From: Hexactinellida sp. DTS-2022
Taxonomy: Eukaryota > Porifera > Hexactinellida
Length of the DNA stretch: 64,000 bases
NCBI GenBank assembly: GCA_028753945.1
Contig: JAPNXP010000002.1
Location: 9,734,001-9,798,000, forward strand
Reading direction: 5' to 3'
A program made the translations under genes and the position numbers. Below the pieces are notes generated by a model that saw only the letters and a program-made list of their open reading frames with translations, was not told where the DNA came from and made no database searches. This document shows, piece after piece, positions 1 to 64,000 of the stretch (the stretch's first letter is position 1; every line of letters begins with the position of its first letter).

Positions 1-14
1 TAGGCTAATCGGTG

Positions 15-451
15 ATGAACCAGGACCTAAACAAAGTTTGGTTGAACGAAGTCATGGGATCTCTCTCCTTCAGTCATCGTTTCCTCGTATGGGATAGCTT
101 TCGGTGACATATCAGCGACGCGAACAAGTCTACAATTAAGAAGTTGAGTATTTACATATCAGTCATCCCAGGTGGGTGCACCGGCATCATCCACGCACCT
201 AACGTAAGTTGGAACGCTACTTTCAAGCAAGGATTATTGAGAAGTGGGATACTTGGATGGCTCTCGCTGAGAAGACATTTACCGTTGGAGGCAACATGCG
301 CGAACCTTCCAGGCTTGGCCAATTCACCTGGGTTAAGAAAGTATGGTGCAGACTCGATTTTCATCGGAAAAAATCCAAATCTGGCATCAATATTCGTATA
401 ATCGAAAACTCAACGGTTTTTGAACAAGCTCGAAGGGATCTCAAGGATTAG
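15..451 (+). pseudogene. pogo/Tigger-type DDE transposase, C-terminal fragment
   Basis: The fragment reads LVWDSFR..HISDANKS near 90-135, then VIPGGCT and HAPNVSWNATFKQ to about 225. This is the second catalytic block of the DDE_1 (pogo/Tigger/jerky) family, whose usual form is LVWDSFRCHIS...PGGCT...DVSWNKPFK. The homology then continues in another frame (209-451) as EKWDTWMA..EKTFTVGGNMREPSRL..FTWVKKVW, matching the family's end of the catalytic domain. There is an in-frame stop between DSFR and HIS and a frameshift near 225. The N-terminal half lies outside the window. It is a dead cut-and-paste DNA transposon gene; the short MITEs at 3329, 12854, 48731 and 50275 have termini of the same broad class. 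Confidence 0.8.
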
Positions 452-1350
452 TGTGGAAAACGATGTGTTCTAATGGAAAACTTAAACTAACCTCAGTAAT
501 AATATTCCCAAGTGATTTTTCAATATCAGATATCTTTAATTAAAAAATAGATTTTTCCATTATGTCTTTCATGGATCCTTCTACTTTATCCTGAACGTTC
601 ATTTTGAATGCTTTTACATGTGTAGCTAGAAAATAAACTCAAATTTGGATTTTCCCTGGTATTTACGGAAATTCATTTTTCTTGCAGGAATACGTTGTTA
701 TTGCATAATTCAATAGATCTTGAGCGTCCAAATCGACTCTGAAATTTTTAACAAAATCTAAACTACACTTTTTTCGTAATTCAGGCCGGTATACACAGGC
801 CTTAGGGAATATTCAACTATTTATAGATATAGTAGTAGTAACAAATTTACTTGTCATTGTGAAATTGATATAAGAAACTTGATAAACATGATCACCATTC
901 TGGAAAATAAATTACGGAATCGATAATTTCTTAAGGCTACACTATACTAATGAAGGGAAATTGAGTTAATTTCGTTTTCCTGTTTGTTTCACACTGGTAG
1001 ATAATCTGGAAAATATTTTTTGAATTCTGAGTAGATTTGAAGTCAGTAGGGCTCGGTGACCCAGGAATTTTCTGTTATATAGCCAATTTCGGACGAAAGT
1101 TTAAATTCCGTCCCACAATGCTCGTCATATAAATTGAGATTCGATTGTTTTTGAATTGTACCCTATAAAGCATACATACATTTCAAATTTCAGGTGTATC
1201 TGACCAATAGTTTTGCTGTAGCGACCTTTATAAGATCCGGGAATGTGATGTACATCATAGAGGTTGACTTTTTCAAATGGGTCAAAAAGTTTGTAGGCTC
1301 GCACTGCCATAATTTGCTTTCAATTTAGTATTTATTCATACAATAGTGTA
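452..1350. other. AT-rich stretch, nothing recognised
   Basis: No ORF with codon-like composition, no terminal inverted repeat and no tandem repeat is visible. It may hold the 3' remains of the pogo element to its left or old decayed repeats. Confidence 0.4.
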
Positions 1351-1916
1351 CACTAACCGGCCAAAAGTATTTAAACAGCAAAAAATAGTATTCAGACATT
1401 TAAGGTTATACCAGGAAAATAACATTAGTAGAAACTGCAAAATGGCTATTTACATGAAACGATATGTAAAGTATAATAAAACAGCAAAATTTTCGAATTT
1501 ACATTTTTATGGAGGCGTTAAACTCATTAAATATATAATTAGCTAATTAAATAATTAACTTGGGATCATTAAGATCCAATGTTAATATATTAATTATGAT
1601 AGAAGATTTGAATTCCACATGGTTAAATTACTCTAAGTGCATAATTTCAAAACAATCCGAATATTTTCTACTGTGATACAGCCACAAATCAATTTGTGCC
1701 ACTTATGCCACAAGTGGCACGTGGCATAAACACTTATGCCACTTCGTCGAAATTTTCTAAATTGAATTTAAATCACAATATTTTGAAATGTATATCTATG
1801 ATAAGATATTTATAGTCATTTCAGAGTAGCTTAGATAGCCGTTGATAAGTAACCAGACGAGTATTGTGTGTCCAATATTAAATTCCCTATGTTCAAATAC
1901 TTTTGGCTGGTTAGTG
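1351..1916. mobile_element. Tc1-like MITE with TA target duplication
   Basis: The left end reads CACTAACCGGCCAAAAGTAT and the right end is its inverse (ACTTTTGGCTGGTTAGTG), about 25 bp of terminal inverted repeat. Both ends are flanked by TA. The CCGGCCAAAAGTATTT core is typical of Tc1-family termini. At 566 bp with no transposase it is a non-autonomous element. A short internal palindromic patch at 1680-1745 repeats GCCAC/GTGGC several times. Mobilisation would need a Tc1 transposase elsewhere. Confidence 0.8.
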
Positions 1917-1929
1917 TATTTGCATTAAT

Positions 1930-2770
1930 ACTTAGGGTGTAAACCAAAATTTTCAACATTCCAATGAAAGAATTCCGAGTTATAGTCATTTGAAGTCAGA
2001 TTTGTACTGTCAATAGGCCAAGTCTGACCTCAAAGGGTTAGAACTGTGAAAGTTTGCATTGTAAAGTTTAGTTCCAGAGTCATTCCCAAATTAAATATAT
2101 ATTCATTAGTTTCCACTAGGTTTCAAACAATTAGGATATAAATTGTGAACGCTTTAGCAATTAAACCTTTCTGACCTTTCAGCTCATTGGGTGGTCCTTT
2201 CACTTGTCTATTTTAAATCTCTGAAACGCGTGGACCAATTTATAAAAAAATTGCTCCCAATACCCGGTTTACTATCCCTCAATAATACATTTTGTGACCC
2301 TAACTCGCACAATTTTTCCCAATGACCATATATGGGCATAAAATGTGCCCATTTTTGATGATTTAGCAAATATTTTTCTCGAAAACTATAAACGCTTGAG
2401 CTTAGCAATAATTTTGTAATCACATCTATGTACTATTACAAACTCATATGAAAAACGGCCTAAATAATTTGCACAATAGTTGCAAACATATAAATTCATT
2501 TAATTTGTATCAAATTAGTGGTGTATGTAAAAACCTGCCATTATAACTTTCTGTCTAGATTCCACAAATTTCCTTCAATATGTTTGAAACCAAGTTTATA
2601 TGAATGAATACATAGTATGTACCTTTATTTAATTGCGTTTTTTAACACTTCCGACAAAAACCTTCACAGTTACAGCCCTTTGAAGTCAGTCTTCGACTGC
2701 CAAACAACAAAATGTTGTAGGTTGGCAGTAGAAATCTGACTTTAAGGTTAGACACATAAAATGTATTATT
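1930..2770. repeat. two decayed F-type foldback copies and an L-repeat
   Basis: The stretches 1975-2075 and 2535-2760 both resemble the centre and arms of the intact foldback element at 59074-59775, sharing TTTGAAGTCA, ACTGTGAAAGTTT, TGTTTGAAACCAAG and GAATGAATACATA. Between them, 2220-2430 matches 8770-8970, sharing GGGACCCTAAC-like, AATGTGCCCA and TTTTGATGA words; it is called L here. All copies are strongly diverged and no termini could be fixed. Confidence 0.55.
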
Positions 2771-3227
2771 GTTAATTATGAATCATAATCAGGGAGTCTA
2801 TTGGTCAAATTTGTGTTCCTTAAATGATAGTGAGACGTGAGTAATGTGGTTTTCACACCTTTAAATACATAATAATTCCAATTCAGTTCGCTAAGCTGTT
2901 TGACAAATAAAGTATTTGTTATTTGAATAAAATAAGACTTAAATCTAATGGTATAGTATTGAATAAAGTACATCACAGTTGATTAAAATGTACATAGTTA
3001 AATAAGATGTACTTAGTTGAATAAAGATGTCATGATTAAATGAATAAGTCATATTTGGATTTGAAATAGTAGCGGACTGAATAAAGTTGTGGATAATTTG
3101 AGAAAAACTCTGATTAAATGAAGAAGTACATGTATATAGTTGATTAACAGAAATGTTATAGTCCAGAGTAAGAACATGCAAGCATGGATTAGTTCTATCA
3201 TTTACAATGATATTATTAGAAGTACTC
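2771..3227. other. AT-rich stretch with loose GTTGAATAAAG repeats
   Basis: Between about 2960 and 3130 the motif GTTGAATAAAG/GATTAAATGAA recurs at irregular spacing with much divergence, suggesting an old degenerate tandem repeat. No gene is supported. Confidence 0.35.
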
Positions 3228-4209
3228 TTAAGGTTAAAATACGACAGATTCTTGCAAAAAAACACATAAATTTCATTTTGAAGTTAGGTGTTTGATTTTC
3301 ACATATATGATGGAAGACATTGTAGCTAAAGTGGAATCCCGCGTATCGGGGCACCCCTCGTATTGGGGCAGTAGGTTGGGAATTTGTTTTTTCCCCATTA
3401 AAATAATCCCGCGTACTGGGCACCATTCACTTATCGGGGCACTCCACCGAAGATTATTTTCTCATGAGTAACATTTTTTTAACTTTTGAGCAGCTTAGTA
3501 TTCTTTGTCAGCGCCGCTAACCGTTCCCACTCACGCTAGAGACTCGTGCTGAGGTAATCGAGGGTGTTTTAAAAAAAAATATTGATGAATATCATGGATT
3601 TGTGACTCCTGGTGTAGTTAAAGTATAATGCGAAATTGTAATGTGTAGTAATGCTTAAATATCATCCTTAACTCTAGGTTTTGACTATGTGTATTATTTG
3701 TTGTGTAGATGCTAATTAATTGTTTTAACCAAACATATTGGAGTTCTCTTAGAACCCCGCGTATCGGGGCACTCCCTCGTATCGGTGCGCTGAGCGCTTG
3801 GACGGAGGTGCCCCGACACGCGGGGTTCCACTGTATCTCGAAACTAAAACGAAATCCAATTATCTTCTATAAATTCGATTTTATGGGGCGTGCAGTTTTA
3901 TCTTAATACAAAAGTCCCATAGGGGGATTTCTTCAGATTCAACCTGATAAGTGTGTGGTTTGCAAGATCATTATTAGATAAAGACATATTCTGTGCGATG
4001 TATCAAATAGATCATCGTTATGGGCGGTTGGTGGCAGGTTTAGAATTTTGATTTATCCTAATAAAAATTATTGCGATCTTTTGAACTCAATAAATGATAA
4101 AAAGGTCATGTTTTTATGCGATATTTGATAAAATGTTTGAAAAAATACATTCTGAGACATAATTCAAAAGTTTAAACCGACTACCAACTCCGTACGCTTA
4201 TTATCTTTA
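3228..4209 (-). mobile_element. TTAA MITE family C, reversed, interrupted
   Basis: It begins TTAAGGTTAAAATACG and follows the reversed family-C sequence seen intact at 26213-26930. It is split by the pogo MITE at 3329-3833 and resumes with CGAAACTAAAACGAAATC. It runs to about 4205, where a family G element starts at a TTAA, so its far terminus is missing. Confidence 0.8.
3329..3833. mobile_element. pogo-type MITE I inserted in family C
   Basis: The inverted termini are AAGTGGAATCCCGCGTATCG on the left and CGCGGGGTTCCACTG on the right, flanked by TA. The uninterrupted family C sequence reads GCTA-ATCGAAACTG here, so the insertion site is directly visible. The 505 bp element has no ORF. CAGTGGAA-type ends with TA duplication fit the pogo branch of Tc1/mariner. 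A second, partial copy is at 48731-49074. Confidence 0.85.
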
Positions 4210-4690
4210 ATCGTAGACTGCCTAATCGCCACACAGTGGGCAGTGTCAAAAAACGTAGTAAATATTCTCCAAATTTCAAACCATTTCCGATTCAAACATG
4301 TTTGTATATTCTCTATCGATTTCAATCATAAATTTTTTTTTTGAAATTTCAATGTGATGACATTGCATAAATGTGTCATCTGCCACTTGAATGCCAGCTC
4401 AATTAGAAATCTTAAATGATTGAAACTCTTTCAACATATTTTGTTTTTTGGTTCCGACTTTTTCATATACTTCAGTTTCGGACAAAAAATATCATTTAGG
4501 CCGCCATGTAAAAAGCGATGAAATTTATAGTGCTGTGCCTTGCTGTGAAATCTGTATAGTTTTAAAATGTTGCTTATATACTAATATTCAAATTACAAAA
4601 GTATTTTACCCGCACGGAGGCGCACTGAACACTTTATTTTATAAATGGATAAACCACTTCAGTAAATATATAGCATCACTTTGAATCGAG
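4207..4690 (+). mobile_element. TTAA-flanked family G, left part only
   Basis: It starts TTAATCGTAGACTGCCTAAT like the intact family G copy at 14945. Homology continues through the GAAATTTC..TGATGACATTGCATAA..TGCCACTTG block to about 4400 and then fades. The right terminus GGCAGTCTAC..TTAA is absent, so this copy is truncated or heavily diverged. Confidence 0.55.
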
Positions 4691-5388
4691 AAGCTCTTGA
4701 ATTTCTCAAAATGCAACCTTTGTGAGAGAAGCTTCCAATCCAGTGACTTTATGGATTACGATCATTTGGAATCTGACTAATATCAAAGAATTCGGTGTCA
4801 ATTTGGTGAATTAAAGTTTAGCAGGGAGCTGAACTGTCGGCGAATTAGTGGAAACATACTTTTTTGCATACTAAGATGTCAATAATATTTCCAAAACTGT
4901 GTTCGACTTGTCTAAAACCTAGGTGATGCAATTTTCTTATAAAAAGGTATCTAAATGCGCGAAAAGGGGCGACGTGGGTCACTTAATAACTTTGAACCAT
5001 ATATATTAGGATTTTTGAAATAATTACACCTCGTTCAAGAAATATAATCAATAATCATGGGTAAACAATAAAATCTTTGTTACAAATCTAAATATAATTT
5101 AGGACAGAATTAACATGAACTGTTTAGAACTATGTTTAGGAGACTACGTACATCATTTTTGATATTGCCATTCAGTTTGCAGCTACCGATAACCTATATG
5201 TCATTAATACTTCATCAGAGTCTATCTAGCATAGTTTTCCTATTTCCACTTACACCCCTGAAAATGCCCACTGTGCAGTGGTTTGTTAAATCGGCCGTTG
5301 TTTATTCTTTAGCCACCAGAAAAAGTGAGGTGGTGGCTTAATTAGCCACCATCAAAATTTCATTTTGTCGAGCACTGTTGTGTGGGCA
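4691..5388. other. unassigned stretch with a TAGCCACCA hairpin
   Basis: No gene is supported. At 5310-5362 the words TAGCCACCA and TGGTGGCTTAATTAGCCACC form an inverted pair that could fold as a hairpin. The segment 5252-5290 has GC-richer text but no coding signal. Confidence 0.35.
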
Positions 5389-5515
5389 CATTTGTTTACA
5401 AATATAGATTTGAAATTTGCGCATTCGCAGATTTCAAAACAATACAACCATCAAACTTGACAGACAGCATGTATAACCCATGTTATTGTAAGTAATTTCG
5501 AAAATATATAGATAG
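5389..5515 (+). repeat. relic copy of the transposase locus promoter region
   Basis: The text from the GCGCATTCGCAGATTTCAAAA word at about 5418, through ACAGACAGCATG, to TTATTGTAAGTAATT parallels 38150-38235, where GCGCATGCGCAGATTTCAAAA is followed by AAACAGCATG and TTATTGTAGGTAATTC. That region lies between the divergent genes of the 38 kb transposase locus. This looks like an older decayed copy of the same element type; the NRF1-like box has one mismatch. Confidence 0.65.
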
Positions 5516-5731
5516 GTAGTTATATATGTATATGCCAACCGTTTTCCAATATAGTGTTGTTATTCCGATAAGTTCCTATAACTGGTGTGCTTATTTCCGG
5601 ACCTACTGTATATAAATTATTATATGCACATTATAAAATTTCCTACATTACACAAACTAGATTATGGTTAACACAGCCCTGCGAAAAATATTTTTTCACT
5701 TGCTGATTGTTTTTGGGATGAAAATTTATAG

Positions 5732-6436
5732 TTAAGGTTCAGGTATCCTCTAGAGTACTTCTACCATAAGTATTTACCCGAATTAATTAATTTTTTTACA
5801 GCGGATTTACTTGATCCTCAGGATGCCAAAAATACAATAATATTGGCAAGTAAACTAATAGAGGAAAAAACTTTTTTAAATTTTACCATTTTTACGGAAT
5901 AGATCAATCAGAAAAGATAAACAATACCAAGAATATTATGATAAAATGTGTTTAGCAGGATGTAATATAACTTTTGAGTACAGGAATTGTGAATATCTAC
6001 ATTTTTCTGGATTTCAAATACTTTTATGTGATGTCGATTTTCAAATGAAGATTTTGCTTATCCAAAATCCAAAAAACAGATGAACTATTCATATTAGGGT
6101 AAATCGCAGCACTGAAAAGTTGTATCTTTACGAGATCTCTCCGAAACCGTTGAGTTTTTGATTCTACGACCAAAATTGACAAAATGACTTCTTCCGCAAT
6201 TCTGAAAATGTTAGTTTTGAGATAGCGGCTTTTGAAAAAAAAATTTACAGCAATTATTCCTAAATTGAGGTGACCAAAGTGTGTCAAACTGGAAAGATAA
6301 TAGGAATCTTTCTTAGAAATCTCTTGAGATTACTCATTGGTATCAATACAATCCCAAAATGCAATAAAAGAGAAATAGACAATGATTTGGATTTTTTCTA
6401 AATATTCGAAATTTGTAGAGTATACCTGAACCTTAA
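5732..6436 (+). mobile_element. TTAA MITE family A, intact length
   Basis: This 705 bp element is bounded by TTAA on both sides, with inverted termini GGTTCAGGTATCCTCTAGAG and GTAGAGTATACCTGAACC. It has no transposase. It is inserted in the conserved Cys-rich gene fragment that ends at 6437 on the minus strand. Other copies are at 16113, 27362, 43820, 45117, 60137 and 61434. Confidence 0.9.
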
Positions 6437-6590
6437 TCTTATGCAGCACTAATTTCATGTTTTCATAGCTTTCCTTCAAATGTACTGAATGTCCAATTGG
6501 GATGGAACTAAATTTGTTAGCATTATGAAGTAATACACATTTCAAACTTTGTTTTGAGCTATCAATAAAGAGTCTCCATTCATCTTGTAC
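6437..6590 (-). pseudogene. conserved Cys-rich animal gene, middle fragment
   Basis: On the minus strand this reads EWRLFIDSSKQSLK, KCVLLHNANKFSSIPIGHSV and HLKESYENMKLVLHKIK. The pattern belongs to an uncharacterised protein family that I recall from insects and cnidarians, whose N-terminus is seen at 50574-51174. It ends exactly at the TTAA where the family A MITE lies. It abuts, in opposite orientation, a fragment of the preceding part of the same protein (6595-6735). In the intact gene the two pieces should follow one another on one strand, so an inversion has occurred. The function of the family is unknown to me. Confidence 0.7.
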
Positions 6591-6594
6591 ATAT

Positions 6595-6735
6595 GGACAC
6601 CCGAGAGCGTTAAAGAAAAAAACTTACTCTGCCCAGATACCAAATTTTATTCATACAGAAACAGAGAGATCGATTTTTTGAGATACTTTGTAATGGAAGA
6701 TGATTTTGTGTTTTGTCATGATGTCTCAGGGCTAG
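6595..6735 (+). pseudogene. conserved Cys-rich animal gene, fragment
   Basis: It reads SVKEKNLLCPDTKFYSYRN, REIDFLRYF and EDDFVFCHDVSGLVK, which in the family follows the SRL block that ends the copy at 51174. It is cut at its right side by the TTAA MITE K at 6736. The neighbouring minus-strand fragment (6437-6590) carries the next part of the protein in inverted orientation. Confidence 0.7.
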
Positions 6736-7290
6736 TTAAGGCTCGACCCACACCTTCACTAATAACGTCCCCTTTAAATCCAAACATATATCAGTTTTAG
6801 CCTTATCTATAATGATAACAAATCCGCAATCAAAATCGAATTCGAATTATATTCGCTCGAGTAATTGATTTTAGTTCCATATTACGTAATAATAAATTAC
6901 TATACCTGACTGAAAATATTCGCGCCCGTAGTTTAGAAAAACCACAGAAGTTTAATTTCTGATCTATCTATATTTATTCAATACATATACTAGTGTAAAT
7001 CGCTAAGCTATAGGATAGTCAATTTAAATGCTTACTATAGAATTTTTAGTATTGAAAGTGAAAACTCACTATGATTCATGATTATTTTGCAATTTTTCTA
7101 TTAAACGCTTATAACAATTCTTCTGAAGCATTTGAAACTTATTCCATGGCTTCAGGTTATCAACAGGTATCCTCTGAATAATGCTCAACACTAAAATCAA
7201 TATATACTTGAAATAATTTTTTGAGCTGTGGGCGCGAGTGGGTGCGACTCTACTGTAGAAACAAATTTTACAGATTATATATATTATAAT
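6736..7290 (+). mobile_element. TTAA MITE family K (right end uncertain)
   Basis: It starts TTAAGGCTCGA and matches 51175-51430 over about 250 bp, sharing CTTCACTAATAA, ATTCGCTCGAGT, AGTTCCATATTACGTAAT and CTGAAAATATTCGCGCC. Both copies sit in the same conserved gene but at different codons. The right terminus could not be identified; the stretch 7000-7290 has no other assignment. Confidence 0.6.
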
Positions 7291-7334
7291 ACAGTATTCC
7301 TATCAGACATGGGGTCAAGCCCATTCAAAAGGAC
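7291..7334. repeat. M repeat fragment
   Basis: The text TTCCTATCAGACATGGGGTC followed by AAGCCCATTCAAAAGGACT is the inverse of 10502-10545. It is called M here; part recurs at 51735-51800. Its extent is not resolved. Confidence 0.5.
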
Positions 7335-8149
7335 TTAAGGGTGCTCTGTACTGATATTTTGACACCCGACGACCTAATGTTTTTATTGCGTTTTTGGATA
7401 GTACTAATATATCTAAGATATCCCTGAAAATATTAGAGTTCTACTATGTATACATCCTTAGTTATGAACTAGACAATGTCAATATAGGCCTAATCCATAC
7501 TAGCCAAAGAATTATAAAAAAAAATTATGTTAGTTTTTAGCCCGAAACATGTCAATTATAAAATATACCTGAGTCAATACTCAATGTTTTAAAAGATCTC
7601 GAAATATGCTTTTTCTTTAATCTACTCTATGTTATTGTCATTTTTGTGAAATTGGTCAAAAAAAATCACTATTTTTCATTAAAAGTATACTAATTCAATT
7701 TTTTTGTATTATAATGCCTAAACTCAGGTCATTTAAAACATGCGCCTACTTATACTGAGCATTTTAAAAAAAAGTTTGATTTTCTAGAATAAAAACTCTA
7801 TTTTTTAGATTTTTCTGCCCAAAGTGTCTTTTTGGAAAAAATTTGGAATTTAGAAATGACGTAATAGCATCGTTTTTTCTGCAAAATAGTTAAAATAAAG
7901 ACTGTTACTGTGAAGAAATAGTGTTTTAATAATATGTTCAAATTTTCAAAAAGATTCAACAATTTTGAAAAATTTCCATATTTGGGAGATTACGTCATAT
8001 TTTATTAAAAAACACCATCTCTATTGAAAATTAAGAAAAAAAAAATCATAGAAGTCAATCTCTACATCATCTAGAGTATTCCTAGTAGTAAATTATGCGA
8101 TTCTGAGATTCACCGTATTTGCCCGAATATCAGTACAGAGCACCCTTAA
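7335..8149. mobile_element. TTAA MITE family D
   Basis: This 815 bp element is flanked by TTAA, with inverted termini GGGTGCTCTGTACTGATATT and AATATCAGTACAGAGCACCC. The interior is AT-rich without coding potential. It is inserted in the M repeat (flanks AAAAGGACT and GCCCTTTTTAG). The shared TTAA-GG start groups it with families A, B, C, F and K. Confidence 0.88.
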
Positions 8150-8349
8150 GCCCTTTTTAGAAGAGCATCGAGTCCTTTTCAAGCCCTTGCATTGGAAGAG
8201 AAGAATACCAAATATGGTCGATAATTTCTACAAACAATGAGTGTGTGTATATAGAAGACTGAAATTTAGTTAGATTTATCGGTATAACAAGCCCAAAACT
8301 CAAAAAAAAGCGCCGGGGCACTTATTCAAATAAATACAGTGGGGATTTC

Positions 8350-8675
8350 TAAAGAATTAGAGTAAAGGACTTAAGTCCGGACTTAACGGTGTCCCAATAT
8401 GGGGAAAAACCGGAAATTTCGCTCCAAAAGATAACATATGTTTTTTTTTTTTTTGTACCAAACACTACCGAAGGACCATAACTAACGTTTGTATTTGGTT
8501 TTGAGCCACGTCCAAGCGTATTTTCTGAGTTATGAGCTATTTTGTACAGCGTATCACCGGTTTCTCCACTTTGAACTATTATCAGTACTGTATTCCTCAA
8601 CAATGGTAAGATTGGTGGTATCATTACTCTATCCTAGCAATCAATGACGAAAATAAACAACAATTGATCAAAAAA
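8350..8675 (-). repeat. half-copy of the P foldback family
   Basis: The segment 8500-8670 is the inverse of 20420-20560 beside the large palindrome, sharing CAACAATGGTA, GGTGGTATCATTACTCTATC, GACGAAAATAA, CAAAATAG.TCATAACT and AAAATACG words. An ORF across 8349-8624 has no support beyond this repeat. Confidence 0.55.
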
Positions 8676-9180
8676 AATTCGCAAAAAGTGAAAATCTAAA
8701 CATTTATGGTCTATAATCTCATTCGAGGGTACGTTTTCTTGTCAATTTTCTATCTCAGGCACCCGAGTAGCTAGCATCAACTTTTACGTCTCAAAATGCT
8801 CGCAATACCCGACTTCCTATACGTTCATAATACAATTTGGGACCCTAACACCCTCCGTTTTCAAAATGATCCCTATATGGTCATGTAATGTGCCCAATTT
8901 TGATGACACAGCAAATTTCTTCTTTCCTAAAGTATATACATTAGAGCTTAGCTCTAACCTTCTATTCACATCAATAACCCATTACATATTCATTAGAAGT
9001 ACAAATGAGACTATTTTCCAAATGGTTACTAGAATATAATTTCACATGCCCATATATGGAGGTGTCATTTCAGTGATCTGACCATAATCCTTGAAATTAA
9101 AATATAAGCTAGAGCTTAGCTCTAACTGCCTAGTAACATCAATAATCCATTTCAAGTTTGAAGGTATAGTTATCGATTAC
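8676..9180. repeat. dispersed L repeat, two partial units
   Basis: The segment 8770-8970 matches 2230-2430. The word GAGCTTAGCTCTAAC followed by an ACATCAATAA.CCATT block occurs at 8944 and again at 9114. Related text is at 52870-52960. Termini are unknown. Confidence 0.45.
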
Positions 9181-9775
9181 TGTTTCGTATATTGAAACGT
9201 TTGGGGATCCCATTTGGTCGTTTTCACAATATGATGAAAATTCCGGCGGAGGGGTGCAACTACTAAGATTCCTGAGGAAGATTACAAAGATTGCGGTCTG
9301 ATTTTTTTTTTCAACTTAATATACCCCAAACCAAAAAGCCTGGACCTTTGCGATTAGCCAAATACATCAAATTACAATTAGTAATAGCCAATCAATTGGT
9401 AAATGATATTAAATATTCAAAAAATCTGACTCAAGTCGCACACCTCAATATTTCGGGGTCATCGAAGTCAAAAATAAAAAATCGCAATCGTCGCCTCGAA
9501 AGATTAGGCTTTTATAGGGTTGAAATCGACTAGAGAACATTCTAGAACAGCTCTAATTGTTCAGGAAACTTTGACGTGTCTATGTTATATTGAATAGGAG
9601 CTCATAGTCGTAATCTAAAAGAATCTATATCAAGACAAAACAATTCAATATGCGTTGAAATGTGTTGAATCTTAGTCATATTTAGGCAGAGCAAGTTTTG
9701 AGAATACTTAGAAGTATTCAGAGCATCCATAGACATGTTCTATAGTGAATTTACAATTTCCTATAAGGAATACCG
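9181..9775. other. nothing recognised
   Basis: The only long open frame (9291-9533) is AT-rich and low-complexity, has no recognisable motif, and is not called. Confidence 0.4.
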
Positions 9776-10501
9776 TTAAGGTTAAATTACCCCACGTGAA
9801 TGAAAGTTCTTGTATTAATCTGTAATTGTGAGAAATATATACCTATACGATACAAATCAATAAACCAAAAAGAAAATGTCCCTATCTATTATACTTTTTA
9901 TTTTTTGTCGGTTTCAAAATTTGGCTAATACAAATCTCCCATAGGGCGATTTCCAAAAGTGGTGGTCGATATTATGCGGTAATTTGGCAATGCAATTATC
10001 AATGTTTGTCATCAGATTCAATATTTAAAGATTATAAGCGTACGGAGTAGGTAGACGGTTTACATTTTTGAATTATGACTTGGAATTTTTTTTATCAAGC
10101 ATTTTATCAAATTTCGCATGAAAAGATGACCTTTTTATTCATTTTTTGGTTTCAAAAGGTCGCAATATTTTTTATTTAGATCTTATCAAAATTCTAAACC
10201 ACTCACCAACCGCCCATAACGATGATCTTTCTGATAGATCACACAGTACAGGTCTTTAGCAAATAATGATCTTGCAAACTACACACTTATCAGGTGGAGT
10301 CGAAAAAATCCCCCTATGGGACTTTTGTATTAGCATAATACTGCAAGCCCAATAATTTCGAATTTATAGAAGATAATTAGATTTCGTTTTCAGTTTCGAT
10401 ATAGCTATAATCTCTTCCATCATATATGTGAAATTCAAACTCCCACCTTCAAAACTAAATTCATGTGTTTTTTGGGTGAATCTGCCGTAATTTAACCTTA
10501 A
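9776..10501 (+). mobile_element. TTAA MITE family C, intact length
   Basis: This 726 bp element is flanked by TTAA, with inverted termini GGTTAAATTACCCCACG and GCCGTAATTTAACC. It has characteristic internal words CCCATAGGGCGATTTCC and AATCCCCCTATGGG. It has no coding content. Near-identical copies lie in the satellite at 56250 and 57545, so the family has been active recently. Confidence 0.9.
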
Positions 10502-10644
10502 GCCCTTTTGAAAGGACTTGACCCCATGTCTGATTCCTATATATATACACTTCATTTAGTAGGAATTTTATATAGTGGTTATATAACAATGTTAATGCAT
10601 ATTAAAGTTAGTACTAAGTATATAGATAGGGGCAATGAATCACG
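10502..10644. repeat. M repeat
   Basis: It is the inverse of 7291-7334, followed by TATACACTTCATTTAGTAGG and GTGGTTATATAACAATGTTA, which recurs near 51745-51800. It lies between two family C elements. Confidence 0.5.
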
Positions 10645-11132
10645 TTAAGGTTAAATTACTCCACGTGAATGAAAGTTCTTGTATTAATCTGTAATTGTAA
10701 GAAATAGATACCTATACGATACAAAGCAATAAACCAAAAAGAAAATGTCCTTATCTATTATACTTTTTATTTTTTGTCGGTTTCAAGATTTGGCTAATAC
10801 AAATCTCCCATAGGGCGATTTCCAAAAGTGGTGGTAGATATTATGCGGTAATTTGGCAATGCGGCCATCAATGTTTGTTATCAGAATCAATATTTGAAGA
10901 TTATGAGCGTACGGGGTTGGTAGACGGTTTACATTTTTGAATTATGACTTGGAATTTTTTTATCAAACATTTTATCAAATTTCGCATAAAAATATGACCT
11001 TTTTATTCATTTTTTGGTTTCAAAAGGTCGCAATATTTTTTATTTAGATCTTATCAAAATTCTAAACCGGCCACCAACCGCTCATAACGATGATCTATGT
11101 GATATATCGCACAGAATATGTCTTTAGCTATT
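10645..11132 (+). mobile_element. TTAA MITE family C, truncated
   Basis: It starts TTAAGGTTAAATTACTCC and follows family C to the GTCTTTAGC word. It then stops abruptly against the end of a hAT transposase gene at 11133. About 240 bp of the right side, including its terminus, are missing. Confidence 0.8.
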
Positions 11133-11396
11133 AACGTAACATCTGGTGGTGATCTACGTTTAGCTTTGACAAAATTTAAGCCTGATGTGGAAAACTTATG
11201 TAGGCAACATCAAGCACAGCCATCTCATTGACTGCGGAGACTTTATATTATGACTGAATAACCCTAGCATATTAATTTAATAATGTTACAATATAGTATT
11301 AAACCAGTAAAAATGTCTCAATTAGAACTAAGGGGGCGATTTGTAAACTAATTTGGTAAAATTGGGCGAATGACGAAAAAAGGTTGGGAACCACTG
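11133..11396 (+). pseudogene. hAT transposase C-terminus and element right end
   Basis: A frame from 11133 to 11231 reads SGGDLRLALTKFKPDVENL and CRQHQAQPSH before a stop. This is the end of ZBED/SCAND3-like hAT transposases (GGDLRLALTK..P....L...HQ.QPSH). About 165 bp downstream GGTTGGGAACCACTG is a classic hAT right terminus (inverse CAGTGGTTCCCAACC). The rest of the gene is lost at the junction with the truncated family C element. It is a plain DNA transposon relic. Confidence 0.75.
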
Positions 11397-11895
11397 CTCT
11401 AGCTCATATAGTTTCCAAGTTACAGCAAGGTATGTGAATATGGAACTAAGTGACGAATCATTGTATTTAACATTATTTGAGAATTTTCTATTCACTTTCA
11501 TTTCCTGGAAAATTGAGTAGTTATCAATGCGACTTTAGTGCCAATATAGTTAGTACTAACTAGATACCTATACGTAATAGAGCGTTTTAATTGATTGCGT
11601 GTTTACTTTCAACACTGTCGGGATGATAAGTTGGAATTTCTCACCTTTGAAAAAATTTCCAGAAAGTCATTGGTGCTGTATTGAAAGTAAACAAGATATC
11701 AATTAAAACGCTTTATTACGTATAGGTAGCTAGGTAGTACTAACTATATTGGCACTAACATCGCATTGATAACAACCCAATTTCCTGGAAATGAAAGTGA
11801 ATAGAAAATTCTCAAATAATGTTAAATACAATGATTCGTCATTTAGTTCCATATTCACATACCTTGCTGTAACTTGGAAACTATATGAGCTAGAG
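11397..11895. repeat. ~500 bp near-perfect palindrome (P family)
   Basis: Text from CTCTAGCTCATATAG at 11397 is matched inversely by CTATATGAGCTAGAG at 11881-11895. The arms, about 240 bp each, stay near-identical to a short unpaired centre near 11646. The arms share AGCAAGGTATGTGAATATGG and ATAGTTAGTACTA with the larger palindrome at 19559-20464. No transposase, and no clear target duplication was found. Confidence 0.85.
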
Positions 11896-11924
11896 AGCCA
11901 TCTTTGTTTTGAATATATAGCTAA

Positions 11925-12753
11925 TAGAATAATCTAGTGGATTTTAACATAAAAAATTAGGCGTTCAGTAGCCTATTCCAGAAGGTCGGACGCCTTAAAG
12001 ATGATTCCCATTGGAATCATCTTTCAGAAATTCTAAACTATCTTGAACCAATATATTCAATGCTCCGTATAGCAGACAGCGGCGGGCCTTTAATGTCTAA
12101 GATATATGGAAAGATGCGTCGGATGGTGAATACATTAGAATCACTACCAGTCACTGCATTTATCACTGTCCAGCGAAAGAGAGACATTGTTGAAATTGTG
12201 AGGGATAGGTGGATGTATTTTCATTCTCCTGCTCATGCAGCTGCGTACGCTCTTGATCCAGAATTTCGCTCGGAACTTAACGAGGCACCTCACGAAATTA
12301 TCGAAGATTTACAGTTGATTATTGCCCAAATATATCCCAATCTAGAAGATCAAATAGAGGCATTGAATCAATTTGAGCAATATAAAGCATCTAATGGACC
12401 TTTTGGAACCCCTTTTGCAACTAAAGCAGCAAAACAGATGTTTCCACATATATGGTGGAGTCAATTCGGAACCAGAACACCCTGTTTGCAGAGACTACTA
12501 AAAGGCTTTGTTCACAAACTGTTAATCAAAGTGGAGCAGAACGAGCACACAAAATGTATGGAGATATTTGTAATAAAAAAGGAATAAATTAATTAGTTGT
12601 AGAGCTGAAAAGCTAATGTGGGTCAAGATGAATTTGAAGTTAAGACGTGAGCTCGACAGATCATCTTACTACAAAGTTCATGAATGGTGTGAGGAGCCAA
12701 ATTTCAGCTCGGATTTAGAGGATTGTCATGATTCTTCCCCAGATTCAGACTAA
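11925..12753 (+). pseudogene. hAT transposase, C-terminal part, frameshifted
   Basis: The open frame 12060-12587 reads MLRIADSGGPLMSKIYGKM, then FHSPAHAAAYALDPEF, NQFEQYKASNGPFGTPFATK and PHIWWSQFGTRTP. These are the spaced blocks of hAT transposases before the dimerisation motif. A frameshift near 12480 moves the homology to another frame: LCSQTVNQSGAERAHKM, AEKLMWVKMNLKLRREL and a tail ending SSPDSD before the stop at 12753. The normal SASACERNWS block is altered. The upstream half is missing and the upstream neighbour is the palindrome, so this is a dead fragment, of a lineage different from the one ending at 11231. Confidence 0.8.
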
Positions 12754-12853
12754 TTTTTAGGTTCGACATTTAGTTTAGTTTCAGTAATTAGTTTGAGGAT
12801 TACTATGAAATGATCGATTATAATAGTTAAAAGTCATAGACTCATAGTGAGTA

Positions 12854-13601
12854 CAGTAATACCTCGTTTTACGCGGTTTTTTTTTACGCGTTTTCGTTTA
12901 CGCGGAACAATTTTTTATAACCAAAACTTTTTTTACGCGATCCTCAACTCGTTTTACGCGGTTTATCTATGATTTTCATACAATTAATTCTCTTTTTTAT
13001 GGAGATTTAGATAATATTTAATATTTAGTCGAAACCAAGCGATTCTACATTTCCAAAAAAACAAAAAATGATTATTTAGGGATAGTAGATAGTTAGCGAT
13101 ATGTATTTGTCATATAGGTAGTTCATCCAAATATATTATTGGTCAAATGAATACATATTTGCTTCACTATACACACTAAATATACCCGGTTGTGGGAGGT
13201 ACCCGAAGGTGTAGGGTTGCGGTGTGAAGGGAATTTTAATTCCCTTCACAACACAATTCCCTTTCTGTGGGAATTCCAAAATATTCTCACAAGTTGGTTT
13301 CTTTCAGGATTCCCATAGGTTAAAATAATTTCCATTCAAATCCCATATTGGAAATCCCATGGGAATTCCCATGGGATTAACATACACACGTAAACCTTGG
13401 CTATCTGAGAGGTCCGGATGTTGGAGGTTTGAGTGTTTAAACACTAGGTATTTAAAATTTTATTCGATGTTGATAATTTTTGGAAACGCATCTATTGTTT
13501 TAATATGTGTTACTATGAGAATATACCGTTTTTTTTACGCGATTTCGTTTTACGCGGGCTTTTCAAGGAACGCATCTACCGCGTAAAAAGAGGGATACCT
13601 G
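12854..13601. mobile_element. pogo-type MITE II with TA duplication
   Basis: The termini are CAGTAATACCTCGTTTTACG on the left and the inverse of CAGGTATCCCTC..TTTTACGCGG on the right, both flanked by TA. Internal GTTTTACGCGG words recur at both ends. The interior at 13230-13380 has several short AATTCCC/GGGAATT inversions. There is no transposase; an ORF at 13359-13586 is incidental. Confidence 0.8.
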
Positions 13602-13683
13602 TATTGTAAATCATTATTGGTACTTAATAAATTTACTACTGCATTTAATTCGAAAACATCCCTGGTTGATCATTGATTTAGCG

Positions 13684-14250
13684 CAGTGGTTCTCAAACTG
13701 TGGTACGCGTACCACTGGTGGTACGCGAGCTCCTTTCTAGTGGTACGCGGAGGGAGGAGGAGTCAGGGGAGGGGGGAAAGACTTTTTTTCAGCCATTTGA
13801 ATTGTTGGCAGTTTATTGTTGATATTATTCAACACCGTCAATATCTTCAATTCTCTAATGTTGCTAGACTACACTTTCTAAATCAATTGGATTTTGTTTT
13901 AGTTAGCAAACTATGCTTCCTGCATGTAGATTAGTAGTTAACATTAACTCTGCAAAAAAATCCTGGGGGTATACTCCCCAAACCCCCTTAGGTCGCTCGC
14001 TACGCTCGCTGTTGTTCATTTAGCCGCGCAGAGACTTTCTCCTAGCTACGCCCTTGAGAGGGGGTAGATCATTATACTTTAAAAATGCATCAAAATTTAA
14101 ATGTTATTAAATACAATGGAATTGTACTTTAGTACGATTTGCTGTACGTCGTTTTCAGGGGTGTATTTAAATATCGATCATTATGGTGGTACGCGGAGAC
14201 CCTAATATTTGATGAAGTGGTACGGGCTGTGAAAAGTTTGAGGACCACTG
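13684..14250. mobile_element. hAT MITE with 8-bp target duplication
   Basis: The element is bounded by CAGTGGTTCTCAAACT and AGTTTGAGGACCACTG, a textbook hAT terminal repeat. It is flanked on each side by ATTTAGCG. Internal GGTGGTACGCG words recur near both ends as subterminal repeats. It is 567 bp and non-coding. The perfect duplication suggests a fairly young insertion. Confidence 0.92.
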
Positions 14251-14338
14251 ATTTAGCGTATAATACGTATAAATATATAGCGTATTACGTATAATACGTA
14301 TTATACGTATTATACGCAATACGCGTATCAATCAACTT
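14251..14338. repeat. palindromic TACGTATAATACG microsatellite
   Basis: Short units of GTATAATACGTAT and its own reverse complement are strung together, making the stretch self-complementary. It separates the hAT MITE from a family C fragment. Confidence 0.6.
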
Positions 14339-14541
14339 AGATAATAACGACCACCACTTTTGGAAATCGCACTTTGGGAGATTATATTAGCCAAATTTTG
14401 AAACCGACAAAAAATATAAAGTATAATAGATATAGACATTTTCTTTTTTGTTTATTGCTTTGTATCGTATGGGGATCTATTTCTCTCAATTACAGATTAA
14501 AAACCAGAAATTTCATTCACATGGGGTAATTTAACTTTAAC
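14339..14541 (-). mobile_element. family C MITE fragment, reversed
   Basis: The text from ACGACCACCACTTTTGG to the terminus GGGGTAATTTAACTTTAA matches one end of reversed family C. The other two thirds are missing, replaced by the palindromic microsatellite. Confidence 0.7.
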
Positions 14542-14944
14542 CTCTCCTAGCTATTGTCTGACATCCTATCTATCCAAATCCAAAGAAATTGTGATTCGGA
14601 CATTTTTTTTTACCTTTTTCACGTCACCAATGTTCAAAAACACCGTCATTTAATAGAAATACATTCCGTTAGAATTTCCGGGGAGTGACCTTTGTATTCT
14701 TATGTGTATCTCAAAAAGTATAAGTCGTAGAGAACAAAGTTATTCCTCAAAAATATCCTTGTAAGTTGTTTTTGGGATTTCGAGGTGTAGATTTTCAACT
14801 TTAATACCAAATTTAGATTTAACAGTTATATAATGCCAAATTTCTGATAAAATCGAGTGATTATTTAAAAATCTATAGAAAAAACGTATCAAATCGGGCT
14901 CGAAAATTCTGTGTGGCGAAATCCCTTGCACTAATGTAGTAGAG
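14542..14944. other. nothing recognised
   Basis: AT-rich unique-looking sequence. The open frame at 14740-14931 has no motif and is not called. Confidence 0.35.
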
Positions 14945-15626
14945 TTAACTGTAGACTGCCTAACTGATACACGTTGTGTCAGGTGGAGAACAGGTAGAGT
15001 AAATTATTAAAATTTCGTGAAAATTCGGATTTAGACATTGTTTTGTACTCTTTATCGATTTTATTCAAAAATCAAAAATTTCAGAAATTGTTATGATGAG
15101 GTAGCATAATCGTGTCCAGCTCCACTTGCTTGCCACTTCCTTTCGTATTTTCGAATGTTAAAATTACAACGTGGAAATACCCGTAAGAAGATATTGGACT
15201 AAAGATTAACTATTTAGGATATTTGGTTTGGCTAATATAGTGTTGTGATAGTTATAACTCAAATATATGTATTTTTTCGTAATCCATGGTTGATCATAAA
15301 CAGATTAGTCGATATGATGTAACTTTCGTTTACTGAGGAGGGTTTGTTCAAATTTTGAGATATGATGACTAACAAGAAAGTCGTGATTGTTCAAATTTAG
15401 AAACAAAGGATTACTTGCATGTCAACGGCGTTAAAAAGATTCAAAGATAATGTATGTATCATCACTTTTTGTCAAAATCCTAGAGAAAATCTTTTTAAAA
15501 ATTCTAGTAAGTTGATTTATTATTGTGCTCTTGTTGGATTTCAAATATCTAGGTTCTAAATATTAAATACAAAGAACAACAGGGTTTTCTATTTTCCTGA
15601 AAATCTCTCCGGCAGTCTACGATTAA
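14945..15626 (+). mobile_element. TTAA-flanked MITE family G
   Basis: This 682 bp element is flanked by TTAA, with termini CTGTAGACTGCC and GGCAGTCTACGA. It shares a long interior with 22728-23416 and 28483-29172, for instance ACGTTGTGTCAG, TTAGACATTGTTTTGTACT and AATCCATGGTT. It has no coding content. Unlike the other families it does not begin with GG after the TTAA. Confidence 0.88.
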
Positions 15627-15853
15627 ACTTGCACTATAATAAAACTTGCGCCAAATAGAGTGGATAGCTAGAATTTTTATTGACTAGTAAGGATTCACTA
15701 TTAGGCTATTTTGAAACTATCAATATCTAATTCAAAAATTTCATTTTAGAGAATTGTGATAATACTGTTATTTGTTACTCCTAAAAAGTAATGTCTAAAA
15801 ACGAAATAATAATTGGGGGTTCTCGTGTGTCGAAAATCCATCATTGTATGACC
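15627..15853. other. unassigned spacer
   Basis: Short AT-rich spacer between family G and family B elements; no signal seen. Confidence 0.3.
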
Positions 15854-16480
15854 TTAAGGATGCTTGGGGTGAGATTTTTGGTCTTTTAGTGACAAAATTG
15901 AAATGCGAGTTTATTCTGTGAAATGAAGCTAATATATCATCAAATTATGTGAGAAGTGAATTTTTTTGAAAAAATATTCTACAAAGTCTTCAAAATGTCA
16001 ATTTTGTGACGTCATTGTTGATGATGTAGCTTTTTTATTATCTCAATTGACATTCCTTGGTTTTATATGTAACTTATCTTGCACTTATATACTTTATGTA
16101 TATAAACTAACATTAAGGTTCAGGTATCCTCTAGAGTACTTCTACCATAAGTATTTACCCGAATGAATTAATTTTTTTACAGCGGATTTACTTCATCCAC
16201 AGGATGCCAAAAATACAATAATATTGGCATATAAACTAATAGAGGAAAAAACTTTTTTTAAATTTTACCATTTTTGCGGAATAGATCAATCAGAAAAGAT
16301 AAACAATACCAAGAATATTATTGATAAAATGTGTTTAGCTGGATGTAATATAACTTTTGAGTACAGGAATAGTGAATATCTACATTTTTCTGGATTTCAA
16401 ATACTTTTATGTGATGTCGATTTTCAAATGAAGATTTTCCTTATCCAAATCCAAGAAACAGATGAACTATTCATATTAGG

Positions 16481-17743
16481 TTAAGGATGCTTGCTTCGGA
16501 ATTCTGGGGAATTTATCAACAAAGTGAAATTTCTAGATTAGTGTGAAATATATTACAACTATATCATGGAATTATCCTGGAAATTGAAAATTTTCAAAAA
16601 TCAGTACTCCATTCCCTACAGGGGGCATTTTAGTGACGTCATTATTGATGTTTTGGCAATTAAATGAATATATATATACATTTATTCACATTTATTGACA
16701 TTTATTTACGTGTTTTATATTCTATATCCCATTTATATGGAATATAATACATTTTATAATATTTAGAAGTACCAGTAGTTCAGTTGGTAGCATATCGGAA
16801 CAGTATGCAAGTGTTCCTGGGTTCGATGCCCAAACCTGGCATATCTTTTTGTCAATCAACTATAATATGATAAACCCATAAGCTGTATTCATATAATCTT
16901 ATACAGTATGGACTATGTATATGTAACCAAAGGTAAACAGACATGTTTAATGACAACAATAACAATTTCAGATAATTATTTTATTACATTTTGCTTTAAA
17001 ATGTGTCCCAAAAGAAGGTGGACTGCTATAAACTCTTCCAATTCATGCCAAAAACTACATATTATTCAAAATACAATGTTAAAAACTATCGTCGAGTATT
17101 ATATTAGTCTATACTAAGGATACTATTACATAATACACATTTGATTCGTGCATATTAGCTAGAATATTTCCGATAATCTTTAACCTTAATTTACTCAAAA
17201 CGGGATTTATTGACAAACGATGGATTGTTTAATGTTGAAGTACTGAAGCAAACATTCCAAAAATTCCAGGCTTATATATATATGGTATAAACTTTATTCT
17301 GCAAGCACTTTGGACATAATGAACAATTGGTGTATGTGCTACATGGGGAAGAAGGTGAAAAATGTCAATTTTTGACCTTTTTTTGACAATTTCTGTTGCA
17401 TCAAATAAAAGAATATGTTCTAAACATTTTTTAAGTCTGAAGTGCTTGCATAATTTAGTACTTGTAGTAATGATTAATCACTGTAATTCTTGGAGTTACA
17501 CCTATCATATTTCAAGTAGAAAGAATTCAGTCAATTCTGATGCTACAGTGTTACTGACATAGGAAGCCAAAGTTCAAATAATTCAATAGCATGCCAAAAA
17601 TAGATCTAAGCAAGTTATTGAAGTTTGCTTATAATCTTAGTTGGTGAATTACAATTTATGTTTCAGCTCTAACACTTCACTTTTCACATTATTGGTGAAA
17701 CTACCCATACCCCTAATACACTTTTCGAAGCAAGCATCCTTAA
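16481..17743 (+). mobile_element. TTAA MITE family B, innermost copy
   Basis: The termini are TTAAGGATGCTTGCTTCGGA and TTCGAAGCAAGCATCCTTAA, an inverted repeat of about 18 bp. It is 1263 bp and carries a tRNA-like segment at 16769-16842. No ORF is convincing. Confidence 0.85.
16769..16842 (+). ncRNA. tRNA-like (SINE-head-like) segment inside family B
   Basis: The 74 nt start GTACCAG and end CTGGCAT, which can mostly pair as an acceptor stem. TAGTTCAGTTGGTAGCA is a near-canonical box A region and GGGTTCGATGCCC is a canonical T-arm/box B with a 7-nt loop. GGAACA and TGTTCC form the middle stem around TATGCAA, which resembles an Ala(UGC) anticodon loop with an altered position before the anticodon. 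A T5 run follows 3 nt later, a Pol III stop. The D stem is poor, so it is more likely a tRNA-derived fossil or Pol III module than a working tRNA. Confidence 0.55.
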
Positions 17744-19079
17744 AAGACACCACTGAAAAGTTGTATCTTTACGAGATCTCTCCGAAACCATTGAGTTTTT
17801 GATTTTACGACCAAAATTGACAAAATTACTTCTTCCGCAATTCGGAAAATGTTAGTTTTGAGATAGCGGCTTTTAAAAAAAAATTTACAGCAATTATTCC
17901 TAAATTGAGGTGACCTAAGTGTGTCAAACTGGAAAAATAATAGGAATCTTTCCTAGAAATCTCTTGAGAGTACTCATTGGTATCAATACAATCCCAAAAT
18001 GCAATAAAAGAGAAATAGACAATGATTTGGATTTTATCTAAATATTCGAAATTTGTAGAGTATACCTGAACCTTAATATGCACAAATATCTCAGTGATTA
18101 GCATATATTGCCAAAACCAGTTGATAATGGGCTAGAAATTCTCATCTGCATATTTATTTAATTTTTGTATGCATCATCAACACATAAATTGACTATATTA
18201 TATTATTCAACTCAATTGTCATATATATTAGTATATTCATACTGTATCCCAACTAGTATAGACTTATTATACATATTAGAGCATTAATCACAACGTAAGC
18301 CATTATTTAATCACTGATAATGATGTCCCAAAAGAAAGCGGACTCCATCAATATGACAGAAACTTGCATATAATTCGATTTAATCAAGTAGTTTGTTTAC
18401 TATGATGTTTCAATACATATTTAGTATATAGTATGAAACTTATCTAGTATATTTAAACTAAATCCGGTTGTAATACGGACAAATTAGTTGACATATGCAT
18501 TTCACAATCAAAAAACTTCAGCCTTCAATAACTCAATTGTAGTTTTTTTGACATATCCCGAATTTTATCTAATAAAGTTCATAATGGATTGCTTTCAAAA
18601 ATTCAGATATAGTTCCTAATAGTATAATGATCATTTTGCAAGCTCATTGAAGCAAACTAACGACTAGTGTCTGAGTAGAGACCAAGCAAGGAGCAAAAAT
18701 ACCACTTTCTGGCCTCTTTTTTGACGAATTTTAGGATTCGTAAGTTAAGAATTGGTTAAACTTGGGATAGGCGTCTGGTGAGCTAAGCAAATGTAGTGCT
18801 AATGGTACTGATCAATCATACAAATTTTTGGAGCTATATCGAATATAATTTACAGGAATTAATTCAGTGAAATCTAATAAAACAGTATTACCCCTATGGG
18901 GAGGCATTTCCTAAAGAATTTAATGCTACTCGAAAAATAGTTTGGACTTAGATATGCTGTATACATTTTAAGTTTAGTTATGCAATTACAAAGCAGATTG
19001 GAGAATTACACTTCAATATCTATAAAGACGCTAAAACCACCCATACCGCTAATACATTTTTCACCCTAAGCACCCTTAA

Positions 19080-19269
19080 ACAAGCATCGCTTAGGGTAAA
19101 ATTTGAAATTTAAGATTCGTAGTGTCCGATCAGTTCAAAAAACACTATAAGAATACCGTATTTGCCCGAATATGCTCCCGGCGCTTATTGTTTTCGTGGG
19201 TCAAAATTATCATGAACTTTTGTGAAAAATCCAGAATATAATATTTAGGGCGGTTCTAATGGTTTCCAC
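19080..19269. other. unassigned spacer
   Basis: The segment 19150-19180 carries ATACCGTATTTGCCCGAATA, a word also found at 8113 inside family D and partly at the ends of the 21056 MITE, so it is probably another repeat end. Confidence 0.35.
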
Positions 19270-19558
19270 CAGTGGCGGCGCCACGGGGTGGACTGGGGTG
19301 GACTTGTCCACCCCACCTTACCAATTGGTTAGATTTTCTAGATAGCCTAAATTTGATTTACCACATTTGTTATGCTTAGGAATTCTGTGAAAATATTGCA
19401 TCTCAAGATATATTATTTGTTTTTAACTATTTACACTTATGTATTTATTACACTATCGTTCAATTACCCTTTGTTTTCGCATTCTATATTAATTCGATCT
19501 ATTTCCAACATAACGGTGTCCACGCACAGGAGTCTACGATTAATATAATTCAACTCAA

Positions 19559-20464
19559 TCACCACTTAGATCGATCCAAGTACTCTATATCTCAACAATG
19601 GTATGAATGGTGGTATCATTACTCTATCCAAGCAATAACTGACGAAAATAATTAACAATTGAGGCCTCTGATCCCCTGGCTCAGGAAAAGTTACATTCGC
19701 TCGTTAGTTTATTCCACTAAACCCTTACATGTTACCTATTATTTAAGACAAAGTTTGACTCTCTAGCTAAAATACTTTCCGAGTTACAGCAAGGTATGTG
19801 AATATGGAACTAAATGACGTGCTATTATTATGTAACACTAATTGAGATTTTACTGTAAACAAAGTTCTAAAAGAAATTTGGGCAGTTATCAATGCGATGT
19901 TAATGCCTATATAGTTAGTACTAAGTACGAGCATGGGGGCGATGAACAGCATTTTTTGATATGATGTTTACTTTCAATACTGAAGCGATGACTAGTCGGA
20001 ATTTTCTGCATTCAAGAAAATTCCGAATAGTCATTGCCACAATATTGAAAGTAAACACTAGATTAAAAAATGCTGTTCATTGCCCCCATGCTAGTAGCTA
20101 CTACAAACTATATAGGCATTAACATCGCATTGATAACTACTCAAATTTCTTTTAGAATTTTGTTTACACTAAAATCTCATTTAGTGTTACATAATAATAG
20201 CACGTCATTTAGTTCCATATTCACATACCTTGCTGTAACTCGGAAAGTATTTTAGCTAGAGAGTCAAACTTTGTCTTAAATAATAGGTAACATGTAAGGG
20301 TTTAGTGGAATAAACTAACGAGCGAATGTAACTTTTCCTGAGCCAGGGGATCAGAGGCCTCAATTGTTAATTATTTTCGTCAGTTATTGCTTGGATAGAG
20401 TAATGATACCACCATTCATACCATTGTTGAGATATAGAGTACTTGGATCGATCTAAGTGGTGAA
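19559..20464. repeat. ~900 bp near-perfect palindrome (P family)
   Basis: Text from TCACCACTTAGATCGATC at 19559 is mirrored by GATCGATCTAAGTGGTGA ending at 20464. The arms, each about 430 bp, match almost base for base to a short spacer near 20010. The open frames 19767-19952 (minus) and 20070-20255 (plus) are the two arms reading the same words and are not genes. Flanking GGTGTCCACGCA at 19506 and TGCGTGGACACC at 20630 are inverted, so the palindrome may be the core of a slightly larger element. Confidence 0.9.
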
Positions 20465-20904
20465 ACCAGTGAACCGCTGTCCAAAATAGATCATAACTAA
20501 GAAAATACGTTTGTAAAAGTCTCAAAACCATGTACGAATGTTAGATATTGTCGTTTTGAATTGCTAGGCCCAAAAAAGAAAAATCGGATTATGTCAAGTT
20601 TTTAAGGTGATTTCCGAAATATTTCCATGCGTGGACACCCATAACATAATTATTTGTTGTCCCATTATCTATTAATTGATGTTCTGAGTTTGTAGGTAAA
20701 AATCCAAATTATTTTTGAGGAATTATCTTTTGGGGCTACTGATTAAAAATGCTGTCGACACAACTGCAATTAATGATTTTTTCGCCATGTCACCACACGT
20801 CAGGATGTTATGATACATTTGTCAAGTGGCAACGAGCTACAAGGAACAATTGGTAATTACTAATTGGAAGTTTGTTTCCATCTTAAACCATCTTGAATTT
20901 AATG

Positions 20905-21556
20905 CAAGGTTGCAACCGAATAGTTGCTTTCCGATTAGATATGAATCGGTCGATTACCGAAACCCAGTATTATTTGTCATTTTGGACCGCATATGAATCT
21001 TTGTCTACAAATACAAGTGTTTGCTTCACATGATAATGATTTTGTGTTGAACATACCGTATTTCCTTGAATAGTAGCCCCCCCCCCCTCGAATAATCGCC
21101 CCCCTTGAATAATCGCCCCCCAAATGGCAAATAACATTTTACTACCACTGCCCGGAGTAAATATACTTATTGAATTTTAATGGCAATACGATTACCAACC
21201 AACTATTACTAAATAATTTGTATCAACATGTGATATTCTCGAAAAGTCACAAAAATTATTGGTCAGAAAAAAGCCTAAAAAACAATAATCGCCCCGGCTA
21301 CTATTCAAGGCAATACGGTATGTTAGTATTCGGTTGACAAATTGTACTATTGGGTCAACCGATTAATACTATTTGGCAACCGAATACTAATATCATATCA
21401 GAAAAATATTATCATCATGTTAGCCAAATTCTTTTATTTGATGAGCTAAATACATCAGGCATCATAAAAAAAACATTAAACCTGAATTTGGGTAAGCAAC
21501 TGATTCTTAGCTAATCGGCAAGCAACTATTCGGTCAACTATTCGGTTGCAACCTTG
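20905..21556. mobile_element. hAT-like element with 8-bp duplication
   Basis: Inverted ends CAAGGTTGCAACCGAATAG and CTATTCGGTTGCAACCTTG are flanked on both sides by ATTTAATG. Internal ATTCGGT/ACCGAAT words repeat near both ends as subterminal motifs. It is 652 bp and hosts another MITE at 21056-21318. Confidence 0.85.
21056..21318. mobile_element. short MITE with C-rich ends, TA-flanked
   Basis: Inverted ends CCGTATTTCCTTGAATAGT and ACTATTCAAGGCAATACGG lie inside TA. Next to the left end the word AATAATCGCCCCC repeats. It is 263 bp and non-coding. The class is uncertain; TA flanks suggest Tc1/mariner. Confidence 0.7.
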
Positions 21557-22216
21557 ATTTAATGCCATTCATTCACTATATATACTAGATATGTATTGTA
21601 TATAAAAATAACCGATTGGAATAACTGATGGAAAACGAATAACTGATTGATTTGTTGTTTGAATAGACTCTCGACCAAACAGCCTCTGTTAGGGATTATA
21701 TAATGCACACTAACAATTGATAGAAAATCATTTTATACTAATTAGATGCAACCTGCAAATCCATACTGGGACAACCCTCAAATTTAATTAGCTATAAGCC
21801 ATAATTGGATTAAATTGGTGTTAAAATTCTTTGAACAAAATCGTATCCCCAAGTGCAAATTAAACGGTCATTCCGCACCTACATGCCAAGTTTCAGCCCA
21901 CAATGTATAAAGGTGTGGCCAGGGCACCGTCAACGGAGAAATAATAATAAAGGCAGTAATTTCAATACTGGGCCACTTTACAAAAGTATAGTCGGCACAG
22001 TAACAAGATGTATTAAATAATGGTTGCACTAATTTATTATTAATAAGCGAAATTTGATTTTATTAGGGCTTGGAAATAAGTCTAAATTTACATTACAGCT
22101 AGAAGATGGACATTTTCCGCTAATCTATAGGGGGAAATTTTTTTTCCACAACCCACAAATTAAGGTAGTTCCGCTCCCGTGTCCACCCCACTTTTAGGAG
22201 GCTGGCGCCGCCACTG

Positions 22217-22407
22217 CCCCTATTGGGCTTTTGTATTAGCAGAAAACTGGATGCCCCATAAATCGAAATTTAGAAGTTAATTTGATTTCGTTTTCAGTTT
22301 GGAACTAGCTATAACGTCTTCCATCATATATATGAAAATCAAAAGACCTAACTTCAAAACGAAATTTATTTGTCTTTTTGCGTGAATCTGCCGTAATTTA
22401 ACCTTAA
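22217..22407 (+). mobile_element. family C MITE, right end only
   Basis: The text from CCCCTATTGGGCTTTTGTAT to the terminus CTGCCGTAATTTAACCTTAA matches the last ~190 bp of family C. It abuts the end of element H. Confidence 0.75.
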
Positions 22408-22727
22408 GTAAGCAAGCCGCTACTATATGGTCTTATCCTAAGTTTGTATCAAAGTATTTTTAAACCTATTGAATTTAATGCATCACGTTTCCATTATCTA
22501 AATTTTTTGAAATACTAAATTCAGCCTGTATTTCAAATAATACAACGCTTAAATATTTTCCTGAAGTTGATATTGTGTAGAAATGATTGAAAAGCATATA
22601 GGCATATAGTAACATGTTAGATTGTTCACTTACTATGCTTTTTTTAGCCTGAAAAATGCTCGAACAATCTTTCTGACCATATTGGACCATGAATCACCTA
22701 TATTTCCCATGTTTTTATAAGATTTCA
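22408..22727. other. nothing recognised
   Basis: AT-rich; the open frame 22475-22690 has no recognisable motif. Confidence 0.35.
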
Positions 22728-23416
22728 TTAAGACTGCCTAACTGATACACGTTGTGTCAGCTGGGAAACAGGTTGATCAAAATATTCAAATTTAGTGAAA
22801 ATTCGGATTTAGACATTGTTTTGTACTTTCTTTAGATTTTAATCAAAAAATCAAAAATTTCAGAAATTGTTACGATGACGTAGCATAATTGTGTACTGCT
22901 CCACATGCCTGCCACTTACTTTCGTATGTTCGAAATGTTAAAATTACAGCGTGGAAATACCCGTAAGAAGTTATTAGACTAAATATTAACAATTAGGATA
23001 TTTTGGTAAAGGCAAATAGAGTGTTGTGATAGATATAACTCAAATATCTGTATTTTTTCGTAATCCATGGTTCATCAAAGACATATTTGGTAATTTTTAT
23101 AAAATTTCGTATCTTTCTTTTACAGAGGCAGAATTGTTCGAAATTTGAAATCTGACAAAATAGAATATAGTCGTATTTGTAAATGTTTAGAAACAAAGGA
23201 TTACTTATATGGTGAGGGGGGTATATAGATTTGAAGAAAAAGTATGTCTCACCACTTTTTGTCAAAATCATAGATGAAATCTTTTCAAAAATTGTGTCAT
23301 GATTGTATAATAATGTGCTCATGCTGGATTTCAAATTACTATTTTCTAAAAATAAAATACAATGAACTGCAGTGAATAATATTTTCCGGAATATCAGCCC
23401 GGCAGTCTACGGTTAA
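22728..23416 (+). mobile_element. TTAA-flanked MITE family G
   Basis: It starts TTAAGACTGCCTAACTG and ends GGCAGTCTACGGTTAA, with the same interior as 14945-15626. A few terminal bases after the left TTAA are missing relative to the other copies. Confidence 0.85.
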
Positions 23417-24410
23417 CTGTATCTAATTGTATTCTCTCCAAAAAATTTAAGAATTATAATAACATGTGGTGAAGTCCGACAATTCGAAGCATAAATAGTA
23501 ACTAATTTATATTTTTTTCTAATTATCCATTATCAGAAGTTTAATTAATTGACTATATTATATAATTCAACTCAATTGTCATACGTATAAATTAGTGTAT
23601 TCAAACTGGATCCCAAATAGTGTAGACATATTATGCATATTAGAGCTTTAATGACTACGTTAGACATGATTTAATCGCTGATAATGATGTCCCAAAAGAA
23701 AGCGGACTCCATTAATATGACACAAACTTGCATAGAATTTGATTTAATCAAGTCGTTTGTTTACTATGAAGTTTCAATTCATATTTACTATATAAGTATT
23801 ATGAAAATTACACAATGTGACAAAATATTAAAAAAATTTCGTTCCTGGGTTGCAAGTGATATTTCCTAATTCCTTACACATGTAAAGCATTCAAAACCAC
23901 TTTTCTTCTCTTCTAACTTTGCTTTTGTCATGTTGACAATGACATTAATAAATTTACCGAAATGTCTCACTTTTGATGAGGCTGTTATACTTTTGAATTG
24001 CTTTAGTACAGAGACATTATAATCATGTTGCACTATGATATTTCTAATTAATGGGAAAAAAAGTTGATAATACCAGTGATTTTTTATTGTAGATTTGTGA
24101 ATTAAGAAATTTGTTTCATTGAGTAAAATCAAAGTCCTGATGTTGTTATCTCAAGATTCTATCCTTTTAGAGTATAAGGAATTAGGATATTTCTACTGAT
24201 AGCCAGGAAATTTTTTTGTCACATTGTGTTATCTAGTATATTGAAATTAAATCCGGTTGTAATACGGACAAATTTAATAGCACATAAACATTTCACATTC
24301 AAATAACTTCAGCCTTCAATTACTCAATTATAGTTTCTTAGACATATCCCGAATTTTATCTTATAAAGTTCACAAGGGATTGCTTTCAAAAATTCAGATA
24401 TCGTTCTTAA
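23417..24410 (+). mobile_element. family B-like MITE, diverged, interrupted
   Basis: The stretches 23550-23810 and 24231-24400 follow 18180-18600 of the outer B element nearly word for word, including GATGTCCCAAAAGAAAGCGG and ATCCGGTTGTAATACGGAC. The two halves are separated by a CACTA-like insert. The B termini themselves are not recognisable here. Confidence 0.7.
23811..24228. mobile_element. CACTA-like MITE with 3-bp duplication
   Basis: Inverted ends CACAATGTGACAAAA and TTTTGTCACATTGTG are flanked by TTA on both sides. The matching site in the related element reads GAAACTTATCTAG at about 18427 without the insert, so this is a verified insertion with a TTA duplication. It is 418 bp. The open frame at 23866-24132 lies inside but has no motif. 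Confidence 0.82.
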
Positions 24411-25200
24411 ATTACCCCAAATGATGTGCCATTTATGTGCTCGAGTGATAAATATTATTACTACAGTAAGTAGCAAAACTAAAAAATCAATTGATAAAAA
24501 TTCTAGTGATTGTAAATAATTATCAGACAGACTGTATTGCGGGGGAATACTAAGACACTTTGGAATCGAATTGGAATGATATTAAGTGACTATTGAGACA
24601 TTAGAACTAAATAAACGCGTAATTTTCAAAAGCTTCAATCAAAGAATAATAAAAATTGATTTAGAAGCCTATTTTTGATGAAATGTATTGAGTTATCGCG
24701 ACAAACTCAACTGCATTGTCAATAACATAACTATATCTTAAAAAAATAGGAAGTAGAATGAGTAATTTATTTTTTTGGATTGAATATAGGAACAGATTGT
24801 GTGAAATTTCCCAATAAATTGAAGAAATGTGGACTTTAAATCGAAAACTGTAAGAAAATCGAGGAAAAATAATAAATTCATTGTTATCGCAAGTTGGATA
24901 GGTTTCTAAGTAACTCAATATCTTATACAACAACTCGTTAGAAGTTGGGAAGTGCTTCTAAAAAAGATTATAGCCTATTAGACTATGTTACGGTCAATTA
25001 GAAGCCATTTTTAGAAATTCTATATATATTTAGTTACATTTTGAAATTTAAATTTTTAAAAGTGCAGTTATTCTTAGAAATCCCTTCCTAGATACTTCTT
25101 ATGAATCAAAAGTAATTATGATGAATCAATAATAATTTACCATTATAATTTGTTGTACTCCCTATCCGGATACCGTTAGGCCTATTCACGCTTTATAATC
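24411..25200. other. nothing recognised
   Basis: AT-rich. The word TTAGAAGCC with related AGAAGT.GGAAGTGCTTCTA text recurs at 24660, 24940 and 25000, a hint of old repeats. No gene is supported. Confidence 0.3.
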
Positions 25201-25780
25201 ATTGTCAGAAGTGTATAAACTATACACATACCGCGAAGCGTTTGGTGTGTGGTTAGTTTCTGCCGCGAAGCGCGCTAGTATCTATATAAATTGGTGCTAC
25301 AGTACATCTATATGGACAAGGGCACCTCGCTTGCTAGGTCGCATTTTTTCCCTTTCTAGGTCGCTTTTATGCGATAATGAGAAAGCATATTGGCAATCTG
25401 CTGTAACCAAACTGTCCGCATTATTAATGTGCATGTTCTATTAAATTTTCAGATTTTTATATTTTAGAGTGCGGAATTATGTTACGATTAAGTGACTTTT
25501 CAGAGTTCTCGAAGTGTGACAATGGCGTCATAACTTGTCGAGGTGTGATAAATTTTTAGTGAGAACCTCAAATTGTTGACGGGTGCCATTGGTTACCCCT
25601 ATATGCCAAAAATCACATTTGGAGCCAGGAAACTTAAGGCTAATCAATATCAGCAAATAAATATGGTCTCAGCTTATCCATTGTTTTACTGTAGAACACT
25701 TATACATAGTATATAATGAAACAACCATTGAAATTCCATTTTACAAAAACTTTTTTTGAAAATTGATTTTTTAGATTTCG
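25201..25780. other. unassigned stretch with CGCGAAGCG words
   Basis: The segment 25230-25390 is GC-richer, with ACCGCGAAGCG, GCCGCGAAGCGCG and two CTAGGTCGC.TTTT words. A frame is open from 25202 to 25444 but shows no family motif. It may be a decayed repeat. Confidence 0.3.
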
Positions 25781-25804
25781 TAATGTTAAATTCCTATACC
25801 CTAG

Positions 25805-26165
25805 AGGGTTTGCGCCAACATTCCCACAGAAGTGTATATACAAGATATCAAGTTGAATGTTATTCTATCGTATAGTTCATGAATAGATCTGTGATTTGTC
25901 GGGTTGAATATGCTCTATCAAATTTATAAGTATTTTTTTTTTATGTTTAAAAAAAAAATCGGACGAAAACCCCCTCTTTTTTTGTATTTTCATGGAATTT
26001 CGTCACGATTAGTTCATAAAATGTGAAGAATGCATCGAAAAGCTTATACAACCCGACAAATCACAGATCTACTCATAAACTATACGAGAGAAGAGGATTT
26101 AACATGATGTCTGGTATATAAACTTCTGGGCGAATGTTGGCGCAAACTCACTTTGTCCGTTTTAG
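25805..26165. repeat. degenerate foldback repeat
   Basis: GGGTTTGCGCCAACATTC at 25807 is mirrored by GAATGTTGGCGCAAACT near 26150. Inward, AGATCTGTGATTTGTCGGGT is mirrored by ACCCGACAAATCACAGATCT-type text. The arms are about 110 bp with roughly 80-85% match, around a T/A-rich centre. It is older than the other palindromes in the window. Confidence 0.7.
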
Positions 26166-26212
26166 TTCTTTTTTGTAAAATTTCGTCATAATAGGGGTTA
26201 AGTTAAGGTTAA

Positions 26213-26930
26213 ATTACGGCAGATTCACCCAAAAAAACACATGAATTTAGTTTTGATGGTGGGAGTTTGAATTTCACATATATGATGGAAGTCATTATAG
26301 CTATATCGAAACTGAAAACGAAATCTAATTATCTTCTATAAATTCGAAATTATTGGGCTTGCAGTATTATGCTAATACAAAAGTCCCATAGGGGGATTTT
26401 TTCAGACTCCACCTGATAAGTGTGTAGTTTGCAAGATCATTATTTGATAAAGACCTGTACTGTGTGATCTATCAGAAAGATCATCGTTATGGGCGGTTGG
26501 TGAGTGGTTTAGAATTTTGATAAGATCTAAATAAAAAATATTGCGACCTTTTGAAACCAAAAAATGAATAAAAAGGTCATCTTTTCATGCGAAATTTGAT
26601 AAAATGCTTGATAAAAAAAATTCCGAGTCATAATTCAAAAATGTAAACCGTCTACCTACTCCGTACGCTTATAATCTTTAAATACTGATTCTGATGACAA
26701 ACATTGATAATTGCATTGCCAAATTACCGCATAATATCGACCACCACTTTTGGAAATCGCCCTATGGGAGATTTTTATTAGCCAAATTTTGAAACCGACA
26801 AAAAATAAAAAGTATAATAGATAGGGACATTTTCTTTTTGGTTTATTGATTTGTATCGTATAGGTATATATTTCTCACAATTACAGATTAATACAAGAAC
26901 TTTCATTCACGTGGGGTAATTTAACCTTAA
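26213..26930 (-). mobile_element. TTAA MITE family C, reversed, intact length
   Basis: It is flanked by TTAA with termini GGTTAAATTACGGCAG and GGGGTAATTTAACC. Its right TTAA is also the outer edge of the minus-strand satellite array. Confidence 0.9.
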
Positions 26931-27361
26931 ACCAAGTGTGCTAAGACAAGCAATACACCAGGTGAACACTCTGCTCCTCCGCCTGGACGGTAGTGCCTGT
27001 TGATGTGTGGCTCAATATTATATATAAAACAAATTTAAGTTAAACCAAAGTGTGCTAAGACAAGCAAAACACTAAGTAACACTATGCTCCTCCGCCTGGA
27101 CGGTAGTGCCTGTTGATGTGTTGCTCAATATTAAATAAATGAAACAAATTTAAGTTAAACCAAAGAGGGCTAAGACAAGCAATACACTAAGAGAACACTC
27201 TGCTCCTCCCCTAGCCGCTAGTTCCTGTTGATGTGTGGCTCAATATTAAATAAATGAAACAAATTTAAGTTAAATCAAAGAGTGCTAGGACAAGTAATAT
27301 ACCAGGTGAACACTCTGCTCCTCCGCCTGGACGGTAGTGCCAGTGGATGTGTGGCTAAATA

Positions 27362-28068
27362 TTAAGGTCCAGGTATACTCTACAAATTTCGAATATTTTG
27401 ATAAAATCCAAATCATTGTCTATTTCTCTTTTATCGCATTTTGGGATTGTATTGATACCAATGAGGACTCTCAAGAGATTTCTAAGAAAAACTCCTATTA
27501 TTTTTCCAGTTTGACACACTTTGGTCACCTCAATTTAGGAATAATTGCTGTAATTTTTTTTTTCAAAAGCCGCTATCTCAAAACTAACATTTTCAGTTTT
27601 GTGTAATAGGTCATTTTGTCAATTTTGGTCGTGGAATCAAAAGCTCAACGGTTTCGGATAGATCTCGTGAAGATACAACTGATGAGTGCAGCGATTTATT
27701 CTATTATGGATAGTTCATGTGCTTTTTGGATTTTGGATCAGGAAAATCTTCATTTGAAAGTCGACATCACATAAAAGTATTTGAAATCCAGAAAAATCCA
27801 GATATTCACAATTCCTGCACTCATTAGATTTATTACATCCAGCTAAACACATTCAATCAATAATATTATTGGTCTTGTTCATCTTTGCTGATTGATCTTC
27901 TACCCAATAGTGGTAAAATTTAAAAAAAGATTTTTCCTCTCTTAGTATATATGCCAATATTATTGTATTTTTGGCATCCTGAAGAAGAAGTATATACGCT
28001 GTAAAAAATTGAGTTAAATTGGGTAAATACCTTTGGTAGAAGTGCTCTAGAGTATACCTGGACCTTAA
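27362..28068 (-). mobile_element. TTAA MITE family A in the satellite
   Basis: It starts TTAAGGTCCAGGTATACTCT and ends AGAGTATACCTGGACC-TTAA, 707 bp, reversed relative to 5732. It is inserted at the TTAA within the AATATTAAA part of a monomer. Confidence 0.9.
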
Positions 28069-28482
28069 ATATAGAACAAATTTTAGTTAAACCAAAGTGG
28101 GCTAAGACAAGCAATACACTAAGTGAACACTATGCTCCACCGCCTGGACGGTAGTGCCTGTTGATGAGTGCCACTATTAAATATAAAACAAATTTAAGTT
28201 AAGGCTCTCCGTCCCCACTGAGCGAACTCGATTAAATATAAAACAAATTTAAGTTAAACCAAAGAATGCTAAGACAAGCAATACACCAGGTGAACACTCT
28301 GCTCCTCCGCTTGGACGGTAGTGCCAGTTGATGTGTGGCTCAATATTAAATATAAAACGATATTTAAGGTAAACCAAACTGTGCTAATACAAGCAATACA
28401 CTAAGTGAAAATTGTGCTCCTCCGCCTGGACAGTAGTGCCTGTTGATGTGTGGCTCAATATTAAATATAAAAATTTTTTAAT

Positions 28483-29172
28483 TTAACCGTTGACTGCCGG
28501 TGTGATTTCAGGAAAATATCTTAACCTGTACTTCTTTGTATATAATATGTAGAACCTATAAATTTGAAATACAACAAGAGCACAATAATATAATAATATT
28601 ACGAAATTTTTGAAAAGATTTATTCGAGGATTTAGACAAAAAGTGATGACACATACTTTCTCTTTCAATCGATATAACGCCGTTAATATATAAGTAATCC
28701 TTTGTTTCTAAACAGGAACAAATACGACTATCTTATTAGTTATCAGATATCAAAATTTGAACAATTCTGCATCAGGAAACTAAAGTTACGTCATTTTCAT
28801 AAAAATGATAAATCTGTACTTGATGAACCATGGATTACGAAAATATACATATTTTTGAGTTATATCTGTCACAACTCTATATTAGTCCACCCTAATATCC
28901 TAAAACAGATAAGATTAGTCTAATATCTTCTTTGGGGTATTCCCACGGGAGATTTTAAAATTTCTTATCTACAAAAGCAAGTGGTAGGCAAGTGGAGCAG
29001 TTCACTTTTATGCTACGTCATCATAACAAATTCGGAAAATTTTGATTTTTTGATTGAAATCGATTGAGAATAAAAAACGATGTCTAAATTCGAATTTTCT
29101 CGAATTTGAATGATTAGATCGACATGTTTCCCTCCTGACACAACGTGTATCAGTTAGGCAGTCTACAGTTAA
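28483..29172 (-). mobile_element. TTAA-flanked MITE family G in the satellite
   Basis: The reversed copy has ends TTAACCGTTGACTGCCGG and GGCAGTCTACAGTTAA. Its interior matches 14945-15626. It is inserted at a monomer TTAA. Confidence 0.9.
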
Positions 29173-29706
29173 ACCAAAGAGTGCTAAGACAAGCAATACA
29201 CTAAGTGAACACTCTGCTGCTCCCCTGGACGCTAGTTCCTGTTGATGTGTGGCTCAATATTAAATAAATGAAACTAATTTAAGTTAAACCAAAGAGTGCT
29301 AAGACAATCAATACACCAGGTGAACACTCTGCTCCTCCCCTGGACGGTAGTGCCTGTTGATGTGTGGCTCAATATTAAATAAATGGAACAAATTTAAGGT
29401 AAGGTTGCATATACCTTTAAGCACTTTTTCTACAGTTTTTTGCAGATTAGAAAGATCTTTTTTGTTTTAGATTCCTAGGGCGAGATATATGCAAAAATGC
29501 AATAATATTCGACCTAGGTAACACTGATTAAATTTTAAATTTTATAAAAACACACTTTTTGGAACACACTTTTTGGAACACACAAGTTTTTTCCTCTTAA
29601 TGATTAAGACTTGTTTCCTGTTGTATTACATAGAGAAGCTTCTAATCTATCATATGAATGTACAACTTCTTTTGACTACTTATGAGTCCAATTTTTCATC
29701 AATAAC

Positions 29707-30792
29707 CAGGCTTGCCGTGGAGATGAAAAATCGCATCCATATCCATATCCATATCCAGACCATATTTTGTGGATATCCATGGATATCCATGGATATCCAT
29801 TGAATATTGATATATTTCTAACACCTAATATCAACAAAATATCCAGAAGATTTAGGTCCTTTAATTTACGTATATTTATTATTTATCAACTAAATCTTGT
29901 ACTACTATATAATCAAACTTCGTCAATATCGCTATCATCCTCAAAACATCTCTTTCTGGGTCATTATTGATGGCTTCTGCAAAGATTATCGCAGGCACGT
30001 AGCTACGGGGGGGCGAGGGGGGGGGCGATTGCCCCTCCAAAAGTACTTCTCGCCCCCCTCCCAAGAGAATTTAGGAAGTGTTCGTTATAGTAAATAGAGT
30101 GATTCGTCCCCCCCTTGCCCCCCCCCCCCGAATCCCTGCACTTGCCCCCCCAATATAAAAACTTGCCCCCCTGAATTACATACTCTAGCTACGTGCCTGG
30201 ATTATTGCGTTCGATAACAAATCCTAGCTTTTTGAAGAGTCCATCGCGCCAAATTTTTTGGAATTTCATTGTCTATTCTATGGTTAATCAATAAGCTAAA
30301 GTATAGCAAGTAGGATAAACGAAAAGCAAAATAAAATCATAGCAATTAAAATTCAGGAGTGACGTGAAAAAATTAAGGAGATAGACAGGTCAATCTCAGG
30401 AAATATAACAAGTCCACATTTCTTGTAGTTGTATTAGCATTCCTAAATATACTTTGACATGCAAGCTTTCCTAATGTGAAAGAAAAATTCGATTTGGTCA
30501 CTATAATGACCTTTTTGACGTCAATAAAGGTCAAAATCACCTTATTTTAGAATAATAAGGCTAGTAAATAATTTTATTAGTTGAAATAAATTAGGAGTGT
30601 AAATAAAACTAAGACTACTTAATTTTTACACTTATTTATTAGTACCCTGGTTTGAAATATTTTCGAAGTCAAATTTGAAATGGATATCCACCATATCCAT
30701 GGATATGAAAAAAACTCGATATCCATCCATGGAGATCTCCATGGATATATCCGTGGATATCTCCATGGATATCCATATCCACGGCAAGCCTG
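29707..30792. mobile_element. hAT element rich in GGATATCCAT words
   Basis: Ends CAGGCTTGCCGTGG and CCACGGCAAGCCTG are flanked by TCAATAAC on both sides. Clusters of ATGGATATCCAT lie near both ends as subterminal repeats, which also produce apparent ORFs without meaning. It is 1086 bp including a second hAT insert at 29992-30199. Confidence 0.92.
29992..30199. mobile_element. hAT MITE inside hAT element
   Basis: Ends CAGGCACGTAGCTACG and TAGCTACGTGCCTG are flanked by GATTATCG and GATTATTG (7 of 8 bases). It is 208 bp with long G and C runs that fold on each other. Confidence 0.88.
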
Positions 30793-31102
30793 TCAATAAC
30801 AGTGGACATCACTTTTTTTATGATTAAGAAATCTAATAAAATTAGAAAGAACTGTTACTAATGAAATCTCTACATTGATATGATATAACTAATTGAGAGC
30901 TGTCCAAAACCGTTGAGATTTTGTTTCTAGGTTGTATATGAGGCAAAAAGTGTCTCCCAAAACGACAAAAAGTTTGTTCCGAGGTAGCGGGGTTTGAAAG
31001 AATAACCCCCCAAGGCATAGGCGGATAGTTATCTAAAAATTCCTGAAATTCTGGGGGGGCGAGTCCTGTCAATTATCCGTAGTTCATATTCTTTATTAGT
31101 GT
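30793..31102. repeat. remote family A-like sequence
   Basis: The text GTCCAAAACCGTTGAGATTTT through GAGGTAGCGGGGTTTGAAAG parallels the CCGAAACCGTTGAG..TTTTGAGATAGCGGC block of family A. With the GCAAAAATGCAATAATATT word at 29493 it suggests that 29394-31102 descends from an A-like element. Confidence 0.5.
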
Positions 31103-31829
31103 TTAAGGTTAAATTACGGCAGATTCATGTAAAAAAACACATAAATTTCGTTTTGAAGTAAGATGTTTAATTTTCACATATATAATAGAAGACATTATAG
31201 CTAAATCGAAACTGAAAACGAAATCGAATTATTTTGAATAAATTCGATTTTATGGGGCGTGCAGTTTTATGGTAATACAAAAGTCCCATAGGGGGATTTC
31301 TTCAGACTCCACCTGATAAGTGTGTCGATCTCAAGATCATTATTAGCTAAAGACATATTATGTGCGATATATCACATAGATCATCGTTATATGCTGTAGG
31401 TGACTGGTTTAGAATTTTGATTTGACCTAAATAAAAAAAGTTGCGACCTTTTGAACTAAAGAAATCAGTAAAAAGTCATGTTTTTTATGAGATATTTGAT
31501 AAAATGTTTGAAAAATAATTTCAGAGTCATAATTCAAAAATGTAAACCGACTACCAACTCCGTACGCTTATAATCTTTCAATATTGATTCTGATAACAAA
31601 CATTGATGGCCGCATTGCCAAATTACACTATAATATCGACCACCACTTTTTGAAATCGCCCTATGGGAGATTTGTATTAGCCAAATATTGAAACCGACAA
31701 AAAATAAAAAGTATAATATATTGAGACATTTTCTTTTTTGTTTATTGCTTTGTATCGTACCTTGATCTATTTCTAACAATTACAGATTAATACAAGAGAT
31801 TTCATTCCCGTGGGGTAATTTAACCTTAA
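31103..31829 (-). mobile_element. TTAA MITE family C, reversed
   Basis: TTAA-flanked, 727 bp, with termini GGTTAAATTACGGCAG and GGGGTAATTTAACC. It is somewhat more diverged internally than the copies in the satellite. Confidence 0.9.
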
Positions 31830-32690
31830 GGTATTTATCTATCGAAATAATTCACGAGTATTAATTGGCAAGCATTGTGGTTAACAGAAAAAAAAAAAAA
31901 AAACGAATTAGTCAAAATGTTGGGAGTATGCATTTTTATTATAATGTCACATTGGGTCCAAAAATATTCTTTCTCTGTACTGTCTTGTCCACAAACTCTT
32001 CCATAATACTGTCAATCTCTTCCATAATACTGTCAAAAATCCAGTTTTTAGACATAAAATCTGGGGGGGCAGCCCCCCCTGCCCCCCCCAGTTTTCCGCC
32101 CATGCCCCAAGGAAGTGGCTCAGGTGGAGGGCACTAAAAAGTCGATATCAATGAAAGTTTTCAATATTTTGCTATGAAATTTGAAATTGATATGCGGCAT
32201 AGGCTGTTCTATCCAAAAATAACATAAAACCGATATGTGGCTAATTACCCGAAAGTGGAAATTTTTGTGGTAACCCCTACCTATAGCCAGTAATGGTAAA
32301 AAAATCTTTTTTATAATAAAATCAAAATTAATATTCAATTGATTTAAAGTTGATTTACTATTTGAAAATGGTGAAACCTATTTCAATCGTAGTTATTTCA
32401 ACGTAATATTACAAAGTATACTTACTGCGAAATTCTCAATTGAATACCTATTATATAATTTGAGTTATGTTCAGTCAAATCAATGAATATAATTTCCCAA
32501 AAAATCAAATAAATCAAATTTTCCTAGCCTGACTACAACACTGCAGTATACTTTCCAGGAACAAAATACATTGTATCCATAAATAATTATAACCTCACAA
32601 CTAATAAGAAGTTGATTATAATATAGAATGCAACATACATTCTATGCATAAATATTTCTAAACTGAAATTGCATAGAGGTCAACGCCACT
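31830..32690. other. non-coding stretch with a G/C-run hairpin
   Basis: At 32060-32110 the runs CTGGGGGGGCAGCCCCCCC form a hairpin. A-rich text is at 31890-31905. A duplicated CTCTTCCATAATACTGTCAA lies at 31997 and 32017. No gene is supported. A small frame at 31865-32137 ends in G-run-derived residues and is rejected. Confidence 0.4.
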
Positions 32691-32790
32691 GCCATCTCGG
32701 CATTCGCCTCCGCCTCCGCCACCGTCCGCCTCCGCCTCCGCCACCGTCCGCCTCCGCCACCTTCCGCCTCCGCCACCACCGCCTCCTTGT
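32691..32790. repeat. CCGCCTCCGCCACC minisatellite
   Basis: Units of CGCCTCCGCCACCGTC repeat about six times. A similar CCGCCACCGCCATCGC tract is at 33510-33545. Each lies just downstream (minus strand) of one of the two small gene copies. Confidence 0.8.
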
Positions 32791-32844
32791 TTAGGATTTA
32801 TCTCCGCCACCAGAGGTAGCATCCCCCTGCTAGACACAGGAGGA

Positions 32845-33089
32845 TCAGGGGATGCTAACCCCAAGGGCTATGGCAGCCTCCCGGAAGCTGCTGAGCTCTT
32901 TCCGGGCCTGCTCGCTCTGATCTAAATATAAAGTATTATGAGTGTGTAAAGGAAATCTCCATAGCTATAGTGAGTGAAATTACCTCTATGCGTGACGGCT
33001 TGGAGCCGGGACACCATCTCCCGTTTCCGAAAATCATATAGGACCTCCTCGAGACGTATGAGGTCTTCGACCTTTATTTCTGTAGTCAT
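32845..33089 (-). CDS. small spliced coiled-coil protein, copy 1 (likely decayed)
   Basis: On the minus strand exon 1 runs 33089-32984 and exon 2 32921-32845, split by a 62-bp intron with GTAATTTC donor and TTTAG acceptor. The product is 60 residues: MTTEIKVEDLIRLEEVLYDF, RKREMVSRLQAVTHR, then SEQARKELSSFREAAIALGV and SIP. It is helical and charged. Copy 2 (33556-33871) has the same intron length, splice sites and LSRLQA../REAAI.LGVSIP blocks. There a C-terminal membrane segment follows GVSIP; copy 1 stops at that point because one C is missing. I know no family for it. Confidence 0.55.
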
Positions 33090-33109
33090 GCCAATTGTTG
33101 TAGTAGGTA

Positions 33110-33520
33110 TAACATTTCATTATTGTACAGAATAAATGGTGACCGATTGTCTCAATTATTGGATCAGAGTGTATCTTTCCTATTTCTATAAAGGAAAGAA
33201 ATATTTTGGTGTAGTTTTTTGTAGTTTTTTTGTTTTTTGTGTATTTTTTTGTAGTATTTTTGTTTTTTGTGTATTATTTTGTAGTTTTTTTTGTTCTTTG
33301 TTCTACAATACATAATACATAAATAATATAACATAACATAACTAATAGTTTCCGTACACATTCCGGTGCAATGTAATGTAACTAAGTTGTTGAATTAGGT
33401 AGAATTAGGTTGTAGAATTAGATAGAATTTTTTGTTGTAGAATTAGGTAGAATTTTTTGTAGTATTTTTGTTTTTTGTGTATTTTTTGTTGTTGTTTATT
33501 CGTTTTTTGTCACCACCACC
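33110..33520. repeat. shared 5' region and T-rich minisatellite
   Basis: The segment 33095-33195 is nearly identical to 33877-33985 (for example CATTTCATTATTGTACAG and TCAATTATTGGATCAGAGTG), showing that the two small genes duplicated together with upstream DNA. The segment 33200-33300 and 33440-33500 hold TTTTTTGTGTATTTTTTG units. The segment 33300-33375 matches 34590-34670. Confidence 0.75.
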
Positions 33521-33555
33521 GCCACCGCCACCGCCATCGCCATCTTTTTGGGGAA

Positions 33556-33871
33556 TTACCTCCGCCACCAGGTCCAGAGGTAGCATCCCCCTGCTACATA
33601 CAGGAGGATCAGGGGGATGCTAACCCCTAAGACTATCGCAGCCTCCCGGATAGTGCGGATCTGCTCCCGGGCCTCCTCCCCGCCTGATCCCTCTCTTTTA
33701 TGGCGAGATCTCTCTGATCTAGATATAAAGTATGATGAGTGTGTAGAGGAAATCTCCATAGCTATTTTGAGTGAAATTACCTCTATACTGGGTGGCTTGG
33801 AGCCGGGACAGCCACAACTGACATCGATAGTTGTACACGGCCTCCTCAAGAAGTATTATTGCAGGAGACAT
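33556..33871 (-). pseudogene. small spliced coiled-coil/membrane protein, copy 2
   Basis: Exon 1 on the minus strand runs 33871-33781 (MSPAIILLEEAVYNYRCQL, WLSRLQATQYR). The intron is 33780-33719, 62 bp with GTAATTTC and ATCTAG borders. Exon 2 begins 33718 with DQRDLAIKERDQAG. One frameshift later it reads EEAREQIRTIREAAIVLGVS and IPLILLYVAGGCYLWTWWRR before a stop at 33556. The C-terminal 20 residues are a membrane segment with an Arg-Arg end, suggesting a tail-anchored protein. It is a tandem duplicate of copy 1 and resembles the plus-strand gene at 39276-39667 in layout. Confidence 0.6.
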
Positions 33872-34004
33872 GCTAATTGTTGTAGTGGGTATAACATTTC
33901 ATTATTGTACAGAATAAATGGTGACCGATTGTCTCAATTATTGGATCAGAGTGTATCTTTTCTATTTCTATAAAGGAAAGAAATATTCCATCATTTCCAA
34001 GGCA

Positions 34005-34600
34005 ATTTTCACTATTTTTTTGTGTGGAATTTGTTTTTTGTGTATTTTTTTGTAGTATTTTTCTTTTTTGTGTATTTTTTGTAGTATTTTTGTTTTTTGT
34101 GTAGTTTTTTTGTAGTTTTTTTGTTTTTTGTGTAGTTTTTGTGTAGTTTATGTGTTTTTTGTGTAGTTTTTGTGTAGTTTTTTTGTTTTTTGTGTATTTT
34201 TTTGTAGTATTTTTGTTTTTTGTGTATTCTTTGTAGTTTTTTTGTTTTTTTGTGTAGTTTTTTTGTAGTATTTTTGTTTTTTGTGTATTTTTTTGTAGTA
34301 TTTGTGTTTTTTGTGTATTTTTTATAGTTTTTTTTCTTTTTTGTGTATTTTTTGTAGTTTTTTTAGTTTTTTGTGTATTTTTTTTGTAGTATTTCTGTTT
34401 TTTGTGTAGTTTTTGTGTAGTTTTTTTGTTTTTTGTGTATTTTTTTGTAGTTTTTTTGTTTTTTGTGTATTTTTGTGTAGTTTTTTTGTTTTTTGTGTAT
34501 TTTTTTGTAGTATTTTTGTTTTTTGTGTATTTTTTTGTAGTTTTTTTTTAGTTTTTTGTGTAATTTTTTGTAGTTTTTTTACTTTTTTGTTCAACAATAC
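34005..34600. repeat. TTTTTTGTGTATTTTTTGTA minisatellite
   Basis: Roughly 25-30 degenerate units of TTTTTGTGTA(G/T)TTTTTTTG fill nearly 600 bp. Open frames across it on both strands encode only KTQKTKKL-like or CVFFCSFF-like repeats and are not genes. It lies between the small genes and the 3' end of the transposase gene. Confidence 0.92.
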
Positions 34601-35637
34601 ATGACACATAAATAATATAACTAACATAACTAATAGTTTCTGTACACATTCCGGTGCAATGTAATGTAACTAAGTTGTAGAATTAGGTTTAGCTTCTTCC
34701 AAACATACAAAAAACTAACAAAAGTTACAATACATATAGGTTGAGACTAGGTATAATAAATTGTATAACAAATAATAACTAATAAACATACAAATAAAAA
34801 GTTTTAGTGACTAACAACAATTACATAGGGGGCATATCCACAAATCATCTTCTCCGACATCTACAGCTACAACATTCATTCTCCTCAAACAATTATTATG
34901 ATGCCAACCATCACAGATATCACAACATAACCAGGCTACACTTACACTAATATCTTTTCCAATACTACTACCCGCCTTGTTCAATATCCCACTGTCTTCG
35001 CTCCCTCCACATATTTTACATTCTATGTCCATATCCCGTGGCACAGTTGCTGTTTGGGAATAGGCCCCGCTCTTATAGGTAGCTCCACGCTTCCGGGAGC
35101 GCTTTGCTTGTTTTAGGGACCACCTACGCTTAGTATTATTTGCACATCTTAAACTATTTGTAATTCTCTCATTATCGAACTCTTTTACTAAATTATCTAT
35201 TGAAATATAACCGTTCAATCCTAAAATATCGATGATTTTTTGAATCCCAGCTATCCCCTCGTTGAAACGAAGAATTGCTAAACGACAACCTAATTTCATC
35301 AAACTCAATTCTATTGGCTTAGTTTTACTAATACAGTTCCAAATCATCCCATGAAGGTTCTCATTCAAATTTGAGGTATTACCACTCTGAACCTTTTCCA
35401 AAAATGACAGCGCAAAATATGGTGCTAAAATCTCTAAAACACGATCCCTACAGGCTAAACTGATGCACTTGGGATGTTTTGGAATGGTATCTCCTACAAC
35501 TACCGCTTTCTGATACATGCAAAATGAATCAACACCCTTCTCACAATATTTATGCATTTCATGACAATTCTCATCATTAGCAGCTAAATGATAAACAATT
35601 CCCAACAATGCTTCACGTAATTCAATTAGATTACCAC

Positions 35638-35828
35638 CAGGGTATATTATAAGGTCATTTTTTAATTCCTAGCCCATTTTTTTATTCCTATTTTCATTTT
35701 TTTACTCCCTTGATTAGTGAGTTTTTATCGTCTGATATCCATTTCAAGATTCCATTCCTACCGAAAATCCATTTTTTTATTCCACGAAAACAATAAAAAC
35801 ATTTTTTTATTCCTTATAAAATACACTG
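35638..35828. mobile_element. hAT MITE inserted in the transposase gene
   Basis: Ends CAGGGTATATTATAAGG and CCTTATAAAATACACTG are flanked by ATTACCAC on both sides. Inside, the word CATTTTTTTATTCC repeats about four times. Without the element and one flank copy the host frame reads KSRIGGN-LIELREALLG, in frame. It is 191 bp. Confidence 0.92.
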
Positions 35829-36433
35829 ATTACCACCAATTCTACTTTTTACAACAAAGCCATAAAGTGATGTTATTTTATCAATTATATTATCAGCTAA
35901 AAGATTTATTTCAATAGATTTATCCCCTAATTCTTCACTATCACCCCAAATATCTCTCCCTTTTTTCAAATCCCTAAGTGTAGATGGCCGATATAGATCC
36001 CTAACAGATCTTTTCTGCGCTTCTGTTTTACATTGCCCCAATTCGTGTTGCAATAGTGTCTTTTGAGAATCAATAAATTCTTTTTGTTTTTCAACTAAAT
36101 GTATTCGTATACGCTTCTGAACATGGCTCAAACATTCCTCCCTCCTTATTGTTATATTAAATTCCCCATAAATGTTATTTTCAGCTAATATATTGATACT
36201 TTTATCATCACCATCCGCAATAACTGTGGAGTAAATTAATTTTTGATCTATTGACTTTCGAAAAATAACTGGTGCTAATTTAGATTCGAGCGCAACTGAA
36301 CTATATTTGCCATATTCTTTGGCCTGGCAACTAGATTCATGCATTTCTTTCCATATTTTATATTCAGATAATTCTAATAGTTTGTCCCTAAGAGCTTGTT
36401 GCTTCTCAATACACAATTTGCAACTATTACAGG

Positions 36434-36617
36434 CAGTGTTTTTTTTAAGGCAAATTAGAGGCCCAAAATGGTCCTCTAATTTTTCTGAATGGGCCTCTAA
36501 TTTTTAACGTGCTAAGTACTCAATATCATGAAATGAAGAGTGAGGGCCTCTAATTGTTGGGGTGAGGGCCTCTAATTGTTGGCAGGGCCCTCTAAGCAAA
36601 TCCTTAAAAAAACACTG
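36434..36617. mobile_element. hAT MITE inserted in the transposase gene
   Basis: Ends CAGTGTTTTTTTTAAGG and CCTTAAAAAAACACTG are flanked by ATTACAGG on both sides. Internal GGGCCTCTAATT words repeat four times. Removing it with one flank copy gives host frame SYEIACN-SCKLCIEKQQ, restoring a Cys pair. It is 184 bp. Confidence 0.92.
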
Positions 36618-38034
36618 ATTACAGGCAATTTCATAGCTTAGTACTTTTTCAGTTTCCACGGATATAGCACAAGCAACGCAGTATCTAGAGAATCCACCGC
36701 CCGCTTTCCCCCCCCCTTTTTTGATAGGCTCCGTCATAAGAAACAGTAACCTCTAAAAATTCTGAATCTGCCGTATTGTGGTTTTCTCTCAACTCTAAGG
36801 CTGCCCGCATACAGCTTGCTTGTGCTACATCCGTGGAAACCTTAGATAAATATGCTTGAGCTTTGTAAAATGCTCTATTAGATAAAGTTGATGGCAAACC
36901 AATGAAAGTATTTACGAAATCAAGTCCTGATTTACCAATTCCCACTAATCTACCTCCCAAAATTTGTAACAAGATATGACCAAACTTTATTGTATTATCT
37001 GTGTCAGAATGGGGGGTACTATTCTGAGGGAGAGTAAAGAAAGGAGTAGCTGAAAAACATTGATCACAAACAATATAATAATGCAAGGCCAGTCCATGAT
37101 TATAAGACGTTCGATAGAAAGTTAGCCGACCTTTACGACAAAACTTACACATTGAAATTACATCTAGTGCTCCCTCTAAAATTCCTATATTCAAAAGTGC
37201 ATTCCCTTCTACCCTACATAAATATATTTTTTGACCCCTAGATTTTCCGACCTCAAAAATCTCCAGTTCCTCAAGTGGAAGATCTGGCAAAATGATTGGG
37301 GAGATTTTTGATTGGGCAGTTGTAAGTTTAGGCTGACTTTCAGATAACGAAGTTTCTTGATGTTCTTGGCTATCCAAAAATGGTATGGTCTCGTTTTGGG
37401 TCTCCACAGAAATTCTGGGGACCTTAGCGGATAGCTCAAGAACATCAAGAGACTCCGTTACACTTGCTTGGCTGCTATTTGTAGGAAGGGGAGCATACTC
37501 AGGAGCTAAGGCCACCTTTTCGCGCTTTATGTGTCCACGGAATTTATGAGGACGCTTTTTAGAGCCAACAACAACTCTACGTTTTTCTGTTTTTATTATG
37601 GGAGTTATAGGAGCTGAAAACACAAATTTACCTTCCGAAGATCCTCCAAAATCAAAACCTTTAGGCACCTCAATCTCCTCCTCAGAACTCGAACTGAGAT
37701 CCTTTCGAGGAGGTCCCGGGTGTTCCTCCACACCACCAATAATCAACAAAACAATTACAACCGCGAGCACCAGAAGTGTGGATATGCCCCACAAAATATC
37801 CAATGTCTGCCCCAGTGAAATATCAATTTTCGGGGCACTAGTCTTGGAAGACAGCCTCACTCTTCCAGTCCACACACCAATACAGCCTCTCCAGGCTTCT
37901 AGGGAAATCATTTCCAAATTCAAGAGAATAGAAAAATTAGAAATAAATTGAAAAACAAAAGAAATAAAGAACAAACAATAAGAACGAAGTTTTGAATAAC
38001 AATTGAGTTTAGTGAAAGTATTATTTATATACAC

Positions 38035-38203
38035 AGTAGTGCTATAATGTCATAATGGCAATGCGGGTGATCTTATTCGTTACAAATATAGATGCACTTA
38101 TTGCGTCTGAGTGATAAGAATAGAATCATTATGGCATAATGAAATCTGCGCATGCGCAGATTTCAAAATAATAAACAGTGCATCAAAGTTGACAAACAAA
38201 CAG
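38035..38203. promoter_or_regulatory. divergent promoter with NRF1-type box
   Basis: This 170-bp gap separates the minus-strand transposase from the plus-strand genes. It holds TGCGCATGCGCA at 38149-38160, a perfect palindromic NRF1 (Drosophila ewg) consensus. Direct words ATAATGGCA and TTATGGCATAATG flank it. NRF1 sites are common in bidirectional CpG-type animal promoters. On the plus side ATGAAAGGAACC..GTAG|GTAATTC at 38204 may be a short first exon with a donor. A decayed copy of the region is at 5389-5515. Confidence 0.6.
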
Positions 38204-38414
38204 CATGAAAGGAACCATTATTATTGTAGGTAATTCACATCTAAATTAGTTATTGAAGAGGTAAATTTACCAGATGAAGGAATACCGACTAAGTTATTCT
38301 TATATATGCATAAAATTTAGTTTACTCGTTGGGTTATTACGTATAAATAGATTCAATTATTGAATAACAGTAGATTTTTGGAATATTATATTATAATAAA
38401 TAATTGTTTGTATT

Positions 38415-38717
38415 ATGACATCCGCAATACGTACCGACATATTGTATATGAATGGCTGTTTGAGGAGGGCGCCTTCAACAAGAACACGCAATATATTACA
38501 AAATGTTATATTGTCTCTGCAAAGGGAAAAGCAGAGGATTCAAAAAGCTCTCCGCGCGGCACGGAAGATGAGGAGGATAAATGCGAGAAGTTGTAAGCGT
38601 CTCCCTAGATTTTATATCAATGACCTTCGCAGAAGACACGCACACGCTATGTGGGAAGGTAATGCCCAACTTCCGCAAGATGAGGCCCTGGAGTTCCACC
38701 AGATGTGTAAACAATAA
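38415..38717 (+). CDS. hypothetical basic helical protein
   Basis: A 100-residue frame starts MTSAIRTDILYMNGCLRRAP and includes NVILSLQREKQRIQKALRAA, RKMRRINARSCKRLP, RRRHAHAMWEGNAQLP and a tail FHQMCKQ. It is strongly basic, predicted helical, and GC-richer than its flanks, which suggests a real exon. An upstream AACAG acceptor-like site at 38370 would allow splicing from the promoter-proximal exon. A TAATAATAATAATAG microsatellite follows the stop. I recognise no family. An overlapping frame (38360-38596) is less likely because its codons are AT-rich. Confidence 0.45.
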   Translation: MTSAIRTDILYMNGCLRRAPSTRTRNILQNVILSLQREKQRIQKALRAARKMRRINARSCKRLPRFYINDLRRRHAHAMWEGNAQLPQDEALEFHQMCKQ

Positions 38718-39275
38718 TAATAATAATAGTTAGATTTGTAGTAATAATAGTATTAGTAATGTATGTAGTAAATAATAGTCCACTATACTATAGTATAGTG
38801 GCATATGAATAATAATAACACTTATATGATTTATACGCATAGACGGCATAGTCACAATAAAGGAGTTTTTCTATTGAGGGAAAATCGATTATATTTTTAT
38901 TGTCACAAGTTTCTGAGTTTCCAATTTAAAAGAAATTGTCGAGAAGGATTGTGTTTGATTACGTAAGTGTTGTAGCTAGTCAATTTCGATAACTCTGTTT
39001 GACCCAATGAAGGATAAGTTGTAATTCCTTTATTGGTCTCAGAAACATTATTCGCGTGACTTGAATGCTCCAATGAATTTTTCTGAAGTAAAGGTCAGAA
39101 AATAAGTTATAAGTTACCAAATAGTCAACTTAGCCAATTTCTACTATGAGTGCTCACAAATGGAAAACCTATTCAAAAATGCAATAAAACATAAATTGTT
39201 GATAAATGATATTTTTTCAAATTATCTATTGGTTAGTGGAACCATATTGTAAGTATACTGTTTTCAAAATTAGAT
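38718..39275. other. non-coding spacer, possible intron
   Basis: AT-rich with a CACTATACTATAGTATAGTG palindrome at 38782. It ends in a TTTTCAAAATTAG acceptor at 39273 just before the next ATG, so it may be intronic or 5' untranslated sequence of the gene at 39276. Confidence 0.4.
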
Positions 39276-39667
39276 ATGACACGTCCTGCACCACCTAGCT
39301 ATGATAGCTTGACACGTCCTCCGCCTCCGCCGCCTTCGGCATATGATGGGATTGATGGCATAAGTTGGAGCCGGTCAATGACTCGGCTCCACATTTCTTT
39401 GATGACATCAAAGAGTAAGTTCACACATTATAATTTACTTTACTGAAATCTTACAATTGTATAAATTTAGGAACTACATTGTACTGGTGGGAGGTCTCCA
39501 AGAAGAAGGAGGCCCGAGCCAGGGCCTCCGAAAACCGGGAGACAGGTCTCCGCGAGGACCTGGAAAAGTCCGAGGAGAGGGCTATGGCCCTAGAAAGAAA
39601 AATTGAATTTTTGAAATTTCTAGGGGCCATAACCCTCCCCATTATAACATTCTTCCTCACTTGTTGA
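39276..39667 (+). CDS. spliced PPxY/coiled-coil tail-anchored protein
   Basis: Exon 1 (39276-39414) and exon 2 (39471-39667) join across a 56-bp intron (AGA|GTAAGT, ATTTAG|GA), giving 111 residues in frame. The N-terminus MTRPAPPSYDSLTRPPPPPP followed by SAYDG is proline-rich with a PPSY (PPxY) motif that could bind WW domains. Residues ~55-90 (SKKKEARARASENRETGLRE, DLEKSEERAMALERKIEF) form a charged coiled coil. The last 20 residues LKFLGAITLPIITFFLTC are a membrane segment at the very C-terminus, a tail-anchor layout. The minus-strand small genes at 32.8-33.9 kb share this short-intron, coiled-coil, C-terminal-membrane plan. The frame is intact; the function is unknown. Confidence 0.65.
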
Positions 39668-39789
39668 GGAGAATTATTGTTGTGGAGGTTGGAGGAAATA
39701 ATGGAGGAGGAGGCAATAAGAAGGGGGAGACACGGAATATGTGAGTGAAATAATATGATATACCTTATAATTGACCAGTTGTAATATGC

Positions 39790-40672
39790 ATATTATCTTT
39801 AGACCAAAAGGATTTAGTTCTGAAGCGGGTTTGACAAGTGTATATAACTTGAAATATAACTTGATTTTTCCTAGTAATTACAACAGAGGCTCAGAGGTTA
39901 TTATTGAAGCCAAAAATGCAATATTATCAAATTCATTAGGGTTCATATTATATCGAATTTCTAGTGATCGATCGTACACTGCAACGTGAAGGTTGTGACA
40001 AATGTGTCTGTATTATGGAATATAATTTGTATTTTCCTAGCAAATTCATTAGAGTTCTCAGAGGTAAACATAAGAATCCGAAAATGCAATATAATCTAAA
40101 TTGATTTTGTTTCGATATTTTATCGTATTATTTCAGTGTTCAATCGTGTACAAGCAACCTGAGTGATGGTGACATAAGGGTCTATAACTTGAAATTCAAT
40201 CTGTATTTTACCTAGTTATTTCGTGAGAGTGCACAGAGGTAAACATAGATTCGGAAAATGCAATATAAGCAACATTGATTAGGGTTGATATTTTCAATTT
40301 TTTCAGTGTTCGATCGTTACTGTAACATAAAGTGATGGTCACATAAGAGTCAATAACTTGAAATTTAATTTGTATTTCACCTAGAAATTTCGTGTGAGTG
40401 ATCAGAAGTAACCATAGATGTCGGAAATGCAATAAAATCAAAATTGATTAGGGTTTTATATTTTCTCGATTTTTAGTGTTCAATCGTGTAATTCAACTTC
40501 AGGGGACGGTGACATAATAGTCGATAACTTGAAATAAAATTTGTATTTTACCTAGAAAATTCATGAGAGTGATTAGAAGTAACCATAGAGGTCGAAAATG
40601 CAATAAAATCAAAAATGATTAGGATTGATATTTTATCGATTTTTTTCGGAAATTCGAAGGTATACTGCAACC
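39790..40672 (+). repeat. ~170-bp subterminal tandem repeat, five units
   Basis: Words TAACTTGAAAT, GTATTTTACCTAGAAA, GAAAATGCAATAAAATC and GTTCAATCGTGTA recur about every 169-170 bp (for example 40182, 40351, 40520). Each unit carries a form of the GTATACTGCAACC terminal word, and the last one is the right end of the 29.4-40.7 kb element. Divergence between units is about 15-25%. It looks like subterminal repeats of a transposon. Confidence 0.8.
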
Positions 40673-41135
40673 TTAAATTTGTTTCATTTATTTAATATTG
40701 AGCCACACATCCACTGGCACTACCGTCCAGGCGGAGGAGCAGAGTGTTCACCTGGTATATTACTTGTCCTTGCACTCTTTGATTTAACTTAAATTAGTTT
40801 CATTTATTTAATATTGAGCCACACATCAACAGGAACTACCGTCTAGGCGGAGGAGCATAGTGTGCACTTAGGGTGTAGGTTGTCTTAGCCCACTTTGGTT
40901 TAACTAAAATTTAGTATATTTATTGAATATTGAGCCACACATCAACAGGCACTACCCTCTCGGCGGAGGAGCAGTTTGTTCACTTAGTGTATTGCTTGTC
41001 TTAGCACTCTTTGGTTTAACTTAAATTTGTTTCATTTATTTAATATTGAGCCACACATCAAATGGCACTACCGTCCAGGCGGAGGAGCAGAGTGTTCACC
41101 TGGTGTATTGCTTGTCTTAGCACACTTGGTTTAAC

Positions 41136-41859
41136 TTAAGGTTCATGTATACTGTAATGCACTTCTACCAAAAATATTTACCTCATTACTTGAAATTTTA
41201 CTGCGGATTTGATTCATCCTTCTATTTGCAAAAATGCAATAATATTTCAATAACAAGTAACTGGGAAAATTTTCGGTTTCAAATTTTACTCTTTTGTGTA
41301 AGAGATTTTTTAGTAATAATGAACCTTGCAATAGTAAATTCTGTTTAAATGCGTTTACCTATATCTTGTTTATCCTTTATCGTCTGGGATTGTTCCAATT
41401 TTATTTATTTTTAATTTTCTTGAATATTACGTTATGCCAACTTTTTAATCGAAATTTTCCTATCCAAAACCGCAAAGGTCTGCAACAATTTCTAATTTAA
41501 TAGATCGCAAACGATACAGGATGTATCTAGACGAGATCTATCCGAAACCGTTGAGATTTCGATTCTACGTGCAAAACTGAAAAAGTTTCTTATCTACACA
41601 AATCTGAAAATGTTAGTTTTGAGATAGCGTGTTTTGAAAAAACTTTTTACATCAATTATTCCTAGATTGAGGTGACCAAAGTGTGTTAAACTGGAGAAAT
41701 AATAGGAATTCTTCTTAGAAATCTCTTGAGAGTACTTATTGGTATAATAAGTACTCTCAAGAGTACTCTCACAATCCAAAAATGCAATAAAAGAGAGATA
41801 GACAATGATTTGGATTTTAACTAAATTTTCGAATTTTGTAGAGTATACCTGAACGTTAA
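41136..41859 (+). mobile_element. TTAA MITE family A' (diverged A) in satellite
   Basis: Ends TTAAGGTTCATGTATACTGT and GTAGAGTATACCTGAACGTTAA; 724 bp. The interior keeps family A words in shifted form (GAAACCGTTGAGATTTCG). A local inverted duplication AGTACTCTCAAGAGTACTCTC lies near 41748. A near-identical copy is at 53583. Confidence 0.88.
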
Positions 41860-43819
41860 ATTTGTTCTATATTTAATATTGAGCCACAGATCAACTGGCA
41901 CTACCGTCCAGGCGGAGGAGCAGAGTGTTCACCTGGTATATTGCTTGTCTTAGCACTCTTTAATTTAACTTAAATTTGTTTCATTTATTTAATATTGAGC
42001 CACACATCAACAGGAACTAGCGTCCAGGGGAGGTGCAGAGTGTTACTTAGTGTATTGCTTGTCTTAGCACTCTTTGGTTTAACTTAAATTTGTTTAATTT
42101 ATTTAATATTGAGCCACACATCAACAGGAACTAGCGTCCAGGCGGAGGAGCATAGTGTGCACTTAGGGTATTGCTTGTCTTAGCCCACTTTGGTTTAACT
42201 AAAATTTAGTTTATTTATTTAATATTGAGCCACACATCCACTGGCACTACCGTCCAGGCGGAGGAGCAGAGTGTTCACCTGGTATATTACTTGTCCTAGC
42301 ACTCTTTGATTTAACTTAAATTTGTTTCATTTATTTAATATTGAGCCACACATCAACAGGAACTAACGTCTAGGGGAGGAGCAGAGTGTTCACTTAGTGT
42401 ATTGCTTGTCTTAGCACTCTTTGGTTTAACTTAAATTTGTTCTATATTTAATATTGACCACACATCAACTGGCACTACCGTCCAGGCGGAGGAGCAGAGT
42501 GTTCACCTGGTATATTGCTTGTCTTAGCACTCTTTAATTTAACTTAAATTTGTTTCATTTATTTAATATTGAGCCACACATCCACTGGCACTACAGTTCA
42601 GGTGGAGGATCATAGTGTTCACCTGTTGTATTGCTTGTCTTAGCACACTTTGATTAACTTAAATGTGTTCTATATTTAATATTGAGCCACACATCAAATG
42701 GCACTACCGTCCAGGCGGAGGAGCAGAGTGTTCACCTGGTGTATTGCTTGTCTTAGCACACTTTGGTTTAACTTAAATTTGTTTTATATTTAATATTGAG
42801 CCACACATCATCAGGCACTACCGTCCAGGCGGAGGAGCATAGTGTTTACTTAGTGTTTTGCTTGTCTTAGCACACTTTGGTTTAACTTAAATTTGTTTCA
42901 TTTATTTAATATTGAGCCACACATCAACAGGAACTAGCCTTCAGACGGAGGAGCAGAGTGTTCACCTGGTGTATTGCTTGTCTTAGCACACTTGGTTTAA
43001 CTTAAATTTATTCTATATTTAATATTGACCACACATCAACTGGCACTACCGTCCAGGCGGAGGAGCAGAGTGTTCACCTGGTATATTGCTTGTCTTAGCA
43101 CTCTTTAATTTAACTTAAATTTGTTTCATTTATTTAATATTGAGCCACACATCCACTGGCACTACAGTCCAGGCGGAGGAGCATAGTGTTCACCTGTTGT
43201 ATTGCTTGTCTTAGCACACTTTGATTAACTTAAATTTGTTCTATATTTAATATTGAGCCACACATCAAATGGCACTACCGTCCAGGCGGAGGAGCAGAGT
43301 GTTCACCTGGTGTATTGCTTGTCTTAGCACACTTTGGTTTAACTTAAATTTGTTTTATATTTAATATTGAGCCACACATCATCAGGCACTACCATCCAGG
43401 CGTAGGTGCATAGTGTTTACTTAGTGTTTTGCTTGTCTTAGCACACTTTGGTTTAACTTAAATTTGTTTCATTTATTTAATAGTGAGCCACACATCAACA
43501 GGAACTACCGTCCAGGCGGAGGAGCATAGTGTGCACTTAGGGTATTGCTTGTCTTAGCACACTGTTGTTTAACTTAAATTTGTTTTATTTATAATATTGA
43601 GCCACACATCAACAGGCACTACCGTCCAGGCGGTGGAGCAGAGTGTTCACCTGTTGTATTGCTTGTCTTAGCACACTTTGATTAACTTAAATTTGTTCTA
43701 TATTTAATATTGAGCCACACATCAAATGGCACTACCGTCCAGGCGGAGGAGCAGAGTGTTCACCTGGTGTATTGCTTGTCTTAGCATTCTTTGGTTTAAC
43801 TTAAATTTGTTTCATTTAT

Positions 43820-44524
43820 TTAAGGTTCAGTATACTCTACAAATTTCGAATATTTAGATAAAATCCAAATCATTTTCTATTTCTCTTTTATTGCATTTTA
43901 GGATTGTATTGATACCAATGAGTACTCTCAAGAGATTTCTAAGAAAGATTCCTATTATTTTTCCAGTTTGACACACTTTGGTCACCTCAATTTAGGAATA
44001 ATTACTGTAAAATTTTTTTTCAAAAGCCGCTATCTCAAAACTAACATTTTCAGAATTGTGGATGAAGTCATTTTGTCAATTTTGGTCATAGAATCAAAAA
44101 CTCAACGGTTTCGGAGATATCTCGTAAAGATACAACTTTTCAGACTGCGATTTACCCTAATATGAATAGTTCATCTGTTTTTTGGATTTTGGATAAGGAA
44201 AATCTTCATTTGAAAATAGAGATTACATAAAAGTATTTGAAATCCAGAAAAATGTAGATATTCACAATTCCTGTACTCAAAAGTTATATTACATCCAGCT
44301 AAACACATTTTATCAATAATATTCTTGGTATTGTTTATCTTTTCTCATTGATCTATTCCGCAAAAATGGTAAAATTTAAAAAATGATTTTTCCTCTATTA
44401 GTTTATTTGCCAATATTATTGTATTTTTGGCATCCTGAGGATGAATTAAATCAGCTGTAAAAAAATTAATTCATTCGGGTGAATAGTTATGGTAGAAGTA
44501 CTCTAGAGGATACCTGAACCTTAA
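43820..44524 (-). mobile_element. TTAA MITE family A in satellite
   Basis: A reversed family A of 705 bp sits in the ATTTAATATTG part of a monomer, with TTAA on each side. The same insertion is present at 60137-60841, so it predates the block duplication. Confidence 0.92.
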
Positions 44525-45116
44525 TATTGAGCCACACATCAACAGGCACTATCGTCCAGGCGGAGGAGCAGAGTGTTCACCTGGTGTATTGCTTGTCTTA
44601 GCACACTTTGGTTTAACTTAAATTTGTTTTATATTTAATATTGAGCCACACATCATCAGCCACTACCGTCCAGGCGGAGGAGCATAGTGTTTACTTAGTG
44701 TATTGCTTGTCTTAGCCTACTTTGGTTTAACTTAAATTTGTTAAATATTAAATATTGAGCCACACATCAACAGGCACTACCGTCCAGGCGGAAGAGCAGA
44801 GTGTTCACCTGGTGTATTGATTGTCTTAGCACTCTTTGGTTTAACTTAAATTTGTTTCATTTATTTAATATTGAGCCACACATCAACAGGCACTACCTTC
44901 CAGGCGGCGGAGCATAGTGTTTACTTAGTGTTTTGCTTGTCTTAGCACACTTTGGTTTAACTTACATTTGTTTCATTTATTTAATATTGAGCCACACATC
45001 AACAGGAACTAGCCTCCAGGCGGAGGAGCATAGTGTTTACTTAGTGTTTTGCTTGTCTTAGCACACTTTGGTTTAAGTAAAATCAATTCTTTGCGAAATA
45101 TCCTCGAAATACACCT

Positions 45117-45663
45117 TTAAGGTTCAGGTATCCTCTAGAGTACTTCTACCATAACTATTCACCCGAATTAATTAATTTTTTTACAGCGGATTTACTTCAT
45201 CCTCAGGATGCCAAAAATACAATAATATTGGCAAATAAACTAATAGAGGAAAAATCTTTTTTTAAATTTTACCATTTTTGCGGAATAGATCAATGAGAAA
45301 AGATAAACAATACCAAGAATATTATTGATAAAATGTGTTTACCTGGATGTAATATAACTTTTGAGTACAGGAATTTTGAATATCTACATTTTTCTGGATT
45401 TCAAATACTTTTATGTGATGTCGATTTTCAAATGAAGATTTTCCTTATCCAAAATCCAAAAAACCGATGAACTATTCATATTAGGGTAATTCGCAGGACT
45501 GAAAAGTTGTATCTCTACGAGATCTCTCCGAAACCGTTGAGTTTTTGATTCTAGGACCAAAATTGACAAAATGACTTCTTCCGCAATTCTGAAAATGTTA
45601 GTTTTGAGATAGCGGCTTTTGATAAAAAAAATTACAGCAATTATTCCTAAATTGAGGTGACCA
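45117..45663 (+). mobile_element. TTAA MITE family A, truncated by RT element
   Basis: It starts TTAAGGTTCAGGTATCCTCT and follows family A to GAGGTGACCA, where the reverse-transcriptase element begins. The last ~140 bp and the right terminus are not found beyond that element. Confidence 0.88.
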
Positions 45664-46892
45664 TCGGATAGAGTGATTCTTGCCCTGCCTCGTGTCCCGC
45701 CACGACGAGGATCGTTCAGGATGCCGGAAGATGTTGGTGCCAGGGTTTCGGGGTTAGGGAAGGGGCAGGAAAATGACCGTAGGGCCTGAAGTGGAGGCAT
45801 GCCCATTCTTCCCTGGAGTTTATATCGATTCCGAAATGGACGACTGCGTTGGATGCTACTAATGGGCGTCGAATAGTGGAATCGCCGTCGTTCCGGTAGA
45901 TATTCCGCCCTTGTGTTTGCTTTTAAGCTGGCGAAGGTTGGTCGACGTGTAGAATATTTGATGGTAAGCGTGGGCACGGGTCGATAGGACTTAGGGGCTT
46001 TGCATGGTCCCGGGAAATAGCAAATTTCAACAAATGAGTATACAAGATATTCGGCGTCTTGGCCCCTGGCAACCAAGGCAGGCAGGTAGACGCGGAGGAG
46101 AAGCTCAAACGCATCGGCTGGATAGGTCGAAATTCGTGCAATTCTGTGTGCAGAACCAGGCACGTCGCCAGGATTTTTCATCTAGGGGGGGCGGCAAAAT
46201 TACCAGGGGGGGCATGCCCCCCCTCCCCCCCCCCCTCACAAAATTCGTATCAACGAGAGTCGATTATAATATGAAATTATCAAGTTTCTATCTTATATAT
46301 TAAATCTAAATGGTTTGTTTTTTTGTTTGTTGTTTGTTTGTTCGGAATTGATTGAGAAACTGGGTAAGAGCTACAGATTTGTAATTTGGCAGGGAGGTGG
46401 GTAACTACGTATCTAGAAACAAGTTCTAATATCTACGAAAAATATTCACATCTTCAATCTCAAAAGGTAACAAAACCTTTAGCCAATTAAATTCGAGCGT
46501 GGCACAGTATGGATTAGCAGCTAGCATTCAATTAGTATAAATTGATTTAGTGTCTCTAACATTTGTTAAGCGTGCATTATAGAATGCCAATCTGAAACTG
46601 CAATTTAATTGGGCGAGAGAAAAATAATAAATCCAATCATTTATTTGTAATTTACATATTTTAAAGGGTCGTGGCCGCTTACTTCCAACGACTATATATG
46701 GAGTAATTAAGTAAGCTGATTCCAAATATGATGTTGTTAACAACCCATGTGTATATATTTGTTGTTTAGATCTAGACGTTATAAGGAATTTACAAACGTT
46801 ACTTCTGTTATTTGTTGGTTGGGATATATGAGGCACCAGAAGGGTGCTTTCTGCAGCCGCGCAGCGAAAGCAAGCGAAGCGGGCTTGTATAC

Positions 46893-46923
<31 letters not shown>

Positions 46924-48730
46924 ACCTACAACGTTATTTGGCAATAATTTAGCAGGGGGGTATGTCCCGGGGCACGAAATTTTACCAGGGGGGGCATTGC
47001 CCCGGGGCGAGGATTTCTACCAGGGGGGGCATTGCCCCCCTATGCCCCCCCCGTGGCGACGTCCCTGTGCAGAACCCATGAAGGCATGTTTGATTAATTT
47101 TTCGGAAAAATGTAGTGTACGCGTGTCGAACGGTTGAGGGGGCCGGTCTGCCTGCACGCGGGGTATTCTGGCCCTGCGGGCAATCAGCCAATCGGTGTCC
47201 TGAGTGATATTATCGGCTGTTTTCGTGATTTCATAGATGCCGCGCAGCTCGCTCAGCTCACCATCGAGGGGAAATGTGGCGGCAATATCATCGAAGTAGA
47301 TGGTGAATATACGGCCTGGAGGTGGTAAAAATTTAGGACAAGATGGCAGGTTACGATCCGTGCCAGTTCCGCGGCAAGTGGAAGGCCCATCGGGATGCCT
47401 ACTGCTCCGAGGTAATAAATAAATTTTCCGTCGGTGGCGTAATTAAAACGGAGTAGGCCGCAGATTATTTGATAGGACTTCTTGTCGCTATGGAAATAAT
47501 AGAGATAGGCCGCTAGGATGGCCTTGTGTGGTGTAGATGGGTAAAATTTACCAAGTCCCCAGTGTAGATAGTTTGTGGCGGGCGTATTGTTCTAGCCGGG
47601 CCTGTGTGTCGAACACGTCTCGTGTAAGATACTGATTGTCTGCCAGTATTGGTGTAATTTGTCGGCGAAGATATTTAGAGCAGAGGGCCGTCATAGTATT
47701 AGAGTGATTGATGATTGGCCGCAAAAGGGTGGCCATGTGCTCTGGGGTATCATTTAAAAAAAAATGTGTTCGCTGCGGGTGTCGTGGAGGAGATCTTTAA
47801 ACTGGACTTTATGAGCTTTTATATGGAAATAGAGCTTTGGGACTCTATCGTCACAGCTGCCCACTGGAATATCTGAATCTTTTTTGAGGAGGGAGCATTT
47901 GAGGGCGTTGAGACTAGCCAGGTATATCTGTGCGGAGCAGGGTGTGGCTTCGTGTGCCTCCATGTACAGTCTGTACAGCTGCTGAAGGAGTTCTTTTGGG
48001 AGCAGACACATGCCGGAGCCTTTATCTATCACCACCAATGCCAAATTTGCGAGGCGCATCCTTTCAGATAATTGTTTGATGAGCCGCTTATGCTCATGCT
48101 GCATCGCAAGGTTTTTAGTAGGAAGGTCGATCTTTTCGGTAGGCGTAGGCAACAGATTGCTTAATTCTAAAATTTGATTCCAATCCGTGAGGAAGGGTGT
48201 CGCAGAATGATAGTCCGAGTCACTCTGGAAATGCATCCCAAACGATATCAGCTCCTGGAGGATTTGCGCCGTGTCCAGGAGCCACGTTTGGCTTCCGATG
48301 CTATAAGCACGCGGGGTTGAATGTCGTCGTTCCGCATCGATTTGTCTCCTGCGTGTGAAAGAGCTGGTGGTTTTGAAGGAAGGAGTATGCATCCCGTGAC
48401 TTATTGGGTGCCGGGGGCGCCGCCGTCGCTGAGAAAGCTGTTTCCTGCTAACGTCTATTCTTTCGGTTAGTGGCTCTTCGACGGTGTAGGGAGAATCTTC
48501 GTATAACACGTAGACAGGCGCCAACAGGTGCTGCCACGTGGCGGGTAAAGGATGCGGCGTAGATATTTGTCTGTGTGCTGGTTTGGGCGCGCGGGATTCC
48601 ATCTCAAGCTGTTGGCTTGCTCTGTCTTCGAGTTGTTTTTGCTCAATATGGATCCTTGATCGGTCGATACTACTGAGACCCAAGGCACACTGGTCACATC
48701 TGTGCTCGTCGAATAGGTCAAGAGGCAGGG
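45664..48730 (-). mobile_element. reverse-transcriptase retroelement fossil, copy 1
   Basis: This minus-strand retroelement has reverse-transcriptase parts in the expected order: a fingers region with KAHK near 47.80 kb, RPII near 47.72 kb, MPMGLP near 47.39 kb, an FDD catalytic box near 47.29 kb, and a C-terminal region at 45.7-46.15 kb. The KxHK..RPII layout recalls Penelope-like elements, but the family is not settled. It is broken, with several breaks plus a hAT insertion at 46157-47067. No terminal repeats were found. It abuts family A on one side and a pogo MITE on the other. A near-identical copy is at 61981, so the copy pair is young although the element itself was already dead. Confidence 0.7.
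46157..47067. mobile_element. hAT element inside the retroelement
   Basis: Ends CAGGCACGTCGCCAGGATTT and GTGGCGACGTCCCTG are flanked by TGCAGAAC on both sides. G- and C-runs sit near both ends, with a GTTTGTTTGTT tract (46313) and (TAA)n at 46888-46921. Frames across it, such as the minus ORF 46528-46944, have no transposase motif. It is 911 bp. Confidence 0.92.
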
Positions 48731-49074
48731 TTAAGCAGTACTACACATTACAATTTCACATTATAGTTTACCTACACTAGGAGTCACAAATCTATGATAT
48801 TCACGTAATTTTTTTTGAAAAACTCCCACGATTACCTCAGCACGAGTCTCTAGCGTGAGTGGGGGACGCTTAGCGGCCATTACAAAGAATAAAAAGCTGC
48901 TCAAAAGTAAAAAGCATGTTACTCAAGAGAAATAATCTTCGGTGGAGTGAGCGATAAGTGAATGGCGCCCCGATACCCGGGGTTATTTTTAATGAATAAA
49001 AAACAATTTTAACCGACTGCCCCGCATAGAGGGGTGTCCCGATACGCGAGTGCCCCTAACGCGGTGTTCCAATG
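48731..49074 (-). mobile_element. pogo-type MITE I, partial
   Basis: The text AGTACTACACATTACAATTT through ACCTCAGCACGAGTCTCTAG to GCGGTGTTCCAATG is the inverse of 3329-3660. TA follows the intact right end. The other end is lost at the junction with the retroelement. Confidence 0.82.
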
Positions 49075-49384
49075 TAATAACAATCACTACAAATTTAGGT
49101 CTCTGTATATAATTATACTTTTTATATTTAGTTTGTCAGTAAATAAATACCATTGTTCTATTTTGTAATATTGACATTCAACCAAATTCACTATTATTTT
49201 GAAAAAACTACTCTAAATAATTGATCCCCTTTGAACCTAGTTCTAAAAAATCTTTCATTCATGCATATCAAATTGAATAACTTCAAGTGAATTCCCAATT
49301 GGATTGCATTGATTATTGCATGTTACTTTCAATTTGTGTGATTCATTGATCCATAGATTCCATACAATATAACGCGAAATATGA
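49075..49384. other. AT-rich, nothing recognised
   Basis: No ORF, repeat or terminus seen. Confidence 0.35.
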
Positions 49385-49506
49385 GGCCAACTCTATAAGG
49401 CCAATCCACTCTAATAGGCCAAATCTACATAATAAGGCCAACTACTCTAAAGGGCAACTACTCTAAAGGGCCAACTACTCTCAAAGGCCAACTACTCTAA
49501 AAGGCC
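49385..49506. repeat. GGCCAACTACTCTAAA minisatellite
   Basis: About seven units of 16-19 bp (AGGCCAACTACTCTAAA) with small changes. It overlaps the stop of the coiled-coil ORF that follows. Confidence 0.85.
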
Positions 49507-50168
49507 AACTGCGCCACTACAAGAAGTAATTTCTTACTCCCGCCACGCTCTTTCCCTCGATCTCCAAAATTGCTCCCGCTCCTCAATCTCTGCTCTATAT
49601 GCAGCCGCTCTTCTATCCACCTCAGTACCCACTCCTGCTCTCGTAGCCGGCAATCTTCGGCCTCCCATCGACTAAGGGAACGGACTCTTGCTTCCCATAT
49701 TCTGGCGGCGTTCTCCGCCCTCTCCCCTCTTATCTGATAGCTGCGCTCCCAGCGCCAGCTTTCGTCTAGACGCCGCTCAGTCTCCTGAAGGCGTCTATTC
49801 ACTTCCACTTCCCTCATTCTGGAAACACGCAGTTCTTCACTTGTCGCCAGCACCTCCTCTCGAGTTACTCGCACCTCCTCTTCTAAATGGAAGATGCGTC
49901 CTCGAAGCCTCGCGGTTACCTCGTCCTGGGCGTCCCTCCCCCTCCTCATCTCCTCTTCCTGAGCGTCCATTCGCCGCCTCATCTCCTCCATCGCCAGAAA
50001 AATTTCACTATTATTCATTGCTAATAAGTAAATGTAGAAAGCAAAATTATTATCACTAATATTACACTTCCCTGCGTCAAATTTGCTGATTACAATCTTG
50101 TGGTCATTTTTAGATGATCGGAGTGTGTCGATTCCAAATTTATCATCAGAATTGCTGTAGTACGTCAT
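49497..50168 (-). CDS. coiled-coil protein, uncharacterised
   Basis: A 223-residue open frame on the minus strand. The first ~50 residues are AT-rich (MTYYSNSDDKFG...) and may not be translated. From MNNSEIFLAMEEMRRRMDAQ (residue 51) it turns GC-rich and becomes a long Glu/Arg coiled coil: EEVRVTREEVLATSEELRVS, NRRLQETERRLDESWRWE, RWIEERLHIEQRLR. The C-terminus GGSKKLLLVVAQLAF runs into a minisatellite. The codon use differs sharply from the flanks, which supports a real gene or exon. It shares a coiled-coil style with the small proteins of the 39 kb locus but no alignable block. The function is unknown. Confidence 0.5.
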   Translation of the reverse strand: MTYYSNSDDKFGIDTLRSSKNDHKIVISKFDAGKCNISDNNFAFYIYLLAMNNSEIFLAMEEMRRRMDAQEEEMRRGRDAQDEVTARLRGRIFHLEEEVRVTREEVLATSEELRVSRMREVEVNRRLQETERRLDESWRWERSYQIRGERAENAARIWEARVRSLSRWEAEDCRLREQEWVLRWIEERLHIEQRLRSGSNFGDRGKERGGSKKLLLVVAQLAF

Positions 50169-50274
50169 GTTTCATCACAAATGATTGACTAATTATATTC
50201 GATAATTAACGAATATTATATTTTTTTCATTTAATATTACCTTTGCCTATAGAAGTAAACATATTCGAAGAGTA

Positions 50275-50456
50275 CTTTCGACTCCGCTTAATAGAGCCAC
50301 CTCGGCCTCAGGTTGTTTTGACCAGATTATACGGAGAACCCGATTACCGATAATATTGTAAGCCAAACTGTAATTCTGTCTTAAATCCGGTGAAACTTTG
50401 GCCCCATTATGCGGAGAAACCGATTAATCGGTGGCTCTATTGAGCGGAGTTGACTG
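50275..50456. mobile_element. short pogo-type MITE III
   Basis: Right end inverse CAGTCAACTCCGCTCAATAG and left end CTTTCGACTCCGCTTAATAG, with TA flanks; the 27-bp inverted ends include AGAGCCACC. It is 182 bp, with an ATTATACGGAGA/ATTATGCGGAGA internal pair. Confidence 0.82.
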
Positions 50457-50573
50457 TATGTGTATTTCGAATTAGGCCAAATATCTCCAATCCATTCAAC
50501 CAATGTTGGTGGATTAATTCATAATTTATGTTATCTTGTTCTTTTTTGTATTTTATTAGTACTATATTAGAAT

Positions 50574-51174
50574 ATGGCCTATCGGAGAAGGTGTAGAAAT
50601 GATCCAGACGTATTTTGTTATATTTGTGGTAGTTTTATGACTTCCAAACAATCCACGTCTATAACATACTTTGTTAAAAAAGCATATTTCGGATATTTTG
50701 GTATGCGATTAGGTGATCAGGACAAAACATGGGCTCCACATACAGTCTGCCAATCTTGTGTAGAAAATCTGAGACAATGGACTAAAGGAATCAGAAAGAG
50801 TCTAAGTTTTGGCATTCCAATGGTATGGAGAGAGCCTCAAAATCACATTAACGACTGTTACTTTTGTATGACAAATATTTCTGGTTTCAATGCAAAAACC
50901 AAGTCATTGATCATTTATCCAAATTTACCTTCGGCAATTCGACCTGTTCCTCATTCTGTTGAAGTACCTATCCCAGAATTCAGTAAATTGCATGTAATCT
51001 CAGAAATTGATGACTGTGAAATAACAGATTCATCAAGTGGAGAAAATGACTATTTTATTCCTGTCACATCATCTCGTTCTAAGTCTCCCCAATTATTTAA
51101 TCAGTTTGAATTAAATGATCTCGTACGTGATTTAGATTTACCAAAATAAGCTGCAGAACTTTTAGGTTCTAGAC
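50574..51174 (+). pseudogene. conserved Cys-rich animal gene, N-terminal fragment
   Basis: The frame from 50574 reads DPDVFCYICGSFMTSKQ, then FVKKAYFGYFGMRLGDQD, WAPHTVCQSCVENLRQWTKG, GIPMVWREPQNHINDCYFCM and YPNLPSAIRPVPHS, with DLVRDLDLPK at the end. CxxC pairs (CYIC, CQSC, CYFC) suggest zinc binding. I recall this family from insects and cnidarians as an uncharacterised protein of some 600-700 residues. One stop follows DLPK; the homology continues as AAELLGSRL and is then cut by MITE K at TTAA. An acceptor-like TTTTATTAG precedes the ATG. Downstream family parts are at 6437-6735. The family's role is not known to me. Confidence 0.75.
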
Positions 51175-51440
51175 TTAAGGCTCGAGTAAAACCTTCACTA
51201 ATAAAGTCCCCTTCAAATCCAAACTTATATCGGTTTTAGCATTATCTATGCTGAAAACAAATCCGCGATTAAAATTGAATTCGAATTCTATTCGCTCGAG
51301 TGATTGAATTTAGTTCCATATTACGTAATATTAAATTCCTATACCTGACTGAAAATATTCGCGCCGATGTAAGTGAAAAACCAAAAAAGTTTATGTGTTG
51401 ATTATGCATTGTATATTCAATACATATAGTTTGCTAAAAT
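51175..51440 (+). mobile_element. TTAA MITE family K
   Basis: It starts TTAAGGCTCGAGTAAAACC and parallels 6736-6990. The right end is not defined. It interrupts the conserved gene at a different codon from the other copy. Confidence 0.6.
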
Positions 51441-53448
51441 CGTATGGAAGCTTTTGTCATTTTATTAGCTTACTAAGATTTTATAGTGATTCAAATTCAA
51501 AACAAGTTATTTTGGTGATGGTTATTGCATTTTTCCGATTCAAAGAATTACAAGAATTTGTAAATGTATCAGAAACGTTAAATTCTAGTACAAGTTAGGT
51601 AGCACTATAACTACAATAATAATCTGCAAAGAAATCTTCAAAATCATTAAAGAATTTTTCCCTCCATCCGCGCGAGTTGCCCTGGGTTGGTACTTTCTTC
51701 AAGAATATCTGTTTATTTATAATATAATATAGTTTTCCTATATATATACACTTCATTCAGTAGGAATCTTATATAATGGTTATATAACAATGTTAACTAA
51801 GTATTATGCAATTGTTTAATCTTAAGTTATGTAGTGTTAATTAAGCAATAAAAATTAGATAATTCCGCTATAATTTGTGACGAAATCCCCACCAAATTTT
51901 GTATTACGTCAGTGGCGCAAAGTGGCGCAAGTTGGTATATTTCCTAAAGTATTTGGAATTTAGGGATGAAAATTCCTGTGAATATACTCCATCTATAGAG
52001 CATGCGGAATATGCAATAATATACATTTAATCAATTTTCTGGGCCTTAGCGCTATTTCCGCCAAAATGAATGGAGTGAGTATATACAACACACTACACGC
52101 TGATCCTAGTAAGCTAATATTTTCAGTTCTATACCGGCTATATATGTAAGCTATTTTAAGACTGCTAGCGCTCTAATATAAGGCTTCTAAGTACTGATTT
52201 TTTTTGAAATTCTATATTTAAGCTCCCAAAGAGAATAATATAGTACCAAAAGCTTAGTTCTGAAGAATTGAAAAAGATTACAAGGATCTGAATCACTCAA
52301 ATCCATTCTACTACATCCCCTTGAGATTAGCTAGGAAAGTCCTAATATTAAAAAGTCAAATTTTTCATCGGGATTGCTCCATTTTAGAAAAAACGGACGG
52401 TTTTCCCACATTTGAGCCACATTCTTGCTCCCAAAGGTGTCTAGATTTTAATTAAGTACGAAATCGGACAATCCGAACTGTAACAGGTCTAAGTATACTT
52501 ATTATGGTGCTATATTCCAAATCTCAGCGATAAAACTTCAAAAAGTTCCCCAAAACTAAGCTTTGAAATAGTGGCATGCTATAATTAGTTACGGTGGTCT
52601 TCAAGTGGCAGAGAGGATTTTCGACACGTCTACAGCGAAGAATATTGATTCGGGAAGGAATTAAAATCGGCCATCTTGCTGGAATTCAATCACTAATAGT
52701 GTCTGAAAGTTAGAACTAAGCTCCAGTTAGCTTTTGAATTTGGATTTTCTCAATTATGATGATTACATGACACTCCTTATATGGGCATTCGAGATTATTA
52801 GCAAGGTAACCATTTGGTTTTGAGTGATTTTTGACTTTGCAATGATTTAGAAATGATATATCAATGTGATTAGGAATTTAGAGCTTAGCTCTAGAGTCTC
52901 CCGTTTAGGAGATACAAATTTGCATGTGTCATCAAAATTGGTCACATTCACACTACCATATAGGGCAATCTCGAAAACGGTGCGTCCTAGGCTCACAAAA
53001 TGTATTATTCACATATGGGAAACCATGTGTTCTGATCATTTTTCACTAGTCTAACTTGAATTTATCTCTTTTCCTCTCTGAGTTACAAATTAGTTAAGAA
53101 TCCGTACCCTGAAGACCGCCGAAGGGCTATAACTTTTGCAATTTCCACTTTTATCTAAAAATTTTTGTTGAGTTGTGCAAAAATTTTGTCAGACTATCAT
53201 ATGTCTGAATATTGAATCGTTGTAAATACAATAAATAGTTATTTTAACGTGGGCAACACCTTTGGAGTTATAAAACCGCGTTTTAATATTAAAAGCTGCT
53301 CTACTAAAACAGTTATAACTCTGGAAATAATGATCGGATCGATGAAAACCCAAGTCCCATCGATAGATACCATCCTTCCGCAGTGTCTGTAAAAATTTCG
53401 TAAAAATCGGTGAACATTTAATTCCTTATTATTTTGGGCTGAAATAGC
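51441..53448. other. non-coding stretch with dispersed repeat pieces
   Basis: The segment 51735-51800 is an M repeat (CACTTCATTCAGTAGGAAT, GGTTATATAACAATGTTA). The segment 52870-52990 has L words (GAGCTTAGCTCTAGAG, GTCATCAAAATTGGTCACAT). CGGTGGTCTTCAAG at 52593 and CTGAAGACCGCCG at 53108 are inverted and may mark the ends of a decayed element. No gene is supported. Confidence 0.4.
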
Positions 53449-53582
53449 GTTAGCACTCTTTGGTTTAACTTAAATTTGTTTCATTTATTTAATATTGAGC
53501 CACACATCAAATGGCACTACCGTCCAGGCGGAGGAGCAGTGTTCACCTGGTGTATAGCTTGTCTTAGCACACTTGGTTTAAC

Positions 53583-54307
53583 TTAAGGTTCATGTATACT
53601 GTAATGCACTTCTACCAAAAATATTTACCTCATTTACTTGAAATTTTACTGCGGATTTGATTCATCCTTCTATTTGCAAAAATGCAATAATATTTCAATA
53701 ACAAGTAACTGGGAAAATTTTCGGTTTCAAATTTTACTCTTTTGTGTAAGAGATTTTTTAGTAATAATGAACCTTGCAATAGTAAATTCTGTTTAAATGC
53801 GTTTACCTATATCTTGTTTATCCTTTATCGTCTGGGATTGTTCCAATTTTATTTATTTTTAATTTTCTTGAATATTACGTTATGCCAACTTTTTAATCGA
53901 AATTTTCCTATCCAAAACCGCAAAGGTCTGCAACAATTTCTAATTTAATAGATCGCAAACGATACAGGATGTATCTAGACGAGATCTATCCGAAACCGTT
54001 GAGATTTCGATTCTACGTGCAAAACTGAAAAAGTTTCTTATCTACACAAATCTGAAAATGTTAGTTTTGAGATAGCGTGTTTTGAAAAAACTTTTTACAT
54101 CAATTATTCCTAGATTGAGGTGACCAAAGTGTGTTAAACTGGAGAAATAATAGGAATTCTTCTTAGAAATCTCTTGAGAGTACTTATTGGTATAATAAGT
54201 ACTCTCAAGAGTACTCTCACAATCCAAAAATGCAATAAAAGAGAGATAGACAATGATTTGGATTTTAACTAAATTTTCGAATTTTGTAGAGTATACCTGA
54301 ACGTTAA
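53583..54307 (+). mobile_element. TTAA MITE family A' in satellite
   Basis: Near-identical to 41136-41859, differing by about a base, with the same flanking monomers: the duplicate of that insertion. Confidence 0.9.
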
Positions 54308-56249
54308 ATTTGTTCTATATTTAATATTGAGCCACAGATCAACTGGCACTACCGTCCAGGCGGAGGAGCAGAGTGTTCACCTGGTATATTGCTTGTCTTA
54401 GCACTCTTTAATTTAACTTAAATTTGTTTCATTTATTTAATATTGAGCCACACATCAACAGGAACTAGCGTCCAGGGGAGGTGCAGAGTGTTACTTAGTG
54501 TATTGCTTGTCTTAGCACTCTTTGGTTTAACTTAAATTTGTTTCATTTATTTAATATTGAGCCACACATCAACAGGAACTAGCGTCCAGGCGGAGGAGCA
54601 TAGTGTGCACTTAGGGTATTGCTTGTCTTAGCCCACTTTGGTTTAACTAAAATTTAGTTTATTTATTTAATATTGAGCCACACATCCACTGGCACTACCG
54701 TCCAGGCGGAGGAGCAGAGTGTTCACCTGGTATATTACTTGTCCTAGCACTCTTTGATTTAACTTAAATTTGTTTCATTTATTTAATATTGAGCCACACA
54801 TCAACAGGAACTAACGTCTAGGGGAGGAGCAGAGTGTTCACTTAGTGTATTGCTTGTCTTAGCACTCTTTGGTTTAACTTAAATATGTTTCATTTATTTA
54901 ATATTGAGCCACACATCAACAGGAACTAGCGTCCTGGGGAGGAGCAGAGTGTTTCTTAGTGTATTGCTTGTCTTAGCACTCTTTGGTTTAACTTAAATTT
55001 GTTTCATTTATTTAATATTGAGCCACACATCAACAGGAACTAGCGTCCAGGCGGAAGAGCATAGTGTGCACTTAGGGTATTGCTTGTCTTAGCCCACTTT
55101 GGTTTAACTAAAATTTAGTTTATTTTTTAATATTGAGCCACACATCAACAGGGACTACCGTCCAGGCGGAGGAGCAGAGTGTTCACCTGGTGTATTGCTT
55201 GTCTTAGCACACTTTGGTTTAACTTAAATTTGTTTCATTTATTTAATATTGAGCAACACATCAACAGGCACTACAGTCCAGGCGGAGGAGCATAGTGTTT
55301 ACTTAGTGTTTTGCTTGTCTTAGCACACTGTTGTTTAACTTAAATTTGTTTTATTTATAATATTGAGCCACACATCAACAGGCACTACCGTCCAGGCGGT
55401 GGAGCAGAGTGTTCACCTGTTGTATTGCTTGTCTTAGCACACTTTGATTAACTTAAATTTGTTCTATATTTAATATTGAGCCACACATCAACTGGCACTA
55501 CCGTCCAGGCGGAGGAGCAGAGTGTTCACCTGGTATATTGCTTGTCTTGGCACTCTTTAATTTAAATTAAATTTGTTTCATTTATTTAATATTGAGCCAC
55601 ACATCCACTGGCACTACAGTCCAGGCGGAGGATCATAGTGTTCACCTGTTGTATTGCTTGTCTTAGCACACTTTGATTAACTTAAATGTGTTCTATATTT
55701 AATATTGAGCCACACATCAAATGGCACTACCGTCCAGGCGGAGGAGCAGAGTGTTCACCTGGTGTATTGCTTGTCTTAGCACACTTTGGTTTAACTTAAA
55801 TTTGTTTTATATTTAATATTGAGCCACACATCATCAGGCACTACCGTCCAGGCGGAGGAGAATAGTGTTTACTTAGTGTTTTGCTTGTCTTAGCACACTT
55901 TGGTTTAACTTAAATTTGTTTCATTTATTTAATATTGAGCCACACATCAACAGGAACTAGCCTCCAGGCGGAGGAGCAGAGTGTTCACCTGGTGTATTGC
56001 TTGTCTTAGCACTCTTTAATTTAACTTAAATTTGTTTCATTTATTTAATATTGAGCCACACATCCACTGGCACTACAGTTCAGGCGGAGGATCATAGTGT
56101 TCACCTGTTGTATTGCTTGTCTTAGCACACTTTGATTAACTTAAATGTGTTCTATATTTAATATTGAGCCACACATCAAATGGCACTACCGTCCAGGCGG
56201 AGGAGCAGAGTGTTCACCTGGTGTATTGCTTGTCTTAGCACACTTTGGT

Positions 56250-56977
56250 TTAAGGTTAAATTACCCCACGTGAATGAAAGTTCTTGTATTAATCTGTAAT
56301 TGTGAGAAATATATACCTATACGATACAAATCAATAAACCAAAAAGAAAATGTCCCTATCTATTATACTTTTTATTTTTTGTCGGTTTCAAAATTTGGCT
56401 AATACAAATCTCCCATAGGGCGATTTCCAAAAGTGGTGGTCGATATTATGCGGTAATTTGGCAATGCAATTATCAATGTTTGTCATCAGAATCAATATTT
56501 AAAGATTATAAGCGTAAGGAGTAGGTAGACGGTTTACATTTTTGAATTATGACTTGGAATTTTTTTTATCAAGCATTTTATCAAATTTCGCATGAAAAGA
56601 TGACCTTTTTATTCATTTTTTGGTTTCAAAAGGTCGCAATATTTTTTATTTAGATCTTATCAAAATTCTAAACCACTCACCAACCGCCCATAACGATGAT
56701 CTTTCTGATAGATCACACAGTACAGGTCTTTAGCAAATAATGATCTTGCAAACTACACACTTATCAGGTGGAGTCTGAAAAAATCCCCCTATGGGACTTT
56801 TGTATTAGCATAATACTGCAAGCCCAATAATTTCGAATTTATAGAAGATAATTAGATTTCGTTTTCAGTTTCGATATAGCTATAATCTCTTCCATCATAT
56901 ATGTGAAATTCAAACTCCAACCTTCAAAACTAAATTCATGTGTTTTTTTGGGTGAATCTGCCGTAATTTAACCTTAA
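56250..56977 (+). mobile_element. TTAA MITE family C in satellite
   Basis: A 728 bp element flanked by TTAA at the TTTGGTTTAACTT part of a monomer. It is almost identical to 9776-10501 and to 57545-58271, and has no counterpart in array 2. Confidence 0.93.
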
Positions 56978-57544
56978 CTTAAATTTGTTTTATATTTAAT
57001 ATTGAGCCACACATCATCAGGCACTACCGTCCAGGCGGAGGAGCATAGTGTTTACTTAGTGTTTTGCTTGTCTAAGCACACTTTGGTTTAACTTAAATTT
57101 GTTTCATTTATTTAATATTGAGCCACACATCAACAGGAACTAGCCTTCAGACGGAGGAGCAGAGTGTTCACCTGGTGTATTGCTTGTCTTAGCACACTTG
57201 GTTTAACTTAAATTTATTCTATATTTAATATTGACCACACATCAACTGGCACTACCGTCCAGGCGGAGGAGCAGAGTGTTCACCTGGTATATTGCTTGTC
57301 TTAGCACTCTTTAATTTAACTTAAATTTGTTTCATTTATTTAATATTGAGCCACACATCCACTGGCACTACAGTTCAGGTGGAGGATCATAGTGTTCACC
57401 TGTTGTATTGCTTGTCTTAGCACACTTTGATTAACTTAAATGTGTTCTATATTTAATATTGAGCCACACATCAAATGGCACTACCGTCCAGGCGGAGGAG
57501 CAGAGTGTTCACCTGGTGTATTGCTTGTCTTAGCACACTTTGGT

Positions 57545-58271
57545 TTAAGGTTAAATTACCCCACGTGAATGAAAGTTCTTGTATTAATCTGTAATTGTGA
57601 GAAATATATACCTATACGATACAAATCAATAAACCAAAAAGAAAATGTCCCTATCTATTATACTTTTTATTTTTTGTCGGTTTCAAAATTTGGCTAATAC
57701 AAATCTCCCATAGGGCGATTTCCAAAAGTGGTGGTCGATATTATGCGGTAATTTGGCAATGCAATTATCAATGTTTGTCATCAGAATCAATATTTAAAGA
57801 TTATAAGCGTACGGAGTAGGTAGACGGTTTACATTTTTGAATTATGACTTGGAATTTTTTTTATCAAGCATTTTATCAAATTTCGCATGAAAAGATGACC
57901 TTTTTATTCATTTTTTGGTTTCAAAAGGTCGCAATATTTTTTATTTAGATCTTATCAAAATTCTAAACCACTCACCAACCGCCCATAACGATGATCTTTC
58001 TGAAAGATCACACAGTACAGGTCTTTAGCAAATAATGATCTTGCAAACTACACACTTATCAGGTGGAGTCTGAAAAAATCCCCCTATGGGACTTTTGTAT
58101 TAGCATAATACAGCACCCCAATAATTTCGAATTTATAGAAGATAATTAGATTTCGTTTTCAGTTTCGATATAGCTATAATCTCTTCCATCATATATGTGA
58201 AATTCAAACTCCAACCTTCAAAACTAAATTCATGTGTTTTTTTGGGTGAATCTGCCGTAATTTAACCTTAA
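57545..58271 (+). mobile_element. TTAA MITE family C in satellite
   Basis: Same monomer position and near-identical sequence to the copy 1.3 kb upstream. The flanking monomers also match, so the pair probably arose by tandem duplication of a satellite block carrying one insertion. Confidence 0.93.
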
Positions 58272-59073
58272 CTTAAATTTGTTTTATATTTGATATTGAG
58301 CCACACATCATCAGGCACTACCGTCCAGGCGGAGGAGCATAGTGTTTACTTAGTGTTTTGCTTGTCTTAGCACACTTTGGTTTAACTTAAATTTGTTTCA
58401 TTTATTTAATATTGAGCCACACATCAACAGGAACTAGCCTTCAGACGGAGGAGCAGAGTGTTCACCTGGTGTATTGCTTGTCTTAGCACACTTGGTTTAA
58501 CTTAAATTTATTCTATATTTAATATTGACCACACATCAACTGGCACTACCGTCCAGGCGGAGGAGCAGAGTGTTCACCTGGTATATTGCTTGTCTTAGCA
58601 CTCTTTAATTTAACTTAAATTTGTTTCATTTATTTAATATTGAGCCACACATCCACTGGCACTACAGTCCAGGCGGAGGAGCATAGTGTTCACCTGTTGT
58701 ATTGCTTGTCTTAGCACACTTTGATTAACTTAAATTTGTTCTATATTTAATATTGAGCCACACATCAAATGGCACTACCGTCCAGGCGGAGGAGCAGAGT
58801 GTTCACCTGGTGTATTGCTTGTCTTAGCACACTTTGGTTTAACTTAAATTTGTTTTATATTTAATATTGAGCCACACATCATCAGGCACTACCATCCAGG
58901 CGGAGGAGCATAGTGTTTACTTAGTGTATTGCATGTCTTAGCCCACTTTGGTTTAACTAAAATTTAGTTTATTTATTTTATATTGAGCTTCACATCAACA
59001 GGCACTACCGTCCAGGCGGAAGGGTAGAGTGTTCACCTGGTGTATTGATTGTCTTAGCACTCTTTGGTTTAAC

Positions 59074-59775
59074 TTAAGGCCAAACTATACTCAAGAATGA
59101 CATTTGAGATTAGGTTGTTTTTGGATAGTAACCCATAAAGTAAACTAGCATTAAAAATTTCAGAAGAATCTGACTCATACTTTTGACGTTGCACCCTTTT
59201 TAGAGTTTAGGAATGTGTCCATCATCATCAAAAGGTCAGTTTTAAAATGGACGATCATAACTTTTGGTCTAGATTTCACAAATTTGGTTCAACATGTTTG
59301 AAACCAAGTGTAAATGAATGAATACATATGTACCTTTATAGAAACACGAATATTTAATATTTTGGCCCGAAACTTTTAGAGTTACAGCACTTTGAAGTCA
59401 AACTTCGACCCCAAAACCACGAAAAAGTGACGTTTGTCAGTTGAAATCCGACTTCAAAGTGCTGTAACTCTGAAAGTTTAGTGCCAAAATATTAAATATT
59501 CGTGTTTCTATAAAGGTACATATGTATTCATTCATTTACACTTGGTTTCAATCATGTTGAACCAAATTTGTGAAATCTAGACCAAAAGTTATGATCGTCC
59601 ATTTTAAAACTGACCTTTTGATGATGATGGACACATTCCTAAACTCTAAAAAGGGTGCAACGTCAAAAGTATGAGTCAGATTCAGCTGAAATTTTTAATG
59701 CTAGTTTACTTTATGGGTTACTATCCAAAAACAACCTAATCTCAAATGTCATTCTTGAGTATAGTTGGGCCTTAA
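59074..59775. mobile_element. 702-bp TTAA-flanked perfect foldback (family F)
   Basis: It starts TTAAGGCCAAACTATACTCA and ends TGAGTATAGTTGGGCCTTAA. The two ~345-bp arms are mirror images with very few differences up to a short centre near 59425. TTAA at both sides and a satellite monomer outside define the insertion. It is absent from array 2. Decayed relatives are at 1975 and 2535. Confidence 0.93.
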
Positions 59776-60136
59776 ATTTGTTTCATTTATTTAATATTGA
59801 GCCTCACATCAACAGGCACTAGCGTCCAGGCGAAGGTGCATAGTGTTTACTTAGTGTTTTGCTTGTCTTAGCACACTTTGGTTTAACTTAAATTTGTTTC
59901 ATTTATTTAATAGTGAGCCACACATCAACAGGAACTACCGTCCAGGCGGAGGAGCATAGTGTGCACTTAGGGTATTGCTTGTCTTAGCACACTGTTGTTT
60001 AACTTAAATTTGTTTTATTTATAATATTGAGCCACACATCAACAGGCACTACCGTCCAGGCGGTGGAGCAGAGTGTTCACCTGTTGTATTGCTTGTCTTA
60101 GCATTCTTTGGTTTAACTTAAATTTGTTTCATTTAT

Positions 60137-60841
60137 TTAAGGTTCAGTATACTCTACAAATTTCGAATATTTAGATAAAATCCAAATCATTTTCTATTTC
60201 TCTTTTATTGCATTTTGGGATTGTATTGATACCAATGAGTACTCTCAAGAGATTTCTAAGAAAGATTCCTATTATTTTTCCAGTTTGACACACTTTGGTC
60301 ACCTCAATTTAGGAATAATTACTGTAAATTTTTTTTTCAAAAGCCGCTATCTCAAAACTAACATTTTCAGAATTGCGGATGAAGTCATTTTGTCAATTTT
60401 GGTCATAGAATCAAAAACTCAACGGTTTCGGAGATATCTCGTAAAGATACAACTTTTCAGACTGCGATTTACCCTAATATGAATAGTTCATCTGTTTTTT
60501 GGATTTTGGATAAGGAAAATCTTCATTTGAAAATAGAGATTACATAAAAGTATTTGAAATCCAGAAAAATGTAGATATTCACAATTCCTGTACTCAAAAG
60601 TTATATTACATCCAGCTAAACACATTTTATCAATAATATTCTTGGTATTGTTTATCTTTTCTCATTGATCTATTCCGCAAAAATGGTAAAATTTAAAAAA
60701 TGATTTTTCCTCTATTAGTTTATTTGCCAATATTATTGTATTTTTGGCATCCTGAGGATGAATTAAATCAGCTGTAAAAAAATTAATTCATTCGGGTGAA
60801 TAGTTATGGTAGAAGTACTCTAGAGGATACCTGAACCTTAA
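60137..60841 (-). mobile_element. TTAA MITE family A in satellite
   Basis: Duplicate of 43820-44524 at the same monomer position, with a handful of base differences. Confidence 0.93.
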
Positions 60842-61433
60842 TATTGAGCCACACATCAACAGGCACTACCGTCCAGGCGGAGGAGCAGAGTGTTCACCTG
60901 GTGTATTGCTTGTCTTAGCACACTTTGGTTTAACTTAAATTTGTTTTATATTTAATATTGAGCCACACATCATCAGCCACTACCGTCCAGGCGGAGGAGC
61001 ATAGTGTTTACTTAGTGTATTGCTTGTCTTAGCCTACTTTGGTTTAACTTAAATTTGTTAAATATTAAATATTGAGCCACACATCAACAGGCACTACCGT
61101 CCAGGCGGAAGAGCAGAGTGTTCACCTGGTGTATTGATTGTCTTAGCACTCTTTGGTTTAACTTAAATTTGTTTCATTTATTTAATATTGAGTCACACAT
61201 CAACAGGCACTACCTTCCAGGCGGCGGAGCATAGTGTTTACTTAGTGTTTTGCTTGTCTTAGCACACTTTGGTTTAACTTACATTTGTTTCATTTATTTA
61301 ATATTGAGCCACACATCAACAGGAACTAGCCTCCAGGCGGAGGAGCATAGTGTTTACTTAGTGTTTTGCTTGTCTTAGCACACTTTGGTTTAAGTAAAAT
61401 CAATTCTTTGCGAAATATCCTCGAAATACACCT

Positions 61434-61980
61434 TTAAGGTTCAGGTATCCTCTAGAGTACTTCTACCATAACTATTCACCCGAATGAATTAATTTTTTTA
61501 CAGCGGATTTACTTCATCCTCAGGATGCCAAAAATACAATAATATTGGCAAATAAACTAATAGAGGAAAAATCTTTTTTTAAATTTTACCATTTTTGCGG
61601 AATAGATCAATGAGAAAAGATAAACAATACCAAGAATATTATTGATAAAATGTGTTTACCTGGATGTAATATAACTTTTGAGTACAGGAATTTTGAATAT
61701 CTACATTTTTCTGGATTTCAAATACTTTTATGTGATGTCGATTTTCAAATGAAGATTTTCCTTATCCAAAATCCAAAAAACCGATGAACTATTCATATTA
61801 GGGTAATTCGCAGGACTGAAAAGTTGTATCTCTACGAGATCTCTCCGAAACCGTTGAGTTTTTGATTCTAGGACCAAAATTGACAAAATGACTTCTTCCG
61901 CAATTCTGAAAATGTTAGTTTTGAGATAGCGGCTTTTGATAAAAAAAATTACAGCAATTATTCCTAAATTGAGGTGACCA
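61434..61980 (+). mobile_element. TTAA MITE family A, truncated by RT element
   Basis: Duplicate of 45117-45663 with the same truncation point. Confidence 0.9.
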
Positions 61981-63209
61981 TCGGATAGAGTGATTCTTGC
62001 CCTGCCTCGTGTCCCGCCACGACGAGGATCGTTCAGGATGCCGGAAGATGTTGGTGCCAGGGTTTCGGGGTTAGGGAAGGGGCAGGAAAATGACCGTAGG
62101 GCCTGAAGTGGAGGCATGCCCATTCTTCCCTGGAGTTTATATCGATTCCGAAATGGACGACTGCGTTGGATGCTACTAATGGGCGTCGAATAGTGGAATC
62201 GCCGTCGTTCCGGTAGATATTCCGCCCTTGTGTTTGCTTTTAAGCTGGCGAAGGTTGGTCGACGTGTAGAATATTTGATGGTAAGCGTGGGCACGGGTCG
62301 ATAGGACTTAGGGGCTTTGCATGGTCCCGGGAAATAGCAAATTTCAACAAATGAGTATACAAGATATTCGGCGTCTTGGCCCCTGGCAACCAAGGCAGGC
62401 AGGTAGACGCGGAGGAGAAGCTCAAACGCATCGGCTGGATAGGTCGAAATTCGTGCAATTCTGTGTGCAGAACCAGGCACGTCGCCAGGATTTTTCATCT
62501 AGGGGGGGCGGCAAAATTACCAGGGGGGGCATGCCCCCCCTCCCCCCCCCCCTCACAAAATTCGTATCAACGAGAGTCGATTATAATATGAAATTATCAA
62601 GTTTCTATCTTATATATTAAATCTAAATGGTTTGTTTTTTTGTTTGTTGTTTGTTTGTTCGGAATTGATTGAGAAACTGGGTAAGAGCTACAGATTTGTA
62701 ATTTGGCAGGGAGGTGGGTAACTACGTATCTAGAAACAAGTTCTAATATCTACGAAAAATATTCACATCTTCAATCTCAAAAGGTAACAAAACCTTTAGC
62801 CAATTAAATTCGAGCGTGGCACAGTATGGATTAGCAGCTAGCATTCAATTAGTATAAATTGATTTAGTGTCTCTAACATTTGTTAAGCGTGCATTATAGA
62901 ATGCCAATCTGAAACTGCAATTTAATTGGGCGAGAGAAAAATAATAAATCCAATCATTTATTTGTAATTTACATATTTTAAAGGGTCGTGGCCGCTTACT
63001 TCCAACGACTATATATGGAGTAATTAAGTAAGCTGATTCCAAATATGATGTTGTTAACAACCCATGTGTATATATTTGTTGTTTAGATCTAGACGTTATA
63101 AGGAATTTACAAACGTTACTTCTGTTATTTGTTGGTTGGGATATATGAGGCACCAGAAGGGTGCTTTCTGCAGCCGCGCAGCGAAAGCAAGCGAAGCGGG
63201 CTTGTATAC

Positions 63210-63240
<31 letters not shown>

Positions 63241-64000
63241 ACCTACAACGTTATTTGGCAATAATTTAGCAGGGGGGTATGTCCCGGGGCACGAAATTTT
63301 ACCAGGGGGGGCATTGCCCCGGGGCGAGGATTTCTACCAGGGGGGGCATTGCCCCCCTATGCCCCCCCCGTGGCGACGTCCCTGTGCAGAACCCATGAAG
63401 GCATGTTTGATTAATTTTTCGGAAAAATGTAGTGTACGCGTGTCGAACGGTTGAGGGGGCCGGTCTGCCTGCACGCGGGGTATTCTGGCCCTGCGGGCAA
63501 TCAGCCAATCGGTGTCCTGAGTGATATTATCGGCTGTTTTCGTGATTTCATAGATGCCGCGCAGCTCGCTCAGCTCACCATCGAGGGGAAATGTGGCGGC
63601 AATATCATCGAAGTAGATGGTGAATATACGGCCTGGAGGTGGTAAAAATTTAGGACAAGATGGCAGGTTACGATCCGTGCCAGTTCCGCGGCAAGTGGAA
63701 GGCCCATCGGGATGCCTACTGCTCCGAGGTAATAAATAAATTTTCCGTCGGTGGCGTAATTAAAACGGAGTAGGCCGCAGATTATTTGATAGGACTTCTT
63801 GTCGCTATGGAAATAATAGAGATAGGCCGCTAGGATGGCCTTGTGTGGTGTAGATGGGTAAAATTTACCAAGTCCCCAGTGTAGATAGTTTGTGGCGGGC
63901 GTATTGTTCTAGCCGGGCCTGTGTGTCGAACACGTCTCGTGTAAGATACTGATTGTCTGCCAGTATTGGTGTAATTTGTCGGCGAAGATATTTAGAGCAG
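61981..64000 (-). mobile_element. reverse-transcriptase retroelement fossil, copy 2
   Basis: Near-identical duplicate of 45664-47683, running off the window end. It is broken in the same way and carries the same hAT insertion, so it arose by duplication of an already dead copy, not by retrotransposition. Confidence 0.75.
62474..63384. mobile_element. hAT element inside the retroelement, copy 2
   Basis: Same ends, same TGCAGAAC duplication and same internal tracts as 46157-47067, at a constant distance of 16317 bp. Confidence 0.93.

Follow-up and report, generated by a model that had tools for sequence, protein, structure and literature searches.

According to the accessible part of PMC9587614, transposons of the Kolobok superfamily are recognized by TTAA targets, 5'-RR...YY-3' ends and a DDE transposase with C/DxxH and zinc-finger motifs, and certain lineages (Kol0/KolX, KolobokE, H, P and D) possess lineage-specific accessory proteins, those listed there being nucleases, a helicase and KolX. 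A THAP domain is usual in the superfamily, as stated in the available text of PMC6004289. The element described here, located in a window (the whole 64,000-nucleotide stretch analysed) of glass sponge DNA (Table 1), resembles these lineages in its ends, targets, DDE motifs and lineage-specific extra genes. It differs from what the accessible part of PMC9587614 describes in that its accessories are membrane-tailed and basic proteins and its transposase bears a membrane leader with a 2A-like end; His-Me, DEDDh, lambda-exonuclease, RecQ and KolX were absent from the Pfam matches of the transposases and small proteins. Since the catalytic motifs, termini and target site fit, its sequence very probably represents a Kolobok transposon with accessory genes of its own.

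Table 1. Features of the element in the window.
Feature	Position	Strand	Remarks
Whole element	29403..40672	.	ends also seen in other copies
Nested insert	29707..30792	.	missing in copy C, flanks overlap by 8 bp
Nested insert	31016..32104	.	missing in copy C, flanks overlap by 8 bp
Gene 3, second copy	32801..33089	-	tail-anchored coiled-coil type; exon 1 33089-32984, exon 2 from 32921
Gene 3, first copy	33562..33855	-	approximate limits, frame disturbed
Tandem minisatellite	34013..34590	.	units ~30 bp, within element
Transposase gene	34811..37911	-	interrupted by two inserts; PF20700 core; weak C-terminal PHD-finger match
Insert in transposase	35640..35827	.	missing in 16/16 other copies covering site
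Insert in transposase	36436..36613	.	high-copy repeat; missing in 18/19 other copies covering site
Leader	37708..37911	-	MISLEAWRG... start, membrane helix, GGVEEHPGPP
Basic-protein gene	38415..38717	+	100 aa, net charge +15, type-1 cassette
PPxY gene	39276..39667	+	exons 39276-39414 and 39471-39667, 111 aa, hydrophobic tail
Subterminal repeats	39836..40650	.	~170 bp

The earlier note had read the locus as a transposase of about 900 residues standing head-to-head with small plus-strand genes, and the minus-strand transposase is confirmed by PF20700, which matches it in two pieces (E 7e-11 and 2e-9) and reaches E 1.5e-36 in a Pfam scan of its relatives' transposases. The proposed length holds for the relative L025, with an open frame of 910 aa, but not for the window copy, which is broken by two inserts. 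Both were considered as introns and rejected as such, being absent from other copies: among the fetched copies covering these points, the two are found only in the window and its duplicate L009, and the one copy of 19 that does not read across the second site (L021) bears another interruption. The transposase shows purifying selection (dN/dS 0.23 in one pair, 831 codons).

In L025, the Kolobok motifs were located by inspection of its sequence against the signature described in PMC9587614, which they match. The catalytic residues are D401 (in SYDGAYQ, 399-405), D510 (in IADGDDKS, 508-515) and E728 (in NENLHGMIW, 727-735), accompanied by CxxC...HxxxC, CLSH and H-C-H-C motifs: the first D is followed by a CCHC finger (CKLC at 441 with HESSC at 468), while the C/DxxH motif between the second D and the E is CLSH (537-540), with a zinc finger, HLAANDDNCNDMHKYC at 652, between it and the E. 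The PHD matches of the window and L025 fall under Pfam's cut-off, a PDB sequence search with L025 matched only PHD fingers, and a Pfam scan of the L025 and L014 transposases gave no THAP domain up to E 1.

The transposase and the small genes are all enclosed by the element, which amounts to ~8.7 kb after subtraction of the nested inserts. Its left end, GGTTGCATATACC, directly follows GTAA (29399-29402), and its right end, GGTATACTGCAACC, directly precedes TTAA (40673-40676). TTAA also adjoins the right ends of L018 and L033; left ends were seen in two copies (the window and L030), both with GTAA instead of TTAA. The compact relative L025:106-5038, a complete element of 4.9 kb, is flanked by TTAA on both sides, as expected of the Kolobok target-site duplication, and shares with the window element short inverted termini, GG...CC, corresponding to the 5'-RR...YY-3' pattern of the superfamily. 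PF20700 carries the name Mutator; a 4-bp TTAA duplication is, however, at odds with MuDR/MULE, where the target duplication is ~9-11 bp. When the empty site of L025 was searched for, no sequence bridging the junction turned up. The right TIR-like stretch of copy D was discarded as an end of the big element, as it sits within a non-autonomous element of ~880 bp, and that of copy C, which looks like it, was discarded too. Judged from these sequence features, the window holds a cut-and-paste DNA transposon of the Kolobok superfamily that is old and has been inactivated.

On the plus strand, the basic gene begins 503 bp from the transposase ATG common to the copies (MISLEAW; 37911 in the window), not 170 bp as noted earlier, a figure that may derive from a longer open frame. 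Two small spliced genes had been proposed: the PPxY gene is indeed spliced, its intron starting with GTAAGT and occupying an identical position in seven of the eight aligned copies (the eighth is a fragment), but the basic gene is a single unspliced open frame. The latter occurs as divergent cassettes with 49-53% DNA identity to that of the window between flanks 83-90% identical, the difference being ORF-precise; the encoded proteins have a net charge of +15/+16, and a single-sequence fold consists of helices only (mean pLDDT 74.9, pTM 0.48). The tails of the PPxY proteins are only moderately hydrophobic (1.7-1.9). On the other side of the transposase, the second copy of gene 3 has lost its frame in the anchor, and the plus-strand ORF 33617-33973 was rejected as a gene, since it runs antisense to that gene. 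Besides the basic and PPxY genes, a spliced membrane gene adjoins a transposase at eight of ten places. Pfam matches of the basic, PPxY and gene 3 proteins lie only far under the cut-offs, and PHROGs matched neither the basic nor the PPxY protein.

The accessory gene set of this Kolobok lineage is variable, not fixed. The spacing suggested for comparison does recur, with nine basic genes at 486-532 bp, but L025 contains the transposase and one membrane gene only, namely the tail-anchored gene, kept on the other side, and has no basic or PPxY gene. Hence, a TTAA-ended copy devoid of all the small genes, named beforehand as the observation that would count against an accessory set, is nearly but incompletely represented by L025. 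Eight further fetched copies are without a basic or PPxY gene, for which decay or nested inserts may account, and many copies have broken genes. One could suppose that genes of the host or of other elements were captured by one sub-lineage and serve no function for the element. The completeness of L025 and the broken copies agree with such passengers, as does the dN/dS of type-1 basic ORFs (0.45-1.9, the window's being near 1), which lends no support to constraint on them. At the same time, type-2 basic ORFs show 0.15-0.31 in two of three pairs, the PPxY gene shows 0.33-0.78 in three pairs (0.33-0.36 in two of them), and gene 3 occurs in compact and extended forms of the element alike, all of which argues against mere passengers and makes this alternative rather unlikely.

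Far less probable is the chance neighbourhood for which the earlier note had allowed, i.e., a transposase-only transposon beside unrelated small genes, the block being multiplied by segmental duplication. L009 is a near-identical duplicate of the window locus (99.5% over 7.8 kb), and the plus-strand genes are missing in many copies, as this scenario would have it. Still, the small genes recur in unchanged order at other loci, which exceeds chance; a divergent transposase or leader of the Kolobok family adjoins 15 of the 18 basic-gene matches, on several contigs, and the PPxY gene at 8/10 places; the ends of the element lie outside the small genes, and the outer flanks differ (e.g., L033 vs. 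the window), by which the scenario is largely refuted. The accessory genes thus belong within the element, as claimed, but do not form a consistent set. The accessory proteins differ from the named ones; the novelty of accessory genes as such is weakened, because Kolobok lineages with accessory proteins have been published, as the accessible part of PMC9587614 documents.

The N-terminus of the transposase is a 66-residue membrane leader ending in a 2A-like GGVExNPGP. Among 18 readable copies, GxExNPGP is whole in six, and a basic gene was detected in none of these six; HPGP is found in five and other changes in seven. In the window, H replaces N. The leader shows purifying selection (dN/dS 0.19-0.57, 13 pairs). 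Of 55 further matches, 28 start Helitron proteins and 18 start proteins of a third multicopy family, for which Pfam analysis of 701 residues was uninformative; the Helitron leader L038 has a hydrophobic score of only 1.13. Odon et al. are said to have described, in 2013, 2A sequences in APE-type non-LTR retrotransposons, which likewise place a 2A-like motif in a mobile-element protein, whereas here one homologous leader is carried by DNA transposons whose enzymes belong to unrelated classes. According to the available part of PMC4981915, N-terminal 2A signal sequences of sea-urchin NLR proteins give dual targeting; they are likewise hydrophobic and 2A-like at the end, but the present leader is longer (~66 aa), has a conserved MIS[IL]E..R start and belongs to DNA-transposon proteins. 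With G at the usual D position of the motif, it is a candidate 2A; one GxExNPGP 2A sequence was active, as reported in the accessible text of PMC6249498. The open-access papers searched yielded nothing joining Kolobok with a 2A peptide or with PPxY, nor 2A sequences with transposable elements and translational recoding, and the leader was absent from the titles and abstract openings available.

The reading that we favour is a new Kolobok variant, with accessory proteins that would modulate the transposase or host defence. In copies with intact NPGP, ribosomes would skip at NPG/P, giving a membrane peptide of ~66 residues and a free transposase working in the nucleus. Where the motif reads HPGP or is changed otherwise, as in the window's sub-lineage, the transposase may be membrane-held or the skipping weak. 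The tail-anchored proteins could act at the cytoplasmic membrane face, where the PPxY protein among them may recruit WW-domain (NEDD4-type) ubiquitin ligases, and could in this way modulate the amount of transposase or the defence of the host; the basic protein might bind nucleic acid, and its cassette may be exchanged between element lineages. Taken together, these functional steps are tentative and somewhat doubtful; the explanation as a whole, which includes the Kolobok identity and is weighted to it, seems likely. It is highly improbable that the PPxY, a late-domain motif, together with the hydrophobic tails and strongly basic protein, aids a virus-like exit of the element in vesicles, since no capsid, envelope or protease was recognized, the basic and PPxY proteins are unmatched in Pfam (curated cut-off) and PHROGs, PPxY also occurs in ordinary ligase adaptors, and L025 has neither plus-strand gene.

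For the modulating accessory proteins preferred here, a broader, improbable extension can be conceived: the membrane-2A leader would be a portable module adopted in this genome by the Kolobok DDE transposase, the Helitron Rep-helicase and the third family, and the Kolobok lineage would have supplemented it with more membrane proteins, a PPxY protein that recruits ubiquitin ligases and a basic protein that can be exchanged. Together they would give DNA transposons a shared membrane-based means of counter-defence or transfer. The exchanged basic cassette offers a natural series for studying the drivers of cassette change. If the proposed reading is true, membrane-tailed accessories and a leader common to unrelated transposon classes would connect DNA transposition with translational recoding and with membranes in a way that can be tested.

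Whole-genome tblastn (112 Mb in 18 contigs, the window being C11:9734001-9798000) returned 18 matches to the basic protein, 22 pieces matching the PPxY protein and 17 matching the tail-anchored product of gene 3. Judged by coordinates, 15 of the 18 basic matches are divergent to a family transposase or its leader (an N-terminal membrane helix with a 2A-like end) within 12 kb, which bears out the head-to-head arrangement with plus-strand genes described in the earlier note; the spacing is 486-532 bp in nine cases, two of which are a duplicated pair. The divergent gap in the window, initially put at 170 bp, actually measures 503 bp, because the start common to the copies lies at 37911 (the basic ATG being at 38415). 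The basic matches at C11:3271593, C10:1660817 and C6:1290869 stand outside this association; the DNA neighboring the first is still similar to the element flank. The PPxY and gene-3 pieces were merged to ten places each (weak pieces and second exons omitted, the window and its duplicate counted separately), and for either gene eight of the ten adjoin a transposase and are oriented as expected; a single transposase neighbors two of the gene-3 places.

Features of the element and related loci (bare positions refer to the window)
Feature	Location	Strand	Remarks
Kolobok-type element	29403-40672
Transposase	34811-37911	-	split by two inserts
Leader	37708-37911	-	~66 residues
First insert	35640-35827
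Second insert	36436-36613		~180-bp repeat, 94-97% identity on many contigs
Basic gene	38415-38717	+
PPxY gene	39276-39667	+
Gene 3, two copies	32801-33089; 33562-33855	-	frame lost in both
115-bp satellite	29300-29398; 40673-43823; 44521-45083
Non-autonomous element	41140-41855		in a satellite TTAA site
Its 99.9% copy	53587-54303
Identical open frames	45411-47016; 61728-63333		offset 16,317 bp
Inverted duplicate, near-identical	C11 ~5.45-5.49 Mb vs 9.77-9.81 Mb		window transposon region
Copy L025	L025:106-5038		4,933 bp
Third family, example L040	C17:2648640-2650998		leader on first exon

Recurrence at a similar spacing was found for the basic gene, but the set as a whole varies. The consistent accessory set proposed earlier is not supported by L025, a copy with TTAA on both sides and the ends GGTTCAGGTATTC and GGATACCTGAACC, whose 579 bp beyond the transposase start hold no basic or PPxY gene. 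Still, this copy is not devoid of all small genes: it codes for the leader, the transposase and a downstream small gene on the same strand, which can be read as two exons separated by a phase-1 intron and whose product has a hydrophobic C-terminus. This small gene matches gene 3 weakly (E 0.05); the two agree in position, intron phase and anchor, and after the stop both continue with TAAATCCCC and then a GGCGGT-rich repeat. Basic and PPxY genes were not found in 10 kb around L013, L014, L019, L020, L023, L024, L025, L026 and L028; outside L025, their absence is compatible with loss, nested inserts or original absence. L036 and L037, two of the 14 places with distant relatives (core identity 46-48%, 32-34% over longer stretches), lack the leader and any small-gene match in ~4.5 kb upstream (downstream coverage being ~0.1 kb).

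The PPxY protein comprises an MTRPxPPxYD start, a conserved middle (ISWSRSMTRLH in five of the copies in the alignment), a charged helix and a tail of hydrophobic character. The window and L018 keep its frame open, a stop interrupts it in copies C and D, and it is lost in G, H (in the tail) and L017. The spliced gene-3 product of L020 reads MSTDIKIEDV...GVTIPLILLCLARGCYLWGRR. The basic protein carries a net charge of +15 (window) or +16 (L016), and its single-sequence model predicts helices throughout at modest confidence.

Aligned in 11 copies, the basic ORF falls into six type-1 and four type-2 versions and one outlier (L017). DNA identity to the window ORF is 49-53% in type 2 and 59% in L017, whereas type-2 flanks, where alignable, share 83-90% identity with the window (uninformative are the 5' flanks of L016, where it is missing, and of L015, L034 and L017, where it is rearranged, and the poor 3' flanks of L021 and L034). 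Identity drops near 38395 and rises again near 38740, both points lying close to an ORF end. Among six transposases compared, that of L016 (type 2) is closest to L015 (type 1; dS 0.095), whereas their ORFs share 52% identity; for the type-2 pair L016 and L011, dS is 0.45 in the ORF versus 0.11 in the transposase. These mismatches in sequence divergence indicate that, against the background of the remaining element, the basic ORF has been exchanged; recombination between lineages of the element would be the simplest route. Among type-1 ORFs, dN/dS is 0.45-1.9, a range that gives no clear sign of constraint.

The 2A region, readable in 18 copies, has NPGP in six, HPGP in five (window, L009, L011, L016, L019) and other variants in seven; the basic gene was detected in none of the six NPGP copies. 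Histidine replaces the N in 8 of 18, seemingly as a trait of a sub-lineage. This N is vital in DHAV-1 2A1 (PMC6249498), so ribosome skipping is probably lost or weak in the window sub-lineage. Leader dN/dS is 0.19-0.57 in 13 pairs, and the membrane helix scores 2.5-3.0 in the two Kolobok leaders measured.

The L014 leader gave 103 genomic matches, 81 of them at E up to 4.3e-4 (the 22 weaker ones were unused); 26 of the 81 were assigned to Kolobok family loci and 55 lie elsewhere. A leader homologous to that of the transposase also begins Helitron proteins of this genome, L038 and L039 among them: at least 28 of the 55 outside leaders are located 2.1-10.2 kb upstream of a Helitron_like_N match on the same strand, a comparison that drew on 34 of the matches listed. 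Among the other 27, 18 precede a third multicopy family by 71-1,539 bp (15 of them by 71-81 bp), and nine were assigned to neither. The third family, featuring near-identical copies and open frames as long as 1,260 aa, bears the same membrane-2A leader at many places; the first 701 residues in its member L040 had no Pfam match. The leaders of L038, L039 and L040 align over the full length and all keep NPGP; that of L038 is weakly hydrophobic (1.13).

A 1-kb query from the transposase region matched at least 62 places (40 of 212 candidates scored), part of these matches being the inserted repeat; copies were compared over 10 kb around 20 places and over smaller flanks. In Pfam, two pieces of the window transposase matched PF20700, and its 3' piece gave a weak PHD-finger match (E 4e-4, under the cut-off). 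The open frames of the window transposase represent one gene: the first insert point is uninterrupted in 16 of 16 covering copies and the second in 18 of 19, L021 having a different interruption there. Both inserts occur in the window and in L009, its duplicate at 99.5% identity over 7.8 kb. The window transposase is thus broken; in L025 the frame is open over 910 aa. The flanks of the ~180-bp repeat in other copies overlap by ~9-13 bp. Contig C11, which makes up 13.8% of the genome, holds 20 of the 28 merged family loci (binomial p 7e-12, with non-independent copies). The inverted duplicate of the window transposon region on C11 would stem either from segmental duplication in the recent past or from the assembly.

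Homology between copies continues past the transposase and across the small genes, reaching ~40.67 kb on one side and ~29.4 kb on the left. The right end is GGTATACTGCAACC followed by TTAA, found also in L018 and L033 (the latter with one changed base and an unrelated flank); the left end is GGTTGCATATACC preceded by GTAA, as again in L030, so GTAA marks both left ends seen. Both outer flanks consist of the 115-bp satellite in opposite orientation. Kolobok-like non-autonomous elements with GGTTCA..TATAC ends occupy TTAA sites of this satellite. Two 1.1-kb inserts of the window element are missing from copy C, with 8-bp overlaps; minus these and the two transposase inserts, the element spans ~8.7 kb.

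In the proposed mechanism, the DDE transposase would cut and paste at TTAA, the PHD finger would act on chromatin, and the leader would mediate ribosome skipping or membrane tethering, with the tail-anchored proteins at the cytoplasmic face of a membrane. PPxY motifs recruit WW-domain ligases, and the PPxY protein would do the same. By inspection, the element matches Kolobok in target, termini and motifs, and no THAP match was found in the L025 and L014 transposases. Kolobok lineages described in PMC9587614 carry KolX, nucleases or a helicase, whereas the window element has other accessories. Because of the shared target, termini and motifs, but different accessories and no THAP match, we file it as a putative new Kolobok variant, in which our best guess is that the membrane proteins serve counter-defence or dosage control.
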